From assembly GCA_036971615.1 (NCBI GenBank), contig JAYKKR010000008.1:372001-436000 (forward strand): 64,000 nucleotides of DNA, in the 5' to 3' direction. The DNA is from Amyloporia xantha (Eukaryota; Basidiomycota; Agaricomycetes; Polyporales; Adustoporiaceae). Shown here piece by piece: positions 1-64,000 of the stretch; within the stretch, counting starts at the first letter, position 1, and every line of letters starts with the position of its first letter. Made by a program: the position numbers and the translations under genes. The notes under the pieces are model-generated. The model searched no databases. It saw only the letters and a list, made by a program, of their open reading frames with translations, and had not been told where the DNA came from.

Positions 1-934
1 TCCTGACTCCTGGTACTCCTGCAGCCCCTTCTCAGGCCATGCAGCGTGCCAACCGAATATGAGCGAACCCGGGAGAGGCGAGAGCAGGCCCGCCAAGGAC
101 TGCGCGAGCTGGAACTGCTGGGGTTCGTCAAAGAGATGAAACAGCGAGGAGGCATGAATAGCGGAGACATGCCCGAGCAGCGGCGTCAGATGAGTGAGGG
201 TGGAAAACGAGGGGACCGGCGTCTCGGGTGGAGATTGGAACGGAGGTACGGGCTTCAGGAAGGACGGATCTAATGCGTCACCACGGATCAGCGGCACGGG
301 AAACGTCTCTGGTGTGTCGCTAAAGAGACGATGTCCGAGCTTCCAAAATTCTGAAGACGGTTCAGAGGGGCAAGTAAGAGATACAACATCTTACATACCC
401 GGTTCGAGGTCAGAAGCGATGACATTGCGAACAGGGAAGCCATCGGCGACGACCTTTCTGACATCATTCCCGACTATGTGTATATGTCAGTGAAATAATC
501 AGATGGGATAGACACAGTTCTACACACAACAGCAGCCGATGTCGATGAAGATTGCACCTTTGCGCTCCTTTCCCAGCTTCAGGACCTTCTCATATGCAGG
601 CAGACGAGAGACCTTAAGTCTGATAACAAAGGTCTTAATCGTAAGAACGGTTGCAGTCAGGATACCTACTTCGTGAACGAGAGATTGAAGATGCATGGAT
701 ACGGGCGGACCTGCAACTCTCGTTGGAATACCTTATCCTACCGACCTCTGTGGGGTGGCTTACCTCGTAGGCATCCGCTTGTATCTTCAAGATGTGCTGC
801 TTCAGAGCCTCATCGTCTTGGATTCCGGTCTGAGATTTGAAAAACGCAGTCTCTTCCTTGTCTAGATTGTAGTAACTGTCGTCGATGATTCCTTTTTTCG
901 GTAAGCTCGGCACAGTGCTATTCTCGACTTGCAT
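1..934 (-). CDS. SAM-dependent methyltransferase, 3' part beyond the window
   Basis: Class I methyltransferase of the kind widespread in Agaricomycetes. I read five exons on the minus strand: 934-764, 710-670, 619-528, 473-399 and 350 to beyond base 1, all with GT-AG introns of 48-54 nt. After a short leader, a region with QTGIQDDEALKQHI leads into a PYPCI motif. Then comes the SAM-binding motif I, DIGCCFGNDVRK, split by the third intron, followed by VIASDLEPEFW and a long open last exon with GHVSAIHASSLFHLFDE and SLIFGWHAAWPEKG. The reading frame is intact across every junction. Start at 934 is preferred over an in-frame ATG at 985 because the family starts close to this point. The substrate cannot be told; such enzymes often sit in secondary-metabolite loci, but none is visible here. 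Confidence 0.85.
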
Positions 935-1706
935 GTCGTCTGCCAATGTAGATGGAGTTCGATGGAGAGAAGCGACTATCCGCAATCCTAATCTGGGCTC
1001 CTAAATAAGCGTCTGAGCCTGTTCACGTTATGTACTATCACATCATGAGACATCGGGTCAGAAAGCAGAATGGCGCCCACTGCTGCCAAAAAAGGCGGCT
1101 AGCGGTGCTGACTGTCAATAATGTCAATGCTACGAACCATGAAATGCACCACCAAATATAAGTGAGCTGGCGTTCATGAATAGGAAGCCGGAGAGATCGC
1201 GAACGGCATGGTAACCATGGTACAGTCAATGCCGCAACATATTCGTGTTGATACTGGTATTGGTAAGATCTATACCACATCGGCGTGGAACCAACGACGG
1301 CTTGCCGTATGACATGAATGTCTTTCTCTCGCTGTTTGCAGTGGCAGCAATTGTACTGAAACCAATGATATAGTCTGGCCTGGGTATCACACTTGGATTT
1401 TAAGACTGCAGGCTGGTAAGCGCATGCAAATCAGGATTGTAAACGCAATAAACGCACTCACCCTACTTGACTGGAGCAAGTCTCATCAATAGTCGCTCAC
1501 GTTGAAAATCCCACTGTCTTCGTGAGACTGAATGATAGGAATGTTCACCAAATGTACTGGCGGAACGTCTCTGTACAAGGAAACTGACCTACAATCGCAC
1601 CCGAAGCGTAATTTACAACTCACTGCAGGTTACAAGTAATCATCTAACGGATATATCTCTAAGCTGGCCACCAAGGCTGTACAGCCGCATAGGCTCGGAG
1701 GCATTT
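935..1706. other. intergenic, no gene recognised
   Basis: About 770 bases between two minus-strand genes. It should hold the methyltransferase promoter and the 3' end of the transporter gene. A short minus ORF at 1038-1280 has no recognisable motif and is not called. Confidence 0.5.
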
Positions 1707-4082
1707 TTAGTCCTCCGCTTCCTCGAATATCACTTCTGGGACCGATTCAGCCCCTTTCAGCGTAATCCTAATCTGTCGCCTCCGGTCCCGCCAGCCGGAA
1801 TAGATCGCTAGCCCCATCGCTACGCAGCAAGCGAAGATCGTCAACTTTAGACTGTCCGTGTAGCATGCGCGGCCCTCCAGACATTGCTGTGTCGACGGTA
1901 AGCCTGCACGGCGAGCGAGCGATCCGGAGGCAGCAAGCAACGTCGAATTTGTCGGTGGAGATAGTGGCGGCGCATGGGCATCAAGGTTGCGGCCAAAAGC
2001 GATCGAGAAAACGTTGCTGCCGAGCATGGGTGCAAGCGAGACGAAGCCCCAGTTCTCCGAAAAATGCGCTGGGTAATCAGATTAGAAATGGTCAACACGT
2101 GTAGGTGCCTCAAAATAAACTCACGTAGTCCGAACCATTCGATCGTGACCGTAGGGAACAGGCCAAACATGGCGCCGTACGCTAGTCCGAGTAGAGTGCT
2201 TGCCTTCCAGAGACTGCTGACGTCCTCGACAAAGTAACAAGTGACCTGAGAAGATGATAAATATACACGCGACCAGGGTAATGCAGAAGGAACGTGGAAG
2301 CCGAAGGTAGTTCTTGGTAAAGTCGGCAAGCATCCCTAGATGATTATCGCGTTAGCGATCGGAGGACCACTTCAGTGACGGACAAGTCCTCACCGATGCT
2401 GATGCGTCCTAAACAATTCATGATGCTAACGACAGACACTTGTGCAGCTTGCCACTGTGCCGCCTTCGCCTCGTCATAATCCGGATTACCCTTGGCAAAC
2501 AAAGCCTGAGAAATCGAGCCGACATTATTTATATCTATATTGCTAACGCATGAGCTCTTCCCGAACGTCGCCATAGAGATAACCTACACATAAGCCCTGT
2601 TCCGCTCACTGAAGATGCAATGTCGGCCAGGTGAGCCGCAAACAATCAGTTGGGTAAAGTTGACACCCACATAAGGCGGTGATGCTGAAGATCAGCCAGA
2701 AGTCTCTATCCACAAAGAGACCCTTTCCGGAAACATTCGGCGGTTCGTGTAGGCCGGATATACCCGGAGAAGGGACTGGATGCCGCAAGCTCCTTCGCGA
2801 AACCGAGAATGCGCTGCGCGACCGATGCCGGCTCTGACTGCGTGTCGGGCTCAGTGCAACCGATTCGCCGACCGTGGGTACGAAGTAGTCAGACACGACC
2901 TCAGGGCGCGAGGGGTGATATCCGGGATTTGGCAGGACTGCTTCTTCATCGAGCGGCGGGTCCGCAAGTTCCTCATCATCGACGTGCACATGGTTGATAT
3001 GCGGCGAAAGAAGATGCGTGTGACTATCATTCTCCCGCTCAAACAGGGCAGGAGATACAATGGTTACGCTGGCTTGGGAATCGAAGGCTTCCTCCAATGC
3101 ATCGTCCTCGGCAGTGTGACTCAGCTCAGAATGAGGTAATGGGATCGGCCGGACAAGGAAAAACCCCAATACCATAGGCAGGGAAGTACCGATGGCGAGG
3201 ACGAGAAGGAAGTCGGACGTGTTGCCGGGAAATGCGAGGTGGGCAATAGTGGAGAAGAGAAAAGCTGACAGACCGAAGCCGGACAGGACGATGCCATTGG
3301 CTGTCGCCCTCTGCGTGGGTGAATGAGTCCGAAGCGGAAAAAATACGAACGCAAATCCATGCTCACCGCTCGATCTGGCCAACTTTTTGCTGTAGCATTC
3401 ATGGAGCTCGCGAGGCCGCCATTTCCCCCGATGCCACTAAGGAACCCAAAGAAGACAAGGGCACATAGGTCGAAGAGGCTTAGGCTGGAAGAGCCTTCAG
3501 CGAGCCCTCGGTCGAAGTAGTGGCGGATGCCAGAATAGCCTATGGCCAGTGAGAAGAACGCCATGACGAGAAGGGAACGCGGTCCTCTGGTGTCTACGAT
3601 CCGGCCCCAGAGAGGAGCTGAGCCATATACACCAACTGAAAATATCACAGGGCCAATGTTGGAAGCACATCACACAGAGATCTTTGAGTGACGCACTATT
3701 GCCAGATAAACCTATGACATTCAGCTGTGTATGCGTGAGGCCGAGCCGCGATCCTAACTGCGGGCCATATGCTACGTCATGTTGTCAGCTTAGTATGCAC
3801 TCGTAGGCAACGGTATAAAGACAGGTAGAAAACTGGCGGCTGCGTGGAATAAATTGTCCAAAGGACATGCCGTTTCCCTACGTGTCGGAAACTATTTCAC
3901 GCACCCGAGAAGACCTGACCGAGACCATGGGAGCGTTAGCGATCAATTCAACGATCTTCGCGGGCGTCAAGACGCACATAGTTAGTTCCAGAAGCGAGGG
4001 CTACCAGCAAACATGTGAGGAAGCTGGCTAGCCTGGTAAAGCTGAGGAGAGCAGGCGCAGGCGCGTGGGTCGTTGGATGCAT
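1707..4082 (-). CDS. MFS transporter, MCH1/nodulin-like family
   Basis: Multi-exon major facilitator of the fungal monocarboxylate-transporter-like MCH1/nodulin-like group; a membrane protein with about 12 helices. Start at 4082 gives a short leader and helix 1 (SFLTCLLVALASGTNYV). The next exon has AYGPQLGSRLGLTHTQLNV. Then come SGNIGVYGSAPLWGRIVDTRG (the loop 2-3 signature) and a glycine-rich helix 4 (GFLSGIGGNGGLASSM), with an intron after SWPDRA. A helix 5-6 exon follows (NGIVLSGFGLSAFLFSTIA), then a long acidic Ser/His-rich cytosolic loop, then FWLIFSITALC. Later exons hold NCLGRISI, a helix ending in YFVEDVSSLW, GAMFGLFPTVTIEWFGL, and NWGFVSLAPMLGSNVFSIAFG. A C-terminal helix and an acidic tail end at 1707. 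All exons are mutually in frame. Substrate unknown; monocarboxylate transport is only a family name, since MCH proteins have not all been shown to carry monocarboxylates. Confidence 0.85.
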
Positions 4083-5287
4083 GAACAGGTGCACGATTCT
4101 GCCACGGCTGGTTGATCAGGAAGTTTGAGCTGCTAGAGATTGCTGCCAAGTTCACACATCCAGCGACGAGGATGAATTGTCACCGTCGTCGTTGACGATA
4201 ACGAGAGCTGCAGCCAGGGCGGTCCACTTTGCCGTGCCTCAGTCTGATGAAACGGCGCTCCGTCGAGGCGGATAGCATGGGCGTCTATCTCAGCCGGTGG
4301 TTATTTATTGGTTGATTCATTATGAGTGGCTTTATTAGGGTTATAGCACAATATAGATTGGCAAACGCGGTCACATGATAGCGGCAAGCTGTTTGTGTCG
4401 AGAGAAACTCGAGACCTCGTCCTTTGCTTTCCAGCAAGTATATACCCGCCGACGCCCGGACTTTCCCACCTTGTCTGCCGTCCTTTTTTTCCGCAGCGCG
4501 CTCTCATCTACGACCCTCTCCCTCCCTCTGTCCCTCCCTCTCATGCTCATGTTCTCGATACCCGAACGGAAGGACTTCTCATCTCCACTTTCCCTCTCGC
4601 TTACCTCCATACGCGCATCCACACTCCCTCCCCTCAGCCGCTTGTATGGCGGGCGAACACCCTCGATACGTACCGCTGATGTCCTGCTCGCCGCTGCAAA
4701 TGTCATGACCCCCTTGCCGCTGTGACCATCTCCTCTTGATTATCGTTGCTGTCGACGGAGTGTGTGCTATATATCTGACGCCTTGTTTCTCTCCGCTGAA
4801 TGACAATCGTGGCGGCTCGCTATCGTAGTCGCCGGGCGGGCGAGGCGTGTTTTGCTCGGTGTTGCTGCTTCACAGCGGGTACGGGTGGCCCTACAGAGTT
4901 AGCACGAACAGTACTAGTCAAAAATCTGGCAGCAGTCTGGCAGGTAGCAGGCAGTCTTACTCCGGCTTGTGGATAACACGACTCAACCTCGTACGTCTCC
5001 CCCATACATGACCAGTTCAAAGATGCGTTCAGCCCCATTGTCACGATGATTACACACCCAACCATCTCATTCGCATGCCGCACGCCAGGGCGAACGCGGT
5101 CCATGTCGTTTGCCACAAACGCATTTACATGCTCGCGAGGACAGATGAGGCAACAACAGGCAATGACGTTGTCCGATGAGTCCACAACAAATCTCACTGA
5201 AAAAGGTATTCTGCTATGCCGATATCGTGCGCTGCCTCGATCTTCTACTTACAAAATTCCCTGTGATTGTGATAGTTTGCAATCGAG
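4083..5287. other. intergenic, pyrimidine-rich tract at 4440-4640
   Basis: The stretch 4440-4640 is strongly C/T-rich on the plus strand, like the leader of a fungal promoter, but no convincing gene follows it. Overlapping ORFs on both strands (4375-4806, 4820-5197) come from the skewed composition and show no domain. Confidence 0.4.
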
Positions 5288-5636
5288 CCGAAAACGCCTA
5301 GACGTTGAGTGCCATTGCAAGCTGGTCTGGAAATCTCCGACATTATTCCTCGTCGAGTCGTAGGTTCGTTCCCACCCTTTTGATGATCGCAAGATTTCGA
5401 AGTCCGCCGTGGCAACTCCTCCCTGGCGCGCGTACAGGAATAGCGCTACGGCTGCTGACAACTGAGGCAGACCTCAAAAACACAAACTACCACCACCGCT
5501 GTACAGTGTACCGTAGACAATTGCTCCCAGCCGGGGCCAGCTCTGTGACTGCAACTCACGAACGTCGTTGGACTACAAAGGGCTCTCAAGAGTGCAGCTG
5601 CCCCCTTTGAAGACCATCCAATTTATCACTACCGAC

Positions 5637-6547
5637 ATGGCCCTCTCACGTTCCTTCTCTTCTTCAAGGTTGCCTCATGCATGCGTCAAAGCTGCGTCCA
5701 CAGTGGCTGCTGCATCTCGGGTGAGTCCCGTCCATCCGCACCCCGTTTTCTCCATGTGCTCACGGCTTCTGTCAGAGCGTACTTACTCCATCTTGTAGAA
5801 ATCACTCTGCTGCTCGGATCTCTCTCTCGCATCGTGCGCTGCTTCAGCTGCGCTCCACGACCCTGCTTGACACCGTACTGTAGAACGTCTCCCTCGGCTC
5901 ACCTCGCCTTTCAGTACAAGCAGCACCACCCGAAAGTCACCGGGGCCGCCTTCACCGCATCCAGATGTTCTGAAGAACCCTTCGCCAGAAGCAGTCTACA
6001 AGCTGTTCATGGCCCGTGCCGCCTTGTGTGCTGATGCAGAGTCAGCCCGGGTCCTCCTAGGGGACAACCCGACGAAGGACGTCTATTACAACCAAATCTT
6101 GCATAACATGCAGTTCGTCTTCTATTACATCAACACGGTCGACGTCGAGGTGCGGCCGTTCCTCGCCTATCGTCGTGATCCACGCTGACAGGGCGCCACT
6201 GGCAGGAATTCAAGACGGCGACTGTCAGACGGGGCTCGCGCATCTCTAAAGCGAGAGTGGCCCTGCTCCAGTATGCAATCACGACCTACGGCTGGCTGGA
6301 AGCGGCGATCAGTGCGGGCAGCGCTCCGGAGCATGCGCGCAACCTTGAGCATGTGATGCTCCAGCTGCGCATGGTGATGTTCGTTATCTAGGCGTACGAG
6401 GATCCGGAGGGCACAGATGACATTAAGTATGCGATGGTGTGCGAACACGTTCTGTCCAAGTTCCTCCTCATTGTTGATGCGGTGACGAATGCGGCGGGGG
6501 GTGCGCCGGAAGACTTTATCATCTACGAGCCAAGCGAGGGCTCTTGA
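5637..6547 (+). pseudogene. unknown protein gene with shared lesions, copy 1
   Basis: A clear start (MALSRSFSSSRLPHAC, a Ser/Arg-rich presequence-like N-terminus) runs 28 codons to a GTGAGT donor at 5721. The acceptor at 5798 leads into an exon in the same frame. Coding sense is then broken three times: TGA at 5868-5870, TGA at 6186-6188 followed by a frame change, and TAG at 6389-6391. Between these, long coherent stretches remain (SPEAVYKLFMARAALC, DNPTKDVYYNQILHNMQFVF, then HWQEFKTATVRRGSRISKARV, AITTYGWLEAAISAG and YAMVCEHVLSKFLLIVDAV), ending at TGA 6545. No family is recognised. Introns cannot explain the breaks, because the gaps needed would be 17-18 nt. The same three lesions occur in copy 2. 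Confidence 0.6.
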
Positions 6548-6882
6548 GGGATTAGCTACGCGGCCTTATGCAGCCTTATGCCAGCTCGGACATTGTAAAT
6601 ACACCATGAAGTAACTGCAGAACAACCATCACACATTTCGATCGAGGATGGCGACTGCAGATTTGGTTCAGATTCCGACGCTGTGTTGCGCAGTTGACCG
6701 ACTTGTCGTGTGCGCACTTGCATCCACCAGACTCGACGATGCACTTGATTCAGCAACCACAGTCTCTCAGCCCCACGACACAAAATTGCGCCGACGCCAC
6801 CGTGCCGGAAGCCATCGGGCAAAAATGACTCGACCGCACTGTCTACGCTCTGCCTCTGACCGCCACGACCGCCTCGCTCGCC

Positions 6883-7830
6883 ATGCAACGCTCTGGCTGC
6901 CCAGATGAAGTCAGGATCGGGATCCTCGGTGAGCACGAGCCTAGCATGTCACCCATGCTGACGCTGACTCTGTGTGGGTGTAGCGCTGCAGGGCGCATTC
7001 GCGGAGCACCAGGTGATGCTGCAAAAGGTGTCGCTGCGGACTCGGATCCGCGTCGTGCTGGTGCGGACGGAGGAGGACCTGGGCGCGTGCGATGCGCTCA
7101 TTATCCCCGGCGGAGGTGCGTAGCTTCGTCGATTTGCAGCACTGTAGCGGCTGACGCTCTCTCTTCCTCCCCACCCCTCCCCACCCCTCGGCGGGGCGGC
7201 AGAGTCGACGACGATCGCACTGCTCGCGCGCCTGGCGGGCTTGCTGGGGCCGCTGCGCGAGTTCGTGAGGGCAAAGCCGGTGTGGGGCACATGCGCGGGG
7301 GCGATCCTGCTCGCGGCGGAGATCGAGGGCGCGAAGCAGGGCGGACAGGAGCTGCTCGGCGGGATGGCCGTCACCGTCGCGCGCAACGGGTGGGGCTCGC
7401 AGGTCGAGTCGTTCGAGGCCCCGCTCGAGGTGGACGGCCTCCGCGACGCCGAGCGGCCCTTCCACGGGGTGTTCATACGTGCACCTGTGAGCAGCCTTCT
7501 TTCTCTCTTTCTTTCTTCTTCGCTGTATTGCTTGTTGGTCGAATGCGCGCCCCTGACTCATGCTCATGTGCGCAGGTCGTGCTCGCGCTGCACCCCTCGC
7601 CCACCGACCCGCCGCTCCAGATCGTCTCCCGCGTGCCTGCTGCGCTTCTACCCCGCATGCAGACGCTGGTCCCGCCCGACGAGGACGACACGGATCCGCG
7701 TGACCCACGCACGATCGTCGCGCTGCGGCAGGGCCGCCATCTGCTCACGACGTTCCACCCCGAGCTCACCAAGGACAACCGTTTCCACGAGTATTTCATC
7801 CGGGAGTGCGTACTCCCCTCGCTCGCGTGA
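6883..7830 (+). CDS. pdx2: pyridoxal 5'-phosphate synthase glutaminase subunit, copy 1
   Basis: PDX2/SNO-type class I glutamine amidotransferase. It hydrolyses glutamine and passes ammonia to PDX1/SNZ for de novo vitamin B6 synthesis in the cytosol. Exons are 6883-6928, 6984-7115, 7203-7486 and 7576-7830 (238 residues, normal length). Visible are the N-terminal [14 protein letters not shown], the oxyanion GGESTT motif rebuilt across intron 2, the nucleophile Cys in [12 protein letters not shown] (codon 7292-7294), and the His-Glu pair in TTFHPELT (His codon 7756-7758). All catalytic residues are present. The ATG at 6883 is chosen because it gives the usual short lead to the first beta strand. 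A second, nearly identical gene lies at 18319-19251; no PDX1 partner is in the window. Confidence 0.95.
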
Positions 7831-7855
7831 CCCAAGGCGCTATAGAGGACGTAGG

Positions 7856-8390
7856 GTGGGCGGGGGTGGTCGGCGGCTCGGCGGAGGATGCTGGTGCCGC
7901 TGCTGTGGGACGGGCTGTCTGAAAGAGGCTGCGAGTGTGTACTTGAGAAATACGAGAGATAGGTGACTTTCGTGGGCATGTAGGCGATCCGGTGAGTTTC
8001 ATGGTATGTAGACGATCGGGTGGGTTTCGTGGGGGTATAGACGATTGGGTATGCAGACCCTGGCTCGATTTGTACGGAATCAAGCACCCATCTTGGCTCA
8101 CACAGTTCGCGCCCTGCAGAAATGTACTGCACACAGTGCACGCGGCCTCTCGCAACGCCAAAGTCGTTGTATTCTACTCCTCCAAAACTCCCTCAATCCA
8201 CACCTCCAGCACGCTGTAGCCAACGCAGCGCTCCGTTGGACGTTCTAAGCCATCTGCGCGCACTCAGCACAAGCACCAGATGACACAGACAGGAGGTATG
8301 CACCGTCCCTCTGCAGTCCCAAACCCTGGCTGACACCCTCCCACAGATGTAGGATAAGTCTAATGCTCAATATCGGCTCTGTCCGTCCGC
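7856..8390. other. intergenic, no gene recognised
   Basis: Unique sequence after the duplicated block. It contains a short degenerate tandem (ggtgagtttc/atgtag-type units around 7960-8050) but no coding pattern I can support. Confidence 0.4.
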
Positions 8391-8394
8391 TCCG

Positions 8395-10500
8395 CGCACC
8401 CGAAAAACGACGATTCGAGCTCGCAAGACTGTCCATACACCGAGGAGTAGGCCTTCTCACGGCGTCCGCCACGTTCTACGCGCTCGCTGGCCCCTTCTCA
8501 CTAAACTCCTTCTTGTACAGCCGTTTCGCTCCTGTGACGTCCGGAGGGTGCAGGCGCGTTCCAAGTAGATAGCGCAGGTCTCCATGGGCCGTCTGAAACC
8601 CTCACGACGGTGTCCCCGATGCTCAATCTCGTACCCCCTAGCCGTTTTGCCGGACGACGAAATTTCAAATTTCGTCCGGCACGCTTGATAGAGGAATGGG
8701 CACGGTAGAATACTACTGTGGACAGATGCGCACGCTCCGCTGCGTCCTCTTGCCCCAGGACGCTGGCCTCCCCACGGCGTCCGGTACATTCTGTGAGCTC
8801 GCCAGCACATTCTCGCTAAACTCTTTGTACAGCTCGCCTTCCTGCGAAATCCACCACTTCGCTTCCACAGCGCTCGGAGGGTGCAGGATGCGCCCTAAGT
8901 AGATAGTGCAGGTGCGTATGGGCCGTCTGAAGCCCTCACGACAGTGCCCTCGGCGCTCAGTCTCGTCCCCCATTACCCATCTCGCCGGACGACGAATTTT
9001 CAAATTTCGTCCGGCACGCTGGATAGAGGCATGGATACGATAGAATACTACCGCGGACAGATGCACGCGATGCGCTGTAGATGTGTCGAGGACGTCCGGT
9101 GCGTCCTCTTGCCCCAGGCAGTCATTCGCACTCACCGACATCCCGTCTAGTAGACGGTTCTGGCGTGACCAATATCCGTCTCCAGCCGACCAGACAGTGC
9201 GTAGCGCATTGCGAGTATACGCACAACAATGATGAGCTTTGAATGAAGTACTCGGAGTGTGCCTCCGAGTGCCCATTGGCACTCCTCGCCAGCTCTGTCG
9301 CCGGACGACGAAATCTTCAAATATCGTCCGAACCGCCCGCGAGGTGAGTGGGAGCCGTCTAGTGTGAACGTAGATAGATGCATGTGGTGTACCGAGGGCA
9401 TCTGGTCAGTTCTCCACACTGCCGACAACGTTTGCCCTCGTTGAAACCCCATCCATCAGTCGTTGCGGAAATCACCAAACTCGAGCGCCAGCCATTCGGA
9501 TGGTGAAGAGCGCGTCCAGAATAGCTAGACAGAGAAGGTATTCTTGGTCCAAGTCCTCGGATCAAGATTCCCATCGTTCGTGAGCGTTCTCCATCTGCCG
9601 CCCTGACATATGACAAGATACTACCAGCGTTCCATCTCGCCGGACAGCAAAATATCAAATATCGAACGCAAGGCTTGCGGGGCGACAGAACGTGGACAGA
9701 GCAGACGCAAAAGCGTCCTATGCACGTCGTCTGGCCCTCGACTCGGCCATGGTGTCCGATCGCGAGAGGTCAATAATCGTGAACCGCAGCTGGACACTGA
9801 TGTGGTGTGCTGCTGACGGCGAGGGCAAGAACATAAGGTATGTTTACCATCTCTGTGATGGCACCTCCACGACGCTGACGTGGCTCCGCGTCCGCTCTTT
9901 CTCCCGAAAGAAAAACTGGGAAGTTCCGAGTGCTGACCATCAGCGTTTAGCAGCGGACGAACTGCGTGCCATTCAAAGCAACACTATGTGCCATTCGGTG
10001 TGTTCGCGGCCCACTGCTGACAGCGAGGACACTCCGGAAGAGATATGAGGTACGTAGCGTTGATGCGGCCTTCACATCTTACCCGGAAGCAAAACTGCGG
10101 GCTTCAAGCGCAGAGTGTTAGCGGTGAGCAGCAGACAGCGTATACGCCATTGGGAGTCACGGTACGCACCATGACATTTTATCAATATCGCTCTCGTAGC
10201 GGTTCCCCAGTGCTAACACCAGCGCCGACGAATCTAGATGTTTTGAGAAGTGGTGAGGCCCACGCTCGAGTGGATCAACAGCATGTTCGTGCTCTCACCT
10301 GTGTCATTGTCTCCTGATGCTGGGGCATGCTCGTCATCGCCCGTCTCGCCGGACAACGAAATCTCGATTTTTTTATCACAGGGAGCCTGATGGAGAGTAT
10401 CCATTGCACTCGCCGGACAGGCCTCCTGTGGCTTATACATCTTCTCTTCCAGCTGCTTCGCCCGGGGCTGAATGTGTATGTTTTGAAATGTTGGAACCCC
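8395..10500. repeat. array of degenerate ~330-bp repeats with a palindromic core
   Basis: A near-palindrome, GCCGGACGACGAAATTTC followed by AAATTTCGTCCGGC, recurs in the same orientation at about 8649, 8984, 9300, 9639 and 10348, that is every 316-339 bp and then about twice that. The first two units are similar over most of their length (for example ACGGCGTCCG, CCTCTTGCCCCAGGACG and GGGCCGTCTGAA...CCCTCACGAC); later ones have drifted to little more than the core. The left arm carries an extra CGA relative to the right. Minus-strand ORFs through the array (8457-8810, 8713-9282) share short peptide stretches because of the repeats, but no protein family is recognised. Confidence 0.65.
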
Positions 10501-10559
10501 ATGTGAGGCATGCAGAACGGACTGATTCTCACAGAGAGTGGCTGTCTAAATGAGTGATG

Positions 10560-11990
10560 ACAGGGCATGCTAGAAAAGTGGACCATTGATGGTCAAGTAG
10601 TCAGAGTGGATGGTGAGGAGTGGTTCATAGACATTAACTGAGAATTGACCGTCAATATTTTCGTGGTATTGAATTTCATGCTGTGACACCCTAGACGTAA
10701 GTGTTTCATCTACATCAATCTCAATTCAGTTTGAAACATCGGCGGATGCAAGGAATTCTCATGGCTATTGATGCTCCAATGAAATACTTCACATCTCCGA
10801 TTGAATTTCACTCTCTGTTGAAATGGCAAAAGAACACTCAGTTTACAAAACTCGCAGATATAATCTTGTTATAGTCATTGTGTATAGTCCTATAACACCT
10901 AAGAGATGGAACAGCAAACAGACATTACATTACAAGACACATTGAAGCCTCTGTCGAGTGCCGAGCCACACTGACATGTTGCAGCGGCAATCTGTATGTA
11001 AATATCTGGTTCTATTTTGTATTTGTTGCCATCTGAGTCAAGTCCGAGTTCCGCAACCTGAGGTGGGCATGACATAATCCCGTTGAATGGTGTTCATGTG
11101 ATGTATCTATGGGGCTCTTCTACTGTACGTGCATCAATGTCAATCATCGGGACATCACATTAGTCCACTAGTACAGGATGACCAAGGATGGCCCTTGGCC
11201 AATAAGTAAACTGCATAGCTTCAGATGTCCCAGAGTACTTTGAATATCAACAGGTGAGAGGTTCCTATGTAGACATGTGCAGATTCGGAACAGGCAGGTG
11301 GCCAGTGTGCGTATGGAACATGTTGTAAACATGCATGGAGAAACGTCTGCCAAACAGGTCGACTTGATCATGATTGGCTCGATCATGCAACAGGCCGAGG
11401 TCATGTGCTCCATCAAGGAAGTGACGTGATGTGAACACGTCCAGAGTGCGATCTGATCTTGGTTGTACACTATCCACAGACTCGGACTGCAGCGCCGCCT
11501 CTGGACAGTCTGTACAAAACTTGACTAACTCAATGTCGGCATATTCAAGGATTCTGCGCACATGAGTTATATGAAACAAAGATGTTTGACTCGGAACCAG
11601 TTGCCGGGTGTATACTACTCTGTCTGTCCTTCGGTGTATTTCAACTCATCCGAACATGTTCACACTGCAAGGAAATCTGAAGAATGATACGGTTGCTCAA
11701 TTGGTGCATGCGTAATTTACGCGGCTTGGCATCATTATGCAATTCCGAACATCCAGACCTTGCAAGCTGTTTTGCGGGCCAAATTTGAGTGCCAGTACGA
11801 CACCTATCCCCATGTCCACGGAATGAGTGTTTGATGTTGTCTCAAGACTCTGAGTCTCTCGCGCAGTGTCAATTACCAGTTAAAAGATACTTACTTATTG
11901 TGATGATTCCGACAGATCGTGACTAGTCAATGGTGCAAGGCAGTCAACTTCAATTAGTAGACAGAGCCGTTCAACCGAGCCCATTGGCTA
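10560..11990. other. AT-rich region without a supported gene
   Basis: Base composition drops below the flanks. The longest minus ORF (11265-11579) looks amino-acid-plausible but has no motif, start context or splice partners I can defend. It may be an old repeat or a relic gene. Confidence 0.35.
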
Positions 11991-12459
11991 CGCCAAGTGA
12001 GCAAATGTGCCGGGAAGTTCAGAGAGATTGACACCCGAACAGATGGGCGTCCGATCACTCTGAACTTCTACGACACATTGGCCTCTGTCCCTGGTTACGA
12101 CGTACCCGTCTGCTACACGGTCGGCCTTTGCAGCCCGGTGAGTTCCTCGTGCACTGATGGTCTTGCATCCCCAGAGAATCTGCACGGCCGTGGGTCTCCC
12201 CAACCCGGTCCAGTGCAGACCTCATGATTGCTGGGGAGACGTATAAAGGATGAGGGCGGATGGCACGTTCTCCCTATCCTCATCCTCCTCTTCACTCTTC
12301 CACTCTTCTCTCTGCTCCTCAACTTGCCTCTTATCTCCGTCAAACGATAGCGGTGCTCGAGTGCCTAGGTGAGTACGTCAGTTCACTTTCTATGCTCTCG
12401 CTGAAAATGACGACGCACTGCTTGTCTTCATCAGCAAATTCGACGATGAACGCGCTCAG

Positions 12460-12993
12460 ATGCTCACTCTACCAATTCCAGACGCAAAGAATCAGGCTCT
12501 CCGCGTTTGGACGAATTCGTACCGAATTCTGCTCACACTGAGCTGTACCCAGGTATGTGCGTCATCATCCATGCCTTCTAGATTTCGCTGACCAAGAGAT
12601 TGTCTCTTGATAGCCGGCGCACGGCCTGCCGGCGTCAGGCTTCAAACTCGCGAGCACAACACGCTTCAAATCAGCGGTAACGGTTCAATATTCTGTATGT
12701 ATTCAGACCTTGCATGCAGCACGGCCCTTGAGTCTGGCTAATGGGATTATTTCTTACAGAGCTCTGCTGTCAATATTACATTAGTATCGAAATCCGTAAG
12801 AAACGACTGATATCAGTCATATCCGTTCATCGAAGTGAAATTCGGCGTGGGTCCAGCAAGGTTCGCGGAAATTACAATCGAAGATGACACACTCACTTTC
12901 GAAACTCACCGTCAGGCTCATGTGGCAATGCCGCGCGTCGTTGCGGTTGATACCGGCCAAGATGTGCGTTGTCATGTTTGGAGGATCTTGTAG
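12460..12993 (+). CDS. small hypothetical protein, three exons
   Basis: Exons 12460-12552, 12614-12694 and 12817-12993 join in phase to 116 codons with GT-AG introns. Coding sense is good: PIPDAKNQALRVWTNSYRIL, PAHGLPASGFKLASTTRFK, FIEVKFGVGPARFAEITIED and THRQAHVAMPRVVAVD. A TATAAA at about 12242 followed by a C/T-rich leader and a likely 5'-UTR intron (12369-12433) fits a promoter for this gene. An alternative exon 12760-12795 also keeps the frame, so the model is uncertain. The sequence suggests a beta-rich domain, but no family is recognised. An exon-like stretch at 12000-12137 upstream may belong to another gene. Confidence 0.4.
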
Positions 12994-13557
12994 CGGCGAT
13001 GACAAAGGTATGTCCTGTATTCACAGTCAGACATAGTGAAGCCGCTCACTGACGTCCCGTCCAAGTCCAGTGCCGTCGAATCATTTTCCGTGGCCGGCCA
13101 TGCAGCTCACTTGGATAGGGATGGTCTTATTACTCACCTTCTTCCAGATCCGTATGTTCTCCCTTCGACGTTCGGCCGACTCTCCGCTGTGTCCGCCAGC
13201 GCCGAGACAGCCTCCGCACTGTGCACAGAACAGGTGGGGCAATTCTCGGTTTACAAGACACTGGTGAAATGAACGAAACAGATATATTGGTCAGACAAAC
13301 CGATATGCACAATAGAACGGCGGCCGGACGGTGTGAACCGCGCCAGCTCTATCCAACCGTGGACGTTCGGACACTGCACGCTAGCGTCCGTCCATGCTAG
13401 CGGAGATACGCAGCATTTTGAATGGACGGACGAGGCCTCCGGTTATGGCCTGTCCGGACGTCCGCGGTTCACATACCTGTGCATCGGCCGTCTCCAACCC
13501 CGTAGTTTGACTTTAGCGCATTCCTCTCGACGCCGATCTTATCTGTTACGTGCAGTC

Positions 13558-13580
13558 GCTGTAGGGCATGGCCCTACAGC
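13558..13580. repeat. perfect hairpin, 10-bp arms and 3-nt loop
   Basis: GCTGTAGGGC, loop ATG, GCCCTACAGC. It has the same architecture as the small hairpins that crowd Gypsy element A and the Helitrons. Confidence 0.8.
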
Positions 13581-13638
13581 CAGACTCCTTGCAGAGGCCG
13601 TCTGATCGACCGGACGGAGTTGATGTTCCTCGGTGCTT

Positions 13639-14710
13639 ACCATTTTGTCACGCTGGGAGGGGCGGAGTGGTTGAACAGCCGGACACGGTAGCTAGAGGGG
13701 ACATAGATGAGCGGATCCAGGGTGGATGGTGGCTGACGCACGAAGGCCCGCGTGCGGAGTCCGTGCATGTGAGCGAAAGGCTGAGATCGAGTGCGCGCTG
13801 CAGGAAGGAAGTTGTCAGAGGAGTCATGCTGCCAGCACAGATGCAGAGAAACATCAGCACTCCTCCGCAAGGAGCGAGACACACTTACAGTATGGCTGCT
13901 CGTGCGCTCGCTGCGCGGCTAGCACTCAACGCACTGGGTTGTGAGCGCCAGAGCTTGATGGGGTGCTCCTCAAAGTTGTGGCATGTCGAGATGATGTCGT
14001 CCATGGTGTCCGACCAGACCATGAGAATGCGCTCATCACGCTACATGTACCGTACCGTACATGGGTGAGCGAAACAATTCCGGCCATCGGGGAAAGAACT
14101 TACAAAGCCACGTCGCCCACGCTCGCCGATCGCAGCACACACTTCGATCGCCTTCGCCAACATGATCGTGATGAGGTGGCGAGACGGTAGGAGGGAAAGC
14201 GCGCGAGAGAGGCGCGGAAAGGGACGGCGTGTTTAGAAAGAGGAGAGAGACTCACAATGGAGGCGGAGCTCTGCTCCTTGTTGGCGGACGAGATCCGTCA
14301 TCGTCTTGAAGATCTGTACCTGCATGTTCGCGTCGACGTAGAGATAGGTCCGTCGTCAGTTCTTCTGTATATGAACAAAACGCATCAGCATGCTGAGCAC
14401 GCGGAAGATAGTCAGCGTAGCACAGTCAGCGCCTGGCCGCCCGTACTCGCACTCCGCATAGCGAGACAAAGATGAGATGCAAAGGTACTCACATTTCGGC
14501 TAAGACAGCATGGATTGGCGAACTGGGTAGCTTGTGCGCGACAGCGGGATTCGGTGCCAGTGAACCCTTCACGAACGGTTCGAGGACGAGGTTGCTATAT
14601 AAGCACTCGGAGCCGCCATCGACACGGCGCACGACACCGGCGCTGAGGCTCTCTTCGTTCGGCCTGAGGCAGGCATCGCCTCGGGTGGACTTGGAAGATG
14701 GGATGAGGGA
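13639..14710 (-). CDS. hypothetical multi-exon gene, boundaries uncertain
   Basis: Several minus-strand exon-like segments are bounded by good donors (GTGAGTACC at 14492, GTGAGTCTC at 14255, GTAAGTT near 14100, GTAAGTG near 13890). Readable pieces in order are ECLYSNLVLEPFVKGSLAPN, VQIFKTMTDLVRQQGAELRL, AKAIEVCAAIGERGRRGF, VWSDTMDDIISTCHNFEEHP and LDPLIYVPSSYRVRLFNHSA. The pieces read like one coherent protein, but I could not fix all junctions or the start, and no family is recognised. Confidence 0.4.
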
Positions 14711-15086
14711 AGGCGTTGTTGCCTCGGGAGGTTGCTGGTGATCAACGGCGGGGAGAGCGGGAGAGGGCGAAAGGAAGGGACGCGCTATTGACTGCTGGAG
14801 AGCCCGCTGCTGTTCTCGATGGGAGCGACGGCGGGGGTAAAGCAGAAGGGTATTACCTAACCACGCGTTTATTCGTACGCGTTTGCGCTGATCGCTGCGA
14901 GAGGATCAGCTGCAGTGAGCGGGTGAGAGACGTGGGCGTGCGAGCGCGAGAGACGTGGGCGCTGTCAGTGCTAGTGCACTCGATGCCAGACGCGGATCCG
15001 CTCGACGTCATGGCGCTGTACTTGCCACTCGACGCGTCATGCGCGCGTCATGGACGGGTACGCGGGTGTTGCCTGCACATGACGAT
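14711..15086. other. intergenic, no gene recognised
   Basis: Likely promoter side of the minus-strand gene. GC-rich, with short ORFs and no motif. Confidence 0.35.
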
Positions 15087-15117
15087 TGAGGGATTAGCTA
15101 CGCGGCCTTATGCCAGC
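15087..15117 (+). repeat. remnant of the end of the duplicated block
   Basis: This 31-bp stretch (TGAGGGATTAGCTACG... to ...CTTATGCCAGC) matches the downstream end of the unknown-gene unit at 6545-6591 and 16367-16397. It lies directly against the start of duplication copy 2, so the end of one unit is fused to the start of another. Confidence 0.75.
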
Positions 15118-15458
15118 CCCGAAAACGCCTAGACGTTGAGTGCCATTGCAAGCTGGTCTGGAAATCTCCGACATTATTCCTCGTAGGTTCGTTCCCACCC
15201 TTTTGATGATCGCAAGATTTCGAAGTCCGCCGTGGCAACTCCTCCCTGGCGCGCGTACAGGAATAGCGCTACGGCTGCCGACAACTGAGGCAGACCTCAA
15301 AAACACAAACTACCACCACCGCTGTACAGTGTACCGTAGACAATTGCTCCCAGCCGGGGCCAGCTCTGTGACTGCAACTCACGAACGTCGTTGGACTACA
15401 AAGGGCTCTCAAGAGTGCAGCTGCCCCTTTGAAGACCATCCAATTCATCACTACCGAC

Positions 15459-16369
15459 ATGGCCCTCTCACGTTCCTTCTCTTCTTCAAGGTTGCCTCAT
15501 GCATGCGTCAAAGCTGCGTCCACAGTGGCTGCTGCATCTCGGGTGAGTCCCGTCCATCCGCACCCCGTTTTCTCCATGTGCTCACGGCTTCTGTCAGAGC
15601 GTACTTACTCCATCTTGTAGAAATCACTCTGCTGCTCGGATCTCTCTCTCGCATCGTGCGCTGCTTCAGCTGCGCTCCACGACCCTGCTTGACACCGTAC
15701 TGTAGAACGTCTCCCTCGGCTCACCTCGCCTTTCAGTACAAGCAGCACCACCCGAAAGTCACCGGGGCGACCTTCACCGCATCCAGATGTTCTGAAGAAC
15801 CCTTCGCCCGAAGCAGTCTACAAGCTGTTCATGGCCCGCGCCGCTTTGTGTGCTGATGCAGAGTCAGCCCGGGTCCTCCTAGGGGACAACCCGACGAAGG
15901 ACGTCTATTACAACCAAATCTTGCATAACATGCAGTTCGTCTTCTATTACATCAACACGGTCGACGTCGAGGTGCGGCCGTTCCTCGCCTATCGTCGTGA
16001 TCCACGCTGACAGGGCGCCACTGGCAGGAATTCAAGACGGCGACTGTCAGACGGGGCTCGCGCATCTCTAAAGCGAGAGTGGCCCTGCTCCAGTATGCAA
16101 TCACGACCTACGGCTGGCTGGAAGCGGCGATCAGTGCGGGCAGCGCTCCGGAGCATGCGCGCAACCTTGAGCATGTGATGCTCCAGCTGCGCATGGTGAT
16201 GTTCGTTATCTAGGCGTACGAGGATCCGGAGGGCACAGATGACATTAAGTATGCGATGGTGTGCGAACACGTTCTGTCCAAGTTCCTCCTCATTGTTGAT
16301 GCGGTGACGAATGCGGCGGGGGGTGCGCCGGAAGACTTTATCATCTACGAGCCAAGCGAGAGCTCTTGA
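15459..16369 (+). pseudogene. unknown protein gene with shared lesions, copy 2
   Basis: Near-identical to 5637-6547. The presequence-like start, first intron, TGA at 15690-15692, the TGA and frame change near 16008, and the TAG near 16211 are all reproduced. The lesions therefore predate the duplication, or the true gene structure is something I have misread in both copies in the same way. Confidence 0.6.
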
Positions 16370-16404
16370 GGGATTAGCTACGCGGCCTTATGCCAGCTCG
16401 GGCA

Positions 16405-17222
16405 TCTAAAAAGAGTGGGAGGACGGGGTCGATGTGGCGCGCGTAGCGCGCGTGGCAAAGCACGTTGGCCGCGTGGCTGCCACGCGATGGTGCAGGTCCT
16501 CCCATAGGACTGGCTGCGCGCAGCGCGAGAGTTGGCGCTGGGCTCCGCGCAGCGGCAGGGGGGTCCGCGGGGGTCTCCCCCGCGCAAGGGTCAAAAATAA
16601 AATACTTACAGCATTCCCGCTGCAACGGGAACGGGCATCGGCTCAGTGCAGCGGAAGGTACGGGTCGTTCACATAACGTGCAGCATGGGCTCGCGTCGGG
16701 TCTCCCAGTGCACTACTATGTATGTATGTCCGATGCAACGGGAACCCGTGTTGGTGCACTCACGGCAGTATGCAAAAGAAAGTAAAATATGGCATGCCCG
16801 CTGCAACGGGAACAGGCATCGCATCGGGCCTCTCCCCTATGCACTATGTCCGCTGCGCAGCAACAGGAAGCAGCTGGCTCTGCGCAGTGCTCTTTCTTGC
16901 ACAGGGATTCAAAATGAATTTAATTTAAAGTACTGCTACTGAACGGGAAGGGTTGACGGGCACAAAGTGCCCCCTTAGGGCTGTACTTCCATGCAATGGG
17001 AACGGGTCACAGGCACACTGGGTGAAATCTACACCTCAAATTCAGCGAGATTTTGTAATTTGAATTACTCCAATTATATTTCTTCAATTGGAGGTGCACA
17101 GCACCTCTGTGGCGAAGCCACAGGTAAAGTCGCTAGAAGACACTAAATTATAATTATTATCATTATTTGTATTCAAAGGCGCAAAGCGCCTTGCGTGGCA
17201 AAGCCACGGGTAAAGACACTAG
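16405..17222 (+). mobile_element. non-autonomous Helitron-like element, first of a pair
   Basis: The 818-bp element begins TCTAAAAAGAG directly after a host A and ends in CTAG. Its 3' end has the Helitron layout: hairpin CGTGG-CAAAG-CCACG at 17194-17208, a 10-nt spacer, then CTAG at 17219-17222. There is no target-site duplication, as expected for rolling-circle insertion into an A^T site. It has no Rep/helicase coding capacity and is full of small GC-rich hairpins, so it must have been moved in trans. The paralogous locus at about 6595 (GACATTGTAAAT) keeps the empty target. Confidence 0.8.
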
Positions 17223-18004
17223 TCTAAAGAGAGTGGGAGGACGGGGTCGATGTGGCGCGCGTAGCGCGCGTGGAAACCACCTGGCACCCACGTTGGCCGC
17301 GTGGCTGCCATGTGAGCGCAGGTCCTCCCATAAGGTGGCTGCGCGCAGCGCGAGAATTGGCGGCGGGGGTCCGCGCAGCGGCAGGGGGGTCCGCGGGGGT
17401 CTCCCCCGCGCAAGGATCAAAGTAAAATACATTCTTGCTGCAACGGGAACGGTCCTCCCATAGGAGCTGTGTGCAGCGCGAGACTTGGCACTGGACTCCA
17501 CGCAGCGGAAGGGGGGTCCGTGGGGGTCTCCCCCGTGCAAGAATCCAAAGTAATATACAGCATTCCCGCTGCAACGGGAACGGGCACCGGCTCAGTGCAG
17601 CAAAAGGCACGGGTCATCCCTATAGCGTGCGGCACGGGCTCGCATCGGGAGACTCTCTTCCCCTCACAGAAATTCAAAATGGATGTAATTTATAGTGTCG
17701 CTATTCTGAACGGGAATCGGTGACGGGCGCGAAGCGCCCCCTTTAGTCCTGTACTTCCCCGCAACAGGAACATAAGGCACGGGCACGAAGTGCCCATTGC
17801 TTGGCACACTGGGTTAGTATATGAGGCCTCAAATTCAATGAAGAATTAAAATTTGAATCACTCTTATTATATTTCTTCAATTGGAGCACCTCCGTGGCGA
17901 AGCCACGGGTGAAGTCACTAGAAGATAGATTATAGTTGTTTGTATCATTTGTATTCAGAGGCGCAAAGCGCCTTACGTGGCAAAGCCACGGGTAAAGACA
18001 CTAG
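17223..18004 (+). mobile_element. non-autonomous Helitron-like element, second of a pair
   Basis: It starts TCTAAAGAGAG immediately after the CTAG of the first unit and ends in the same 3' structure: hairpin 17976-17990, spacer GGTAAAGACA, CTAG at 18001-18004, followed by host T. At 782 bp it resembles the first unit from end to end, with scattered substitutions and indels. The exact head-to-tail join with no host base between is what read-through or concatemeric rolling-circle transposition would leave. Confidence 0.8.
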
Positions 18005-18318
18005 TTGTATTTGAATACACGGTGATATCAATGCAGAACGACCATCACACAATCCGATCGAGGATGGCGCGGCTGCAGATTTGGTTTATTCAGATTCCGA
18101 CGCTGCGTTGCGCAGTTGACCGACTGGTCGTGTGCGCACTCGAAGCGATAAGTATGCATCCACCAGGCTCGACGATGCATTTTATTCAGCGACTACAGTC
18201 TCCCAGCCCCACGACACAAAATTGCGCCGACGCCACCGTGCCGGAAGCCATCGGGCAAAAATGACTCGACCGCACTGTCTACACTCTGCCTCTGACCGCC
18301 ACGACCGCCTCGCTCGCC

Positions 18319-19251
18319 ATGCAACGCTCTGGCTGCCCAGATGAAGTCAGGATCGGGATCCTCGGTGAGCACGAGCCTAGCATGTCACCCATGCTGACGC
18401 TGACTCTGTGTGGGTGTAGCGCTGCAGGGCGCATTCGCGGAGCACCAGGTGATGCTGCAGAAGGTGTCGCTGCGGACTCGGATCCGCGTCGTGCTGGTGC
18501 GGACGGAGGACGACCTGGCAGCGTGCGATGCACTCATCATCCCCGGCGGAGGTGCGTAGCTTCGTTCGTTCGTTTTGCAGCACAGTGGCTGACGCACTCT
18601 CTCCCTGTCCTCCGCGACGGCAGAGTCGACGACGATCGCACTGCTCGCGCGCCTGGCGGGCTTGCTGGGGCCGCTGCGCGAGTTCGTGAGGGCGAAGCCG
18701 GTGTGGGGCACATGCGCGGGGGCGATCCTGCTCGCGGCGGAGATCGAGGGCGCGAAGCAGGGCGGACAGGAGCTGCTCGGCGGGATGGCCGTCACCGTCG
18801 CGCGCAACGGATGGGGCTCGCAGGTCGAGTCGTTCGAGGCCCCGCTCGAGGTGGACGGCCTGCGCGACGCCGAGCGGCCCTTCCACGGGGTGTTCATACG
18901 TGCACCCGTGAGCCGCATTCTTTCTCTCTTTCTTTCTTCTTCGCCGTATTGCTTGTTGGTCGAATGCACGCCCCTGACTCATGCTCATGTGCGCAGGTCG
19001 TGCTCGCGCTGCACCCCTCGCCCGCCGACCCGCCGCTCCAGATCGTCTCCCGCGTGCCTGCTGCGCTTCTACCCCGCATGCAGACGCTGGTCCCGCCCGA
19101 CGAGGACGACACGGATCCGCGTGACCCACGCACGATCGTCGCGCTGCGGCAGGGCCGCCATCTGCTCACGACGTTCCACCCCGAGCTCACCAAGGACAAC
19201 CGTTTCCACGAGTATTTCATCCGGGAGTGCGTGCTCCCTTCACTCGCGTGA
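18319..19251 (+). CDS. pdx2: pyridoxal 5'-phosphate synthase glutaminase subunit, copy 2
   Basis: Second intact PDX2. Exons are 18319-18364, 18420-18551, 18624-18907 and 18997-19251, again 238 residues. [15 protein letters not shown] with the nucleophile Cys, and TTFHPELT are all present. It differs from copy 1 at a few residues (RTEDDLAAC for [14 protein letters not shown] for PTDPP), and intron 2 has lost a C-rich stretch. About 280 bp of upstream sequence is shared, so the promoter was probably copied too; the Helitron pair now ends about 310 bp upstream of its start codon. Confidence 0.95.
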
Positions 19252-19275
19252 CCCAAGGCGCTATAGAGGACGCGC

Positions 19276-19921
19276 GATAAACAACATACGATCGGATTTA
19301 GATGCATGATCTGTCAGTGCGTTTTCTCGCAGAACGTGGGCTATCTATTGTCTATTGCTATCTTCTTTTATCCATAAAGATCTTTATACCGCGTTATGTA
19401 GTACGTTCCACGCTATCATACACATCGCTTTCCCATGCCGTAATATGGTAATGAATACAGTACCTCGGATCGAAGTGCACCCTGTCCTAGAAGGTTTGAC
19501 AATTTCGTGATGTCGACAACTCGACACGCCAGATCTCGGTAGGCCAACCCGCTCCACTACAGATCGCCCTCGACCTGCGTGGGCAATCGCATGCGTACAT
19601 ACACGATCCCTACAACCATCCCCGCATAGTCTTCGCAGCAGCATCCGTTTATAGGACGATAAGCATGTTCCCATCGGTCTCTGATCACTACGGTCCGCAT
19701 GGTCAGGAAGACAAAGCTGAATTCCGATTTCTCACACCTGCCTACTCTGCTTCCGTTCCCCGCCCGATTTCTGTATGCGTACATACCATGGCCATCTCGG
19801 CGGTCCATAATTATCTCGCTTACGATGACGATCCGCGTGCATACGGCACCGAGGATATAAGTACAGAGTCATCCTCGGCCGGGACGAGGTCGGGAATTCG
19901 CAGCTTCTGGCCTGATTCATA
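19276..19921. other. intergenic between PDX2 copy 2 and the carboxypeptidase
   Basis: Unique sequence expected to hold the PDX2 3' end and the carboxypeptidase promoter. Short minus ORFs show no motif. Confidence 0.4.
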
Positions 19922-22461
19922 ATGTTGACAATGACTGGGCTCCTCCGGGTAGCTCTTGTTGTGTTGGTGCTCCTGGCTGTTCGAAATGCCGCGGTCGACG
20001 CGCGCCGGCTCATGTCCAAGCAGGAGCTCCGTGTGCACCAGGAAGAGGCGGCGAAGAGGTGGGCTCCTCGGCGTCGGGCGGCCGGTGGCCCTGGTGTGGT
20101 GCAAAACATCACCTTTAGCAATCCTCGTGCTTCAGGTGAGCGACCAGATCATGCGCTGTGGCACAGGCCGCACAGGCTGAGAACTTTGAGAAGAGTTCTA
20201 CGTGGACGGCGCGAATATTCCGCTGGTGGATTTCGACGCGGGACCGAGCTGGGCAGGATTGTTGCCGATCAGTAATGCGCCCGACGAGACGAGACAGGTG
20301 GGCAGATTCCGTAGAGTAGTCATGGCCATTGGCCGGCCGCTGAGGACCGAGCGCATCGGACGCTGCGTATAGCTGTTCTTCTGGTTCTTCCCTCCCGGTC
20401 CACAGGGAAGCCTGGATGATCTGATCTTCTGGTGAGCGGCATCTGCTCCAAGTTCAATTTCTTGACCATACCAGGGAGAGATTGTTCATTAATTAATTCC
20501 GGTCGACAGGACAAACGGGGGGCCTGGGTGCTCGTCGATGGAAGGACTGCTGCAGGAGAACGGAGTAAGTGCCGCTGGAGATCGCGATCGGAATCTAACT
20601 CAACGGCGCTTACAGCCCATCAGCTGGTCATGGGGACAGGCGAAGCCGACGCCCAATGAAAACAGCTGGACCAACTTGTCCAGCATCCTTTATGTAGAGC
20701 AACCAGTGGGCACAGGGTTCTCTCAAGGCATACCGAATATTCAGGTGCGGTCCAGGCTGCCGTGGCTTACAGGTCCTATTCACATAAGCTCCAAGCACAG
20801 AATGAGGAGGATCTTGCAGCGCAGCTCGTCGGCTTCCTGCAGCAATTCTTCGAGGTCTTCTCGGAGTTGAAGGGCAAGAATCTATACCTAACAGGGGAAA
20901 GCGTGAGCTTTACAATTTTGTCCAAGGGTTACCGCGCGGCTAAGGGGGCGTTTGCAGTACGCTGGGACATATATTCCATGTCGGACCATATCTCACTCAA
21001 TTATTGCTTCGGTCTGTTTGAACATTACTTGTGTACTTCACAGATATTGCCAATTATATCTACGACAACCCGGATCTCTTGGAGCTTCCTTTGAAGGGCT
21101 TTTGGATCTCAGACCGTCAGTGTTTCATACGGTGGTCCTTGTTCTGCCTCAAACTGTCACTTATCACCAAAACCAGCTTCTATTTCATGGGATGTGGTCC
21201 AAGAGGAAATCCCGGCGGTTGGATTTGTCCACAAGTATCTTAATGTTTTCTCCCTCAAGCAAGTCACCGTCATATTTACGGGCATAAGACGAGAGCTCAT
21301 ATCTTAACATAGCCAGACGTTCATGGAGCAGCTAGACGCCACTGCCGCAGCATGCGGATACACCGACTACTACAAGAAATATGTCTCCTATCCGCCTACC
21401 GGCTTACTGCCTCTACCCGGCGACTCCGTCGAATTCGCTCCTGGCTGTGATGTATGGGACGAGATCTTCTATGCAGCTCTGATCGTGAATCCCGCGTTTG
21501 ATATCTACCGGATCTTCGATACGGTATGTGTGTCTTAGCCTATAGCCCATAATTATTTGCTGATGTTTCATATCCTCCAAGTACCCAATCCTCTGGGATC
21601 CGCTCGGGTTTCCGTGCGTCCTTCCTGTCGTTGAGCGCGGAGACATGACTGATCGTCACGCATTCACAGTGGCTCTTTCCCGCAAACGCAGGTCTCGCCT
21701 CTGTACTTCAATCGGGATGATGTCAAGGCCCACATCCACGCACCGCTCTACGTAGATTGGACGGAGTGCTCGAACATCAACGTGTTCCCGAATGGCGATG
21801 CTAGCCTACCGCCCGTATTCACCGTGCTACCCAGTGTGATCGAAAGGAGCGAACGCGCCGTGATTGTTCACGGACTAGCAGACTTCATCTTGATCGCCGA
21901 AGGGTGAGCAGTGATCGAGGTTCATCATATACATGGTGCACATCGGCTGAGGATTCGTGCACTGCTAACCGGGCGTGTACATGCAGAACGCGTATAGCTA
22001 TTCAAAAGTGAGCCATTCCCGATAAAAAAAACTCTCCTACTGATGCTATACGACACATCGTTAGTATGACTTGTAAGGCTATGAGGTTTTAGCTGTGGAC
22101 GGTTACGCTACAACTCATCTGAAACAGGGAACGGCATGCAAGGTTTCCAGACGCCAATCGCTAATGATAGTTTCATTGTGGAGGGCGTCGGTGCTCTCGG
22201 AACAGCACATTCCGAGCGAGGCCTCACCTACTTCGAAGTGGAACTCAGCGGACATATGTAAGTTCGAGCTCACATTGCTTGTATGCGCATGGCTGGAAAG
22301 CGTGCTCATAATGAACGCCCTTGCATCTCCTGACAGGATCCCGCAGTTTTCGCCAGTGGTGAGTTCGCGATGGCCACCGAATTATGAATTCGTAGCTGAG
22401 GATCCGGTAGGCCGCGTTCCAGATCATGGAGTATTTGATGGGTTTCAGGGAGACGCCTTGA
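19922..22461 (+). CDS. serine carboxypeptidase (S10), upstream paralog
   Basis: Secreted or vacuolar S10 carboxypeptidase with many short introns. A hydrophobic signal peptide ([14 protein letters not shown]) is followed by a short pro-region. Then come [40 protein letters not shown], the substrate-binding [12 protein letters not shown], and [15 protein letters not shown]. The nucleophile motif GESYAG is split by the intron at 20903-20957. The acid Asp lies in [12 protein letters not shown] (codon 21891-21893), and the base His in ELSGHMIPQF (22253-22255, split by an intron). The triad is complete and the frame holds to TGA at 22461. An in-frame ATG at 19931 is an alternative start. About 690 bp separates it from its tandem paralog. 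Confidence 0.88.
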
Positions 22462-23148
22462 TCTTCGCTCCCCACCCCCAGCCTGATTGTCGTATAAATG
22501 CAGCATTACTATTGGCCAGTCTGTCCATTGCTTGAGCGTGGGTTAACATCGGTTCATGAAGTTTCATCTCTTGGATGCGGTTTTGTTCGGGTGTGACACG
22601 ATCATGGTTGTGGCCCACTCGAGTTCGGACTCACCCGGAATTATGATGTCGCATGCTACCTCTACTCATACTGCGTAGACAGCTGCTGTGATACCCTATA
22701 CAGATCCCCGATAGCGCCGAGGTCGGCTAACTGACTTGACAGTCTTGAGATTAACGCTCAGCATCGAGGCAAAATTGCTTTGACGCCTACATTATCATCT
22801 ACGATGGAAGCGCGAGCATGAGACTGACAATGATAAATCGAGGTCATGAATTGCGATGTATGCATGCCTATACATGCTAAGGCGGATCTTAGGTGTCGAC
22901 CGCGTGGATGCACCCACCGGACAGCCTTGTGCTAATCCTGACAGCGTTCTTCTCCGTATGGTACATCGAGAAGTAGCCGCCGAGGAAGACAGATTAGTAA
23001 ATGGATGTTGCAATGAACGTGTGGAACTGATCTCATCATTCTCCATTTGCATTCTCGTGTGAAATTCAGCGGTGCCGTATTCGCATTATTTAAAGCAGAG
23101 CGCGAAGCTCACCGTGCCGCAAGGGCCTCGCTCTTCTACTTGCTACCT
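22462..23148. other. intergenic between carboxypeptidase paralogs
   Basis: Holds a TTTAAA-type box at about 23090, some 60 bp before the downstream start codon; otherwise nothing recognised. Confidence 0.4.
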
Positions 23149-25654
23149 ATGCTGTTCTCTGCTCTCCGGCGAGCATCGGTGGCGCTTTGCGCATTCGCGG
23201 CTCTGACGGGTTCGGGGGTGGTCTCGGCGCGCATGTCAGCGTTGGAGGCTCGAGCACGCCAGGCGGAACATGCGAGAATGGCAAAGACCCCTCCATTGCT
23301 AGCACGCTCGAGCGGGGGCCCTGGCACAGTGAATAATATCACTTTTACCAATCCTCGTGCTTCAGGTAGGGAGGACTCCTCACAGACTTGTCTGGTTGCT
23401 GACAGCTTGGGCAGAGTTCTACGTGGACGGGGCGAGCATTCCTGAAGTCGACTGGGATGCCGGACCGAGCTGGGCAGGACTGCTCCCGATAAGTGGTGCA
23501 CCTAATGAGACGAGACAGGTCGGTCGACCTTGTCGGCTCCCGCTGTTTGTCGAGCCTTTAGACGCGATACTTACCGTATTGGACTCAGCTGTTCTTCTGG
23601 TTCTTCCCTCCTGGGCCGGAGGGCAGCCTCGACGACTTGATATTTTGGTGAGGGACTATAGCCAATGCATTCTACCGCAGAGTGGTCATCTGAACTGGGT
23701 GCTAGGACGAATGGAGGACCTGGCTGCTCGTCGATGGAGGGAGTGCTGCAAGAGAACGGGGTAAGCGCTTGAAAGTGGTCACCCACGTGGGTCCCGATCA
23801 CTTATGAAATGGGCGCTTGTAGCCCATCAGCTGGCAATTGGGCGAGGCCAAGGCTACTCCAAATCAATATAGCTGGACAAATCTTTCCGGCATTGTCTAT
23901 GTCGACCAGCCTGTTGGAACAGGCTACTCTCAGGGTATTCCTGACATTACGGTATGTACACTTCGTCTCTGTAATTCACAAGACGCCGAGAATTCCACCG
24001 GTAGAACGAAGATGAACTCGCAGAACAACTTGTCGGGTTCTTCCAGCAGTTCCTCGAAGTATTCTCTGAGCTTAAGGGAAAGAACTTCTATATGACAGGA
24101 GAAAGTGTGAGTTTTCTTCTTCTTTGCATGTCTATCCCGTCGCGAGTCTGACCGTGAGTGTGGCAAAGTACGCGGGGATGTACGTTCCTTGTGAGATTTC
24201 ATTGCATAATCAGCACTTTCCATCGTTCACCGTTTCACTTCGAAAGATACCGCCAACTACATCTACGAGAACCCTGGCTTGCTGGACCTCAATCTCAAAG
24301 GCATCTGGATCTCGGATCGTAAGTCACAGTACATGTCAACGGCACGGTTTTCTCATGCATATGGCGCGAGTAGCCGTCCTGAGCTGGAACAACGTCCAAT
24401 CAGAACTCCCAGCTGTCGATTTCGTGCACAAGTATCTGCATACCTTTGCTCTCAAGTGCGATTGCATCCTATTGATAACGACAAATATCATTCCTTACTC
24501 ATGACACGCCTGTAGCCAGACCTTCATGGACGAAATCGACGCACTTGCTGAACTGTGTGGTTACACAGGTTATGTCGAGAAGTATGCTACCTATCCGCCG
24601 ACACAGGTCTTTCCCTATCCTGAAATCTGGAACACTGACACATGCGACGTATGGGACGATATCTTCTCAGCTGCGCTGACCGTCAATCCTGGATTTGATA
24701 TCTACCATATCTTCAGCACCGTAAGTGCCTTATACGTTGAACCTAGGGGGGTGTACTGATGCGATGCGCCAACTCCACAGTGGCCGCTCCTGTGGGATGT
24801 CCTTGGTTTCCCGTATGTAATCTTTGCGTTCATGATGGGGATATCACCACAACCAGTTTCTCGTGACATATTAGCACCCAAGTGTTCCAGACTCAAGTTT
24901 CCCCACTTTATTTCGACCGACAGGATGTCAAGGCTGCACTGCACGCGCCGCTTGACGTCGATTGGTCGATCTGTTCGGAAAACAATGTCTTCGTCGGAGC
25001 AGACGGAGACACGAGTCTTCCACCGGTATTCACCGTTCTGCCAAACGTGATCGAAAAGAGCGAGCGCTCCGTGATCGTGAATGGCTTGGCGGATTTCCTC
25101 ATTATTGCCGAAGGGTGAGAACGAGACTCGCATTCTGTGTTATTCCTTGCATTCTTGGCACTGACGAAGGCATGCGTTCATGCAGGTCGAGAGTTGCTAT
25201 CCAGAAGTAATTAATTTTCACCGTGACCATTTGACACGGGTCTGACTGTTCATCTCATGGAAACGCTTTGTAGCATGACCTGTAAGTTTTGGACGTCTGA
25301 GATGGTTACCACCTGGTGCTAATGTGCACGTCACAGGGGGCGGCTTTCAGGGTTTCCAGACCCCGATTGAGAGCGACAGCTTCGTCGTTGATGGCTTTGG
25401 CGCGCTCGGGACAGCACATACTGAACGTGGTCTCACGTTCTACGAGGTGGAGCTTAGCGGACACATGTGAGTTCTGTGTGTACGGATGTGCACATGACAC
25501 TTACTTCGGCCTGGCCCTTGTAGGATACCGCAATACGCGCCATGGGTATGTTGTTTTGATTCTCGTCTTGAAAGTGTTTGCGCTTGACTCCTGGTTCTTT
25601 TAGTCTGCTTTGCAGATCATGCAGTATCTCATGGGTTTCAGGGACACGCCATAG
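23149..25654 (+). CDS. serine carboxypeptidase (S10), downstream paralog
   Basis: Same exon plan as the upstream gene. It has a signal peptide ([21 protein letters not shown]) and then [54 protein letters not shown] and [28 protein letters not shown] gives the nucleophile Ser, with YAG at 24169 after an intron. [15 protein letters not shown] and [16 protein letters not shown] follow. The acid Asp is in [12 protein letters not shown] (25092-25094) and the His in ELSGHMIPQYAP (25462-25464). The stop at 25654 follows LMGFRDTP, matching LMGFRETP in the paralog. All catalytic residues are intact. The pair looks like an old tandem duplication, with clear divergence at many residues. Confidence 0.88.
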
Positions 25655-26218
25655 GGAGATCCATATGATTTACATCCTGCATACACCGTGGAGACATGCG
25701 TCAGACGATGTAGATATTCGAAGGGGTAGTACCTTTCTTTTGACTAAAAGGGCGAATAAGAAGTCATCACGGCAGAATAATTGACGGAAGCAGAATGATA
25801 GGGCTGCAGAAATACTAAGATCTGTACCGGACCACAGAGTACGTGATTCAAAAAGATACCTTTTGAACGGTCTACAACGTTGAACGTTGAGAGACCACCA
25901 TCTTGCCGCCATCATGCGATCGCGCCTGCCGATGGAATGCTTCCAGGCTCCAGCAGGCCCTCTGCGGTATTTGCCGCGAGCGACCCGCTGCGATGCCGAA
26001 GTGCCGATAGCGGCAGAACATTGATTTATCCTTGCGGTGTTTCGTTCGACCCGCTTCGGACCCGGGGAGTCTGGAGATACATAAAATGCACCATGTTTGA
26101 GCGTCCTGCAATTACTCCTGCCTACTCTAACTCCTATCTGCCCTAGTATTTCATGTTCGACTAGTCATTCATTTCTGCTTTCTTGTCGGGTTGTTTGCAA
26201 TCAGTCAAATCTCACACG
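25655..26218. other. intergenic upstream of MFS transporter
   Basis: Probable divergent 3'/promoter space; a C/T-rich tract at 26105-26190 precedes the transporter start codon. Confidence 0.4.
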
Positions 26219-28535
26219 ATGTCATCTAATTCAGAATCCGCCCCTCTTTCTATACACCCTGCATTTCACACGGAGCACTCAGAACAGTCCTCCGGCCAAC
26301 CAGCCCAGATTGAATACGATGGCCCAACTAGCGCAATCCCAGAGACAGAGTCTGAGGATGTGGTCGACATTGCCAATTCTCAGCCAGATGCGCGCAGTGA
26401 CTCCCAAGTCGAAATTGTCGACTGGGATGGGCCTGACGATCCAGAGAACCCGAAAAAGTATGTACACACAAACGCTCTTCACTCCCTCATTTCCTGACTT
26501 GCGCCCAGCTGGAGCTTCAAGAATAAATGGGCCGCTACCGCCGTCGTGTCGTCCTTCAATTTCATTAGCCCTGTGGCATCGTCCATGATGTCCCCGGCCA
26601 GTGGGCAGATGGCTGCAGAATTCGGCATCACCAGCAGCGCCACCACTGCTCTGCTTACCTCGGTCTTCATCTTGGCCTATGGTACGTAATTTGACTGGCA
26701 TACAAATTATGACCACATCTCTGACGGCATGGCTATTGCAGCATTCGGCCCCTTATTCCTTGGCCCACTCAGCGAGATCTTCGGCCGCTCGCGAGTCCTG
26801 CAGCTAGCCAACTTGTGGTACCTCGGTGTGTCTCCTTGCTGTTCCTGCGATTTCTGAGTGGCAAACTAACATTGCACCCGCGCTAGTATGGAACTTGGGC
26901 TGTGGATTCGCGCAGAACAAGGGTCAATTTATCGCTTTTCGATTCCTCGCTGGTCTGGGCGGCAGTGCACCACTCTCGGTATGTCCTTGCTATACACACC
27001 TCCCATTACACCTCTCACGACATGTTTAGATCGGTGGGGGTGTCCTCGGTGATACTTGGCGAGCAGAGGAACGAGGCCAAGCCATAGCTGTGTACTCGCT
27101 CGCGCCCCTCCTCGGGCCTGTCGTAGGGCCTGCCTGTGGTGCGTGGATCGCGGAGAAGTCCACCTGGCGCTGGGTGGTAAGTATATTCCCCGCTGCTTGT
27201 ATGCTGCTCTGTGACTCTGCATATCTAGTTCTGGTCCACCAGCATCGTGGACGGAGCCATTCAAGGTCTTGGCATCCTATTCTTGCGAGAAAGTACGTGC
27301 GGTCCCGTTGTTATGCGTCGTGTCCTGCTGACGCGCTGAGTCCACTGCAGCGTTCGCCCCGGTACTCTTGGAGCGCAAGGCAGAGCGGATCCGGAGGAGC
27401 ATGGATCCAGAGAAGGCCCACGTGCACGACGTCCGCACTGTCTTCGACAGCGCAGACAGACAGTGAGTATCTCGACCGGCTTATTCATGAATTTGTACTG
27501 ATGCCTCGCTCCGCTTGGCGACAACAGCTGGAAGCAGATCTTCGCCCGTGCGCTCGTCCGGCCTTTCCAGCTCTTCTTCCGTGAGCCGATCATCCAACTT
27601 CTTGGCGTATATATGGCCTTTGTGTACGGCACGCTGTACTGTGCGTAGTCCCGCCGAGCTCTGAACACGCGCTCATTCTCACCGACCCACTTTCCCTCTC
27701 GCAGTGTTCCTGACGACGATTCCGGGCATGTTCCAGGATATATACGGCCAGTCTGTGGGCATCGCCGGCCTGAACTACTTCGCGTTGGGCATTGGCCTCT
27801 CCGGCATGTCGCAGATCAACGCGCGGACGCTCGACAAGATATATAAGTACTTCCAGAAGCGGAATGGCGGAGTGGGTAGGCCGGAGTATCGTCTGCGTAT
27901 GTGGCTCCTGTTATTCGCTCGAGCGGGGCGGTGGCTGACGCATGGCGGGACAGCATCCATGGTGCCGGGTACTATCCTCCTCCCCATCGGGCTGTTTATT
28001 ACAGGATGGACCGCAACAGCGAAGACGTTCTGGATCGGCCCTGACATCGTGAGCCATCTGCCCTTCTTGACCACTCGCATCTCCTCACCACGTACTGTGT
28101 CTCTTCCCTCATCCTGCAGGGTATCGTGCTAGTCGGCGCAGGGATGATTCTCAATTTCCAGTGTATCCAGACATACGTCATTGACGCGTTCACGCTGCAC
28201 GCTGCATCCGGTGCGTATCTTTTTATCATCTGTGTCGGCGCACACACTGATGGCGAGTGGCACAGCGCTTGCGGCTGTGACATTCCTACGCTCGCTTGCT
28301 GGCTTTGGCTTTCCACTGTTTGCGCCGGCGATGTACAGTGCGCTAGGTTATGGCAAGGGTGACACGATTCTTGCTGCGGCATCCATCGCTATCGGGTGTC
28401 CTGCGTGCGTCTCCGGTTTCTTGATCATGATGCGTGTTTGGTAGGTTGACCTGTTTCTGTGTGGGCAGACCGATACTATTCTGGATTTATGGCGAGCGCC
28501 TCCGCCAGGCGAGCAGATACGCCCGCAAGGGCTGA
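26219..28535 (+). CDS. MFS transporter, DHA1 drug:H+ antiporter-like
   Basis: Plasma-membrane major facilitator of the DHA1/polyamine-fluconazole type. The long polar N-terminus ends in WDGPDDPENPKNWSFKNKW, the family hallmark, and the intron after ENPK is at the usual place. Then follow SPVASSMMSPASGQMAAEFG, FGPLFLGPLSEIFGR (motif A), FIAFRFLAGLGGSAPLSIGG, and LAPLLGPVVGPACGAWI with WRWVFW (motif C). A central loop follows (ERIRRSMDPEKAHVHDV), then FREPIIQLLGVYMAFVYGTL, TTIPGMFQDIYGQSVGIAGL, NARTLDKIYKYF, NFQCIQTYVIDAFTLHAASA, FGFPLFAPAMYSALGYG and a basic C-terminus. All exons join in frame. The cargo (drug, polyamine or organic acid) cannot be decided from sequence. Confidence 0.88.
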
Positions 28536-31446
28536 AGAGTTGGCATGCCCCGTTACGACTCGACGCCATTCAACTGGCCGTCATTCCATTCAACTGGTCC
28601 CCATCTACGATCATGACCGTCATGATTCCACGACTCGCATCGCATTGCATTGCATCGCACCGCACCGCATCAAATTTTATCTTGCATCTCATCACATTTC
28701 GTTGCATCTCATTACTTCGCTTTCATCTGCTAATCAACATCTCTCGACCGATACCACAACCACATCGTTATCATGAACTGTAGCAATAGGAGTTTGCCTT
28801 CAACAGGAAACTGACTGAGTGTATCGTCGTTATTAATTGTATTGTTTCGTATGTACACCGCATCATGTGTTCATCCACATATACTGTAGCTAGTAGTATA
28901 CCGTTCAACACAGGAAGCTTTGGATTATTTTGTGTATGTCTTTCTAAGTCACATCCCAAGTGTGTACGGGTATGCATAAGTTTTCAGTGAGTGATAGAAG
29001 GTCCGGATAAACGGGCTGGATGTGATTATTGAGTTCATAAAGGAGATCGCCACTGCGATGCCGTCGAGGGGAACTTGGCGGGGGATCGGTTGGGCACTCG
29101 GTGCTTTGTGATGACGCGTCCTGGATCTCGATAGCGTTCTGAGCTTGCCGCTCGGCCTGCGTCACGTCACGGAGGACAGGTCAGACCCTTTCCTTCTTTT
29201 TCCTGCATCCCCTGCATCTCATGTCAAGTAACATCTCCTAGCTGTCTCATCGGCCAGCGTACGGGAGCGTCACCTCATTGTCCATTTGAATTTTGAAGCA
29301 TCAGCGTAGGATCCAGTACAAAGCTTGGGACCCTGTCGTGGTTCGTGACAACACGCAATATCATTTTATCTTGCGCCGAATGCGTATTGCCATTATGATA
29401 CAGGGTTTCAGGGCGATCCGATAGTCTTGTATGTTCTTCTGCACTTACGGAAGCCTCAATGACACGATGAAGGCGTGTCGTTGCATTTGTGTTCACGGCC
29501 GCGAGTTTCTTCCTTTCTGACCGGACAGTTCTTAATACACATAGAATGCGAGAGTCCCGAGTGAGGTGTCGACACCATACGAGAACGTATAAATCATAGC
29601 TCCGAAAACCGGAAGCACTCACCACAAGAGCCGCCCCATCTCATAGACAGACCGACCATGTTGTGGAGACTCATGTCGCACCTGAGTGCTGCCCAGAGAC
29701 CAGGAAATATACCGCCGCCTAGCTTTCTGTGTTCCTGCATCTCCACTGCACTGTGTCGGAAGCCTCGGTATGACTTCTATTGTCTACCGGAGACGAATGC
29801 ATCGCGTTCTTGAGCAATAAGTAGACGGACCGAAAAGGCCCATTTCGAGTAGGCAGATTGTCCATCAGGTCAAGACATCCGCGTCCGCAATCTCATCGTA
29901 AACAGCAGGTAAGCTGGTCGTCATCCGAAACACCGTGGGCTATTGATTGATTGATAACGAGTATACCTAGCAACGACAAGCGTGGACTAGCGGATGTGAG
30001 AGTACCGGTATTCCCCCGAACACGACATATCGCCGCGGGTGCTAATCGTAGGGTCCGGGAGGGAATGCGGCTCCCAAGAAGGAAGGCCGACAGTTGGGAG
30101 TTCAAGGATGCGAAAGGACGGAACAGCAGGATAACAGCTCGACCTTGGGGGACTCCACAGTATGCAATCCATGCATACGGTTATCTGAATCAGACTCAGA
30201 CTGTCTGCTCTGTGGCCGGCAGAGGAATATCAGAAAAGTATCGGAACGAGCGATGACACAAATTTTGGAGTCTAAAATTGGTACCTACTAGCATCTTCGT
30301 CTACGAAGACAGATTGGGGCCAACGACCAGTGCATGAGCGACGGAGAGAACGGTCCAGCTCATTGGATTGTCCATATAGAGATGGTCCGCACATAGGGAA
30401 TACGACCCACGGATCCTAATTGTAGCCGTATGCGGGTGACGAGGACAGCGTTACGTGATTCCGGGTTTCGAGCGCTCTACCGAAGCGGTGTAGGAAGCAT
30501 CTGCGGAGCATGACGGGCGCGTGAAAGCGATGTGCACGTTGCAAGGCCTTTTCAGGTCTTCTTTGAGGCTATACCGACCACACTAGGACGCCCGGTCGAT
30601 AAGCCAAGCAGTGGTATCTGGTACATACTAGTCAGCCACAAATTTGACACGTGCACTGCCAACTTCATAGCTACCGCAACATGAGTCAATGCATTCGCTG
30701 CTTCACAAACGCGTAAACTGTGCTGCGATGTTGGAGGGCGGCGTGGAGTCGGCGTACCGATGGAACCTTGTCGTCTGCAACGATGGTACTTCCGTGGCGA
30801 TAGACCGCAACAAGGAAAGATAATATGACATTCTAAACCTGCAGCAGATACATTCACGTACTCTGCTGGTGCGCGGATTTCGCCGGTGGTCACAGGATAG
30901 CCTTCGAGCGCTCTTATACGCGGGGGCTGGTTTAATTAAGAGCTTCTTTTAGGCTTCGAATCAGAAATCGAGGGGTATTTGTCGCCTTCTTGGGGGCTGT
31001 CCTGGAGATACCGCTGATCTCGAGTGCTCGATCTATGAATATCGTTCACGCTTTGCTTGACTGGAAGGTGACAAACTGAGATTAGATTGCAAGCTAAGAG
31101 TAGTCCGTGCAAGTGAGATAGTGATATGAAAGGAAAAACCTGAATAGCGATGGTGGACGGAAAGAGGTAATGAACGAAAGTGATTAGTGAACGGATTACA
31201 TAAGACGCAAGTAGTAGTGAACGCAAGCACTGGCATAGGCGACGAAAGAGAAACGAAAACGGCAGACAAAAGAGTACTCGCAAAAGGGTGTGGGCGAAAG
31301 CCAGTCGGGCTTCCCGACGCAGAACAAAGAACCATGGCCTGTAATAAAATGATCCTGGTGAGCAGCGATCCCCAAAGGAAATAGGAGTCCAATGACGCAT
31401 CTGCCGAGCCTGGATCCCCTACGCACTAGGAGGTGGACGACGTACC
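28536..31446. other. 2.9 kb without a supported gene, possible relic exons on minus strand
   Basis: Splice-like minus-strand pieces occur (for example NTNATTRLHRVIEAS with a GTAAGT donor near 29450, and the 28944-29165 segment with PPPSSPRRHRSGDLLYELNN), but stops separate them and I cannot build a model. A CATTGCAT/CGCACC-rich tract lies at 28630-28700. A similar exon-like donor context appears at about 40975-41010, so both may derive from one decayed membrane-protein family; this is a guess. Confidence 0.25.
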
Positions 31447-31877
31447 TTAACGAACTGGAGGCATGGTGTAGCGGACAAAATTATCAAGCAGTGCTGGCTC
31501 TGCTTGCATGTAAGGAGCCATTATCTCGGCATGCTTGCGGAGGTAGAGGGTGAATGCCTCGCTGGCCCATCGTCCCTTCGCCTTGACGACGTCAAAAGGA
31601 ACCCCTCGCAACAGATATTCAAGTGTTCCGCCAATTCGAATACCATGTCCCTGTAAAGGCTCCAAGCCTGCATCTTGCACCGCCTTCCGAATCCGAGTCA
31701 GGAATTTGGACTTGGTGAGTGGCCGTGACGAGCCGTTGAAACAGTATGCATCAGCACTTTTGCATATTCCTGACACCCTGACAGCCCTGACATAATTTCG
31801 TCAGGCTGTCAGAGCCGTCAGGCCACAGGGACATTAGTTTAAAACCGAATATAATAAGGAAAATAAAAGGCACTCAT

Positions 31878-31945
31878 ACAGAATTGAACCCCAAGACTTA
31901 GACAAACAAGAAGTAAACATTAAGTATGACCACTACACCACAAGA
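31878..31945 (-). repeat. tRNA-like A-box/B-box pair (SINE-like)
   Basis: On the minus strand TTGTGGTGTAGTGGTC (A-box-like) is followed about 50 nt later by GGGGTTCAATTC (B-box-like). No foldable tRNA cloverleaf is evident, so I call it tRNA-derived, not a tRNA gene. Confidence 0.35.
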
Positions 31946-32261
31946 CCATAAATATATCAAACTACTTAAACATTATGCTCTGAAGTTTCTCCAAGGGTTT
32001 CAATCTATTTGGACTTCAACAAATTTCGACTTTTTGACTTCTTTTATATTGAGTCAAATGAAGCCAGATTAGGGAAATACCAATTCAGATACAGACCTAT
32101 GCAATGCTGATTATCTTCAAAACAATGTCAAATAGTATTGCATAGACTCCACCATTATAATATATCAGGTTGCATGTAATTCCAAGCCTTGTTAGAGTGC
32201 ACATATTTGAAGACCCTTGGGGATTAATTATGATATATTGATTAAATAGTTAGCTTTAAAG

Positions 32262-32340
32262 AAGCTGTTATGGTGTAGTGGTTATGTTGCACTCATACTT
32301 ATTATATATATTGATGCATGAGTTCAATTCCTGTGAATGG
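32262..32340 (+). repeat. tRNA-like A-box/B-box pair (SINE-like)
   Basis: TATGGTGTAGTGGTTATG followed by GAGTTCAATTCCTG about 50 nt downstream, in the opposite orientation to the pair at 31878-31945 within the same TIR element. Confidence 0.35.
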
Positions 32341-35149
32341 CATTTTATTTTCAGAGTTTTAGTTAGTTCTCTGACAAACACTGACAACCCTGAGCATCCT
32401 GACGGGTTTTCTCTGATGGAGTATCTAACCCAAACTGACAGCTGGTGTCCTGACATCCCTGACAGGTCCTGAAAGGCCCTGACAAGCCATTTGTCAGGGC
32501 TGTCAGGGCATTTGCAGAAGTTCTGATGTGCAAACAGCGGGGATGTCAGCGAAAGAGTATTGACGTGCAAGTGATTGTCGAGAGCCAACTGAGGATCACT
32601 GATGCCATTCTGGCGTACCCAGTAGATCTCTTCGCCATGGACAGCTGCCTTGGTGCGAGGAAGAAAAAATGTGGTTTGCTCCAAACTGTTGCGGTCGTGC
32701 ACCAGACGCACGTCGGATCGTTTGACATGCGATGCGGACTCGAAGGACTGAAGAGTCTTGGTGGTTACCTCACCTATACGGGCAACAGCATAGAAAGCAG
32801 TGGTGAGACATGCCCAGACAGCAGCGTCGAGATGAGTATCTATGTCGAGCTGGTCCCGGATTGCACCCAGAATCGTGACTGTGTAAGGCAATCGCTTCTT
32901 GCGCTTAGACTCGGGAGGCATGCGCCACCGCACCCTTCAGCAAGGTGTCCATCTCGGCCGTGTTGAGCCGCCATGGCTGCCCGTGTAGAATGTGCCAAGC
33001 ACGGACACCGTAAAGGTAATTTGAAAGTGTTTGTGCCGAGTATGCACCCGCCAGTGTTGCGATAAACAAAGCGAGAAGCAGGCTGCTCGCGGGTGCCCGA
33101 TCTGCCTCAGGAATGTCCTTCTCATCGCAGACGACGTGGTAGATCAAAATGCCTGAACCATAGGTTTCCAGAGTTCCTTCGGCCCAGCCTGAGCTGAGAA
33201 TATGCTGGATGCGCTCAAGGTTGTCTGGCTGGAGCAAGGCATCGCATGCCTGTGAGCTGAAAACACTGCGAGGAAGTGAGGGCCGCCAGAGCCGTAGACG
33301 GTCTCGCGCCAAACAATGCGGCCGCAAGGGGGAGTGTCGGGGAATCAGGCCCAGGGAATACGGTTTAGGACGACGTGCCGGGACCCTTACGACAGCAAGC
33401 GGTACATCGAACCGATCCCTAGCCTTCGCGCTCGACAACGTCCGGGTCCCAGGGTGTGAAGTCGGCGACATCTCCTGGGCGGCGGAAGGTGCGAGGGGTG
33501 CGAGATTGTGTGCCCGAGGTAGGGTTAGGTACGGCTCGACTGGCTCGACCCTCATGCTGGAGACGAAGCTCGGTTGCAGTTGCGGGCGTGTCAAAATTGC
33601 AGAGCAGGAGGGTGAGACTGTCGGGGATGTCGATTGGTGGCAAGAGGAGGGAAAGGGCAGGATAGCGGCCTCGCGAAGGGTCGTCTGCGGGATTGGACTT
33701 ACTGGCGATGTATTCTGTGTAGAAAGTGCTGCCGCTGGCAGTGGTAATGTCATGGATTCGCCGGAATACTGCATTGACTTGCTTGTTTCTGCTGCGGCCA
33801 TTCCACCAGCCTTCCACCACCCCTTGGTTGTCTCCGAAGACCTTGATGTGGCGGGAGGCAGCTTCGAAGAGGACAATTGTTCGGACCAGGAATTCGAAAC
33901 CGACAGCTTCGGCCCAGCCAATGTCTCTCTGGTCTGTCTGCCAACCTGGGAGCAGGCGCCAAGCGCGCCAACGTCCTCTGATCCAGATGCCAACACCGAC
34001 ACCGGAGCTTGCATCAGAGAAGGCCTGTATGTCAAGGAGGTTGACGGGTCCTGGGATGGAGCGTGATATGATCGGTCGGGAGAGTTGCTCGACCCACCAC
34101 TCGAGATCTGCCGGAGTTGACGAAGGGGGGGTACGAGGCATGTGAGGACGATCGTGGAAGATGCCGAGCATGGCCTCCAGGTTGGTGAGATAGGCCCGGC
34201 CGCTGCAGATGACGAGGGAAGCGTGCAGAAGTTTACCATATAGCTGTTGAACTTCTTCCAAGGAATGAGTTCGCGAACCCTGCCACTCGCGAATCGCTGC
34301 GAGGTACTTCGCTGCTTTTGCCGAGCCCACCGAAACTGTCTGCGTCGTGATGTTCCACGTGAGACCTGTGAACAGAAACTCTGCACTCCAGGGGATGTCC
34401 TTCTCCAGTTGCCAGGGTATTCCGAGTGTTGACGAGATGCGGTTGATGTCCTCTGTATTGTATGTGTACAGGGCATCAGCAGTGGAGCGGGGAGAGGTTT
34501 GCGATAGATCACGCAGCGGGCTGGCCATATCTTCGTCGAACTCCTCCAACCTCCCGTCTTGCAACGGCCCACCACTAAACCAGTACCGCCCCCGAACCTG
34601 CAAACGGCCGCCGTTCGCTGAAATGCGTTGGCCCCAACGCGCACGTTGCTGGTTGTACAATCTGAGGGAGGACCTAGGAATGCGAATGAAAACGTGGTCG
34701 TCAACCCATTTGGAAATCGGGCCAATGCCCTCGTACCGCATAATGTCTGCCCCCGCATCAGCAACTTCACCATACACCCCACAGTTTCCTCTTCCGCCAA
34801 ATGCGCTGCTTGTATCGACCCAATACTCGTCGCTGCTGATGCCTTTGATGACTGCTGCCGGCCACTGCGAGGGAGCCGTTGGGATAATGCGATATGCTTC
34901 TTCCATGTCGCGCACTGCCCCCTGCGACCCGGGTGGGATTTGCGATAAGAGGAGAGCAAACGTTGTGAACGTGCCCCAGGTACACGGATAATTAGACGAG
35001 TCGATCGTAGAGTTGATAGATGTATGAGAGCCCTGAGGAGAGTGTGGAAAGGAAAAGTTTTGTATAAGACGGAAATGATTAGGCTTGTGAGGCTTCGGGA
35101 TAACGGAAAGGGGGGAGGTTTGAAAAGGGCCCAATAAAGTTTCCAGCTC

Positions 35150-36156
35150 ATCAGGGAAAATCTCCCTTACTTATTAGCTCTTATTAACACTTGTTGAGAT
35201 AAAAAAGTAACATAAGTCTCATAAGTCTCATAAGTACTTATTATTTTACCCACTTGCTAATCGCCTCTCAGATAAGCATCATAAGTGCATAATGAGTACT
35301 CATGAGTACTTGATAAGAACTAAGCGAGAGGAAGGAAAAACAATGCTGCTTACCAAATGGTGAAAATCATCAATTAAAGAGTGTCTTTGTGTTATTAGCA
35401 ATGACAGGTTGATAACAGAAGGTTGGAATAAAATTTCAAAAAATAAGTACCTTCTGCCACCACACAGGATTGAACCAGTGACCTCTCAGGATTGACTGCC
35501 TTATAAGGCATGACCTGTAGCACTTTACCACTACACCACAAGTCCACACCTTTCTGAGCTCACTCTTATTAATATAAGGCTTCCTCAGCATGAAGACTTG
35601 TGTTTTTTTGTTGCTTGGCTGCTGCTATACTCCTCCACAGACCTTTGATGCAATTATATCTCCACTTCATTTTTCTGGATAAACAGAAGGCTCTATCAAA
35701 TGCAAGTACTTGTTGCAGTATTTTCTTTCTCATATTGAGATAAGAAAAGAATAATTTCTTAAGGTGTATCTTTGTGACCTTGTTCAAGGAATACAATATA
35801 AGTCTATGAATAAAAAGGCTTGTTTATTATGGTGCTCATTCTACATATTTAGTCCATACTAGTTACTAGCACAACACAGCTGAAGTAAGTGAGCAATTGG
35901 AAGATCTCATAACAACTTTATGAGTGTTTGATTAGCATCTTGAGATAAATTAGCACTCAATAAGAATCTGATGAGTAGAATTAGAGAAATATAAGATAGA
36001 TGAGCATTCAGTAAGAATCTGATGAGTGGAATTAGAGATGTGTGAGATAGATTAGCAGTCAATAAGAATCAGATGAGTAGAATAAGAGACATATAAGTTG
36101 GATAAGAATGGTAAGTATTCAATGAGCTCTAATAAGTAAGGGAGATTTTTCCTGAT
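35150..36156. mobile_element. 1,007-bp TIR element with 4-bp target duplication
   Basis: Ends are near-perfect inverted repeats (ATCAGGGAAAATCTCCC and the complement of ATCAGGAAAAATCTCCC, continuing TTACTTATTAG). Flanks are GCTC at 35146-35149 and 36157-36160. The interior is AT-rich with many ATAAGT/CATAAG and GATGAGTAGAAT-type motifs and no transposase ORF, so it is MITE-like. A tRNA-like box pair lies at 35466-35540. Confidence 0.8.
35464..35545 (-). repeat. tRNA-like A-box/B-box pair (SINE-like)
   Basis: On the minus strand TTGTGGTGTAGTGGTAAAG is followed by CTGGTTCAATCCTGTG at tRNA-like spacing. It resembles the pairs in the other TIR element, though the two host elements have different ends. 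Confidence 0.4.
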
Positions 36157-36401
36157 GCTCTGTCCGAGATGCAGGTCCCAGGTAACGGAGAACGCGTCGT
36201 TCATGGGCGAGAATGCGGTTGAACTCAGTGGCATGTTCTGCGAGAGAGGGGCTGTTGGCGGGCGTATGGGTGACCAAGATCGGACGGAAACCAATGTCGA
36301 ACCCTCGCCTGATGGAGGACACGAGGTTGGGATATCGATTGTCCAGACCGGATCGCGATAGCGCTGCCTCCCATGCGGATGCCTGGAGAGGCGTGTTCGG
36401 A

Positions 36402-38326
36402 CTACTTTTTCTGTGCCAAATTGCATCCGTGAGCGCCATGGTCTGCCTTCCCGCAGCCTGAGCACTCGTGCCGGTGATCGTGACTGTTTGCCGCACATCC
36501 CTTTCGCGCTGCCAATCGGTGCAGATGGTGTCGCCCTTTGGGTTGACAATCCGTCCCCGACCGTCTCGGCGACACCGAGCGATGGGGCCGTTCCAGAATG
36601 TCGACGCGTTGCATCTCGCAACCGCGTGGTAGTGTCGCCCCAAACAGATGGCGCAGATGAGCTGGCCAAGCTGATCTGTGCCCCACTGAAAAGACTGGTC
36701 TGCTTTTCGGCCACTGTCACGGTATCCGCCTTGTCTAGCCGGGCCACTGCCTTCCTCATGGGAAAATCTACCTGAATTCAGATTCTTTCCCTTTCTGATG
36801 GGTGATGTAGAACGCCCCCTGCGAGGGGATGCAGATCGACGGTGGGAACTTCCTGGCGTGCGCTCAGAACGGCGTCCTCGATCAAAGCTGCGATTGGAGA
36901 GTCTAGCTACATCCAACTATAGACCGAGAGAGTAGTTCAAACACGATGATCGGGGCAAGGTTCACGGGAAAGCGAAGGAGAGGGAAGAGAAGAACCGAGC
37001 CCCCAGTATACCAGATAGCCATGCAATGACAAAAACAAAAAGGCGAGTTGTAGTCAGGAAACACAGCCAGACAAAACGCAACGTGGAACGCAGGAACGCA
37101 TGGGACGCAAGGACGCGGAAGACGCGGGAACGCGGATAACGCAAAGCGCACGGGCGAGACAAACACATCGCGGGAGGGGTCAAAAAATAATCGAAAACCC
37201 ATGTGGGCACAGCGAACGCGGATATGATTGAAAGAAAGACGCGAGGGTTGAGACGCGAGGGTGAAATGCCGAACGCCAACGCATGGAGGATCCAGACGCG
37301 AATGCATCCGCATGAGTTAGAAACGCAGCGCGGGCGCGTGATGGGCAAACAACGCGAACGCGAGTCCATTGCGAGGGATAGACAACGAAAAGGATAAAGA
37401 GGGAGAAAACTGTCAGTGGGTGTTCTTAAACAAGGTAAAAGACAAAACAGCAACGCACCCGAATCATCTCTGCCCGGAGATTGTTATATACCTGGTCCAT
37501 CATTTGACTGAGGACCTTGCTGTCGATGATTTCGATGTTGAAACCATCTCCCGCTTTGAGGCTCTCGTGCCAGTCTAAACGCACGCGCGCTTGATACAGG
37601 AGGAGGGCGGCGTCGCCGTTGTCGATCTGGCGATAGTCGTGGGTCTCTAGACGGTAGAAGAAACCGGCGAGAGCCTCGAAATGCTTCTCGGGCCATTTGC
37701 AGCGCTTGATTTCTTTGAGAAACCCTGTTTTGGCCACCGAGAGTTGGTGCCAAGTAAGATTCGAGTCGAGAACGACGCGTTTCGATGGTCGGAAGGACGA
37801 AATGGGCTTGAAGGCCATCACATCCTCCAAGTGAGTGATGCCATACGTTTCTTCTGCTACGGTGTGACCTGACAGGCCAGCGTCTTGGCATCCTTCGAGT
37901 GTAAAGTACCATAACTCCACATATTCGAAATTCTGTATCTTGTTTCGAGCGAATTGGGAGGGGCGAAAGCTAGAAACTGAACTTATGGTTCGATCCACAT
38001 CAAAATCACCTATCTTGGGCTTCTTTTTCTCCGCCTCTTTCCTCTCAGCTTCAGCTTCCTTTTCTGCAGCATCACGCTCTGCCTGCTCCTGAGCGGCTCG
38101 ATCGTGTTCTGCGGCTTCGGCAACCTCGCGAAGTTGCTGTTGGTGCAAATCCCAAAGCGGTCTTTCGGGCGGTGCGGTCAGCCTCCCAGGCTGTTGCTAA
38201 TTGTTGCGCGGCTTGCTCCAAAGGAATGCCGAGGTTCGCGGCAATTGCGGTACATGCAACGATGTACGCGTTGGAGTTGAAATCCAGGCATAGTTCTAGC
38301 GCAGGATCTCGGATGTTGGCATCCAT
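36402..38326 (-). pseudogene. DIRS Gag-like ORF, frameshifted
   Basis: Starts at 38326 with MDANIRDPALELCLDFNSN. After a one-base shift near 38160 it continues as an alanine/glutamate-rich coil and then QNFEYVELWYFTLEGCQDAG, LTWHQLSVAKTGFLKEIKRC and NGDAALLLYQARVRLDWHES, typical of Agaricomycete DIRS Gag. A gap at 36917-37450 reads as a long intron or insertion. Coding resumes with Arg/Ser-rich sequence and CAICLGRHYHAVARC. After a second shift near 36490 comes a CCHC knuckle, CSGCGKADHGAHGC, with a stop at 36402. The RT ORF starts over this end. Confidence 0.7.
37070..37390. repeat. strand-biased ACGC-motif tract
   Basis: At least 16 ACGC tetramers lie on the plus strand in about 320 bp, often as GAACGC or GACGCG about 10 bp apart, with few on the other strand. 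The tract sits in the gap of the DIRS Gag gene. Confidence 0.5.
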
Positions 38327-38409
38327 GTTCGAACTAGAGGATGGCCGAGTATCTTTTATAAATCACAGATAACTGTACTTAAACGAAAGAAAGGAGCTGT
38401 AGTATGAGG

Positions 38410-38459
38410 TGGCAGCGACTGCAGAGAAAGGGCGCTAGATTCAAGCGCCCGCTGCCACT
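38410..38459. repeat. imperfect inverted repeat upstream of DIRS Gag
   Basis: GGTGGCAGCG and GGGCGC on the left pair with GCGCCC-GCTGCCAC on the right, around TAGATTCAA, with a 12-nt bulge in the left arm. It could be a DIRS terminal feature or a transcription-end hairpin. Confidence 0.45.
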
Positions 38460-38872
38460 CAGGCATAGACGTTGCTCTACGATGGCGCTCGTTCCTCGTG
38501 ACATCTCAGAGCTGCAAAATGTGGTTGATCACTTTCATGGAGGCATCGTGTCAAAACGTACCGCGTGCCGTAACTCGTGACGACACGGCCGCTGAGAAGA
38601 AATATTGAGTAGGTAGAACAGAGACAATAATGAGAGAAACTTGGAGCCGAACATACCGTTCACATGTGTATCGGAGAACTAAAATAGACACCATGCGTCT
38701 AGTAGACACTGCCATGAGGCTGTGGTCTCTGACAGATGAGCTATATACGCGCCGGTTACGCAGGGCCGCAGTCTGACCTGCAAGTTCCTGGAATTCACTC
38801 TCTGTACTTTAGAGAACACACATCCGATCTCCATACTCCTTGACTACCCATATCGAGCACTATTCTTTGCCC

Positions 38873-40528
38873 ATGGATCACAAGGAACCTGCAGCGTCAA
38901 GTAAAAATCCGCCGGGAAGTGATCCAACCCCCTTGGAGGTCATACTACGGAACAGCACAAAAACGAGCACCGCGATGATTGCGCACGGGTACAAGGACAC
39001 AGACTCACTGCTGGTGGAGGGTCCATCTGATATTGCCATGATCAACATACCAGCGGTACTGGACCGCAGTAATGTGTCCCCGGGGCGGTTACAACAGCTC
39101 GACGTCGGCGTCATACCGAGGTTACTGGAGATGGAGCACGAGAAAAGCGCAAAAAAGATGAAGTTATCGGGGTGGAAGGGCCCCGAGGCAAGAAGAGCAA
39201 GGAAACCAAGGGAGGCAGGTACATTTACGTAAAGCTATCGAATACAACTCACCCATTCTGCAGCCCACTCCTCGATTTCTTCCACCTGAACTTTGGGACC
39301 ATGTCGTTTCCTACTTGCGACGTGACCTGGATGCGCTGGTAGCGTACGGTGAGGCCTACCCTGTACACGGATGGTACGAAAAGGTTGATAAGTACATGCC
39401 GCCGGAATATGGGCAAGATTATGTTACTTTTTCGAATCGGAAGGAGGTGGTGCGCATAGGAAGGATGAAAAGCAGCTGGACAGGACCACACGACGTGATC
39501 ATTGTGGGGCGAGGATCCATCCCACACCTGGCCACATTTGCAGCGATGCTAGGCGGAAGGTGGACAAACACGGTGTACCTTTCCATCGAGCACGCAGAGT
39601 GGCCAGCCTGGGGAATACCACCGGACATCTTCCGCAATCTGGCAACGTTCACCGGGATCACGTCGCTCGATCTCGATGACGTCACGTTCCCTTCGATTGC
39701 CACATTCGGCCGGCTCATCTGCGCCACCGCCCTCCCCGACCTGGAGGGGCTCAAATGCGCCAGAGTGCGCTTTGAGACACATCATTTCAATCGTGCTGTA
39801 TTTCGACGCGGATACGCTTTTAAGATGTGGCTCTCGCATGTCACCCTCTATGACTTGGACAGGACTTCTGTCGACGACATCACAGGCTTCTTCCTGTCTA
39901 TGGGCATCTTTGCAAAGCTGACTTTCGTGTGCTTGGGCCAAGTCGGATGTCCATTATGCCCCAGAGATTGTCTGTCCGGAAGTATTCAGCGTTTCCTTCA
40001 GTCGTCTGGTGCTTCACTTCGACGACTAGACCTATGCTTGGTGCCCAGCGGTGAGCCACACAACTCCTTGCTCAATCAATCCTCAGAGCTGTCTGATTCA
40101 TGCTCCCAGTCTATCTGATCGATATTTCCCATAACACAAAGCTTACAAATTTGGTACTCACCCTACATATCGACGATGTGGATTTCAATACTGGCTGCAT
40201 AATTCAGCTCGTCTCTCAGCTCACCTCCAAAGATATCAGCGAGATCGCCATAGAACTCGATGTTCGTTCCATGAATATCAACCGACCTGAAGAACTTGAC
40301 GCGATCGTAACAAGGCTGCTCCATGGCTGGTGTTCTCAACTTGACTACATCTTTACCCGCCCTGTATTTGACAAGCTCACAGAGGTTAACTTTACAGTCC
40401 GATCTCTCAAAGCTCCTCCTGTGTTCCTTAACGATAAAGTCAGGGCTCTATGGGAAACACTGGTGCAGTCTCAGATGCCTACATTACACAAACGAGGTAT
40501 CCTGAGGTGTGTTCTTTTTCTGCTGTAG
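38873..40528 (+). CDS. F-box-like protein, Agaricomycete type
   Basis: Start MDHKEPAASSKNPPG at 38873 opens a first exon of about 120 codons that is low in domain content (LPEVI-like PTPLEVILRNSTKTS, VGVIPRLLEMEHEKSAKKM). After an intron near 39230-39262 an F-box-like helix follows (LDFFHLNFGTMSF/LPPELWDHVVSYLRRDLDAL), then a 270-residue region with beta-strand/leucine patterns (TNTVYLSIEHAEWPAWGIPP, ITSLDLDDVTFPS, RRLDLCLVPSG). The last exon, from about 40127, carries TKLTNLVLTLHIDDVDFNTG and SQLTSKDISEIAIELD. Such proteins are SCF substrate adaptors by analogy, but most are uncharacterised. The 3' end may extend past 40528 through one more intron. Confidence 0.6.
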
Positions 40529-42621
40529 CTGCGTTGATTCACTAATGTTTGACCTGGCCTTGAATCTCGCGCCGTACAGCACCGATTGCTATGCATATTC
40601 ATACTGAAAACGATGACAGCAGACTCTATAAACCCTCTTCTACGTTCCGCTCTCATTGTCTGCACTTCCTCGGATACTCTATCCTCTGCATGCCATGTTG
40701 ATTTCCACTGAACGTCGGCGACCATATACGCGCCGCGGCATCCAGTCTAGCCCTTCACAGCCCTTCACCCGTGTGGATTGTCAATGCAGGGTCCCCTACG
40801 ACGCCGGGAGCAGGACTTCCTTTCAACATGTCATGGCCCGTAGCCTATGACACAAGATACGTTTAAACATAGCAGGATGCGATGTTGTCTTCCGGCGAAT
40901 ATGTACGGGCTTGTAACATAGGATGTGCACGATCTGGTCGTAATGACGGTTCTATTGTACGGTTCTTCTTTACTTACGGAAGTCTCGACGACACGATCGG
41001 ACGATGTATCATTGTAACTTCATTTACCGCCCATTTGTTTTACATACAGTAGTAAGTTCAATACCAGTGTCACGTCGCTCTGCGAGCAGCTCTGCTAGGT
41101 CGTGTATATTTCTGTTGTTCACGATGGACTGCTTGGATATTTGATATGTCGTGAAATTGACAAATAGCAAACAAAACCTCTCCAAGTGAGGGACATGCGA
41201 ACGCACCAGTCGGAGCCATGGAAAGTCCCAAACTAATGGCACAAGAGCTTTTCAAAGACATACGTACTACTTGTCAGTTATGTAAAGGTATTCACGGGGA
41301 CGGCGATAGTGACGGATTACTCTGGATCTGGTCTACAGGGCGAGCCTTGATCATGTGCAATAGGAATATGCTTTCCACGGCTCGCTTGGCCGTCCGTGGG
41401 TAATGGAAAATCTTTCATTGAATTGATTGACGACATACCATTGCCATCGCGGCTGATCCATCCCTCCAACCGCAGTCCACCTTTGTCACATCGTGCTTCA
41501 CAGGTCAGTCGGCTACAATGAGGCCTGCCGGTTTAGGTACGCGTACTTGGCGATGGACGTGGGTATAATGAACTTCGGAGATGGCTGGGACAGTAGGAAT
41601 GGTGGCAATGGAAAACAGACCATCGAGTGTCAAAAGGCGCTACGAGCAAGAGTCGGCTGTGCTGCATGTGATATACTATTCCAGACCCTGCATGTGATTG
41701 TATGTGGGTCGCCGAAGTAGCGCTTTCAACCATATTGCCGAAGTAGTGGGCGTAGTACCAGAGAGCGACAAGGGAGCCGTGGAGGAGATAAGACTGGGAT
41801 CGAAGAAGACGACAATGAAAAATCACGTCCCGCGTTCAGACTGTTTGAGGCCGCACTGGATATAACCCCGGGTAATGATCTAGCAATGAGAGAAGAGAGC
41901 GGTAGTCGAGTGCATGCGGTGCTTACTACTTACCCGTTCGCTACTCTGGTATCACCATCATCCCATAGTGCAATGTCTCGTGAAGGTGTACAAAGCCGGC
42001 GAGGTGCAGACATGGGCATCATGCAGCGAGAGGTGTTTTTGGGCAATGATAAGGCGGGCGGATACTCGGAGCTCGGGGGAGAGATCATGAGTGTGGTAAT
42101 CCACTGCCACAGGGTCGTACTCTTCAACAGTACGGTATCTGATTGATTACACCGGGAATGGGCCAACCAGGACTGTTTCTCGTGACACGCAGGCGGTAAC
42201 GTCGTACCTATCGTCTTCTTCTCGCAAGGCATTGAGCGATGAGAGCAGCCAGCCCCGCCAGTCCGCGTGGCATAAGAATGAGACCCATGGTCTGAGTCCG
42301 ATGGAGGGTTACTGATCGCGAGTTCGCACTGCGAAGCCTTCCCATCCCGGAGAGCTTTTGAACGAGTTCATTAGCTGCCTGAGATACAGCCTGGACGCAA
42401 CGTTGGTGAGGAGCGAGGTGAAACAGCAGAAGCTAGAAGCACACAGCGAGGGGATCCTATGGGGAGGTGAGGCTGTCGCACTGGCGGGAGGTAGTCAGCC
42501 TGGGGCTGCAGAAATGGGGGCAGAGACGGACGCGCAGAGAGACTCTGACTCTCTGAGAGGCCCGTGATCGCGTTGTTCCTCGATCTGACCACGTGCCCCT
42601 AATCTCCTGCTCTGTGACATC
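40529..42621. other. 2 kb without a supported gene
   Basis: Contains short hydrophobic minus-strand ORFs (41024-41261, 41533-41826) and a TATAACCCCGGG promoter-like box near 41860, but no family or consistent exon chain can be defended. Confidence 0.3.
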
Positions 42622-43284
42622 ATGCATCATCACCCCCGCTGTCGGGGATTTCAGCAGACCACGTCCGTCTTAGTGTACTGCAGTGTACTGTGGGCTTTAC
42701 TCCGTCTGACTGCGTCCATTGGGCTATGGCTGTCGTTTTTGTCAATGTCCGCAGTACTGACGTACAAATGTGGCCGCGGGGGTGATAGACTGAGCCTCGG
42801 CACCTGCGCTCTCGGCGAGTCGCTGTCATGCTACTACTACACACGCTCACTAGCGAATCCCTGTCCAGCGTTCTTACGGTCCGTACCATCGAGTTCCATC
42901 CCCATGCACAGTGCATCTCCACTTGCAGCCGACACCGACGAGCAGACTACAAGTTCAAATTTGATTTACCGAGTCTGGTCTCTGCTCATCGCTGCAAACA
43001 CTCGCGAAGCATATAGCGTGGATATGGCTGTAGCCCGCTGGGTAGTTCTCCGCATCGCATATTCTGCTGTACTCTGTCGGATTCTCGCTCTGTCAACGGT
43101 CCCATCGGTCGGCGTGCTCGTGCTCATCCTGGTCCTCTATCTACGTAACGGCAATTCACGTCCTCATCGTTTGCTATATCTGTACACCGCACGATGGATC
43201 TACGCCCTTCCTCTCTTCTATGCCTGTGCGAATCCCCTTGTCCGTGCATCTCAGAAATCGCTCGCGCGCGCATGTACTTTATGA
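42622..43284 (+). CDS. hypothetical ORF, 220 codons, doubtful
   Basis: An uninterrupted frame with two or three hydrophobic segments (SVLVYCSVLWALLRLTASIG, VPSVGVLVLILVLYL). No homolog is recognised, and the high Leu/Ser/Arg content could be chance in this composition. It ends 20 bp before the target duplication of the fold-back element. Confidence 0.2.
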   Translation: MHHHPRCRGFQQTTSVLVYCSVLWALLRLTASIGLWLSFLSMSAVLTYKCGRGGDRLSLGTCALGESLSCYYYTRSLANPCPAFLRSVPSSSIPMHSASPLAADTDEQTTSSNLIYRVWSLLIAANTREAYSVDMAVARWVVLRIAYSAVLCRILALSTVPSVGVLVLILVLYLRNGNSRPHRLLYLYTARWIYALPLFYACANPLVRASQKSLARACTL

Positions 43285-43310
43285 CGTGCGTCCCATCGTC
43301 TATTGACCAC

Positions 43311-45666
43311 CACCTGTGGTATCCAAAGTTGTACAATAATTGCCCAGGTACCTGGGCTTAGTTCTGTGCACAACTTGGCCAGGGTTTTACAAGGCTTGTA
43401 ATACAACTGGGCCTGCTGATTGACAATCCACAAACCTGCCCAGCCTTTGTACAATGTTAACCTGGTTTGTAAATCCGCATTTTTGACAATTTCAGTTAAA
43501 TACTGGGCAAGCTTGTAATAAATATAATCATATATTTCTGCTGTACAGGTCATATATCATTATATATCATTAAAATCCGCTTATTTCTGCCAATCCATAT
43601 ATGGTAATATCCAATACAGGATTATTATATATCATTAGAATCCGCTTGAATGGGCCATTCCAAATATGGTAATAGCCAGTATATACACCATTAGAATTCG
43701 TTTGAATGGGCCATTCCAAATATGGTAATATTCAATATAGGATTGTTATATATCATTGGGATCCATTTGAATGGGGCAATACAAATATGCAATAAAATGT
43801 AGGGGTATTATATACCATTAGAAAGCACTTGAATGGATCATTCCCAATATGGTAATGGTCCATTTGGGGCTGGCACATCAATAATGATGATTTTGGGGGT
43901 GGTTAGATTTTCATATTGTCGTGTTTGAATCAGTATTTTGCATTTTCTGGCTTAATCGGGCAAGCTAGGGGTCTGGAAAAATTTATCTGGGATCCTTGGA
44001 TGATGCTCTACGACTTTCATTTCTACCATATATGGCAATATTTCCTTTTTTGGAAAGTGTTGGTAGTGCTCATGGGGCTATATAGCAGGTGAATATCAGT
44101 GAGAATGTGTATCAGAAGTGGTATAATGTAGTGCAGCATGTGGTGTGAATGGCTAGTGAACAGTCGGAGACGGCTATGTAACACAGATGTTCACACGTCT
44201 CATCGCTTTTGCTATTTGACAATCAGCCAGTCGTGCACACCATGCATTGCTGATGTTTGAGGTAGATAGTATACTGCACACAGTCAATCACTTGACTGAT
44301 GAGTGTACTCAACAGTCACTCATATCCAGTATTTAGTCACTAGCAGTTAGCAGTTGGCAGTCAGTCAGCCAGCCAGCCAGTCAATCAGTCAGTCAATCAG
44401 TCAGTCATAAGTGCGCACTCAGTCACTGTGATCTCAGGTCAAAAGTCACTCATGTCATTGACCAATTCATTGTCAATATGTGTGAACAGATGTTTGTTTG
44501 TGTACAGACTTGTGTTTGAACTTTACCAAGCTCATGTCCAGTTGCAGACAAAGTGACTGAGTGCGCACTTATGACTGACTGACTGATTGACTGACTGATT
44601 GACTGGCTGGCTGGCTGACTGACTGCCAACTGCTAGTGACTAAATACTGGATATGAGTGACTGTTGAGTACACTCATCAGTCAAGTGATTGACTGTGTGA
44701 AGTATACTATCTACCTCAAACATTAGCAATGCATGGTGTGCACTGACTGGCTGATTGTCAAATAGCAAAAGCGATGAGACGTGTGAACATCTGTGTTACA
44801 TAGCCGTCTCCGACTGTTCACTAGCCATTCACACCACATGCTGCACTACATTATACCACTTCTGATACACATTCTCACTGATATTCACCTGCTATATAGC
44901 CCCATGAGCACTACCAACACTTTCCAAAAAAGGAAATATTGCCATATATGGTAGAAATGAAAGTCGTAGAGCATCATCCAAGGATCCCAGATAAATTTTT
45001 CCAGACCCCTAGCTTGCCCGATTAAGCCAGAAAATGCAAAATACTGATTCAAACGCGACGATATGAAAATCTAACCACCCCCGAAATCATCATTATTGAT
45101 GTGCCAGCCCCAAATGGACCATTACCATATTGGGAATGATCCATTCAAGTGCTTTCTAATGGTATATAATACCCCTACATTTTATTGCATATTTGTATTG
45201 CCCCATTCAAATGGATCCCAATGATATATAACAATCCTATATTGAATATTACCATATTTGGAATGGCCCATTCAAACGAATTCTAATGGTGTATATACTG
45301 GCTATTACCATATTTGGAATGGCCCATTCAAGCGGATTCTAATGATATATAATAATCCTGTATTGGATATTACCATATATGGATTGGCAGAAATAAGCGG
45401 ATTTTAATGATATATAATGATATATGACCTGTACAGCAGAAATATATGATTATATTTATTACAAGCTTGCCCAGTATTTAACTGAAATTGTCAAAAATGC
45501 GGATTTACAAACCAGGTTAACATTGTACAAAGGCTGGGCAGGTTTGTGGATTGTCAATCAGCAGGCCCAGTTGTATTACAAGCCTTGTAAAACCCTGGCC
45601 AAGTTGTGCACAGAGCTAAGCCCAGGTACCTGGGCAATTGTTGTACAACTTTGGATACCACAGGTG
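43311..45666. mobile_element. fold-back (palindromic) transposon, copy 1
   Basis: A 2,356-bp near-perfect palindrome. The ends are CACCTGTGGTATCCAAAG and its complement. The arms are about 1.1 kb, with a central non-palindromic spacer of about 120 bp near 44428-44556. The flanks are an exact 7-bp direct repeat TGACCAC (43304-43310 and 45667-45673). The arms carry ATATGG/CCATATATGG motifs, CAGTCAGTCAGCCAGC microsatellite sequence, and in each arm a short ORF (43251-43553 minus, 45424-45669 plus). No transposase is recognised, so the mover is unknown. Confidence 0.9.
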
Positions 45667-45669
45667 TGA
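45424..45669 (+). CDS. short ORF in the fold-back arm (81 codons), doubtful
   Basis: Reads MTCTAEIYDYIYYKLAQYLT to GTWAIVVQLWIPQV. The mirror arm holds the same ORF on the other strand, ending in the flank at 43251. In the second fold-back copy both arms have TGG changed to TAG in the middle of the frame, so protein-coding function is doubtful. No homology recognised. Confidence 0.2.
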   Translation: MTCTAEIYDYIYYKLAQYLTEIVKNADLQTRLTLYKGWAGLWIVNQQAQLYYKPCKTLAKLCTELSPGTWAIVVQLWIPQV

Positions 45670-45673
45670 CCAC

Positions 45674-46583
45674 TGCCATGAATCTTCACGAACAGCAGCA
45701 AGAAAATGCAACTCACTCGGGGACATTGTGGGCTTCCTTCACGCATATGGGCATCTTTTCAGACCGCTTATGATGCACTCGGAAGACTGCGAATACGGGG
45801 TGAACAACCATATGTGGTATGAAGTAACCGAGGAATGCATCTGTCTCATCCACTATGCATAGGCAGGACACAAGTCGGTGTTTGCATAGATCACTATGCG
45901 TTTCCACGTCGCTGACATGCTTGCTGATCGCCAACGTTGTGGCGGATTATATGAGGTGCCGTGAAACACCGTCTCGTATCTGTCATCCCCCGATGTACTG
46001 TTGACGGATCTCACTGGCTTGCTGCCAAGCTGCATGCGGAGACGCGAGACGCTGTAAGGCTTGGTGCTCCTCCCGCTGTGCGATAAGCACACCTGGAAGG
46101 AACAGATCAATGAGTCGAAGGGGAAGGGGAGTGAAGACGTTCGCAGCGTCTGGCACGGAGGATGAGCAAGAGAGAAAAGAATTGATTGAGCTAGAGACTT
46201 GTAGGTATATGGGGGACGCTCTATGTGTGCTATCCCAGTCAAGTCGCAGTCGCAGTCCTAGGTACGCAGTAGATATCCCGAATCGCAGTAAAATGGGTCA
46301 AGCCGCTTGCTTGCCCTCTCGTAGAAGTAAAACGCAGTGTAGCTCCGCTGAGCAAGAAAACCCGGTCGCGTGAAAGTCAAAGTCCCAGTCGCAGCTCGTA
46401 CCAGATGGTAGATGCCCCTTCCGCCTCGTCCCCCTTCCTCATATATACCTTGTCCCGCGTGCGCTGCCACGTCACTCTCCCTCCCGCTTCCTCCCGCTAC
46501 CTCCCGCTACCTCCCCTCCGACTCTTCCCCTGACTTACTTATCTTCCTTCCGCGCACTCTTCCCTCCCTTCGCCTCATTCGCC
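45674..46583. other. region upstream of accessory gene 1; probable end of Gypsy B lies here
   Basis: No gene recognised at 45674-46100. A TATATACC box at about 46442 and a long C/T-rich leader at 46470-46580 precede the start codon at 46584. Gypsy B should end somewhere left of the accessory genes, but only one end is in the window, so I cannot match LTRs. Confidence 0.35.
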
Positions 46584-47383
46584 ATGTCTGAGCCTGCCGA
46601 ACCCACCGACCCCATCGGTTCCCTCCACGTCCGCCGCTACCTCCTCCTCGTAGACGTGCTTCGCGCTGAGTGCGTTGTTGAGCCTTCATTCCGCCCTTCC
46701 GATCCGGCTGCTTGGCTTGCCTGGGCGCACGGAGTGCGCTGGCTGCTGGTTTGTCCACCTTCTCTTTTACTTCTCTTTCCTTCCCCTCACGTCCCGTCCC
46801 GCAGCGCCTTGCCTATGAAGCTCGAGCCCAAGCCATAGCCGCGGGGAACCTCACGCTCCCTCCGCTCACTGCCTTCGTCACCCTCCGCGAGCTCGTCCAC
46901 TACATCGACTCGATCTTCCGCTCCTCCCTGAGCCATCGCGGCGCAGTCCCCTATCCTGGGATCGCCTGGAGCCCCGACGAGGTTCGTTCCAATGCGCAGC
47001 GGGACGAAGCTGGTACTCCGCCTCCCCTCCCGTTGTACACGGAAGAGGCCTTCTGGACCCCTCCCCGCATCGCCGAGGAACGTACCGATGAAGCTTTAGA
47101 ACGGCTCGAACTTGTCGCCCGCCAGTTCTCGGACACTTTGGACCGTATGCGTCCCTATCCGCGGGCGTTCGAAGACCTAGAGCACTCGATCCGTGTTGCC
47201 GCTCATGCTCTGGGAGGGAGGGGAGGACGTCGGGAGGGAGGTCCCTCGCGGGCCCGTACCCCTGCGGAGGAGGATTTCCATTACCACCGGGAGACTATTT
47301 ATCGTCCCCCGCGCCACCGTTCGTTCTCTGACGTCGGCGGGGAAGGGCCCGACGCTCCCATCGACTTGTCGACCGTAGATTAG
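46584..47383 (+). CDS. accessory gene 1 of the antisense cassette
   Basis: Two exons, 46584-46748 (55 codons) and 46805-47383, give 247 residues. The first exon reads LHVRRYLLLVDVLRAECVVE and PSDPAAWLAWAHGVRWLL, ending at the splice site. The second has LAYEARAQAIAAGNLTLPPL, a helical stretch (DEALERLELVARQFSDTLDR) and a basic/Ser-rich tail. No known family is recognised. Its plan (a short first exon ending just after an AWLAWAHGV-like motif, then a helical exon) is shared with the genes at 47840 and 49926. It has its own TATA-like box and C/T-rich leader. It lies on the strand opposite to Gypsy B pol. Confidence 0.55.
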
Positions 47384-47839
47384 CATTCCGTCCTGTAGTC
47401 GTTCCGTTTGAATGCCATGCTTGCTTCCGCCGAGCTCCTTTGTCCCGCGTGATCGCATCTCCTTCGTTCCGCTGTCTCGTCCTGCCCTACCGTCCGTTCA
47501 TAGGGTAGCGCGTACCCATTCCTTACACCCCCTACCCACTTAAATCCCGACCGTCCTCGGTCGGTCCGCCGTCCTAATCCCCGAGCAAATCCCCGAGCCT
47601 TCAGTCGTCCGATCATCGCAGATGCACGCGATCGGGCCGCGATCGCGTTAAGATCGATAGCTCTGGGGCACGCGCCCACCTCGAGGCGCCCCTGCCGCGC
47701 ATCCCGCTGCTCCCCCAGAGGCTGCCAAACGAGGGGAACGGCACCCGCTTCTTCATCCCCAACGTCCTCCCCTTCCCTCCGTCCTCGCCCTTTACCTCCC
47801 CATCGCCCTCCCCGACCTCGACCTGCTCCCTCCGCAACC
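47384..47839. other. spacer between accessory genes 1 and 2
   Basis: C-rich; presumably the 3' end of gene 1 and the leader of gene 2. A run of C/T precedes the start at 47840. Confidence 0.35.
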
Positions 47840-49088
47840 ATGTCCGTCGACCTCACCAACCCCGCCGCTGCTCGCCGCTCCCTCCCTATCATCGAACAGC
47901 GCCTCGACACGCTACGCGGCGCGGAACCAGAGCTCGGCGACGACCCCTCGCCGCGGGACTTACAGGAGTGGCTACGGTGGGTGAACTCCTTGGGCCAGGC
48001 CTGGGTAAGTGGCTCGTTCGCGATTCCCATTGCGCCGCCGCTCCCTAACCTTGACGTTCCTGCTAGGTGGCGCTGGCGGCGGCCCATGCAGTGGCCAGCC
48101 ACGAAACCACGCCGCGCAGTGCCCCGGCCCTGGAGCTGCAAACCTGGCTCGCAGCCACGCGCGGCCGACTCATGGCCTACCGCGACGAATTCCCCGTCGC
48201 GGATCAGTACTACGACTCCCTCCTGCAGCGCCTCTCTCCCGCCCACAGCGCCACCTTCCTCGCCGGCACTCAAAACTTCACCTGGAATCGCCACTCGCGC
48301 ACCCTCCATAACCTATGGCCCCCAGCCCCATTCCCTCCCACCGACGCTGATACGTCCGCCTCGGGGTCCCGCTACACCTCCCCGTCAGAAACGGATGAAG
48401 TAAGTCGCAACGCCTCTTCAGGCGGAAGCGTGCCGCCTAACGCCGTCGACCGTGGAGTTGGACGATGACGAGGGTGAAGATGAAGTAGAACCCTCGTCCG
48501 ACCTTGTCCCGCCGTCCCCGCCGCCCCCACGCACCGTGGGTGGGAAGAAGCGGCAGACGAAAGGTAGAACGGCCGCCCGAAACCTCCCAAAGCCCCCGCC
48601 TTTCTATCAAGGTTCCGCCTCGTCCCGCCACCGCCACCAAGAGAAACCTCGCTGATCGCCCGAACCGCGATCGGCGGGGTCCCATTGTGTACCTCAACCA
48701 CCCCCCATGCGCATACTGCACCAAGAAGGGGTATCGCTGCGCGGGAGACGGCACTCGCCGCCATGTCTGCGAGTCGTGCATGATCGCGCGGGCGAAGTGC
48801 ACCATCCGCGACGATCCCCCGCCAATCGTAAGTCCTTCCCCCGCTCTTCCTCCCGCAGGTACGTTTCATTCCACTTCCCCAGAGCACATCGAGTTCGTCG
48901 GCCCACAATCTGACGAGGACGACGACGAGCCACCATACCCTCCCGAATTCCCGCTCACCAACCGCGCCCGTCCCGTCGTCCTCATCCCGCCCCGTCCGCG
49001 CGCTACCACCATCCGTCCACCCATCACGTCCCCTGCCCCTGCACCCGCTACGCCCTCTCCCCGGCCATCCGCACCCTCGGCCCGCTGA
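47840..49088 (+). CDS. accessory gene 2 with Zn2Cys6-type cluster, one frame break
   Basis: Exon 1 (47840-48004) is also exactly 55 codons and ends PRDLQEWLRWVNSLGQAW. Exon 2 (48067-48399) has LELQTWLAATRGRLMAYRDE. The exon from 48458 starts with an acidic run (LDDDEGEDEVEPSSDL) and Pro-rich linker. Near 48613 a one-base shift is needed to continue into RDRRGPIVYLNHPPCAYC and on through CTKKGYRCAG and HVCESCMIARAKC, giving Cys spacing C-x2-C-x6-C-x9-C-x2-C-x6-C, the fungal Zn2Cys6 pattern. An acidic and Pro-rich tail ends at 49088. DNA binding is inferred from the cysteine pattern only. The frame break could be a real lesion, a missed intron or a sequence error. Confidence 0.5.
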
Positions 49089-49136
49089 GGAACCTCTGTT
49101 CCTACCCATGACGCCCGAGCACCCGGATGCCTTCCC

Positions 49137-49604
49137 ATGGGAACCCTCCACCCTCCTTCTGGCCTTCTCTCCCCTTCCCCTTCGGTCTCCCCCGCCCTCA
49201 TTCGTCGCCCCCGCAATCTCGACCTCTTGGACGTCGCCGCGGATCCCCCATGCGAGCCGCAGACCGAGCTCGAGATGTGGCTCGTCGCTCGATTAGCGGC
49301 GACCACCGACTTCCTTTTTCAGATGGCCGATCGAGCGCGGGACCTCGGGTACGCAGAGCAGTTCGGAATTCCCGACTACCCCGACCATACGCCCGCCCCC
49401 GTTCGCTCCGACAGCCCCGCCCCCGACTTCATTGAAGGCTCTTCCAGCAGCCCCGCTCCCAACCCCGCTCCCGACAGCGACGACGCCGTCGCTGAGCTGC
49501 TTGCCGCTGAGCTCGAGTCCCCAACGCTTCCGCCGCTGTCGCCCACCGACGAGGACATGTTGGACCTCACTGGGGCGTCCAAAGGGAAAGGCCGCGAGAC
49601 GTAG
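49137..49604 (+). CDS. accessory gene 3, fragment or downstream exon
   Basis: An open frame with ADPPCEPQTELEMWLVARLA and TTDFLFQMADRARDLGYAEQ, resembling the helical second exon of accessory gene 2 (ELQTWLAATRGRLM). An acidic Ser/Pro tail ends ASKGKGRET. No matching first exon is found upstream, so it may be the last exon of the preceding gene or a partial duplicate. Confidence 0.35.
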   Translation: MGTLHPPSGLLSPSPSVSPALIRRPRNLDLLDVAADPPCEPQTELEMWLVARLAATTDFLFQMADRARDLGYAEQFGIPDYPDHTPAPVRSDSPAPDFIEGSSSSPAPNPAPDSDDAVAELLAAELESPTLPPLSPTDEDMLDLTGASKGKGRET

Positions 49605-49925
49605 CGCGGGACTCCTCCTTGATTCGCGTAGTGTACGAAATGTACCAATATTCTTGTCGTTGAAGTAGCGTTTGGTCTCCCTTTGTACCGTAGTCCTTGT
49701 ATGTACGCGCCGCCGCCCGCCGTTGATCGGCTAAAATCAATGCAAGTCAGTTTCTCGTTCCACAGCCCCCTTCCGTCCCGTGTGCCCCTGCCGCGTGCCT
49801 CCGCGCGTTCTGCGTAGAAGCCGCCTCGCGGCAAGCGCGTGTTGCGCCCCCTCGTATAACTACCGCCGCCCATCGCCAAATTCCACGAGTTCTCCACCTC
49901 ACCCCTTGACCTCCCGCCCAGTCTC

Positions 49926-50725
49926 ATGAGCACGACGCCCCCGGTGCTTTCTCCTGAGGAGGCCCGCGAAAGGTACCTGCAGGTCCTCTGCGACACCTCT
50001 ATCCCTTCCGAACCGGCCGCGCGCATCGCGTGGGTCCACGCCGTAGACACCGCCGAGGTACGTGCTACCCTTCCGCCCACACCATTTCTTGTCCCCGAAC
50101 TCCCGACTAGGCCATCCTTCATTCCACACTCCCAGAGGACTATGATCCTTCGTCCCCGTCGGAGCCTGCCCCCGGGATCGATGTCCTTGCCCGCCGCGCT
50201 GTGGTGGATTCCTTCCGCCTGCACTACCTCCCGCATCCGCTGCCGGTCCCCGTCCGCCTGACCGCCTTAGAACTCCAAAACGCCCAACTCCAAGCGCGCC
50301 TCGACCAACTCGAACCCGCTCTCGCTCAGATCCTTCAAGTGCAAATGGACCCGCTGCGCTCTGACGTCATTGCCCGGGCCCTCGAGATCCTCGCGGAAGT
50401 AGATCACCGTTTGTCTCTCCAAGACACGGCCCTTTCTTCCGCGCTGGGTACGTCCATATCTCTTCTTCGTGCCGAGGTCCACGCGCGTGCCCGCGATTCC
50501 TCGTCTGCCTTGCGTATCCTCCAAGACCAGGTCGCCCACGGGTTCGATCGAGCCGCCTTCTCCCTCTCTACCCACAACACCGTCATCCAGTCCCTTCTCC
50601 GCCGCGTCCTCGCCCTGGAAGCCCGCTTCCCTTCCCCCGACCCTCCTTCCATTCCCTACTCTTCCCCCCCATCGTCAGATCCTTCCTCCCCGCTCGATCC
50701 CTCCCCTTCCGCTTCCTCCCCATAA
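49926..50725 (+). CDS. accessory gene 5' to Gypsy B pol end, coiled-coil protein
   Basis: Exons 49926-50057 (44 codons) and 50111-50725 (205 codons) give 248 residues, almost the length of accessory gene 1. Exon 1 ends EPAARIAWVHAVDTAE at the same relative place as the other first exons. Exon 2 is mostly heptad-like coil: LTALELQNAQLQARLDQLEP, AEVDHRLSLQDTALSSALG, LRILQDQVAHGFDRAAF and VIQSLLRRVLALEARFP. A Ser/Pro tail follows. Its 3' end overlaps the 3' end of the Gypsy B pol ORF by 70 bp, tail to tail. Confidence 0.6.
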
Positions 50726-51338
50726 CTCTTTTGCTCGCTTTCCCGACCCACCTCTTCATCCCCTACTTCCATTTCGTCTAATACCCCCTTTTGCGCTTCT
50801 TCCGCTTCTTCGACGATCTTGCGCACGTCTAGTGCAACCTCCTTTCGCGCCTTATACGGTACCACACGGAACGCTGCGTACCGTAGTCTTGACACCGCTC
50901 CTGTTAGTTCCGCGAGTATGTAGGCTCCTCCTTTTGTACGCCGTATGACAATCATAGGCCCGAAATACCGGGGTTTTGACTTCCTGCTATGCTCCATCTC
51001 GATCTGTGAGTTCCGCACCAGCACCAGATTCCCCGCTGCGAACACAAAATCCTTGATCGTCCGTGCGAACCGCCGCTCAAAATCCTTGACCGATGCGTAT
51101 CGAGCCGCTAGCACCCTCCGCCGTACGTCCTGCAAATCCTCCGCCCGTTTGAGCAGCTGGCGCCCCCGGATTTCAAGTAGGTCCACATCGCTGATCTCCT
51201 TCCGGTCGGGCGGCACCAAGTAAGTAGCTTCCGCCAGGTCGAAAGGGAAGACTGGTTCGATCCCGTGCGCGATAAAGAAAGGCGAAGTGCCCGTCGATTT
51301 CTGAATCGTCACCCGTTCCGCCCAAAACACAGCATGCA
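50656..51338 (-). CDS. Gypsy element B, integrase C-terminal part
   Basis: Minus-strand continuation of the integrase at 62661-63966, separated from it by the insertion of Gypsy A. It reads HAVFWAERVTIQKSTGTSPF, GIEPVFPFDLAEATYLVPPD, a coil (RQLLKRAEDLQDVRRRVLAA), an SH3-like C-terminal domain (AAGNLVLVRNSQIEMEHSRK, KPRYFGPMIVIRRTKGGAYI), then a Glu-rich tail to 50656. The join at HPKVMH/AVFW-type sequence is clean except for the duplicated ATGCA. No chromodomain is seen. Confidence 0.85.
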
Positions 51339-51604
51339 TGTAAGGTACCCCTACGGGTACCCTACAACATCTTATCTATACTGTACATATTCGTCTTCAC
51401 TATTACCTAATACGATCCTGTGGATCGCGGCGTTGGGCAACTGTACAGTACATTGACGTATGCACGTGTCTCGCGCGCGCGTGCCCTTTTAAGGACACGC
51501 GCGTAGGGAAGAAAAGTACCTTTCTTACTTACACCTGTACATCGCACTCTTCTAATAGAAGTTGGTGCAACGTACTTCCGTCTGAGTAAGAGCCAGGTCT
51601 TACA
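51339..51604 (+). repeat. Gypsy A 5' LTR
   Basis: TGTAAGGTACCCC... to ...GGTCTTACA. Compared base by base by eye it appears identical to the 3' LTR. It contains small inverted repeats, for example CGATCC-TGT-GGATCG at 51413-51427 and CGCGCGTG...CACGCGCG near 51476-51504. Confidence 0.95.
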
Positions 51605-51725
51605 CTTTTTTACGTTCCAATCGGAATCTCCGAAATCGTCTATATAGACGAGTGCGGATCTGACACGGAAATAGAAGCATCGCTTCTTTTTCACATCGCA
51701 TACAATCCCGGACATCCCCATTAGG

Positions 51726-54700
51726 ATGACCAAACGCAAAACTCGGAGCATCACCGCTCGAGAAATGCGTGAAGCGACGGGCGAACCGACTGCACCAGTC
51801 GGTGTACCCTCACCCGCTTCACGAATAATGTCATGGAGGGCCCGCGTAAGTGACGCAGGATCGGACAGGGGACCAGGACCATCCGAGCCAATAACGCCCG
51901 GGCAGAGTGGTCCCGAACGAGTGGTGCACCCTTCGGGTGGACCCACAGAAGCACAGGATTCACCGAATCCTGTGAATCGACTCCCATCGGCCTCACAAGT
52001 GGGCGATGGAGACGATGCGCTGTCATACGTAGCGCCCGCCGTAAACGACGAGATAAGGGAGAATGAGCCACCACCAGGTGATGCTCGCTCATCCCCCCTC
52101 TCTCCCATCCCCAGCCCTATGGCTGGAGTGACGTTGGAGAGAGCGAGGGCACCCTCGAGGACGTCCGCGCGTAGCGTTCGCAGTGAAACGCTACGCAGTC
52201 GGATACAAGAGGCGTTTGATCGCAGCCGAAGGGAGCTCGATACAGCGACCCAGCGCGCGAATCACGAACTCGTCGTGATGCGCGCCCGGATCCACCTGTG
52301 GTATCCAAAGTTGTACAACAATTGCCCAGGTACCTGGGCTTAGCTCTGTGCACAACTTGGCCAGGGTTTTACAAGGCTTGTAATACAACTGGGCCTGCTG
52401 ATTGACAATCCACAAACCTGCCTAGCCTTTGTACAATGTTAACCTGGTTTGTAAATCCGCATTTTTGACAATTTCAGTTAAATACTGGGCAAGCTTGTAA
52501 TAAATATAATCATATATTTCTGCTGTACAGGTCATATATCATTATATATCATTAAAATCCGCTTATTTCTGCCAATCCATATATGGTAATATCCAATACA
52601 GGATTATTATATATCATTAGAATCCGCTTGAATGGGCCATTCCAAATATGGTAATAGCCAGTATATACACCATTAGAATTCGTTTGAATGGGCCATTCCA
52701 AATATGGTAATATTCAATATAGAATTGTTATATATCATTGGGATCCATTTGAATGGGGCAATACAAATATGGAATAAAATGTAGGGGTATTATATACCAT
52801 TAGAAAGCATTTGAATGGGTCATTCCCAATATGGTAATGATCCATTTGGGGCTGGCACATCAATAATGATGATTTCGGGGTGGTTAGATTTTCGTATTGT
52901 CGCGTTTGAATCAGTATTTTGCATTTTCTGGCTTAATCGGGCAAGCTAGGGGTCTGGAAAAATTTATCTGGGATCCTTGGATGATGCTCTACGACTTTCA
53001 TTTCTGCCATATATGGTAATATTTCCTTTTTGGAAAGTGTCAATAGTGTTCACAGGGCTATATAGCAGGTGAATATCAGTGAGAATGTGTATCAGAAGTG
53101 GTATAATGTAGTGCAGCATGTGGTGTGAATGGCTAGTGAACAGTCAGAGACGGCTATGTAACACAGATGTTCACACGTCTCATTGCTTTTGCTATTTGAC
53201 AATCAGCCAGTCGGTGCACACCATGCATTGCTAATGTTTGAGGTAGATAGTATACTGCACACAGTCAATCACTTGACTGATGAGTGTACTCAACAGTCAC
53301 TCATATCCAGTATTTAGTTATTGGCAGTTGGCAGTCAGTCAGTCAGCCAGCCAGCCAGTCAATGAGTCAGTCAGTTATAAGTGTGCACTCAGTCACTTTG
53401 TCTGCAACTGGCATTGGAGATGAACCTGATGAAGTTCAAACACAAGTCTGTACACAAATACACGTCTGTTCACACATATTGACAATGACTTGGTCAATAA
53501 CATAAGTGACTTTTGACCTGAGATCACAGTGACTGAGTGTGCACTTATGACTGACTGACTGACTGACTGATTGCCAACTGCCAGTAACTAAATACTGGAT
53601 ATGAGTGACTGTTGAGTACACTCATCAGTCAAGTGATTGACTGTGTGCAGTATACTATCTACCTCAAACATTAGCAATGCATGGTGTGCACCGACTGGCT
53701 GATTGTCAAATAGCAAAAGCAATGAGACGTGTGAACATCTGTGTTACATAGCCGTCTCTGACTGTTCACTAGCCATTCACACCACATGCTGCACTACATT
53801 ATACCACTTCTGATACACATTCTCACTGATATTCACCTGCTATATAGCCCTGTGAACACTATTGACACTTTCCAAAAAAGGAAATATTACCATATATGGC
53901 AGAAATGAAAGTCGTAGAGCATCATCCAAGGATCCCAGATAAATTTTTCCAGACCCCTAGCTTGCCCGATTAAGCCAGAAAATGCAAAATACTGATTCAA
54001 ACGCGACAATACGAAAATCTAACCACCCCCGAAATCATCATTATTGATGTGCCAGCCCCAAATGGATCATTACCATATTGGGAATGACCCATTCAAATGC
54101 TTTCTAATGGTATATAATACCCCTACATTTTATTCCATATTTGTATTGCCCCATTCAAATGGATCCCAATGATATATAACAATTCTATATTGAATATTAC
54201 CATATTTGGAATGGCCCATTCAAACGAATTCTAATGGTGTATATACTGGCTATTACCATATTTGGAATGGCCCATTCAAGCGGATTCTAATGATATATAA
54301 TAATCCTGTATTGGATATTACCATATATGGATTGGCAGAAATAAGCGGATTTTAATGATATATAATGATATATGACCTGTACAGCAGAAATATATGATTA
54401 TATTTATTACAAGCTTGCCCAGTATTTAACTGAAATTGTCAAAAATGCGGATTTACAAACCAGGTTAACATTGTACAAAGGCTAGGCAGGTTTGTGGATT
54501 GTCAATCAGCAGGCCCAGTTGTATTACAAGCCTTGTAAAACCCTGGCCAAGTTGTGCACAGAGCTAAGCCCAGGTACCTGGGCAATTGTTGTACAACTTT
54601 GGATACCACAGGTGCAGCTTCACCGTCGATTCCTCCATAAAAACGAGGAGCAAATCGCGTCCGAACGATTCGAACGCGCGACGTATAGCTCATCTACGGG

Positions 54701-55556
54701 AGGAGCATCGGATCTCGCCGATCGCCTCAATTCATACGGTAACCGTATGGTAGAGCGACCGTCGACATACCAATTCCACAAACGCTTCCTAGATGCATTA
54801 CCGGACGAAATATATCGTACGGTGATCACTGGGTACCGGCTTTCCGCCGAGCGCAATACGCTCAACCAGCTGGTAGATGCGGTGCGGGATTGGGAGACTG
54901 GCCAGGAAGGCGAAGCCTCCCGGCGGCGCGCTAGGCGCGCCATGCAGCCTACGGCTGCCAACTCGAAAAACCCGCCAACTACGATGACGTCGGTGGGAAG
55001 GGCTACCGCCCCAGGGGGGCGGAGCCATCGCTCGAGGAATCAACCTCGAGTCGATCGCCCCACGACCCGGGGCGAAACGTCCCCGGGTACCGTACCGGCG
55101 CGCACACACGAAACTCGTGGCGCGCGCGACGCGGTCCCGACGCATGATCACGCTAACTTGACATGCTACGGGTGTGGCGAGAAGGGCCACATATCGACTA
55201 ACTGCCCGCATCCTGCGGGTAAGGCAAAGCCTGCCCCACGGATGTTCGCGCAAAGAGTAATGGACGACGAGCCCAGTAATGATCAGCCGAGTACGCCTGG
55301 CGTACTCGAGACGGTGCAGGAGCACACCGAGGAGGACGCCCTACTGCACGCTGAGGACGAGGGGGACGAGGTGTACCCAGTATCCGACTACGGGTACGGG
55401 GGCTCCCAGTACTCATCCCACGGCGAACGAGACCAGTCGTACGACGACGACCTCCAGTTTGGAGCCATGCGTTTCGCGGGTATGCGCATCGAGTCCAGCG
55501 AGGCGCATACCTCCGACACGGAGGCGGTGGCGCCCCAATGCTATACAATGGGGTAG
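51726..55556 (+). pseudogene. Gypsy A gag, split by fold-back element
   Basis: The N-terminal part starts MTKRKTRSITAREMREATGE at 51726 and runs to VVMRARI at 52292. Coding resumes at 54615 with LHRRFLHKNEEQIASERFER, FHKRFLDALPDEIYRTVITG and the CCHC knuckle CYGCGEKGHISTNCPHP, ending with an acidic region at 55556. The insert shows no target duplication here, and the capsid region between the two parts looks too short, so a deletion probably accompanied the event. The last 19 bp overlap the protease-pol frame. Confidence 0.75.
52293..54614. mobile_element. fold-back (palindromic) transposon, copy 2
   Basis: A 2,322-bp relative of the element at 43311-45666 with the same ends, CACCTGTGGTATCC. 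The central spacer is in the opposite orientation relative to copy 1, so the element sits the other way round. The flanks (CCCGGATC and CAGCTTCA) show no direct repeat. Both arms share a set of substitutions absent from copy 1. Confidence 0.9.
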
Positions 55557-58500
55557 CCCCATCAGCCCGTACACTAAAGGAAGCATGGCTGTATGACCCC
55601 CGAGTGCGCCGGATTACCGACCCCATGGGTCAGCCGAGGCGCACGCCAGAACTACAGCACACTCTGTGTGCCGAAGTTGACATCAACGGTGTGAAAGCGT
55701 ATACGCTATTCGACACGGGATGTACGACGGACTCAATATCGCCTGAAATGGCGTATCTGAGTCACGCCGACCGCATCGATCTGCGGGAACAGATGGGGCT
55801 GCAATTGGGGACCAAGGGCAGCCGTACACGCATTAATTATGGCGCGCGCCCGACCCTACGGGTCGGCCCAGTGCACTGCAAGCACTACATGGATGTGGTC
55901 GATATCGACCGCTACGATGCCATATTGGGCACGGTGTTCTGCAACACCTATGGTGTGGTGCTTGACTTCAAACACCACACCATCCAGATCAATGGTGTCC
56001 GTGTGCCAGCATATACGGCGGTCGAAGAGGCGGCCGTATTAGCAGCACGCAAGGACGGCAACCCACGCCGGAACCCGCGACTGCATGTAGCAGTCGTCGG
56101 ATCGGATGCGGGTCTATAGGAACCCGCGGCGAGTTCTACTACGGCAGAACCCCCTCGCTCTCGCTACGCGGGCGATTCTGCGGTGTTTCCGAGGGGGGAG
56201 GGGGACGGCATTTCCGTCATTCCTCCCAGAAGTGGGAAACACCCAGTAAGAACTATTCCGCCCCGGAAGGGACGGAATCACCGGGAACAAGCACCTGTAC
56301 TCGCGGAGCGATCGGTGCCGAGCCTGCACTCGTCCAACGAGAAGCGGGACAAGTTCGGTCGATCAGACCCATGGGGTCTGAACGAAGTCATGGACCAGGC
56401 GGCCAAGAATCTCATCATTGATGAAGAGATCCGGGCGACCTTACGTCCCGACTACACTTCATTGCAAGATAAGTGGAATAAGGAATTTGAGGACATAATG
56501 TGCCCTCCTCCGCCAGGATTACCCCCCCTACGGGAGGTAAACCATCGGATCCCACTTATCGACCAGGATAAACGATACAAGTATCATTTACCCCGATGTC
56601 CTGACGCCATGAAGCCGCAACTGCTCGAAAAGATCGAGCGGTATACGGCGAATGGCTGGTGGGAATCCAAAATGGCTACACAAGCGGCTCCACTTCTTTG
56701 CATAGTAAAGAAGTCGGGCAACACGCAGTGTCGTCGATGCACGACAGCGCAACGACAACACCATAAAAGATGTGACGCCATTTCCCGATCAAGACCAAAT
56801 CCGAATGGATGTGGCCCGGGCGAAGTTTCGCTCGAAGATCGACCTGTCCGACGCCTACGAGCAGATACGAATAGCTGCCGACGACGTCTGGAAGACGGCG
56901 TTTTCAACGCCGTACGGCACGTTCGTGAGCCATGTCATGCAACAAGGAGACTGCAACGCCCCAGCGACGTTCCAGTCCCTCATGACAGCAATCTTTCGAG
57001 ATTGCATAGGCCGATTCGTCCATGTTTACCTCGACGACATCTTCGTGTTCTCCGACTCGGTCGAAGACCACGAGGAACATCTCGCGGTAGTACTTAAGAA
57101 GCTTCGCCAGGCGAAACTATACTTGAGTCAAACTAAATGCGACTTCTTTTCGCAACGCATGGATTGCCTGGGTCATCTTATAGATGACCGAGGGTTACAT
57201 GCCGACTCAGATAAGATGGCGAGGATTCGCGAATGGCGAATCCCGCGATCCTATCACGAGGTACAGCGATTTTTGGGACTAGTTAATTATCTGGCACATT
57301 TCATGCCAGATGTATCGGCCTACACGTCGCCTCTAGCGGACATGGCACACAACGGCAGACCGTTCGTGTGGCGCCCGCTGCACTCCAAGTGCCTTGAATC
57401 CATCAAGGCATTGGCTTGCAAGGCCCCGATATTGAAGCCAATTGACCCATCCAATCCTGAACCCATATGGGTCATCAGCGACGCATCCATACATGGAGTC
57501 GGCGCTGTCTATGGACAAGGGCCAGATTGGCGTACTTGCCGACCGGCGGGATTCATGTCTAAAATTCACTAGTGCCCAGCGAGCGTACAAAACGTACGAA
57601 CACGAGGCACTAGGAATCCTAGAAGCTCTCCTCAAATGGGAGGACAAGCTATTGGGCCGCCGGATCCGCATTATTACGGATCATAAGGCGTTGACGTTCT
57701 TTGAGGGCGTCTCGAACCCAACGAACCGACAGGTTCGCTGGTACGAATACCTCTCACGATTCCAGTACGAAATTTCGTACGTGGAAGGACGTGAGAATAA
57801 GGTCGCCGATTGCCTGTCTCGTTATTACGAGAACGACAATTCCGACGATTTTACACCCCCACAGGACTATGCCAATGCGGATGTGCGCCTGGACCCGGAA
57901 CACGATGACCTACCGGTCAATCGCGTCCTGGAACTCAGGGCAGGACGTCTGACATCCCCTACACCGACATTAGCAGAAGTCCGTGAAGCGCGGGACGTGG
58001 AGGCGGCTGAGTTGGCCACAGCCAATCAAACCAGCCCCCAACCACCCGTCCCGGACGACTCAAGCGACCCCACGGTCGCTGAAGCCCTCCAGTCAGGACC
58101 GCCCCTAAGGGAGCGCGTCGAACGGGAGATAGACTTTACCCGCACGGTACGAGGGGGATACGCCCATGACCCACTGTTCAGTAAGGTCAAGGACGCCCCG
58201 AGCGAGTACCCAGCCTTCGTAATACGCGAAGGACTGATTTACTCAAAAAATCGCCAAGGCGATGAAGTACTGTGCATCCCTAGGGTGCCGCTCAAAAGGC
58301 GACTACTGCCCGAGGTCGTTATCGACCACGGGCACACGACTATCGGGCACTTCGGGCCACAGAAGACGTCTGAGTACATCAGACGCTCCTTCTGGTGGCC
58401 GAAGATTGGCCGAGACATTGACAAGTTCTGCATTACTTGCGGAACTTGTCAAACGGCAAAGCCGCGCAACCAGTTGCAAGCAGGCCTATTGCACTCATTA

Positions 58501-59617
58501 CCGATTCCACGGTTCCCGTGGAATTCGATAGCGATGGACTTTGTAGGTCCATTCCCCGGGTCCAACGGGTACGACTACCTATGGGTGGTAGTATGCCGGT
58601 TGACGAATATGGTACACCTGGTGCCCATAACTACCACCAGTACTGCCTCGCAATTGGCGATGCAGTACCTGAGGAGATAGTCCGCCTTCACGGGCTACCC
58701 GAATCGATCGTTTCGGACCGAGACTCGAAGTTCACGTCGAAGTTTTGGCGTGAACTCCATCGTCTCCTAGGGGCGAAACTACTGATGTCGACATCCTTTC
58801 ACCCCCAGACGGACGGATTGTCTGAACGGACAATCCGCTCGATTTCACAAATACTGCGATCGGTGGTATCCCGGACCAGCTCGACTGGTACGAGAAGATC
58901 CCCATGGTGGAATTCGCCTTGAATTCCGCCACAAGCAGCACAACGGGATTCGCACCCTTCGAGTTGAACTACGGGTATCTGCCTCGCACGCTGAACGGGA
59001 TCAGCACGGAATCCTCGTACGCAGGAGTACGCGAGTTCGCCGAGCGAGCTCGTGGTAATCTCGAGATGGCGCATGACGCCATCATCGAGAGCAGAGTGCA
59101 GCAGGCCCACCAAGCGAATAAACATCGCCAGCAGGAACCCGCCTTTACGGTTGGGTCCCTGGTGTACCTGTCCACTCAGAACCTCGCGCTTCCGAAGGGA
59201 CGCGCGAGGAAACTGATGCCGAAATATATCGGCCCCTACAAGGTGATGCGTGCCCATCCGGAATCGTCCAACTATACGTTGGAACTACCGGAAGCACTGA
59301 AGGAACGCAGGATTCACCCCACGTTCCACGCATCCCTGCTACGGAAACACGAGCCTAACGACGACACGATGTTTCCGCATCGTGAAGCGCAGTCGTACTA
59401 CGACTTTGGGCAGAACGAAGACCAGGAATGGCTGGTCGACGAGATCGTCGGACACCGCTGGGACGGCAACCGAGTGGAATTCCATGTACGGTGGACCCTA
59501 GGGGACCACACGTGGGAACCATACTCGCATTGCAAGGAGTTGGCCGCCTTGGAGGACTACCTAACACTCCACGGAGTGAAAGGCTATCGTTCACTTCCGC
59601 GCAAGGCGCGGAAGTGA
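55538..59617 (+). pseudogene. Gypsy A pol: protease, RT, RNase H, integrase, chromodomain
   Basis: Protease (LFDTGCTTDSI) is followed by an in-frame TAG at 56117. The RT finger/palm has LLCIVKKSGN, a frame change near 56730, then IDLSDAYEQIRIA, STPYGTFVSHVMQQG and the catalytic VYLDDIFVFSDS. RNase H has VISDASIHGVGAVYG, a frame change near 57562, then YEHEALGILEALLKW and ITDHKALTFF. Integrase has the HHCC zinc domain (HGHTTIGHFGPQ...CITCGTCQ) and Asp-Asp-Glu in AMDFVGPFP, VSDRDSKFTSKF and HPQTDGLSERT, with frame changes near 58670 and 58880. A chromodomain follows (EWLVDEIVGHRWDGNRVEFH, WTLGDHTWEPYSHC), ending at 59617. All catalytic residues are kept despite five breaks. Confidence 0.9.
59594..59614. 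repeat. hairpin abutting the pol stop codon
   Basis: CTTCCGCGC, loop AAG, GCGCGGAAG: 9-bp perfect arms ending on the base before the TGA at 59615. Another perfect 9-bp hairpin with loop TAA follows at 59620-59640. Confidence 0.85.
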
Positions 59618-59834
59618 GAGTACGACCCTAAGGGTCGTACACTGGCAGGACGGACAATGGGACTTAGCGTCGAAATCCCTCGACGCGACCACATGACGCG
59701 CACGTGAAGGGTGGCGCGCCGGCGAACTCCGGCGGCGATTCAACCTTGTTGAGCATACTCTACGAGCGCGTGGGGCACCTACCCGCTCTTCATCCCGCCC
59801 CAGTTGGCGTCAAACAACTGACAAAAAAAAAAAA

Positions 59835-62189
59835 ATGGACGCGAACAAGGGCGGCCCACCAGCTGGTGGCCCGACCTTGGACGAAGACGAGCTCATGGCT
59901 CCCTTCTCCCCGCTGCGTTCCTACCCGTCCTCGCCGCAACCCACCACCGCCGCCGACCCGACCACCGAGCCCCCGCCAGCGACACTCCCCGCCGCCGCCG
60001 TGCCCCTACCACCTTCGCCCGAATCTGCCCCGGTGTCGACGTCTGACGTCGACCTGGAGGTAGCGGTGCGACGATTCGCGATGACGCCCCGTCCGCGAAC
60101 CGACCCTCCCGCCCCGTTCCTGCTGCCACCACCGGTGAACCCGTGGGTGGGACAGGGACAACACCTCCTCTTGTTGCACGGCGGACCGTGCAACATTTGC
60201 GACGCGTTCCGCGCGCACTTTTACGGTGCGCTCATGAACGATGATCAGTGCCAGCAGGCGAACGACGGTGCGCAAGCTGCCTTGCAGGACATCCTGTTCC
60301 AACACTGGAGCGATGGAGGTTTCCTGAAGGGGAAGGACCTGGATCGCCGCATGCGCGAGATCCAGCATGCCTACGATGACGCCTGCCGGGAACGCGAAGC
60401 GTTCTCCAGCGACCGCGACGACCTCCTTCGGGTGAACGCGCAGTTGCGACAGGAGCGGGAGGACCTGGCTCGAGAGAACCAGCTCCTCCTGGAACGAGTC
60501 ACCTCGTACCCGGACGCCCCAACGTCCGCGGCAGCGACCATCGGTCAGCTGCAACGAGAGCTGGGACTGGCGCGCACACAGCGCGACGCAGCGCAAGGGC
60601 GCACGCAACTCCTAGAGGAGGAGCTGCGCCGGAACGCTGCCCAGAGTGTCGTCCACGAAAGGACGTACGCCGCCGCCGTGGCCGCTCCGGCACCTGCGAC
60701 GACGCCAGTAGCGTCGTCCTCGAGAGTGGACCCCACCACCGGTGACCCCACGGCCTCGTTCATCGACGAGGTCGCAAGAGCACCGGGCCCAGAGAGCCCG
60801 GCCCCCAAGGGCAAGGGAAAGGCGAAGGTATCGTCGGCCGGGGCCCCCAAGGGACTTCGTGGCGACATGGACTGGGACGAAATGTCCTCTTCATCCTCAC
60901 TGGATCAAGAGGACAAGGAGGCCCGGGCGGACAAGGAGGCCCGTAAGGCTCACCTCGCCCGCAATCGCCAAATCATGCGTGGATGGCGACGGCCATCGAC
61001 TCGCCCCGCTGCTGCCGGCGAACCACCCGCACCGCCACCATCGGGAATGCCCAGGGCATCCGACAGGTCGTTCGGTGTACCCGTCCCCCCAACGGACTGG
61101 CCAAAGGGTGTGCCCGTGCCGGCCAACACCAACTACTACCTGGCTGGTAGTTGGGCAGCATTCATCCCGCGCGAACGGCGCGACGCAGACCGTATCCTTG
61201 AAGAGGCTACGGCTGCCGCTGGTGAGGCCCGCACGCGAGTGCTGGACCTCATCACGCAGATGAATCGGAACTCGGCCCTTCGAGGAGTCGAAGGGATGCA
61301 GTCCCTACTCGACCACTGGCGTAACCCCGACAAGGGAGTACGACCGGCTGGTCCTCCCGCTGGTCCTGCAGGGAACGCGGGCCCGTCCACCAGTACTGGC
61401 GGAGGGAACAAACGTAAGTTGGTGTCGTATGACGACCTCCAACCCCCTCACGGCACCTCCGCGAGCGCGAAGCGCACCCGACGGTTGCCGCAGCCCACGC
61501 GCCACTCCACCAACCAGGAGTGGTACGCGTGGTACCTGCAAAACCCCACGCAGGTGCCCCCTAGCATCCGGCGCGAGGCGACTGGCAACCCTAGGTTGCA
61601 GGACGTCATCGCGTTCGTCGAACTAAGGAACCTGGCACCGCCCGTGTCCTCAGGTGCGACGTCACGCAATGCGTGGCTCGCGACAGCCATCCGGCTGTTC
61701 TCGATCCGAGACCTGTACATGTTCATATTGCAGGTCAGCAATTATCCCATAGGGACAATTGTTCGAGCTGCTCCCTATCCACTGCCGGGCGAGAACGCTA
61801 CGATCTACGACGTAGCGCGCTGGGTAGCCGCCCGAGGGTACACGGCCCAGACGGTACGTGTATTCGAGGACTATGCGCGGGTCGAGCGCAACTGGACCGA
61901 AGGACGTCCCCTGGACGCGCCCGAGCCGTTCGCCTCAGCACCGGCGTCGTATAACGACGCGATCAGTACACTCGTCCCGGCTGCGGACCAAATGCCGGCG
62001 TTGCCCGCCACCGCGATCACGTCGCTCGCGTCGGTACCCACCGCACCCGGCATGGCAGTGCCCCCGCCTGCTGTGGCCGTACCTCCGCCGGTGCATGGTG
62101 CTGTCGCGCCGCCGCCTCCTGACCAGGCCGGCCAGGTTCAGGGAGACCCCCCTGCTCCTGGGCCGGGAGACCAAATGCAGACGGATTGA
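59835..62189 (+). CDS. Gypsy A third ORF, 784 residues, function unknown
   Basis: An intact sense-strand ORF in the position where env-like genes sit in some retroelements. Layout: Pro/Ala-rich N-terminus; a short conserved-looking segment with HGGPCNICDAFRAHFYGALM (residues about 115-135); a strong coiled coil at about 170-270 (DDLLRVNAQLRQEREDLARE, IGQLQRELGLARTQRDAAQG); a basic patch (KGKGKAKV) and acidic-serine patch (DMDWDEMSSSSSLDQED); a middle region (LAGSWAAFIPRERRDADRIL); and a C-terminal folded-looking domain at about 550-690 (NQEWYAWYLQNPTQVPPSIR, AWLATAIRLFSIRDLYMFIL, DVARWVAARGYTAQ). A Pro-rich tail closes it. No signal peptide or membrane helix is seen, so it is not an obvious envelope. 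Gag-like or nucleic-acid-associated roles are possible guesses. Twelve A residues precede its ATG. Confidence 0.75.
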   Translation: MDANKGGPPAGGPTLDEDELMAPFSPLRSYPSSPQPTTAADPTTEPPPATLPAAAVPLPPSPESAPVSTSDVDLEVAVRRFAMTPRPRTDPPAPFLLPPPVNPWVGQGQHLLLLHGGPCNICDAFRAHFYGALMNDDQCQQANDGAQAALQDILFQHWSDGGFLKGKDLDRRMREIQHAYDDACREREAFSSDRDDLLRVNAQLRQEREDLARENQLLLERVTSYPDAPTSAAATIGQLQRELGLARTQRDAAQGRTQLLEEELRRNAAQSVVHERTYAAAVAAPAPATTPVASSSRVDPTTGDPTASFIDEVARAPGPESPAPKGKGKAKVSSAGAPKGLRGDMDWDEMSSSSSLDQEDKEARADKEARKAHLARNRQIMRGWRRPSTRPAAAGEPPAPPPSGMPRASDRSFGVPVPPTDWPKGVPVPANTNYYLAGSWAAFIPRERRDADRILEEATAAAGEARTRVLDLITQMNRNSALRGVEGMQSLLDHWRNPDKGVRPAGPPAGPAGNAGPSTSTGGGNKRKLVSYDDLQPPHGTSASAKRTRRLPQPTRHSTNQEWYAWYLQNPTQVPPSIRREATGNPRLQDVIAFVELRNLAPPVSSGATSRNAWLATAIRLFSIRDLYMFILQVSNYPIGTIVRAAPYPLPGENATIYDVARWVAARGYTAQTVRVFEDYARVERNWTEGRPLDAPEPFASAPASYNDAISTLVPAADQMPALPATAITSLASVPTAPGMAVPPPAVAVPPPVHGAVAPPPPDQAGQVQGDPPAPGPGDQMQTD

Positions 62190-62316
62190 CCCCTGGGGGC
62201 CGACTGCTCTGCAATTGCCTCCACGCCAAGGAACGCCGCGCGGCCGGGGTGATGGAATTCCTGACGAGGAGATCCCCTAGGGATCCCGTAGAGTAATAAA
62301 CTCTCGTCAACTCTAC

Positions 62317-62378
62317 GACGGACACACCGTGTCCGTCATTATCTTTCGCATTTTCTGTGGACTCGTGAGACGAGTCCA
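62317..62378. repeat. two perfect hairpins before the polypurine tract
   Basis: GACGGACAC, loop ACC, GTGTCCGTC at 62317-62337, and TGGACTCGT, loop GAG, ACGAGTCCA at 62358-62378; the second ends directly against the purine tract. Confidence 0.85.
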
Positions 62379-62389
62379 GTGGGGGAGGA
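62379..62389 (+). other. polypurine tract of Gypsy A
   Basis: GTGGGGGAGGA immediately before the TG of the 3' LTR, the expected plus-strand primer site. Confidence 0.85.
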
Positions 62390-62655
62390 TGTAAGGTACC
62401 CCTACGGGTACCCTACAACATCTTATCTATACTGTACATATTCGTCTTCACTATTACCTAATACGATCCTGTGGATCGCGGCGTTGGGCAACTGTACAGT
62501 ACATTGACGTATGCACGTGTCTCGCGCGCGCGTGCCCTTTTAAGGACACGCGCGTAGGGAAGAAAAGTACCTTTCTTACTTACACCTGTACATCGCACTC
62601 TTCTAATAGAAGTTGGTGCAACGTACTTCCGTCTGAGTAAGAGCCAGGTCTTACA
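62390..62655 (+). repeat. Gypsy A 3' LTR
   Basis: Same length and, by eye, the same sequence as the 5' LTR; followed by the ATGCA target duplication. Confidence 0.95.
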
Positions 62656-62660
62656 ATGCA

Positions 62661-64000
62661 TCACCTTGGGCCACCCCTTCTCGTTCCCTCCGCAAAGCTT
62701 AACCGCTGCTTCCCGTACGTCCCGGTGCCTCCGCTCCACGATCCCGTTCGCTTGTGAGTTGTACGCTGAGATTCGAATATGGTTGATTTTGTACCGTTCC
62801 CGCAGGTGTTCCAATGCTGCGACAAATGGTGTCCCGTTATCCGTAACAATCTCCTCCACCGCTCCCCACCGACACAGCAGCTCCTCGTAGATGAAGTTCC
62901 CAATCGTAACTCCTGTCTCCTTCCGCAGCATCCGCCATTCCGGGTAAGACGACAGGGAACAACGCGCTTGCACGATATGCGTGTACCCGTATGCCGTTGG
63001 CATGTGCATCGAGTCCATGTGCACCTTCGAAAACAGCCCCCGGCATAGGTACCGTCGGTGGGATGTGGTACTTGTGCGCCTTGCGGAGCTGACACTCATG
63101 GCAGCTTCCCACATACCATTTTACGTCGTGATCGAGACTAACCCACCAGAATCGTTCGAGGAGCCGGGCGCGCACCGTGAAGATCCCTTTGTGCCCGAGG
63201 GAGTCGTGCGCCTCTTTCATCAGGCCGTACCGCTTCCCTTTCTCCACCACCACCTTGTGCTTCCCTCCTTTATCTTTCTTCCAGAGCCTCCCCCCTTTGA
63301 CAAAGAACTTGCTAGCGTAACGGACGAACGAGGTGAACTGTCTTTCGTCCATTCCTTCCAGCCGCCTCGGGTCTCGTAGAAATTCGTCTACTTTCCGCAC
63401 CCTTTCCTCCCGCGCCCCTCCGTTGCTGACCTCTGGGATCTCTACCCCCTCTCCCGCGTCCAGCGACCACACCATCAGTCCCTCCTCGTCCCTCTTCCCT
63501 CCCGGCGTATTCAAGACCTCCATGGTGAACGCGTAGGCCTCGTCAATCCACTCTTCGAAGTCATCTTCCTCTTCCGGGTCTTCCTCTGCTGCTCCCCGCC
63601 GCGAAAGCCCATCCGCCCCCGCATGCCGTTCCCCGGCACGTGTACCAGCTTGAAGTCGAATAGGAGGATCCCAGCGATCCATCTGTTGATAGTGGCGTTT
63701 GGTTGGATGTCTGGGTTATTTAGCATCCCCTTAATATATTTGGCGTCGACTTCGACGACCAGCTTCTTCACTCCGATAATGTAGATCCGGCACGCTCGCA
63801 GCGCCCGGAACAACCCAAACAGCTCCAGCTTGGCTTGCGAGTATCGGGATTCGCGTTCGTTCCACGTTATGGACCCGAACCGGTTTGGCCTTCTCTTCCC
63901 GTCTTCCCCTTTCTGTAAGATCACGAACCCCACCCCGATCCACGATGAATCCACCGCCAGAATCACCTCCCGTTCGGACCCATAGTCAATCGGGACGAGC
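62661..64000 (-). pseudogene. Gypsy element B, RNase H and integrase, beyond right edge
   Basis: From the right edge on the minus strand: ILAVDSSWIGVGFVILQKGE and RYSQAKLELFGLFRALRACR (RNase H), LLFDFKLVHVPG, and a frame change near 63640. Then follow a Glu-rich linker, FFVKGGRLWKKDKGGKHKVV, the integrase zinc domain (HDSLGHKGIFTVRARLLERF...CHECQLRKAHKYHIP), and a second frame change near 63030. The catalytic core has VHMDSMHMPTAYGYTHIVQA, VTDNGTPFVAALEHLRERY and AYNSQANGIVERRHRDVREA (Asp, Asp, Glu), up to the Gypsy A insertion. The rest of pol and gag lies outside the window. Confidence 0.85.

What the first reader, a model, noticed from the sequence alone, without database searches (positions are those of the whole stretch)
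51413..62378. Gypsy A is crowded with small perfect hairpins, mostly with 3-nt loops
Across LTR, gag, pol and the 3' region I find perfect inverted repeats with arms of 6-9 bp and 3-nt loops at 51413-51427, 51786-51802, 51953-51973, 54925-54941, 55205-55219, 55289-55307, 55851-55865, 56364-56380, 57171-57189, 58504-58524, 59594-59614, 59620-59640, 62317-62337 and 62358-62378. More have longer loops (52169-52196, 58814-58837). With even base composition a 9-bp arm with a fixed 3-nt loop is expected about once per 260 kb, but six occur here in about 9 kb. Most lie inside conserved coding sequence. Repeated template switching during DNA synthesis, or selection for RNA or ssDNA structure, could produce this.
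Basis: partly seen in the sequence, partly recalled or inferred. Interest (0 to 1): 0.88.

Follow-up and report, generated by a model that had tools for sequence, protein, structure and literature searches.

The report
Hairpin-tiled fungal retrotransposon family
One family of jumping genes in what is probably a mushroom-type fungus is predicted to fold into small hairpins along most of its length, about as strongly as two well-known RNA phages, and computer comparisons suggest that this is kept up while the element is active.

Summary
All 16 listed hairpins exist. Perfect hairpins (arm >=7, loop <=10) are about 8 times denser than in dinucleotide shuffles, and excess folding stops at the element's edges. 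The excess survives synonymous-codon shuffling (53 against 11.8), while six stretches around other reverse-transcriptase genes sit at chance (15 against 14.4). 350-nt MFED is 16-39% in six family members, against 28.9% for phage MS2. It is 28-39% in 67-72% amino-acid relatives, 6-16.5% at 42-53%, and 3-8% in three more distant elements. An RT-less LTR element sharing A's polypurine-tract/LTR junction is also hairpin-rich.

Differences fixed between families create hairpins as often as they destroy them (97:90); private changes of single copies mostly destroy them (11:30). Paired changes exceed slid controls about twofold. Gained pairs are spread over both arms, which argues against template switching that rewrites one arm.

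Best reading: a retrotransposon counterpart of 'genome-scale ordered RNA structure', maintained during the replication cycle. The selected strand and the function are undetermined. 'Mostly 3-nt loops' holds only in part.

The parts
51339..51604 (+). 5' LTR (TGTAAG...CTTACA), identical to the 3' LTR; 5-bp target-site duplication ATGCA at 51334-51338 and 62656-62660
62390..62655 (+). 3' LTR
51726..52292 (+). gag 5' part (the frame stays open into the insert, to 52343)
   Evidence: (ORF 51726-52343); third-position excess of differences between families
52293..54614 (.). 2.3-kb near-perfect palindromic insert (arms about 1.06 kb, about 190 nt between them); stands where copy C45 has about 1,170 nt of its own sequence between the gag flanks; not part of the hairpin phenomenon
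54615..55556 (+). gag 3' part with CCHC zinc knuckle
   Evidence: PF00098
55538..56119 (+). aspartyl protease
   Evidence: PF13650 above cut-off, PF13975 below it
56183..57572 (+). reverse transcriptase region, read in more than one frame in this copy (copy C45 matches the RT profile 2-203 in one 658-aa frame without a stop)
   Evidence: (PF00078 match at C59:428802-429176 = window 56802-57176, profile 61-203)
57442..58680 (+). RNase H, integrase zinc-binding domain
   Evidence: PF17917, PF17921
58904..59617 (+). C-terminal part of pol: Tf2-1-like SH3 domain and a chromo-like domain below the Pfam cut-off
   Evidence: PF24626 53.4 bits; PF00385 21.5 bits, cut-off 25.1
59835..62189 (+). ORF3, 784 aa, no Pfam match, and none of 8,000 scored candidate proteins a homolog; third-position excess between families
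51952..51974 (+). hairpin arm 10 loop 3
52169..52196 (+). hairpin arm 10 loop 8
55288..55308 (+). hairpin arm 10 loop 1; 9-10 of 10 pairs kept in 6 of 6 other copies aligned there
56363..56381 (+). hairpin arm 8 loop 3; one pair changed on both sides and kept in C6 and C23
56692..56714 (+). hairpin arm 8 loop 7, 8 of 8 pairs in all 8 copies shown there
   Evidence: helix 11
57171..57189 (+). hairpin arm 8 loop 3
57390..57410 (+). hairpin arm 8 loop 5, one pair changed on both sides and kept in C34 and C12
58504..58524 (+). hairpin arm 9 loop 3
58814..58837 (+). hairpin arm 9 loop 6
59591..59617 (+). hairpin arm 12 loop 3 at the end of pol
59620..59640 (+). hairpin arm 10 loop 1
62317..62337 (+). 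hairpin arm 9 loop 3 in the 3' untranslated region
62358..62378 (+). hairpin arm 9 loop 3 directly upstream of the polypurine tract; at the same place in the RT-less element X a similar sequence can form 7 of the 9 Watson-Crick pairs (compared by eye)

Best explanation
Element A is a Ty3/Gypsy LTR retrotransposon of a clade whose body, from the leader through gag, pol and ORF3 to the 3' untranslated region, is tiled with short local hairpins (loops 0 to about 25 nt), mostly inside coding sequence. Shown by computation: the excess; its concentration in this clade and in an RT-less LTR element with the same polypurine-tract/LTR junction; independence from codon choice and composition; covariation between families; balance of gain and loss in differences fixed between families against net loss in private changes of single copies; turnover of individual hairpins while density stays high. 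Inferred: while the element cycles through RNA and cDNA, variants that keep the molecule locally self-paired are favoured, by ordinary point substitutions in either arm, so that overall foldedness is selected more than any particular hairpin. [quoted passage not shown] Most likely function (inferred, untested): local pairing keeps the genomic RNA compact for packaging and closed to annealing with antisense or small RNA. Whether the selected strand is the genomic RNA or the minus-strand cDNA is not resolved.
For: Density 51 against 6.3 and 53 against 11.8 in synonymous-codon shuffles, with 15 against 14.4 in six stretches around other RT genes. Mean z of 120-nt windows -2.0 to -4.0 on both strands in five clade members, -0.44 to +0.24 in five other Gypsy stretches and two host stretches. 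350-nt MFED on the plus strand: A (54615-62388) 22.8, C34 20.4, C6 (second half) 16.0, L041 39.3, L042 33.8, L053 28.5%; controls MS2 28.9, GA 21.2, L043/L044/L046 7.6/3.2/2.8, host stretch -2.1%. Against synonymous-codon shuffles 13-26% in four A ORF stretches, 38.7 and 27.9% in L041 and L053, 4.6-8.4% in three other elements (2-8 fragments each). Boundaries at the element. Relatives at intermediate distance are intermediate. Covariation in a 919-column RT alignment of 10 copies: 24 of 214 pairs changed on both sides, against 1-5 when slid and 16.0 when shuffled. Fixed changes in arms matched at the true partner 32 of 285, against 13-17 at slid partners. The derived base lies in a hairpin as often as the ancestral one in between-family changes (97:90), but not in private changes (11:30), p = 0.005. 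Positions turn over: A shares 9 of 21 centres with L041 (5 of 22 counted from L041) but 2 of 22 with L049, and L041 shares 0 of 20 with L049 (chance 0.6-0.9). Element X, with an ORF that shows no match to A's proteins in our searches, is hairpin-rich too.
Against: No strand or wobble signature: MFED differs little between strands, column-shuffle excess is 43.9% on plus and 40.8% on minus, and broken pairs are not preferentially G.U. So nothing singles out the RNA; but MS2, GA and Qbeta show no clear G.U preference in the same test (few cases), so the test is weak. Arms are only mildly protected: odds ratios 0.58-1.10 for changes fixed in whole groups, several not different from 1; with single representatives 0.36-0.80. 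The covariation excess over slid partners is only about twofold. Derived bases form hairpins 3.4, 2.0 and 1.6 times as often as the two other bases in groups gA, g34 and g6, but also 1.6 times in private changes. In 'further pair types' was not above its shuffles (73 against 78.6). The gradient is not monotonic: L041's group is more structured than A, and L049 (16.5%) equals C6 (16.0%); L043, outside the clade, has MFED 7.6-8.4%. Nothing was tested in the laboratory, and no DNA from another species was available.
Confidence: 0.6

Rival explanations
1. Replication-coupled arm-to-arm correction: during reverse transcription the nascent strand folds on itself, and single mismatches within a hairpin are copied from one arm to the other, so that arms evolve in concert without any benefit to the element.
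For: Covariation and gain/loss balance in differences fixed between families, net loss in private changes; no strand or wobble preference; excess also in the codon register that pairs positions 1 and 2; occurrence in the RT-less element X, which may share the machinery; concentration in one RT clade.
Against: It explains upkeep better than origin: the 7 hairpins with three to five gained pairs had their changes split over both arms. Breaking changes are nearly as frequent in arms as elsewhere, so any correction is weak. The excess is somewhat smaller in the register pairing positions 1 and 2 (A 3.8-fold against 4.5 and 5.6; C6 1.9-fold against 4.1 and 5.1), as expected if synonymous sites do much of the work.
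Confidence: 0.2
2. Template switching (quasi-palindrome or four-point events) that rewrites a whole arm as the complement of the other in one step.
Against: Two-change gains fall in one arm 7 times and in both arms 7 times; all 7 hairpins with three or more changes are split; 46 of 67 have a single change. Clustered one-arm replacement is not the rule.
Confidence: 0.05
3. DNA-level role: the hairpins matter as cruciforms or as single-stranded cDNA, for example for strand transfer, integration or recombination, rather than as RNA.
For: Symmetry between strands; perfect centres of 0-1 nt occur in A.
Against: Loops up to about 20-25 nt are enriched too; a known RNA-only genome (MS2) is nearly as symmetric, so symmetry does not favour DNA.
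Confidence: 0.1
4. Chance, base composition, codon usage or protein repeats.
For: The element is GC-rich in parts and ORF3 is of low complexity in places; codon shuffles of A retain about 12 hairpins, so part of the count follows from the protein.
Against: Dinucleotide and codon shuffles; the other elements sampled and host stretches of the window near chance; covariation.
Confidence: 0.02

Closest known systems
[quoted passage not shown] PMC7642675, PMC7566573: passages read)
   Same: Folding energy well above sequence-order controls along the coding region; many consecutive stem-loops; overall level kept while many individual pairings differ between relatives. The coronavirus paper gives 7.5-10.7% for HCV, about 15% for SARS-CoV-2, and 23.4% as the highest recorded among vertebrate RNA viruses in its analyses.
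   Different: Found here in an LTR retrotransposon clade that passes through DNA and lives in a fungal genome; MFED up to 39% by a similar but not identical calculation (non-overlapping 350-nt fragments, 8 dinucleotide shuffles each); stems short and local; no link to persistence or interferon can be drawn.
Structured genomes of single-stranded RNA phages (MS2, GA, Qbeta)
   Same: MFED of MS2 28.9% and GA 21.2% by the same script, nearly equal on both strands (Qbeta was not run there).
   Different: Fewer perfect hairpins per kb (MS2 2.8, GA 1.5, Qbeta 4.6, against A 7.2); they are RNA-only replicons.
Ty3 and Ty1 genomic RNA of yeast probed by SHAPE (PMC11381356: passages read)
   Same: LTR retrotransposon RNA with stable regions dispersed along the genome.
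   Different: The passages report a well-folded core of about 19-20% of Ty3 and low-SHAPE, low-entropy regions of up to 30% of Ty1 and Ty3; the passages I saw do not report element-wide excess folding. I could not compute Ty3 here.
miRNA-like regions in maize transposable elements (PMC10760457: passages read)
   Same: Local secondary structure measured in LTR elements.
   Different: [quoted passage not shown] here structure is spread over the whole body.
Template-switch / quasi-palindrome mutations (recalled, no paper read)
   Same: Yields perfect inverted repeats with short spacers.
   Different: The predicted one-arm rewriting was not found.

Membership tests
[quoted passage not shown]
[quoted passage not shown]
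[quoted passage not shown]
   9 of 21 centres shared at about 70% identity, 2 of 22 at about 57%, both structured
[quoted passage not shown]
   It is an integrated LTR retrotransposon; hence 'works like GORS', not a GORS virus
[quoted passage not shown]
   needs SHAPE/DMS probing
Ty3/Gypsy LTR retrotransposon | Paired LTRs, target-site duplication, gag zinc knuckle, protease, RT, RNase H, integrase | tested here: met
   for integrase the zinc-binding and SH3_Tf2-1 domains were matched, the catalytic core was not in the stretches given
Chromovirus branch of Ty3/Gypsy | Chromodomain at the end of integrase | tested here: inconclusive
   PF00385 21.5 bits, below the cut-off of 25.1
Template-switch mutation cluster | One arm rewritten as the complement of the other in one event | tested here: not met
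RNA structure under covariation | Pairs changed on both sides exceed slid and shuffled controls | tested here: met
   24 against 1-5 and 16.0; 32 against 13-17. The structure was derived from the same alignment, and 'further pair types' did not exceed its shuffles

The most novel reading that the evidence does not exclude
A retrotransposon lineage whose reverse transcription itself homogenises hairpin arms, so that the two arms of its many hairpins evolve in concert over the whole element, and any sequence mobilised by that machinery, including an RT-less partner with an unrelated ORF, becomes hairpin-tiled. This would be a self-templated, replication-coupled proofreading or palindrome-drive process.
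Probability: 0.15. Interest if true: 0.9.

Novelty: new variant of a known kind. Interest (0 to 1): 0.72.

Why it matters
Whole-genome RNA structure is a long-standing puzzle in RNA viruses, where its function is still debated. Here a comparable level of predicted structure sits in one clade of LTR elements while the other elements sampled in the same genome have little or none, and it is shared by a partner element without RT. That gives internal controls (same host, similar life cycle, integrated copies that decay) that RNA viruses lack, and makes the question of what pervasive structure is for, packaging, escape from RNA silencing, or a by-product of reverse transcription, directly testable.

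Tried and rejected
Template switching rewriting one arm: rejected. Chance, composition, codon use: rejected. Host-wide property: rejected as far as sampled; six stretches around other RT genes and the rest of the window are near chance, with modest exceptions at 8.6-9.6 and 16.3-18.2 kb. A G.U versus A.C test to tell RNA from DNA and strand comparisons: uninformative, since the RNA phages do not show a clear preference either. A first reading that low divergence of arms proves selection was dropped, because hairpins chosen for being perfect in one copy are biased to look conserved; searches use polarised changes instead, and there the protection of arms is mild and in several comparisons absent. 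A first impression that the excess is blind to codon register was also dropped: it is somewhat smaller where positions 1 and 2 pair. Search for DNA relatives in viral contigs (56 pattern hits, 0 relatives) and genome contigs (12 pattern hits, 0 relatives): nothing. Homologs of ORF3 (8,000 candidates scored, none at E <= 0.001): nothing. Paper searches for prior reports: 5 papers; 2; 42,651 holding one of three loose terms, 15 listed; 106 holding at least 4 of 5 terms, 12 listed; 28, 10 listed; 0; 4; 6; none of the listed titles and abstract beginnings describes element-wide hairpin tiling of an LTR retrotransposon. Most subscription papers are not in that library. From PMC6071253 only passages were seen and nothing was used.

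Rows left out of counts: the insert 52293-54614 is excluded from element A. The family alignments cover 51338-52292, 54615-57570, 57601-59903 and 60501-62655 of A. In one search, C45, C12, C27, L045, L047, L048, X and Qbeta were not run; L047 was not run. C34 is left out of segment S2 in the between-group counts (partial there; C12 stands alone). Only sites where whole groups agree enter the fixed counts. Fixed changes count a site up to twice (two ascertaining groups); one search counts each once. One search's 0 of 63 matched private changes is not a fair contrast with the fixed ones, because double changes are rare at low divergence, so the Fisher value printed for it is not used.
Full report
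SETTING. The window is C59:372001-436000 of an unnamed 46.8-Mb genome in 60 contigs. Named protein relatives of its pol among the 120 listed come from Grifola, Sparassis, Meripilus and Trametes, so the host is probably a polypore-like basidiomycete (inference). Element A is a Ty3/Gypsy LTR element with identical LTRs at 51339-51604 and 62390-62655 and a 5-bp target duplication ATGCA. It has a CCHC zinc knuckle, protease, reverse transcriptase, RNase H, the integrase zinc-binding domain, an SH3_Tf2-1 domain and a sub-threshold chromodomain, then a 784-aa ORF3 without a homolog found. A 2.3-kb palindromic insert (52293-54614) occupies the place of about 1,170 nt present in copy C45 and was left out of all counts for A.

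OBSERVATION. All 16 listed hairpins are there. Perfect hairpins with arm >=7 and loop 0-10 number 51 in 8,996 nt, against 6.3 in dinucleotide shuffles; with arm >=8, 26 against 1.9. The rest of the window holds 18 of the 44 arm >=8 hairpins, two of them in the insert. Two other places in the window, 8.6-9.3 kb and 16.4-18 kb, have modest clusters of repeated hairpins. The loop-length preference is weaker than reported: in A every bin of loop length from 0-2 to 17-20 nt is enriched, and loop 3 is the commonest in A and C6 but not in C34 or L041.

CONTROLS. Synonymous-codon shuffles of the coding stretches keep on average 11.8 hairpins against 53 observed in A, 15.1 against 63 in C45, 8.1 against 35 in C34, 4.7 against 18 in C12, 15.8 against 52 in C6, 3.0 against 16 in L041 and 2.5 against 17 in L042; six stretches around other RT genes give 15 observed against 14.4. 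Five of those six show 27-32% identity to A's RNase H/integrase proteins; L047 showed none. Mean z of 120-nt folding windows is -2.0 to -4.0 on both strands in A, C34, C6, L041 and L042, and between -0.44 and +0.24 in five other Gypsy stretches and two host stretches. Along the window the signal starts and stops with the element; the LTR and insert bins are weaker. An 801-nt stretch of pol folds with z = -9.25 against 20 shuffles.

HOW STRONG. With 350-nt fragments, plus-strand MFED is 22.8% in A (54615-62388), 20.4% in C34, 16.0% in C6 (second half), 39.3% in L041, 33.8% in L042 and 28.5% in L053. It is 16.5% and 12.3% in the 51-53% amino-acid relatives L049 and L050, 12.3% and 6.2% in the 42-45% relatives L051 and L052, 7.6%, 3.2% and 2.8% in L043, L044 and L046, and -2.1% in a host stretch (identities). 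So the trait falls off with distance, but not evenly: the L041 group is more structured than A itself, and L049 equals C6. The RNA phages MS2 and GA give 28.9% and 21.2% with the same script. The coronavirus paper reports about 15% for SARS-CoV-2, 7.5-10.7% for HCV and 23.4% as the highest recorded among vertebrate RNA viruses, with a similar but not identical procedure (PMC7642675, passages read). Hairpin counts and z show the same trend.

FAMILIES. A's LTR finds 21 places. Copies fall into groups with A (C45, C27, C22; 97.5-99.9% identical by segment), C34/C12 (80.5-91.0%) and C6/C23/C10 (72.8-84.5%), compared in six segments. The 13 pieces of six copies outside A's group and within it that were counted carry 3.8-7.3 hairpins per kb (arm >=7, loop <=10).

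EVOLUTION. In private changes of single copies, arms change at the same rate as the rest (odds ratio 0.94-0.98), and 0 of 63 changes in arms are matched at the partner (arm >=6). In differences fixed between groups, arms change at 0.58 to 1.10 times the odds of the rest, depending on group and arm length; with single representatives the ratio is 0.36-0.80. Protection is therefore mild. A matching change at the true partner is seen for 32 of 285 fixed changes, against 13-17 of 285 at partners slid by 1-3 columns (arm >=7). The derived base lies in a hairpin arm 97 times and the ancestral base in the same context 90 times in between-group changes, against 11 and 30 in private changes (Fisher p = 0.005). 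The contrast with the two bases that did not arise is smaller: 3.4-, 2.0- and 1.6-fold in the three groups and 1.6-fold in private changes. So hairpins appear to be renewed in the lineage that transposes and to decay in integrated copies. Gains come by single changes (46 of 67 hairpins with any), or by several changes spread over both arms: 14 hairpins with exactly two gained pairs split 7 same arm to 7 both arms, and all 7 with three or more are split. A 10-copy RT alignment of 919 columns gives 24 of 214 consensus pairs changed on both sides, against 1-5 for slid and 16.0 for shuffled pairings, though 'further pair types' is not above its shuffles. Centres are shared by 9 of 21 hairpins between A and L041 (5 of 22 counted the other way) and by 2 of 22 between A and L049 (chance 0.6-0.9), so positions turn over while density stays high. 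The excess is present in all three codon registers, somewhat less where positions 1 and 2 pair (A 3.8-fold against 4.5 and 5.6; C6 1.9-fold against 4.1 and 5.1).

THE PARTNER ELEMENT. A second LTR element, X, has 255-bp LTRs (26 matches) and a long repetitive ORF without a Pfam match above cut-off. Seven copies with paired LTRs measure 5.4-6.7 kb; two more pairs on C22 lie 9.9 and 60 kb apart. None of the 150 RT matches listed lies inside the seven; 59 of 209 candidates were not scored there. X shares the 13-base polypurine-tract/LTR junction of A: all 19 exact genome matches lie at A-family (9) or X (10) 3' LTRs, with 2 matches of the reversed control pattern. X is hairpin-rich too (mean z -1.9 to -3.2 in three stretches). 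Between two X copies at 86% identity, counted both ways, 10 of 174 pairs are broken on one side and 3 are changed on both sides and kept (subject to the same ascertainment bias). That X is moved by A-type machinery is inference from the shared junction.

WHAT IT WORKS LIKE. The whole pattern, meaning pervasive local folding, in coding sequence, not fixed in position and kept through turnover, is that of genome-scale ordered RNA structure. I do not file it as a member, because that name belongs to positive-strand RNA viruses. Which strand is folded in life is open: plus and minus strands are nearly equally structured, but so is MS2. Function is inferred only: compaction for packaging and closure against antisense or small RNA are the most natural candidates. 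The main rival is that this clade's reverse transcription itself copies one arm from the other.

LIMITS. No DNA from other species could be found in the two collections searched; host control sequence is mainly the window itself; the number of independent families is small (three A groups, the L041 group, L049/L050, X); nothing was tested in the laboratory.

Noticed in passing
window 52293-54614; L024:1556-3861: 2.3-kb near-perfect palindromic insert; in A it stands where copy C45 has about 1,170 nt, and in copy C34 a 97% identical palindrome sits at another site (around A position 55062) without a large deletion.
   Followed up: partly
L032:6473-9857, L033:1-1586, L040:1-3393: RT-less LTR element X (255-bp LTRs, 5.4-6.7 kb in seven copies, long repetitive ORF) sharing the junction GGGGAGGA/TGTAA with A's clade and also hairpin-rich.
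   Followed up: partly
window 59835-62189: ORF3 of 784 aa with no homolog found and a third-position excess of differences between families: an unexplained additional Gypsy gene.
   Followed up: partly
window 62358-62388; L033:1291-1331: A similar hairpin directly upstream of the polypurine tract in both A and X (7 of 9 pairs in X, by eye), although their ORFs show no match; possibly a discrete replication signal.
   Followed up: no
window 16405-17990 and 8642-9330: Repeated short hairpins (for example CCGTGGCGAAGCCACGG, CGCGGGGGTCTCCCCCGCG) inside repeated sequence of other elements.
   Followed up: no
window 5288-5901 and 15119-15723; 6598-7491 and 18014-18912: Two pairs of direct repeats at spacings of about 9.8 and 11.4 kb; the first looks like LTRs of another element, the second like a duplicated ORF region.
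   Followed up: no
C22:162472-222585: Two identical X LTRs about 60 kb apart, inside an A-type element, with unrelated sequence further in (L057): probably an X element swollen by nested insertions.
   Followed up: partly
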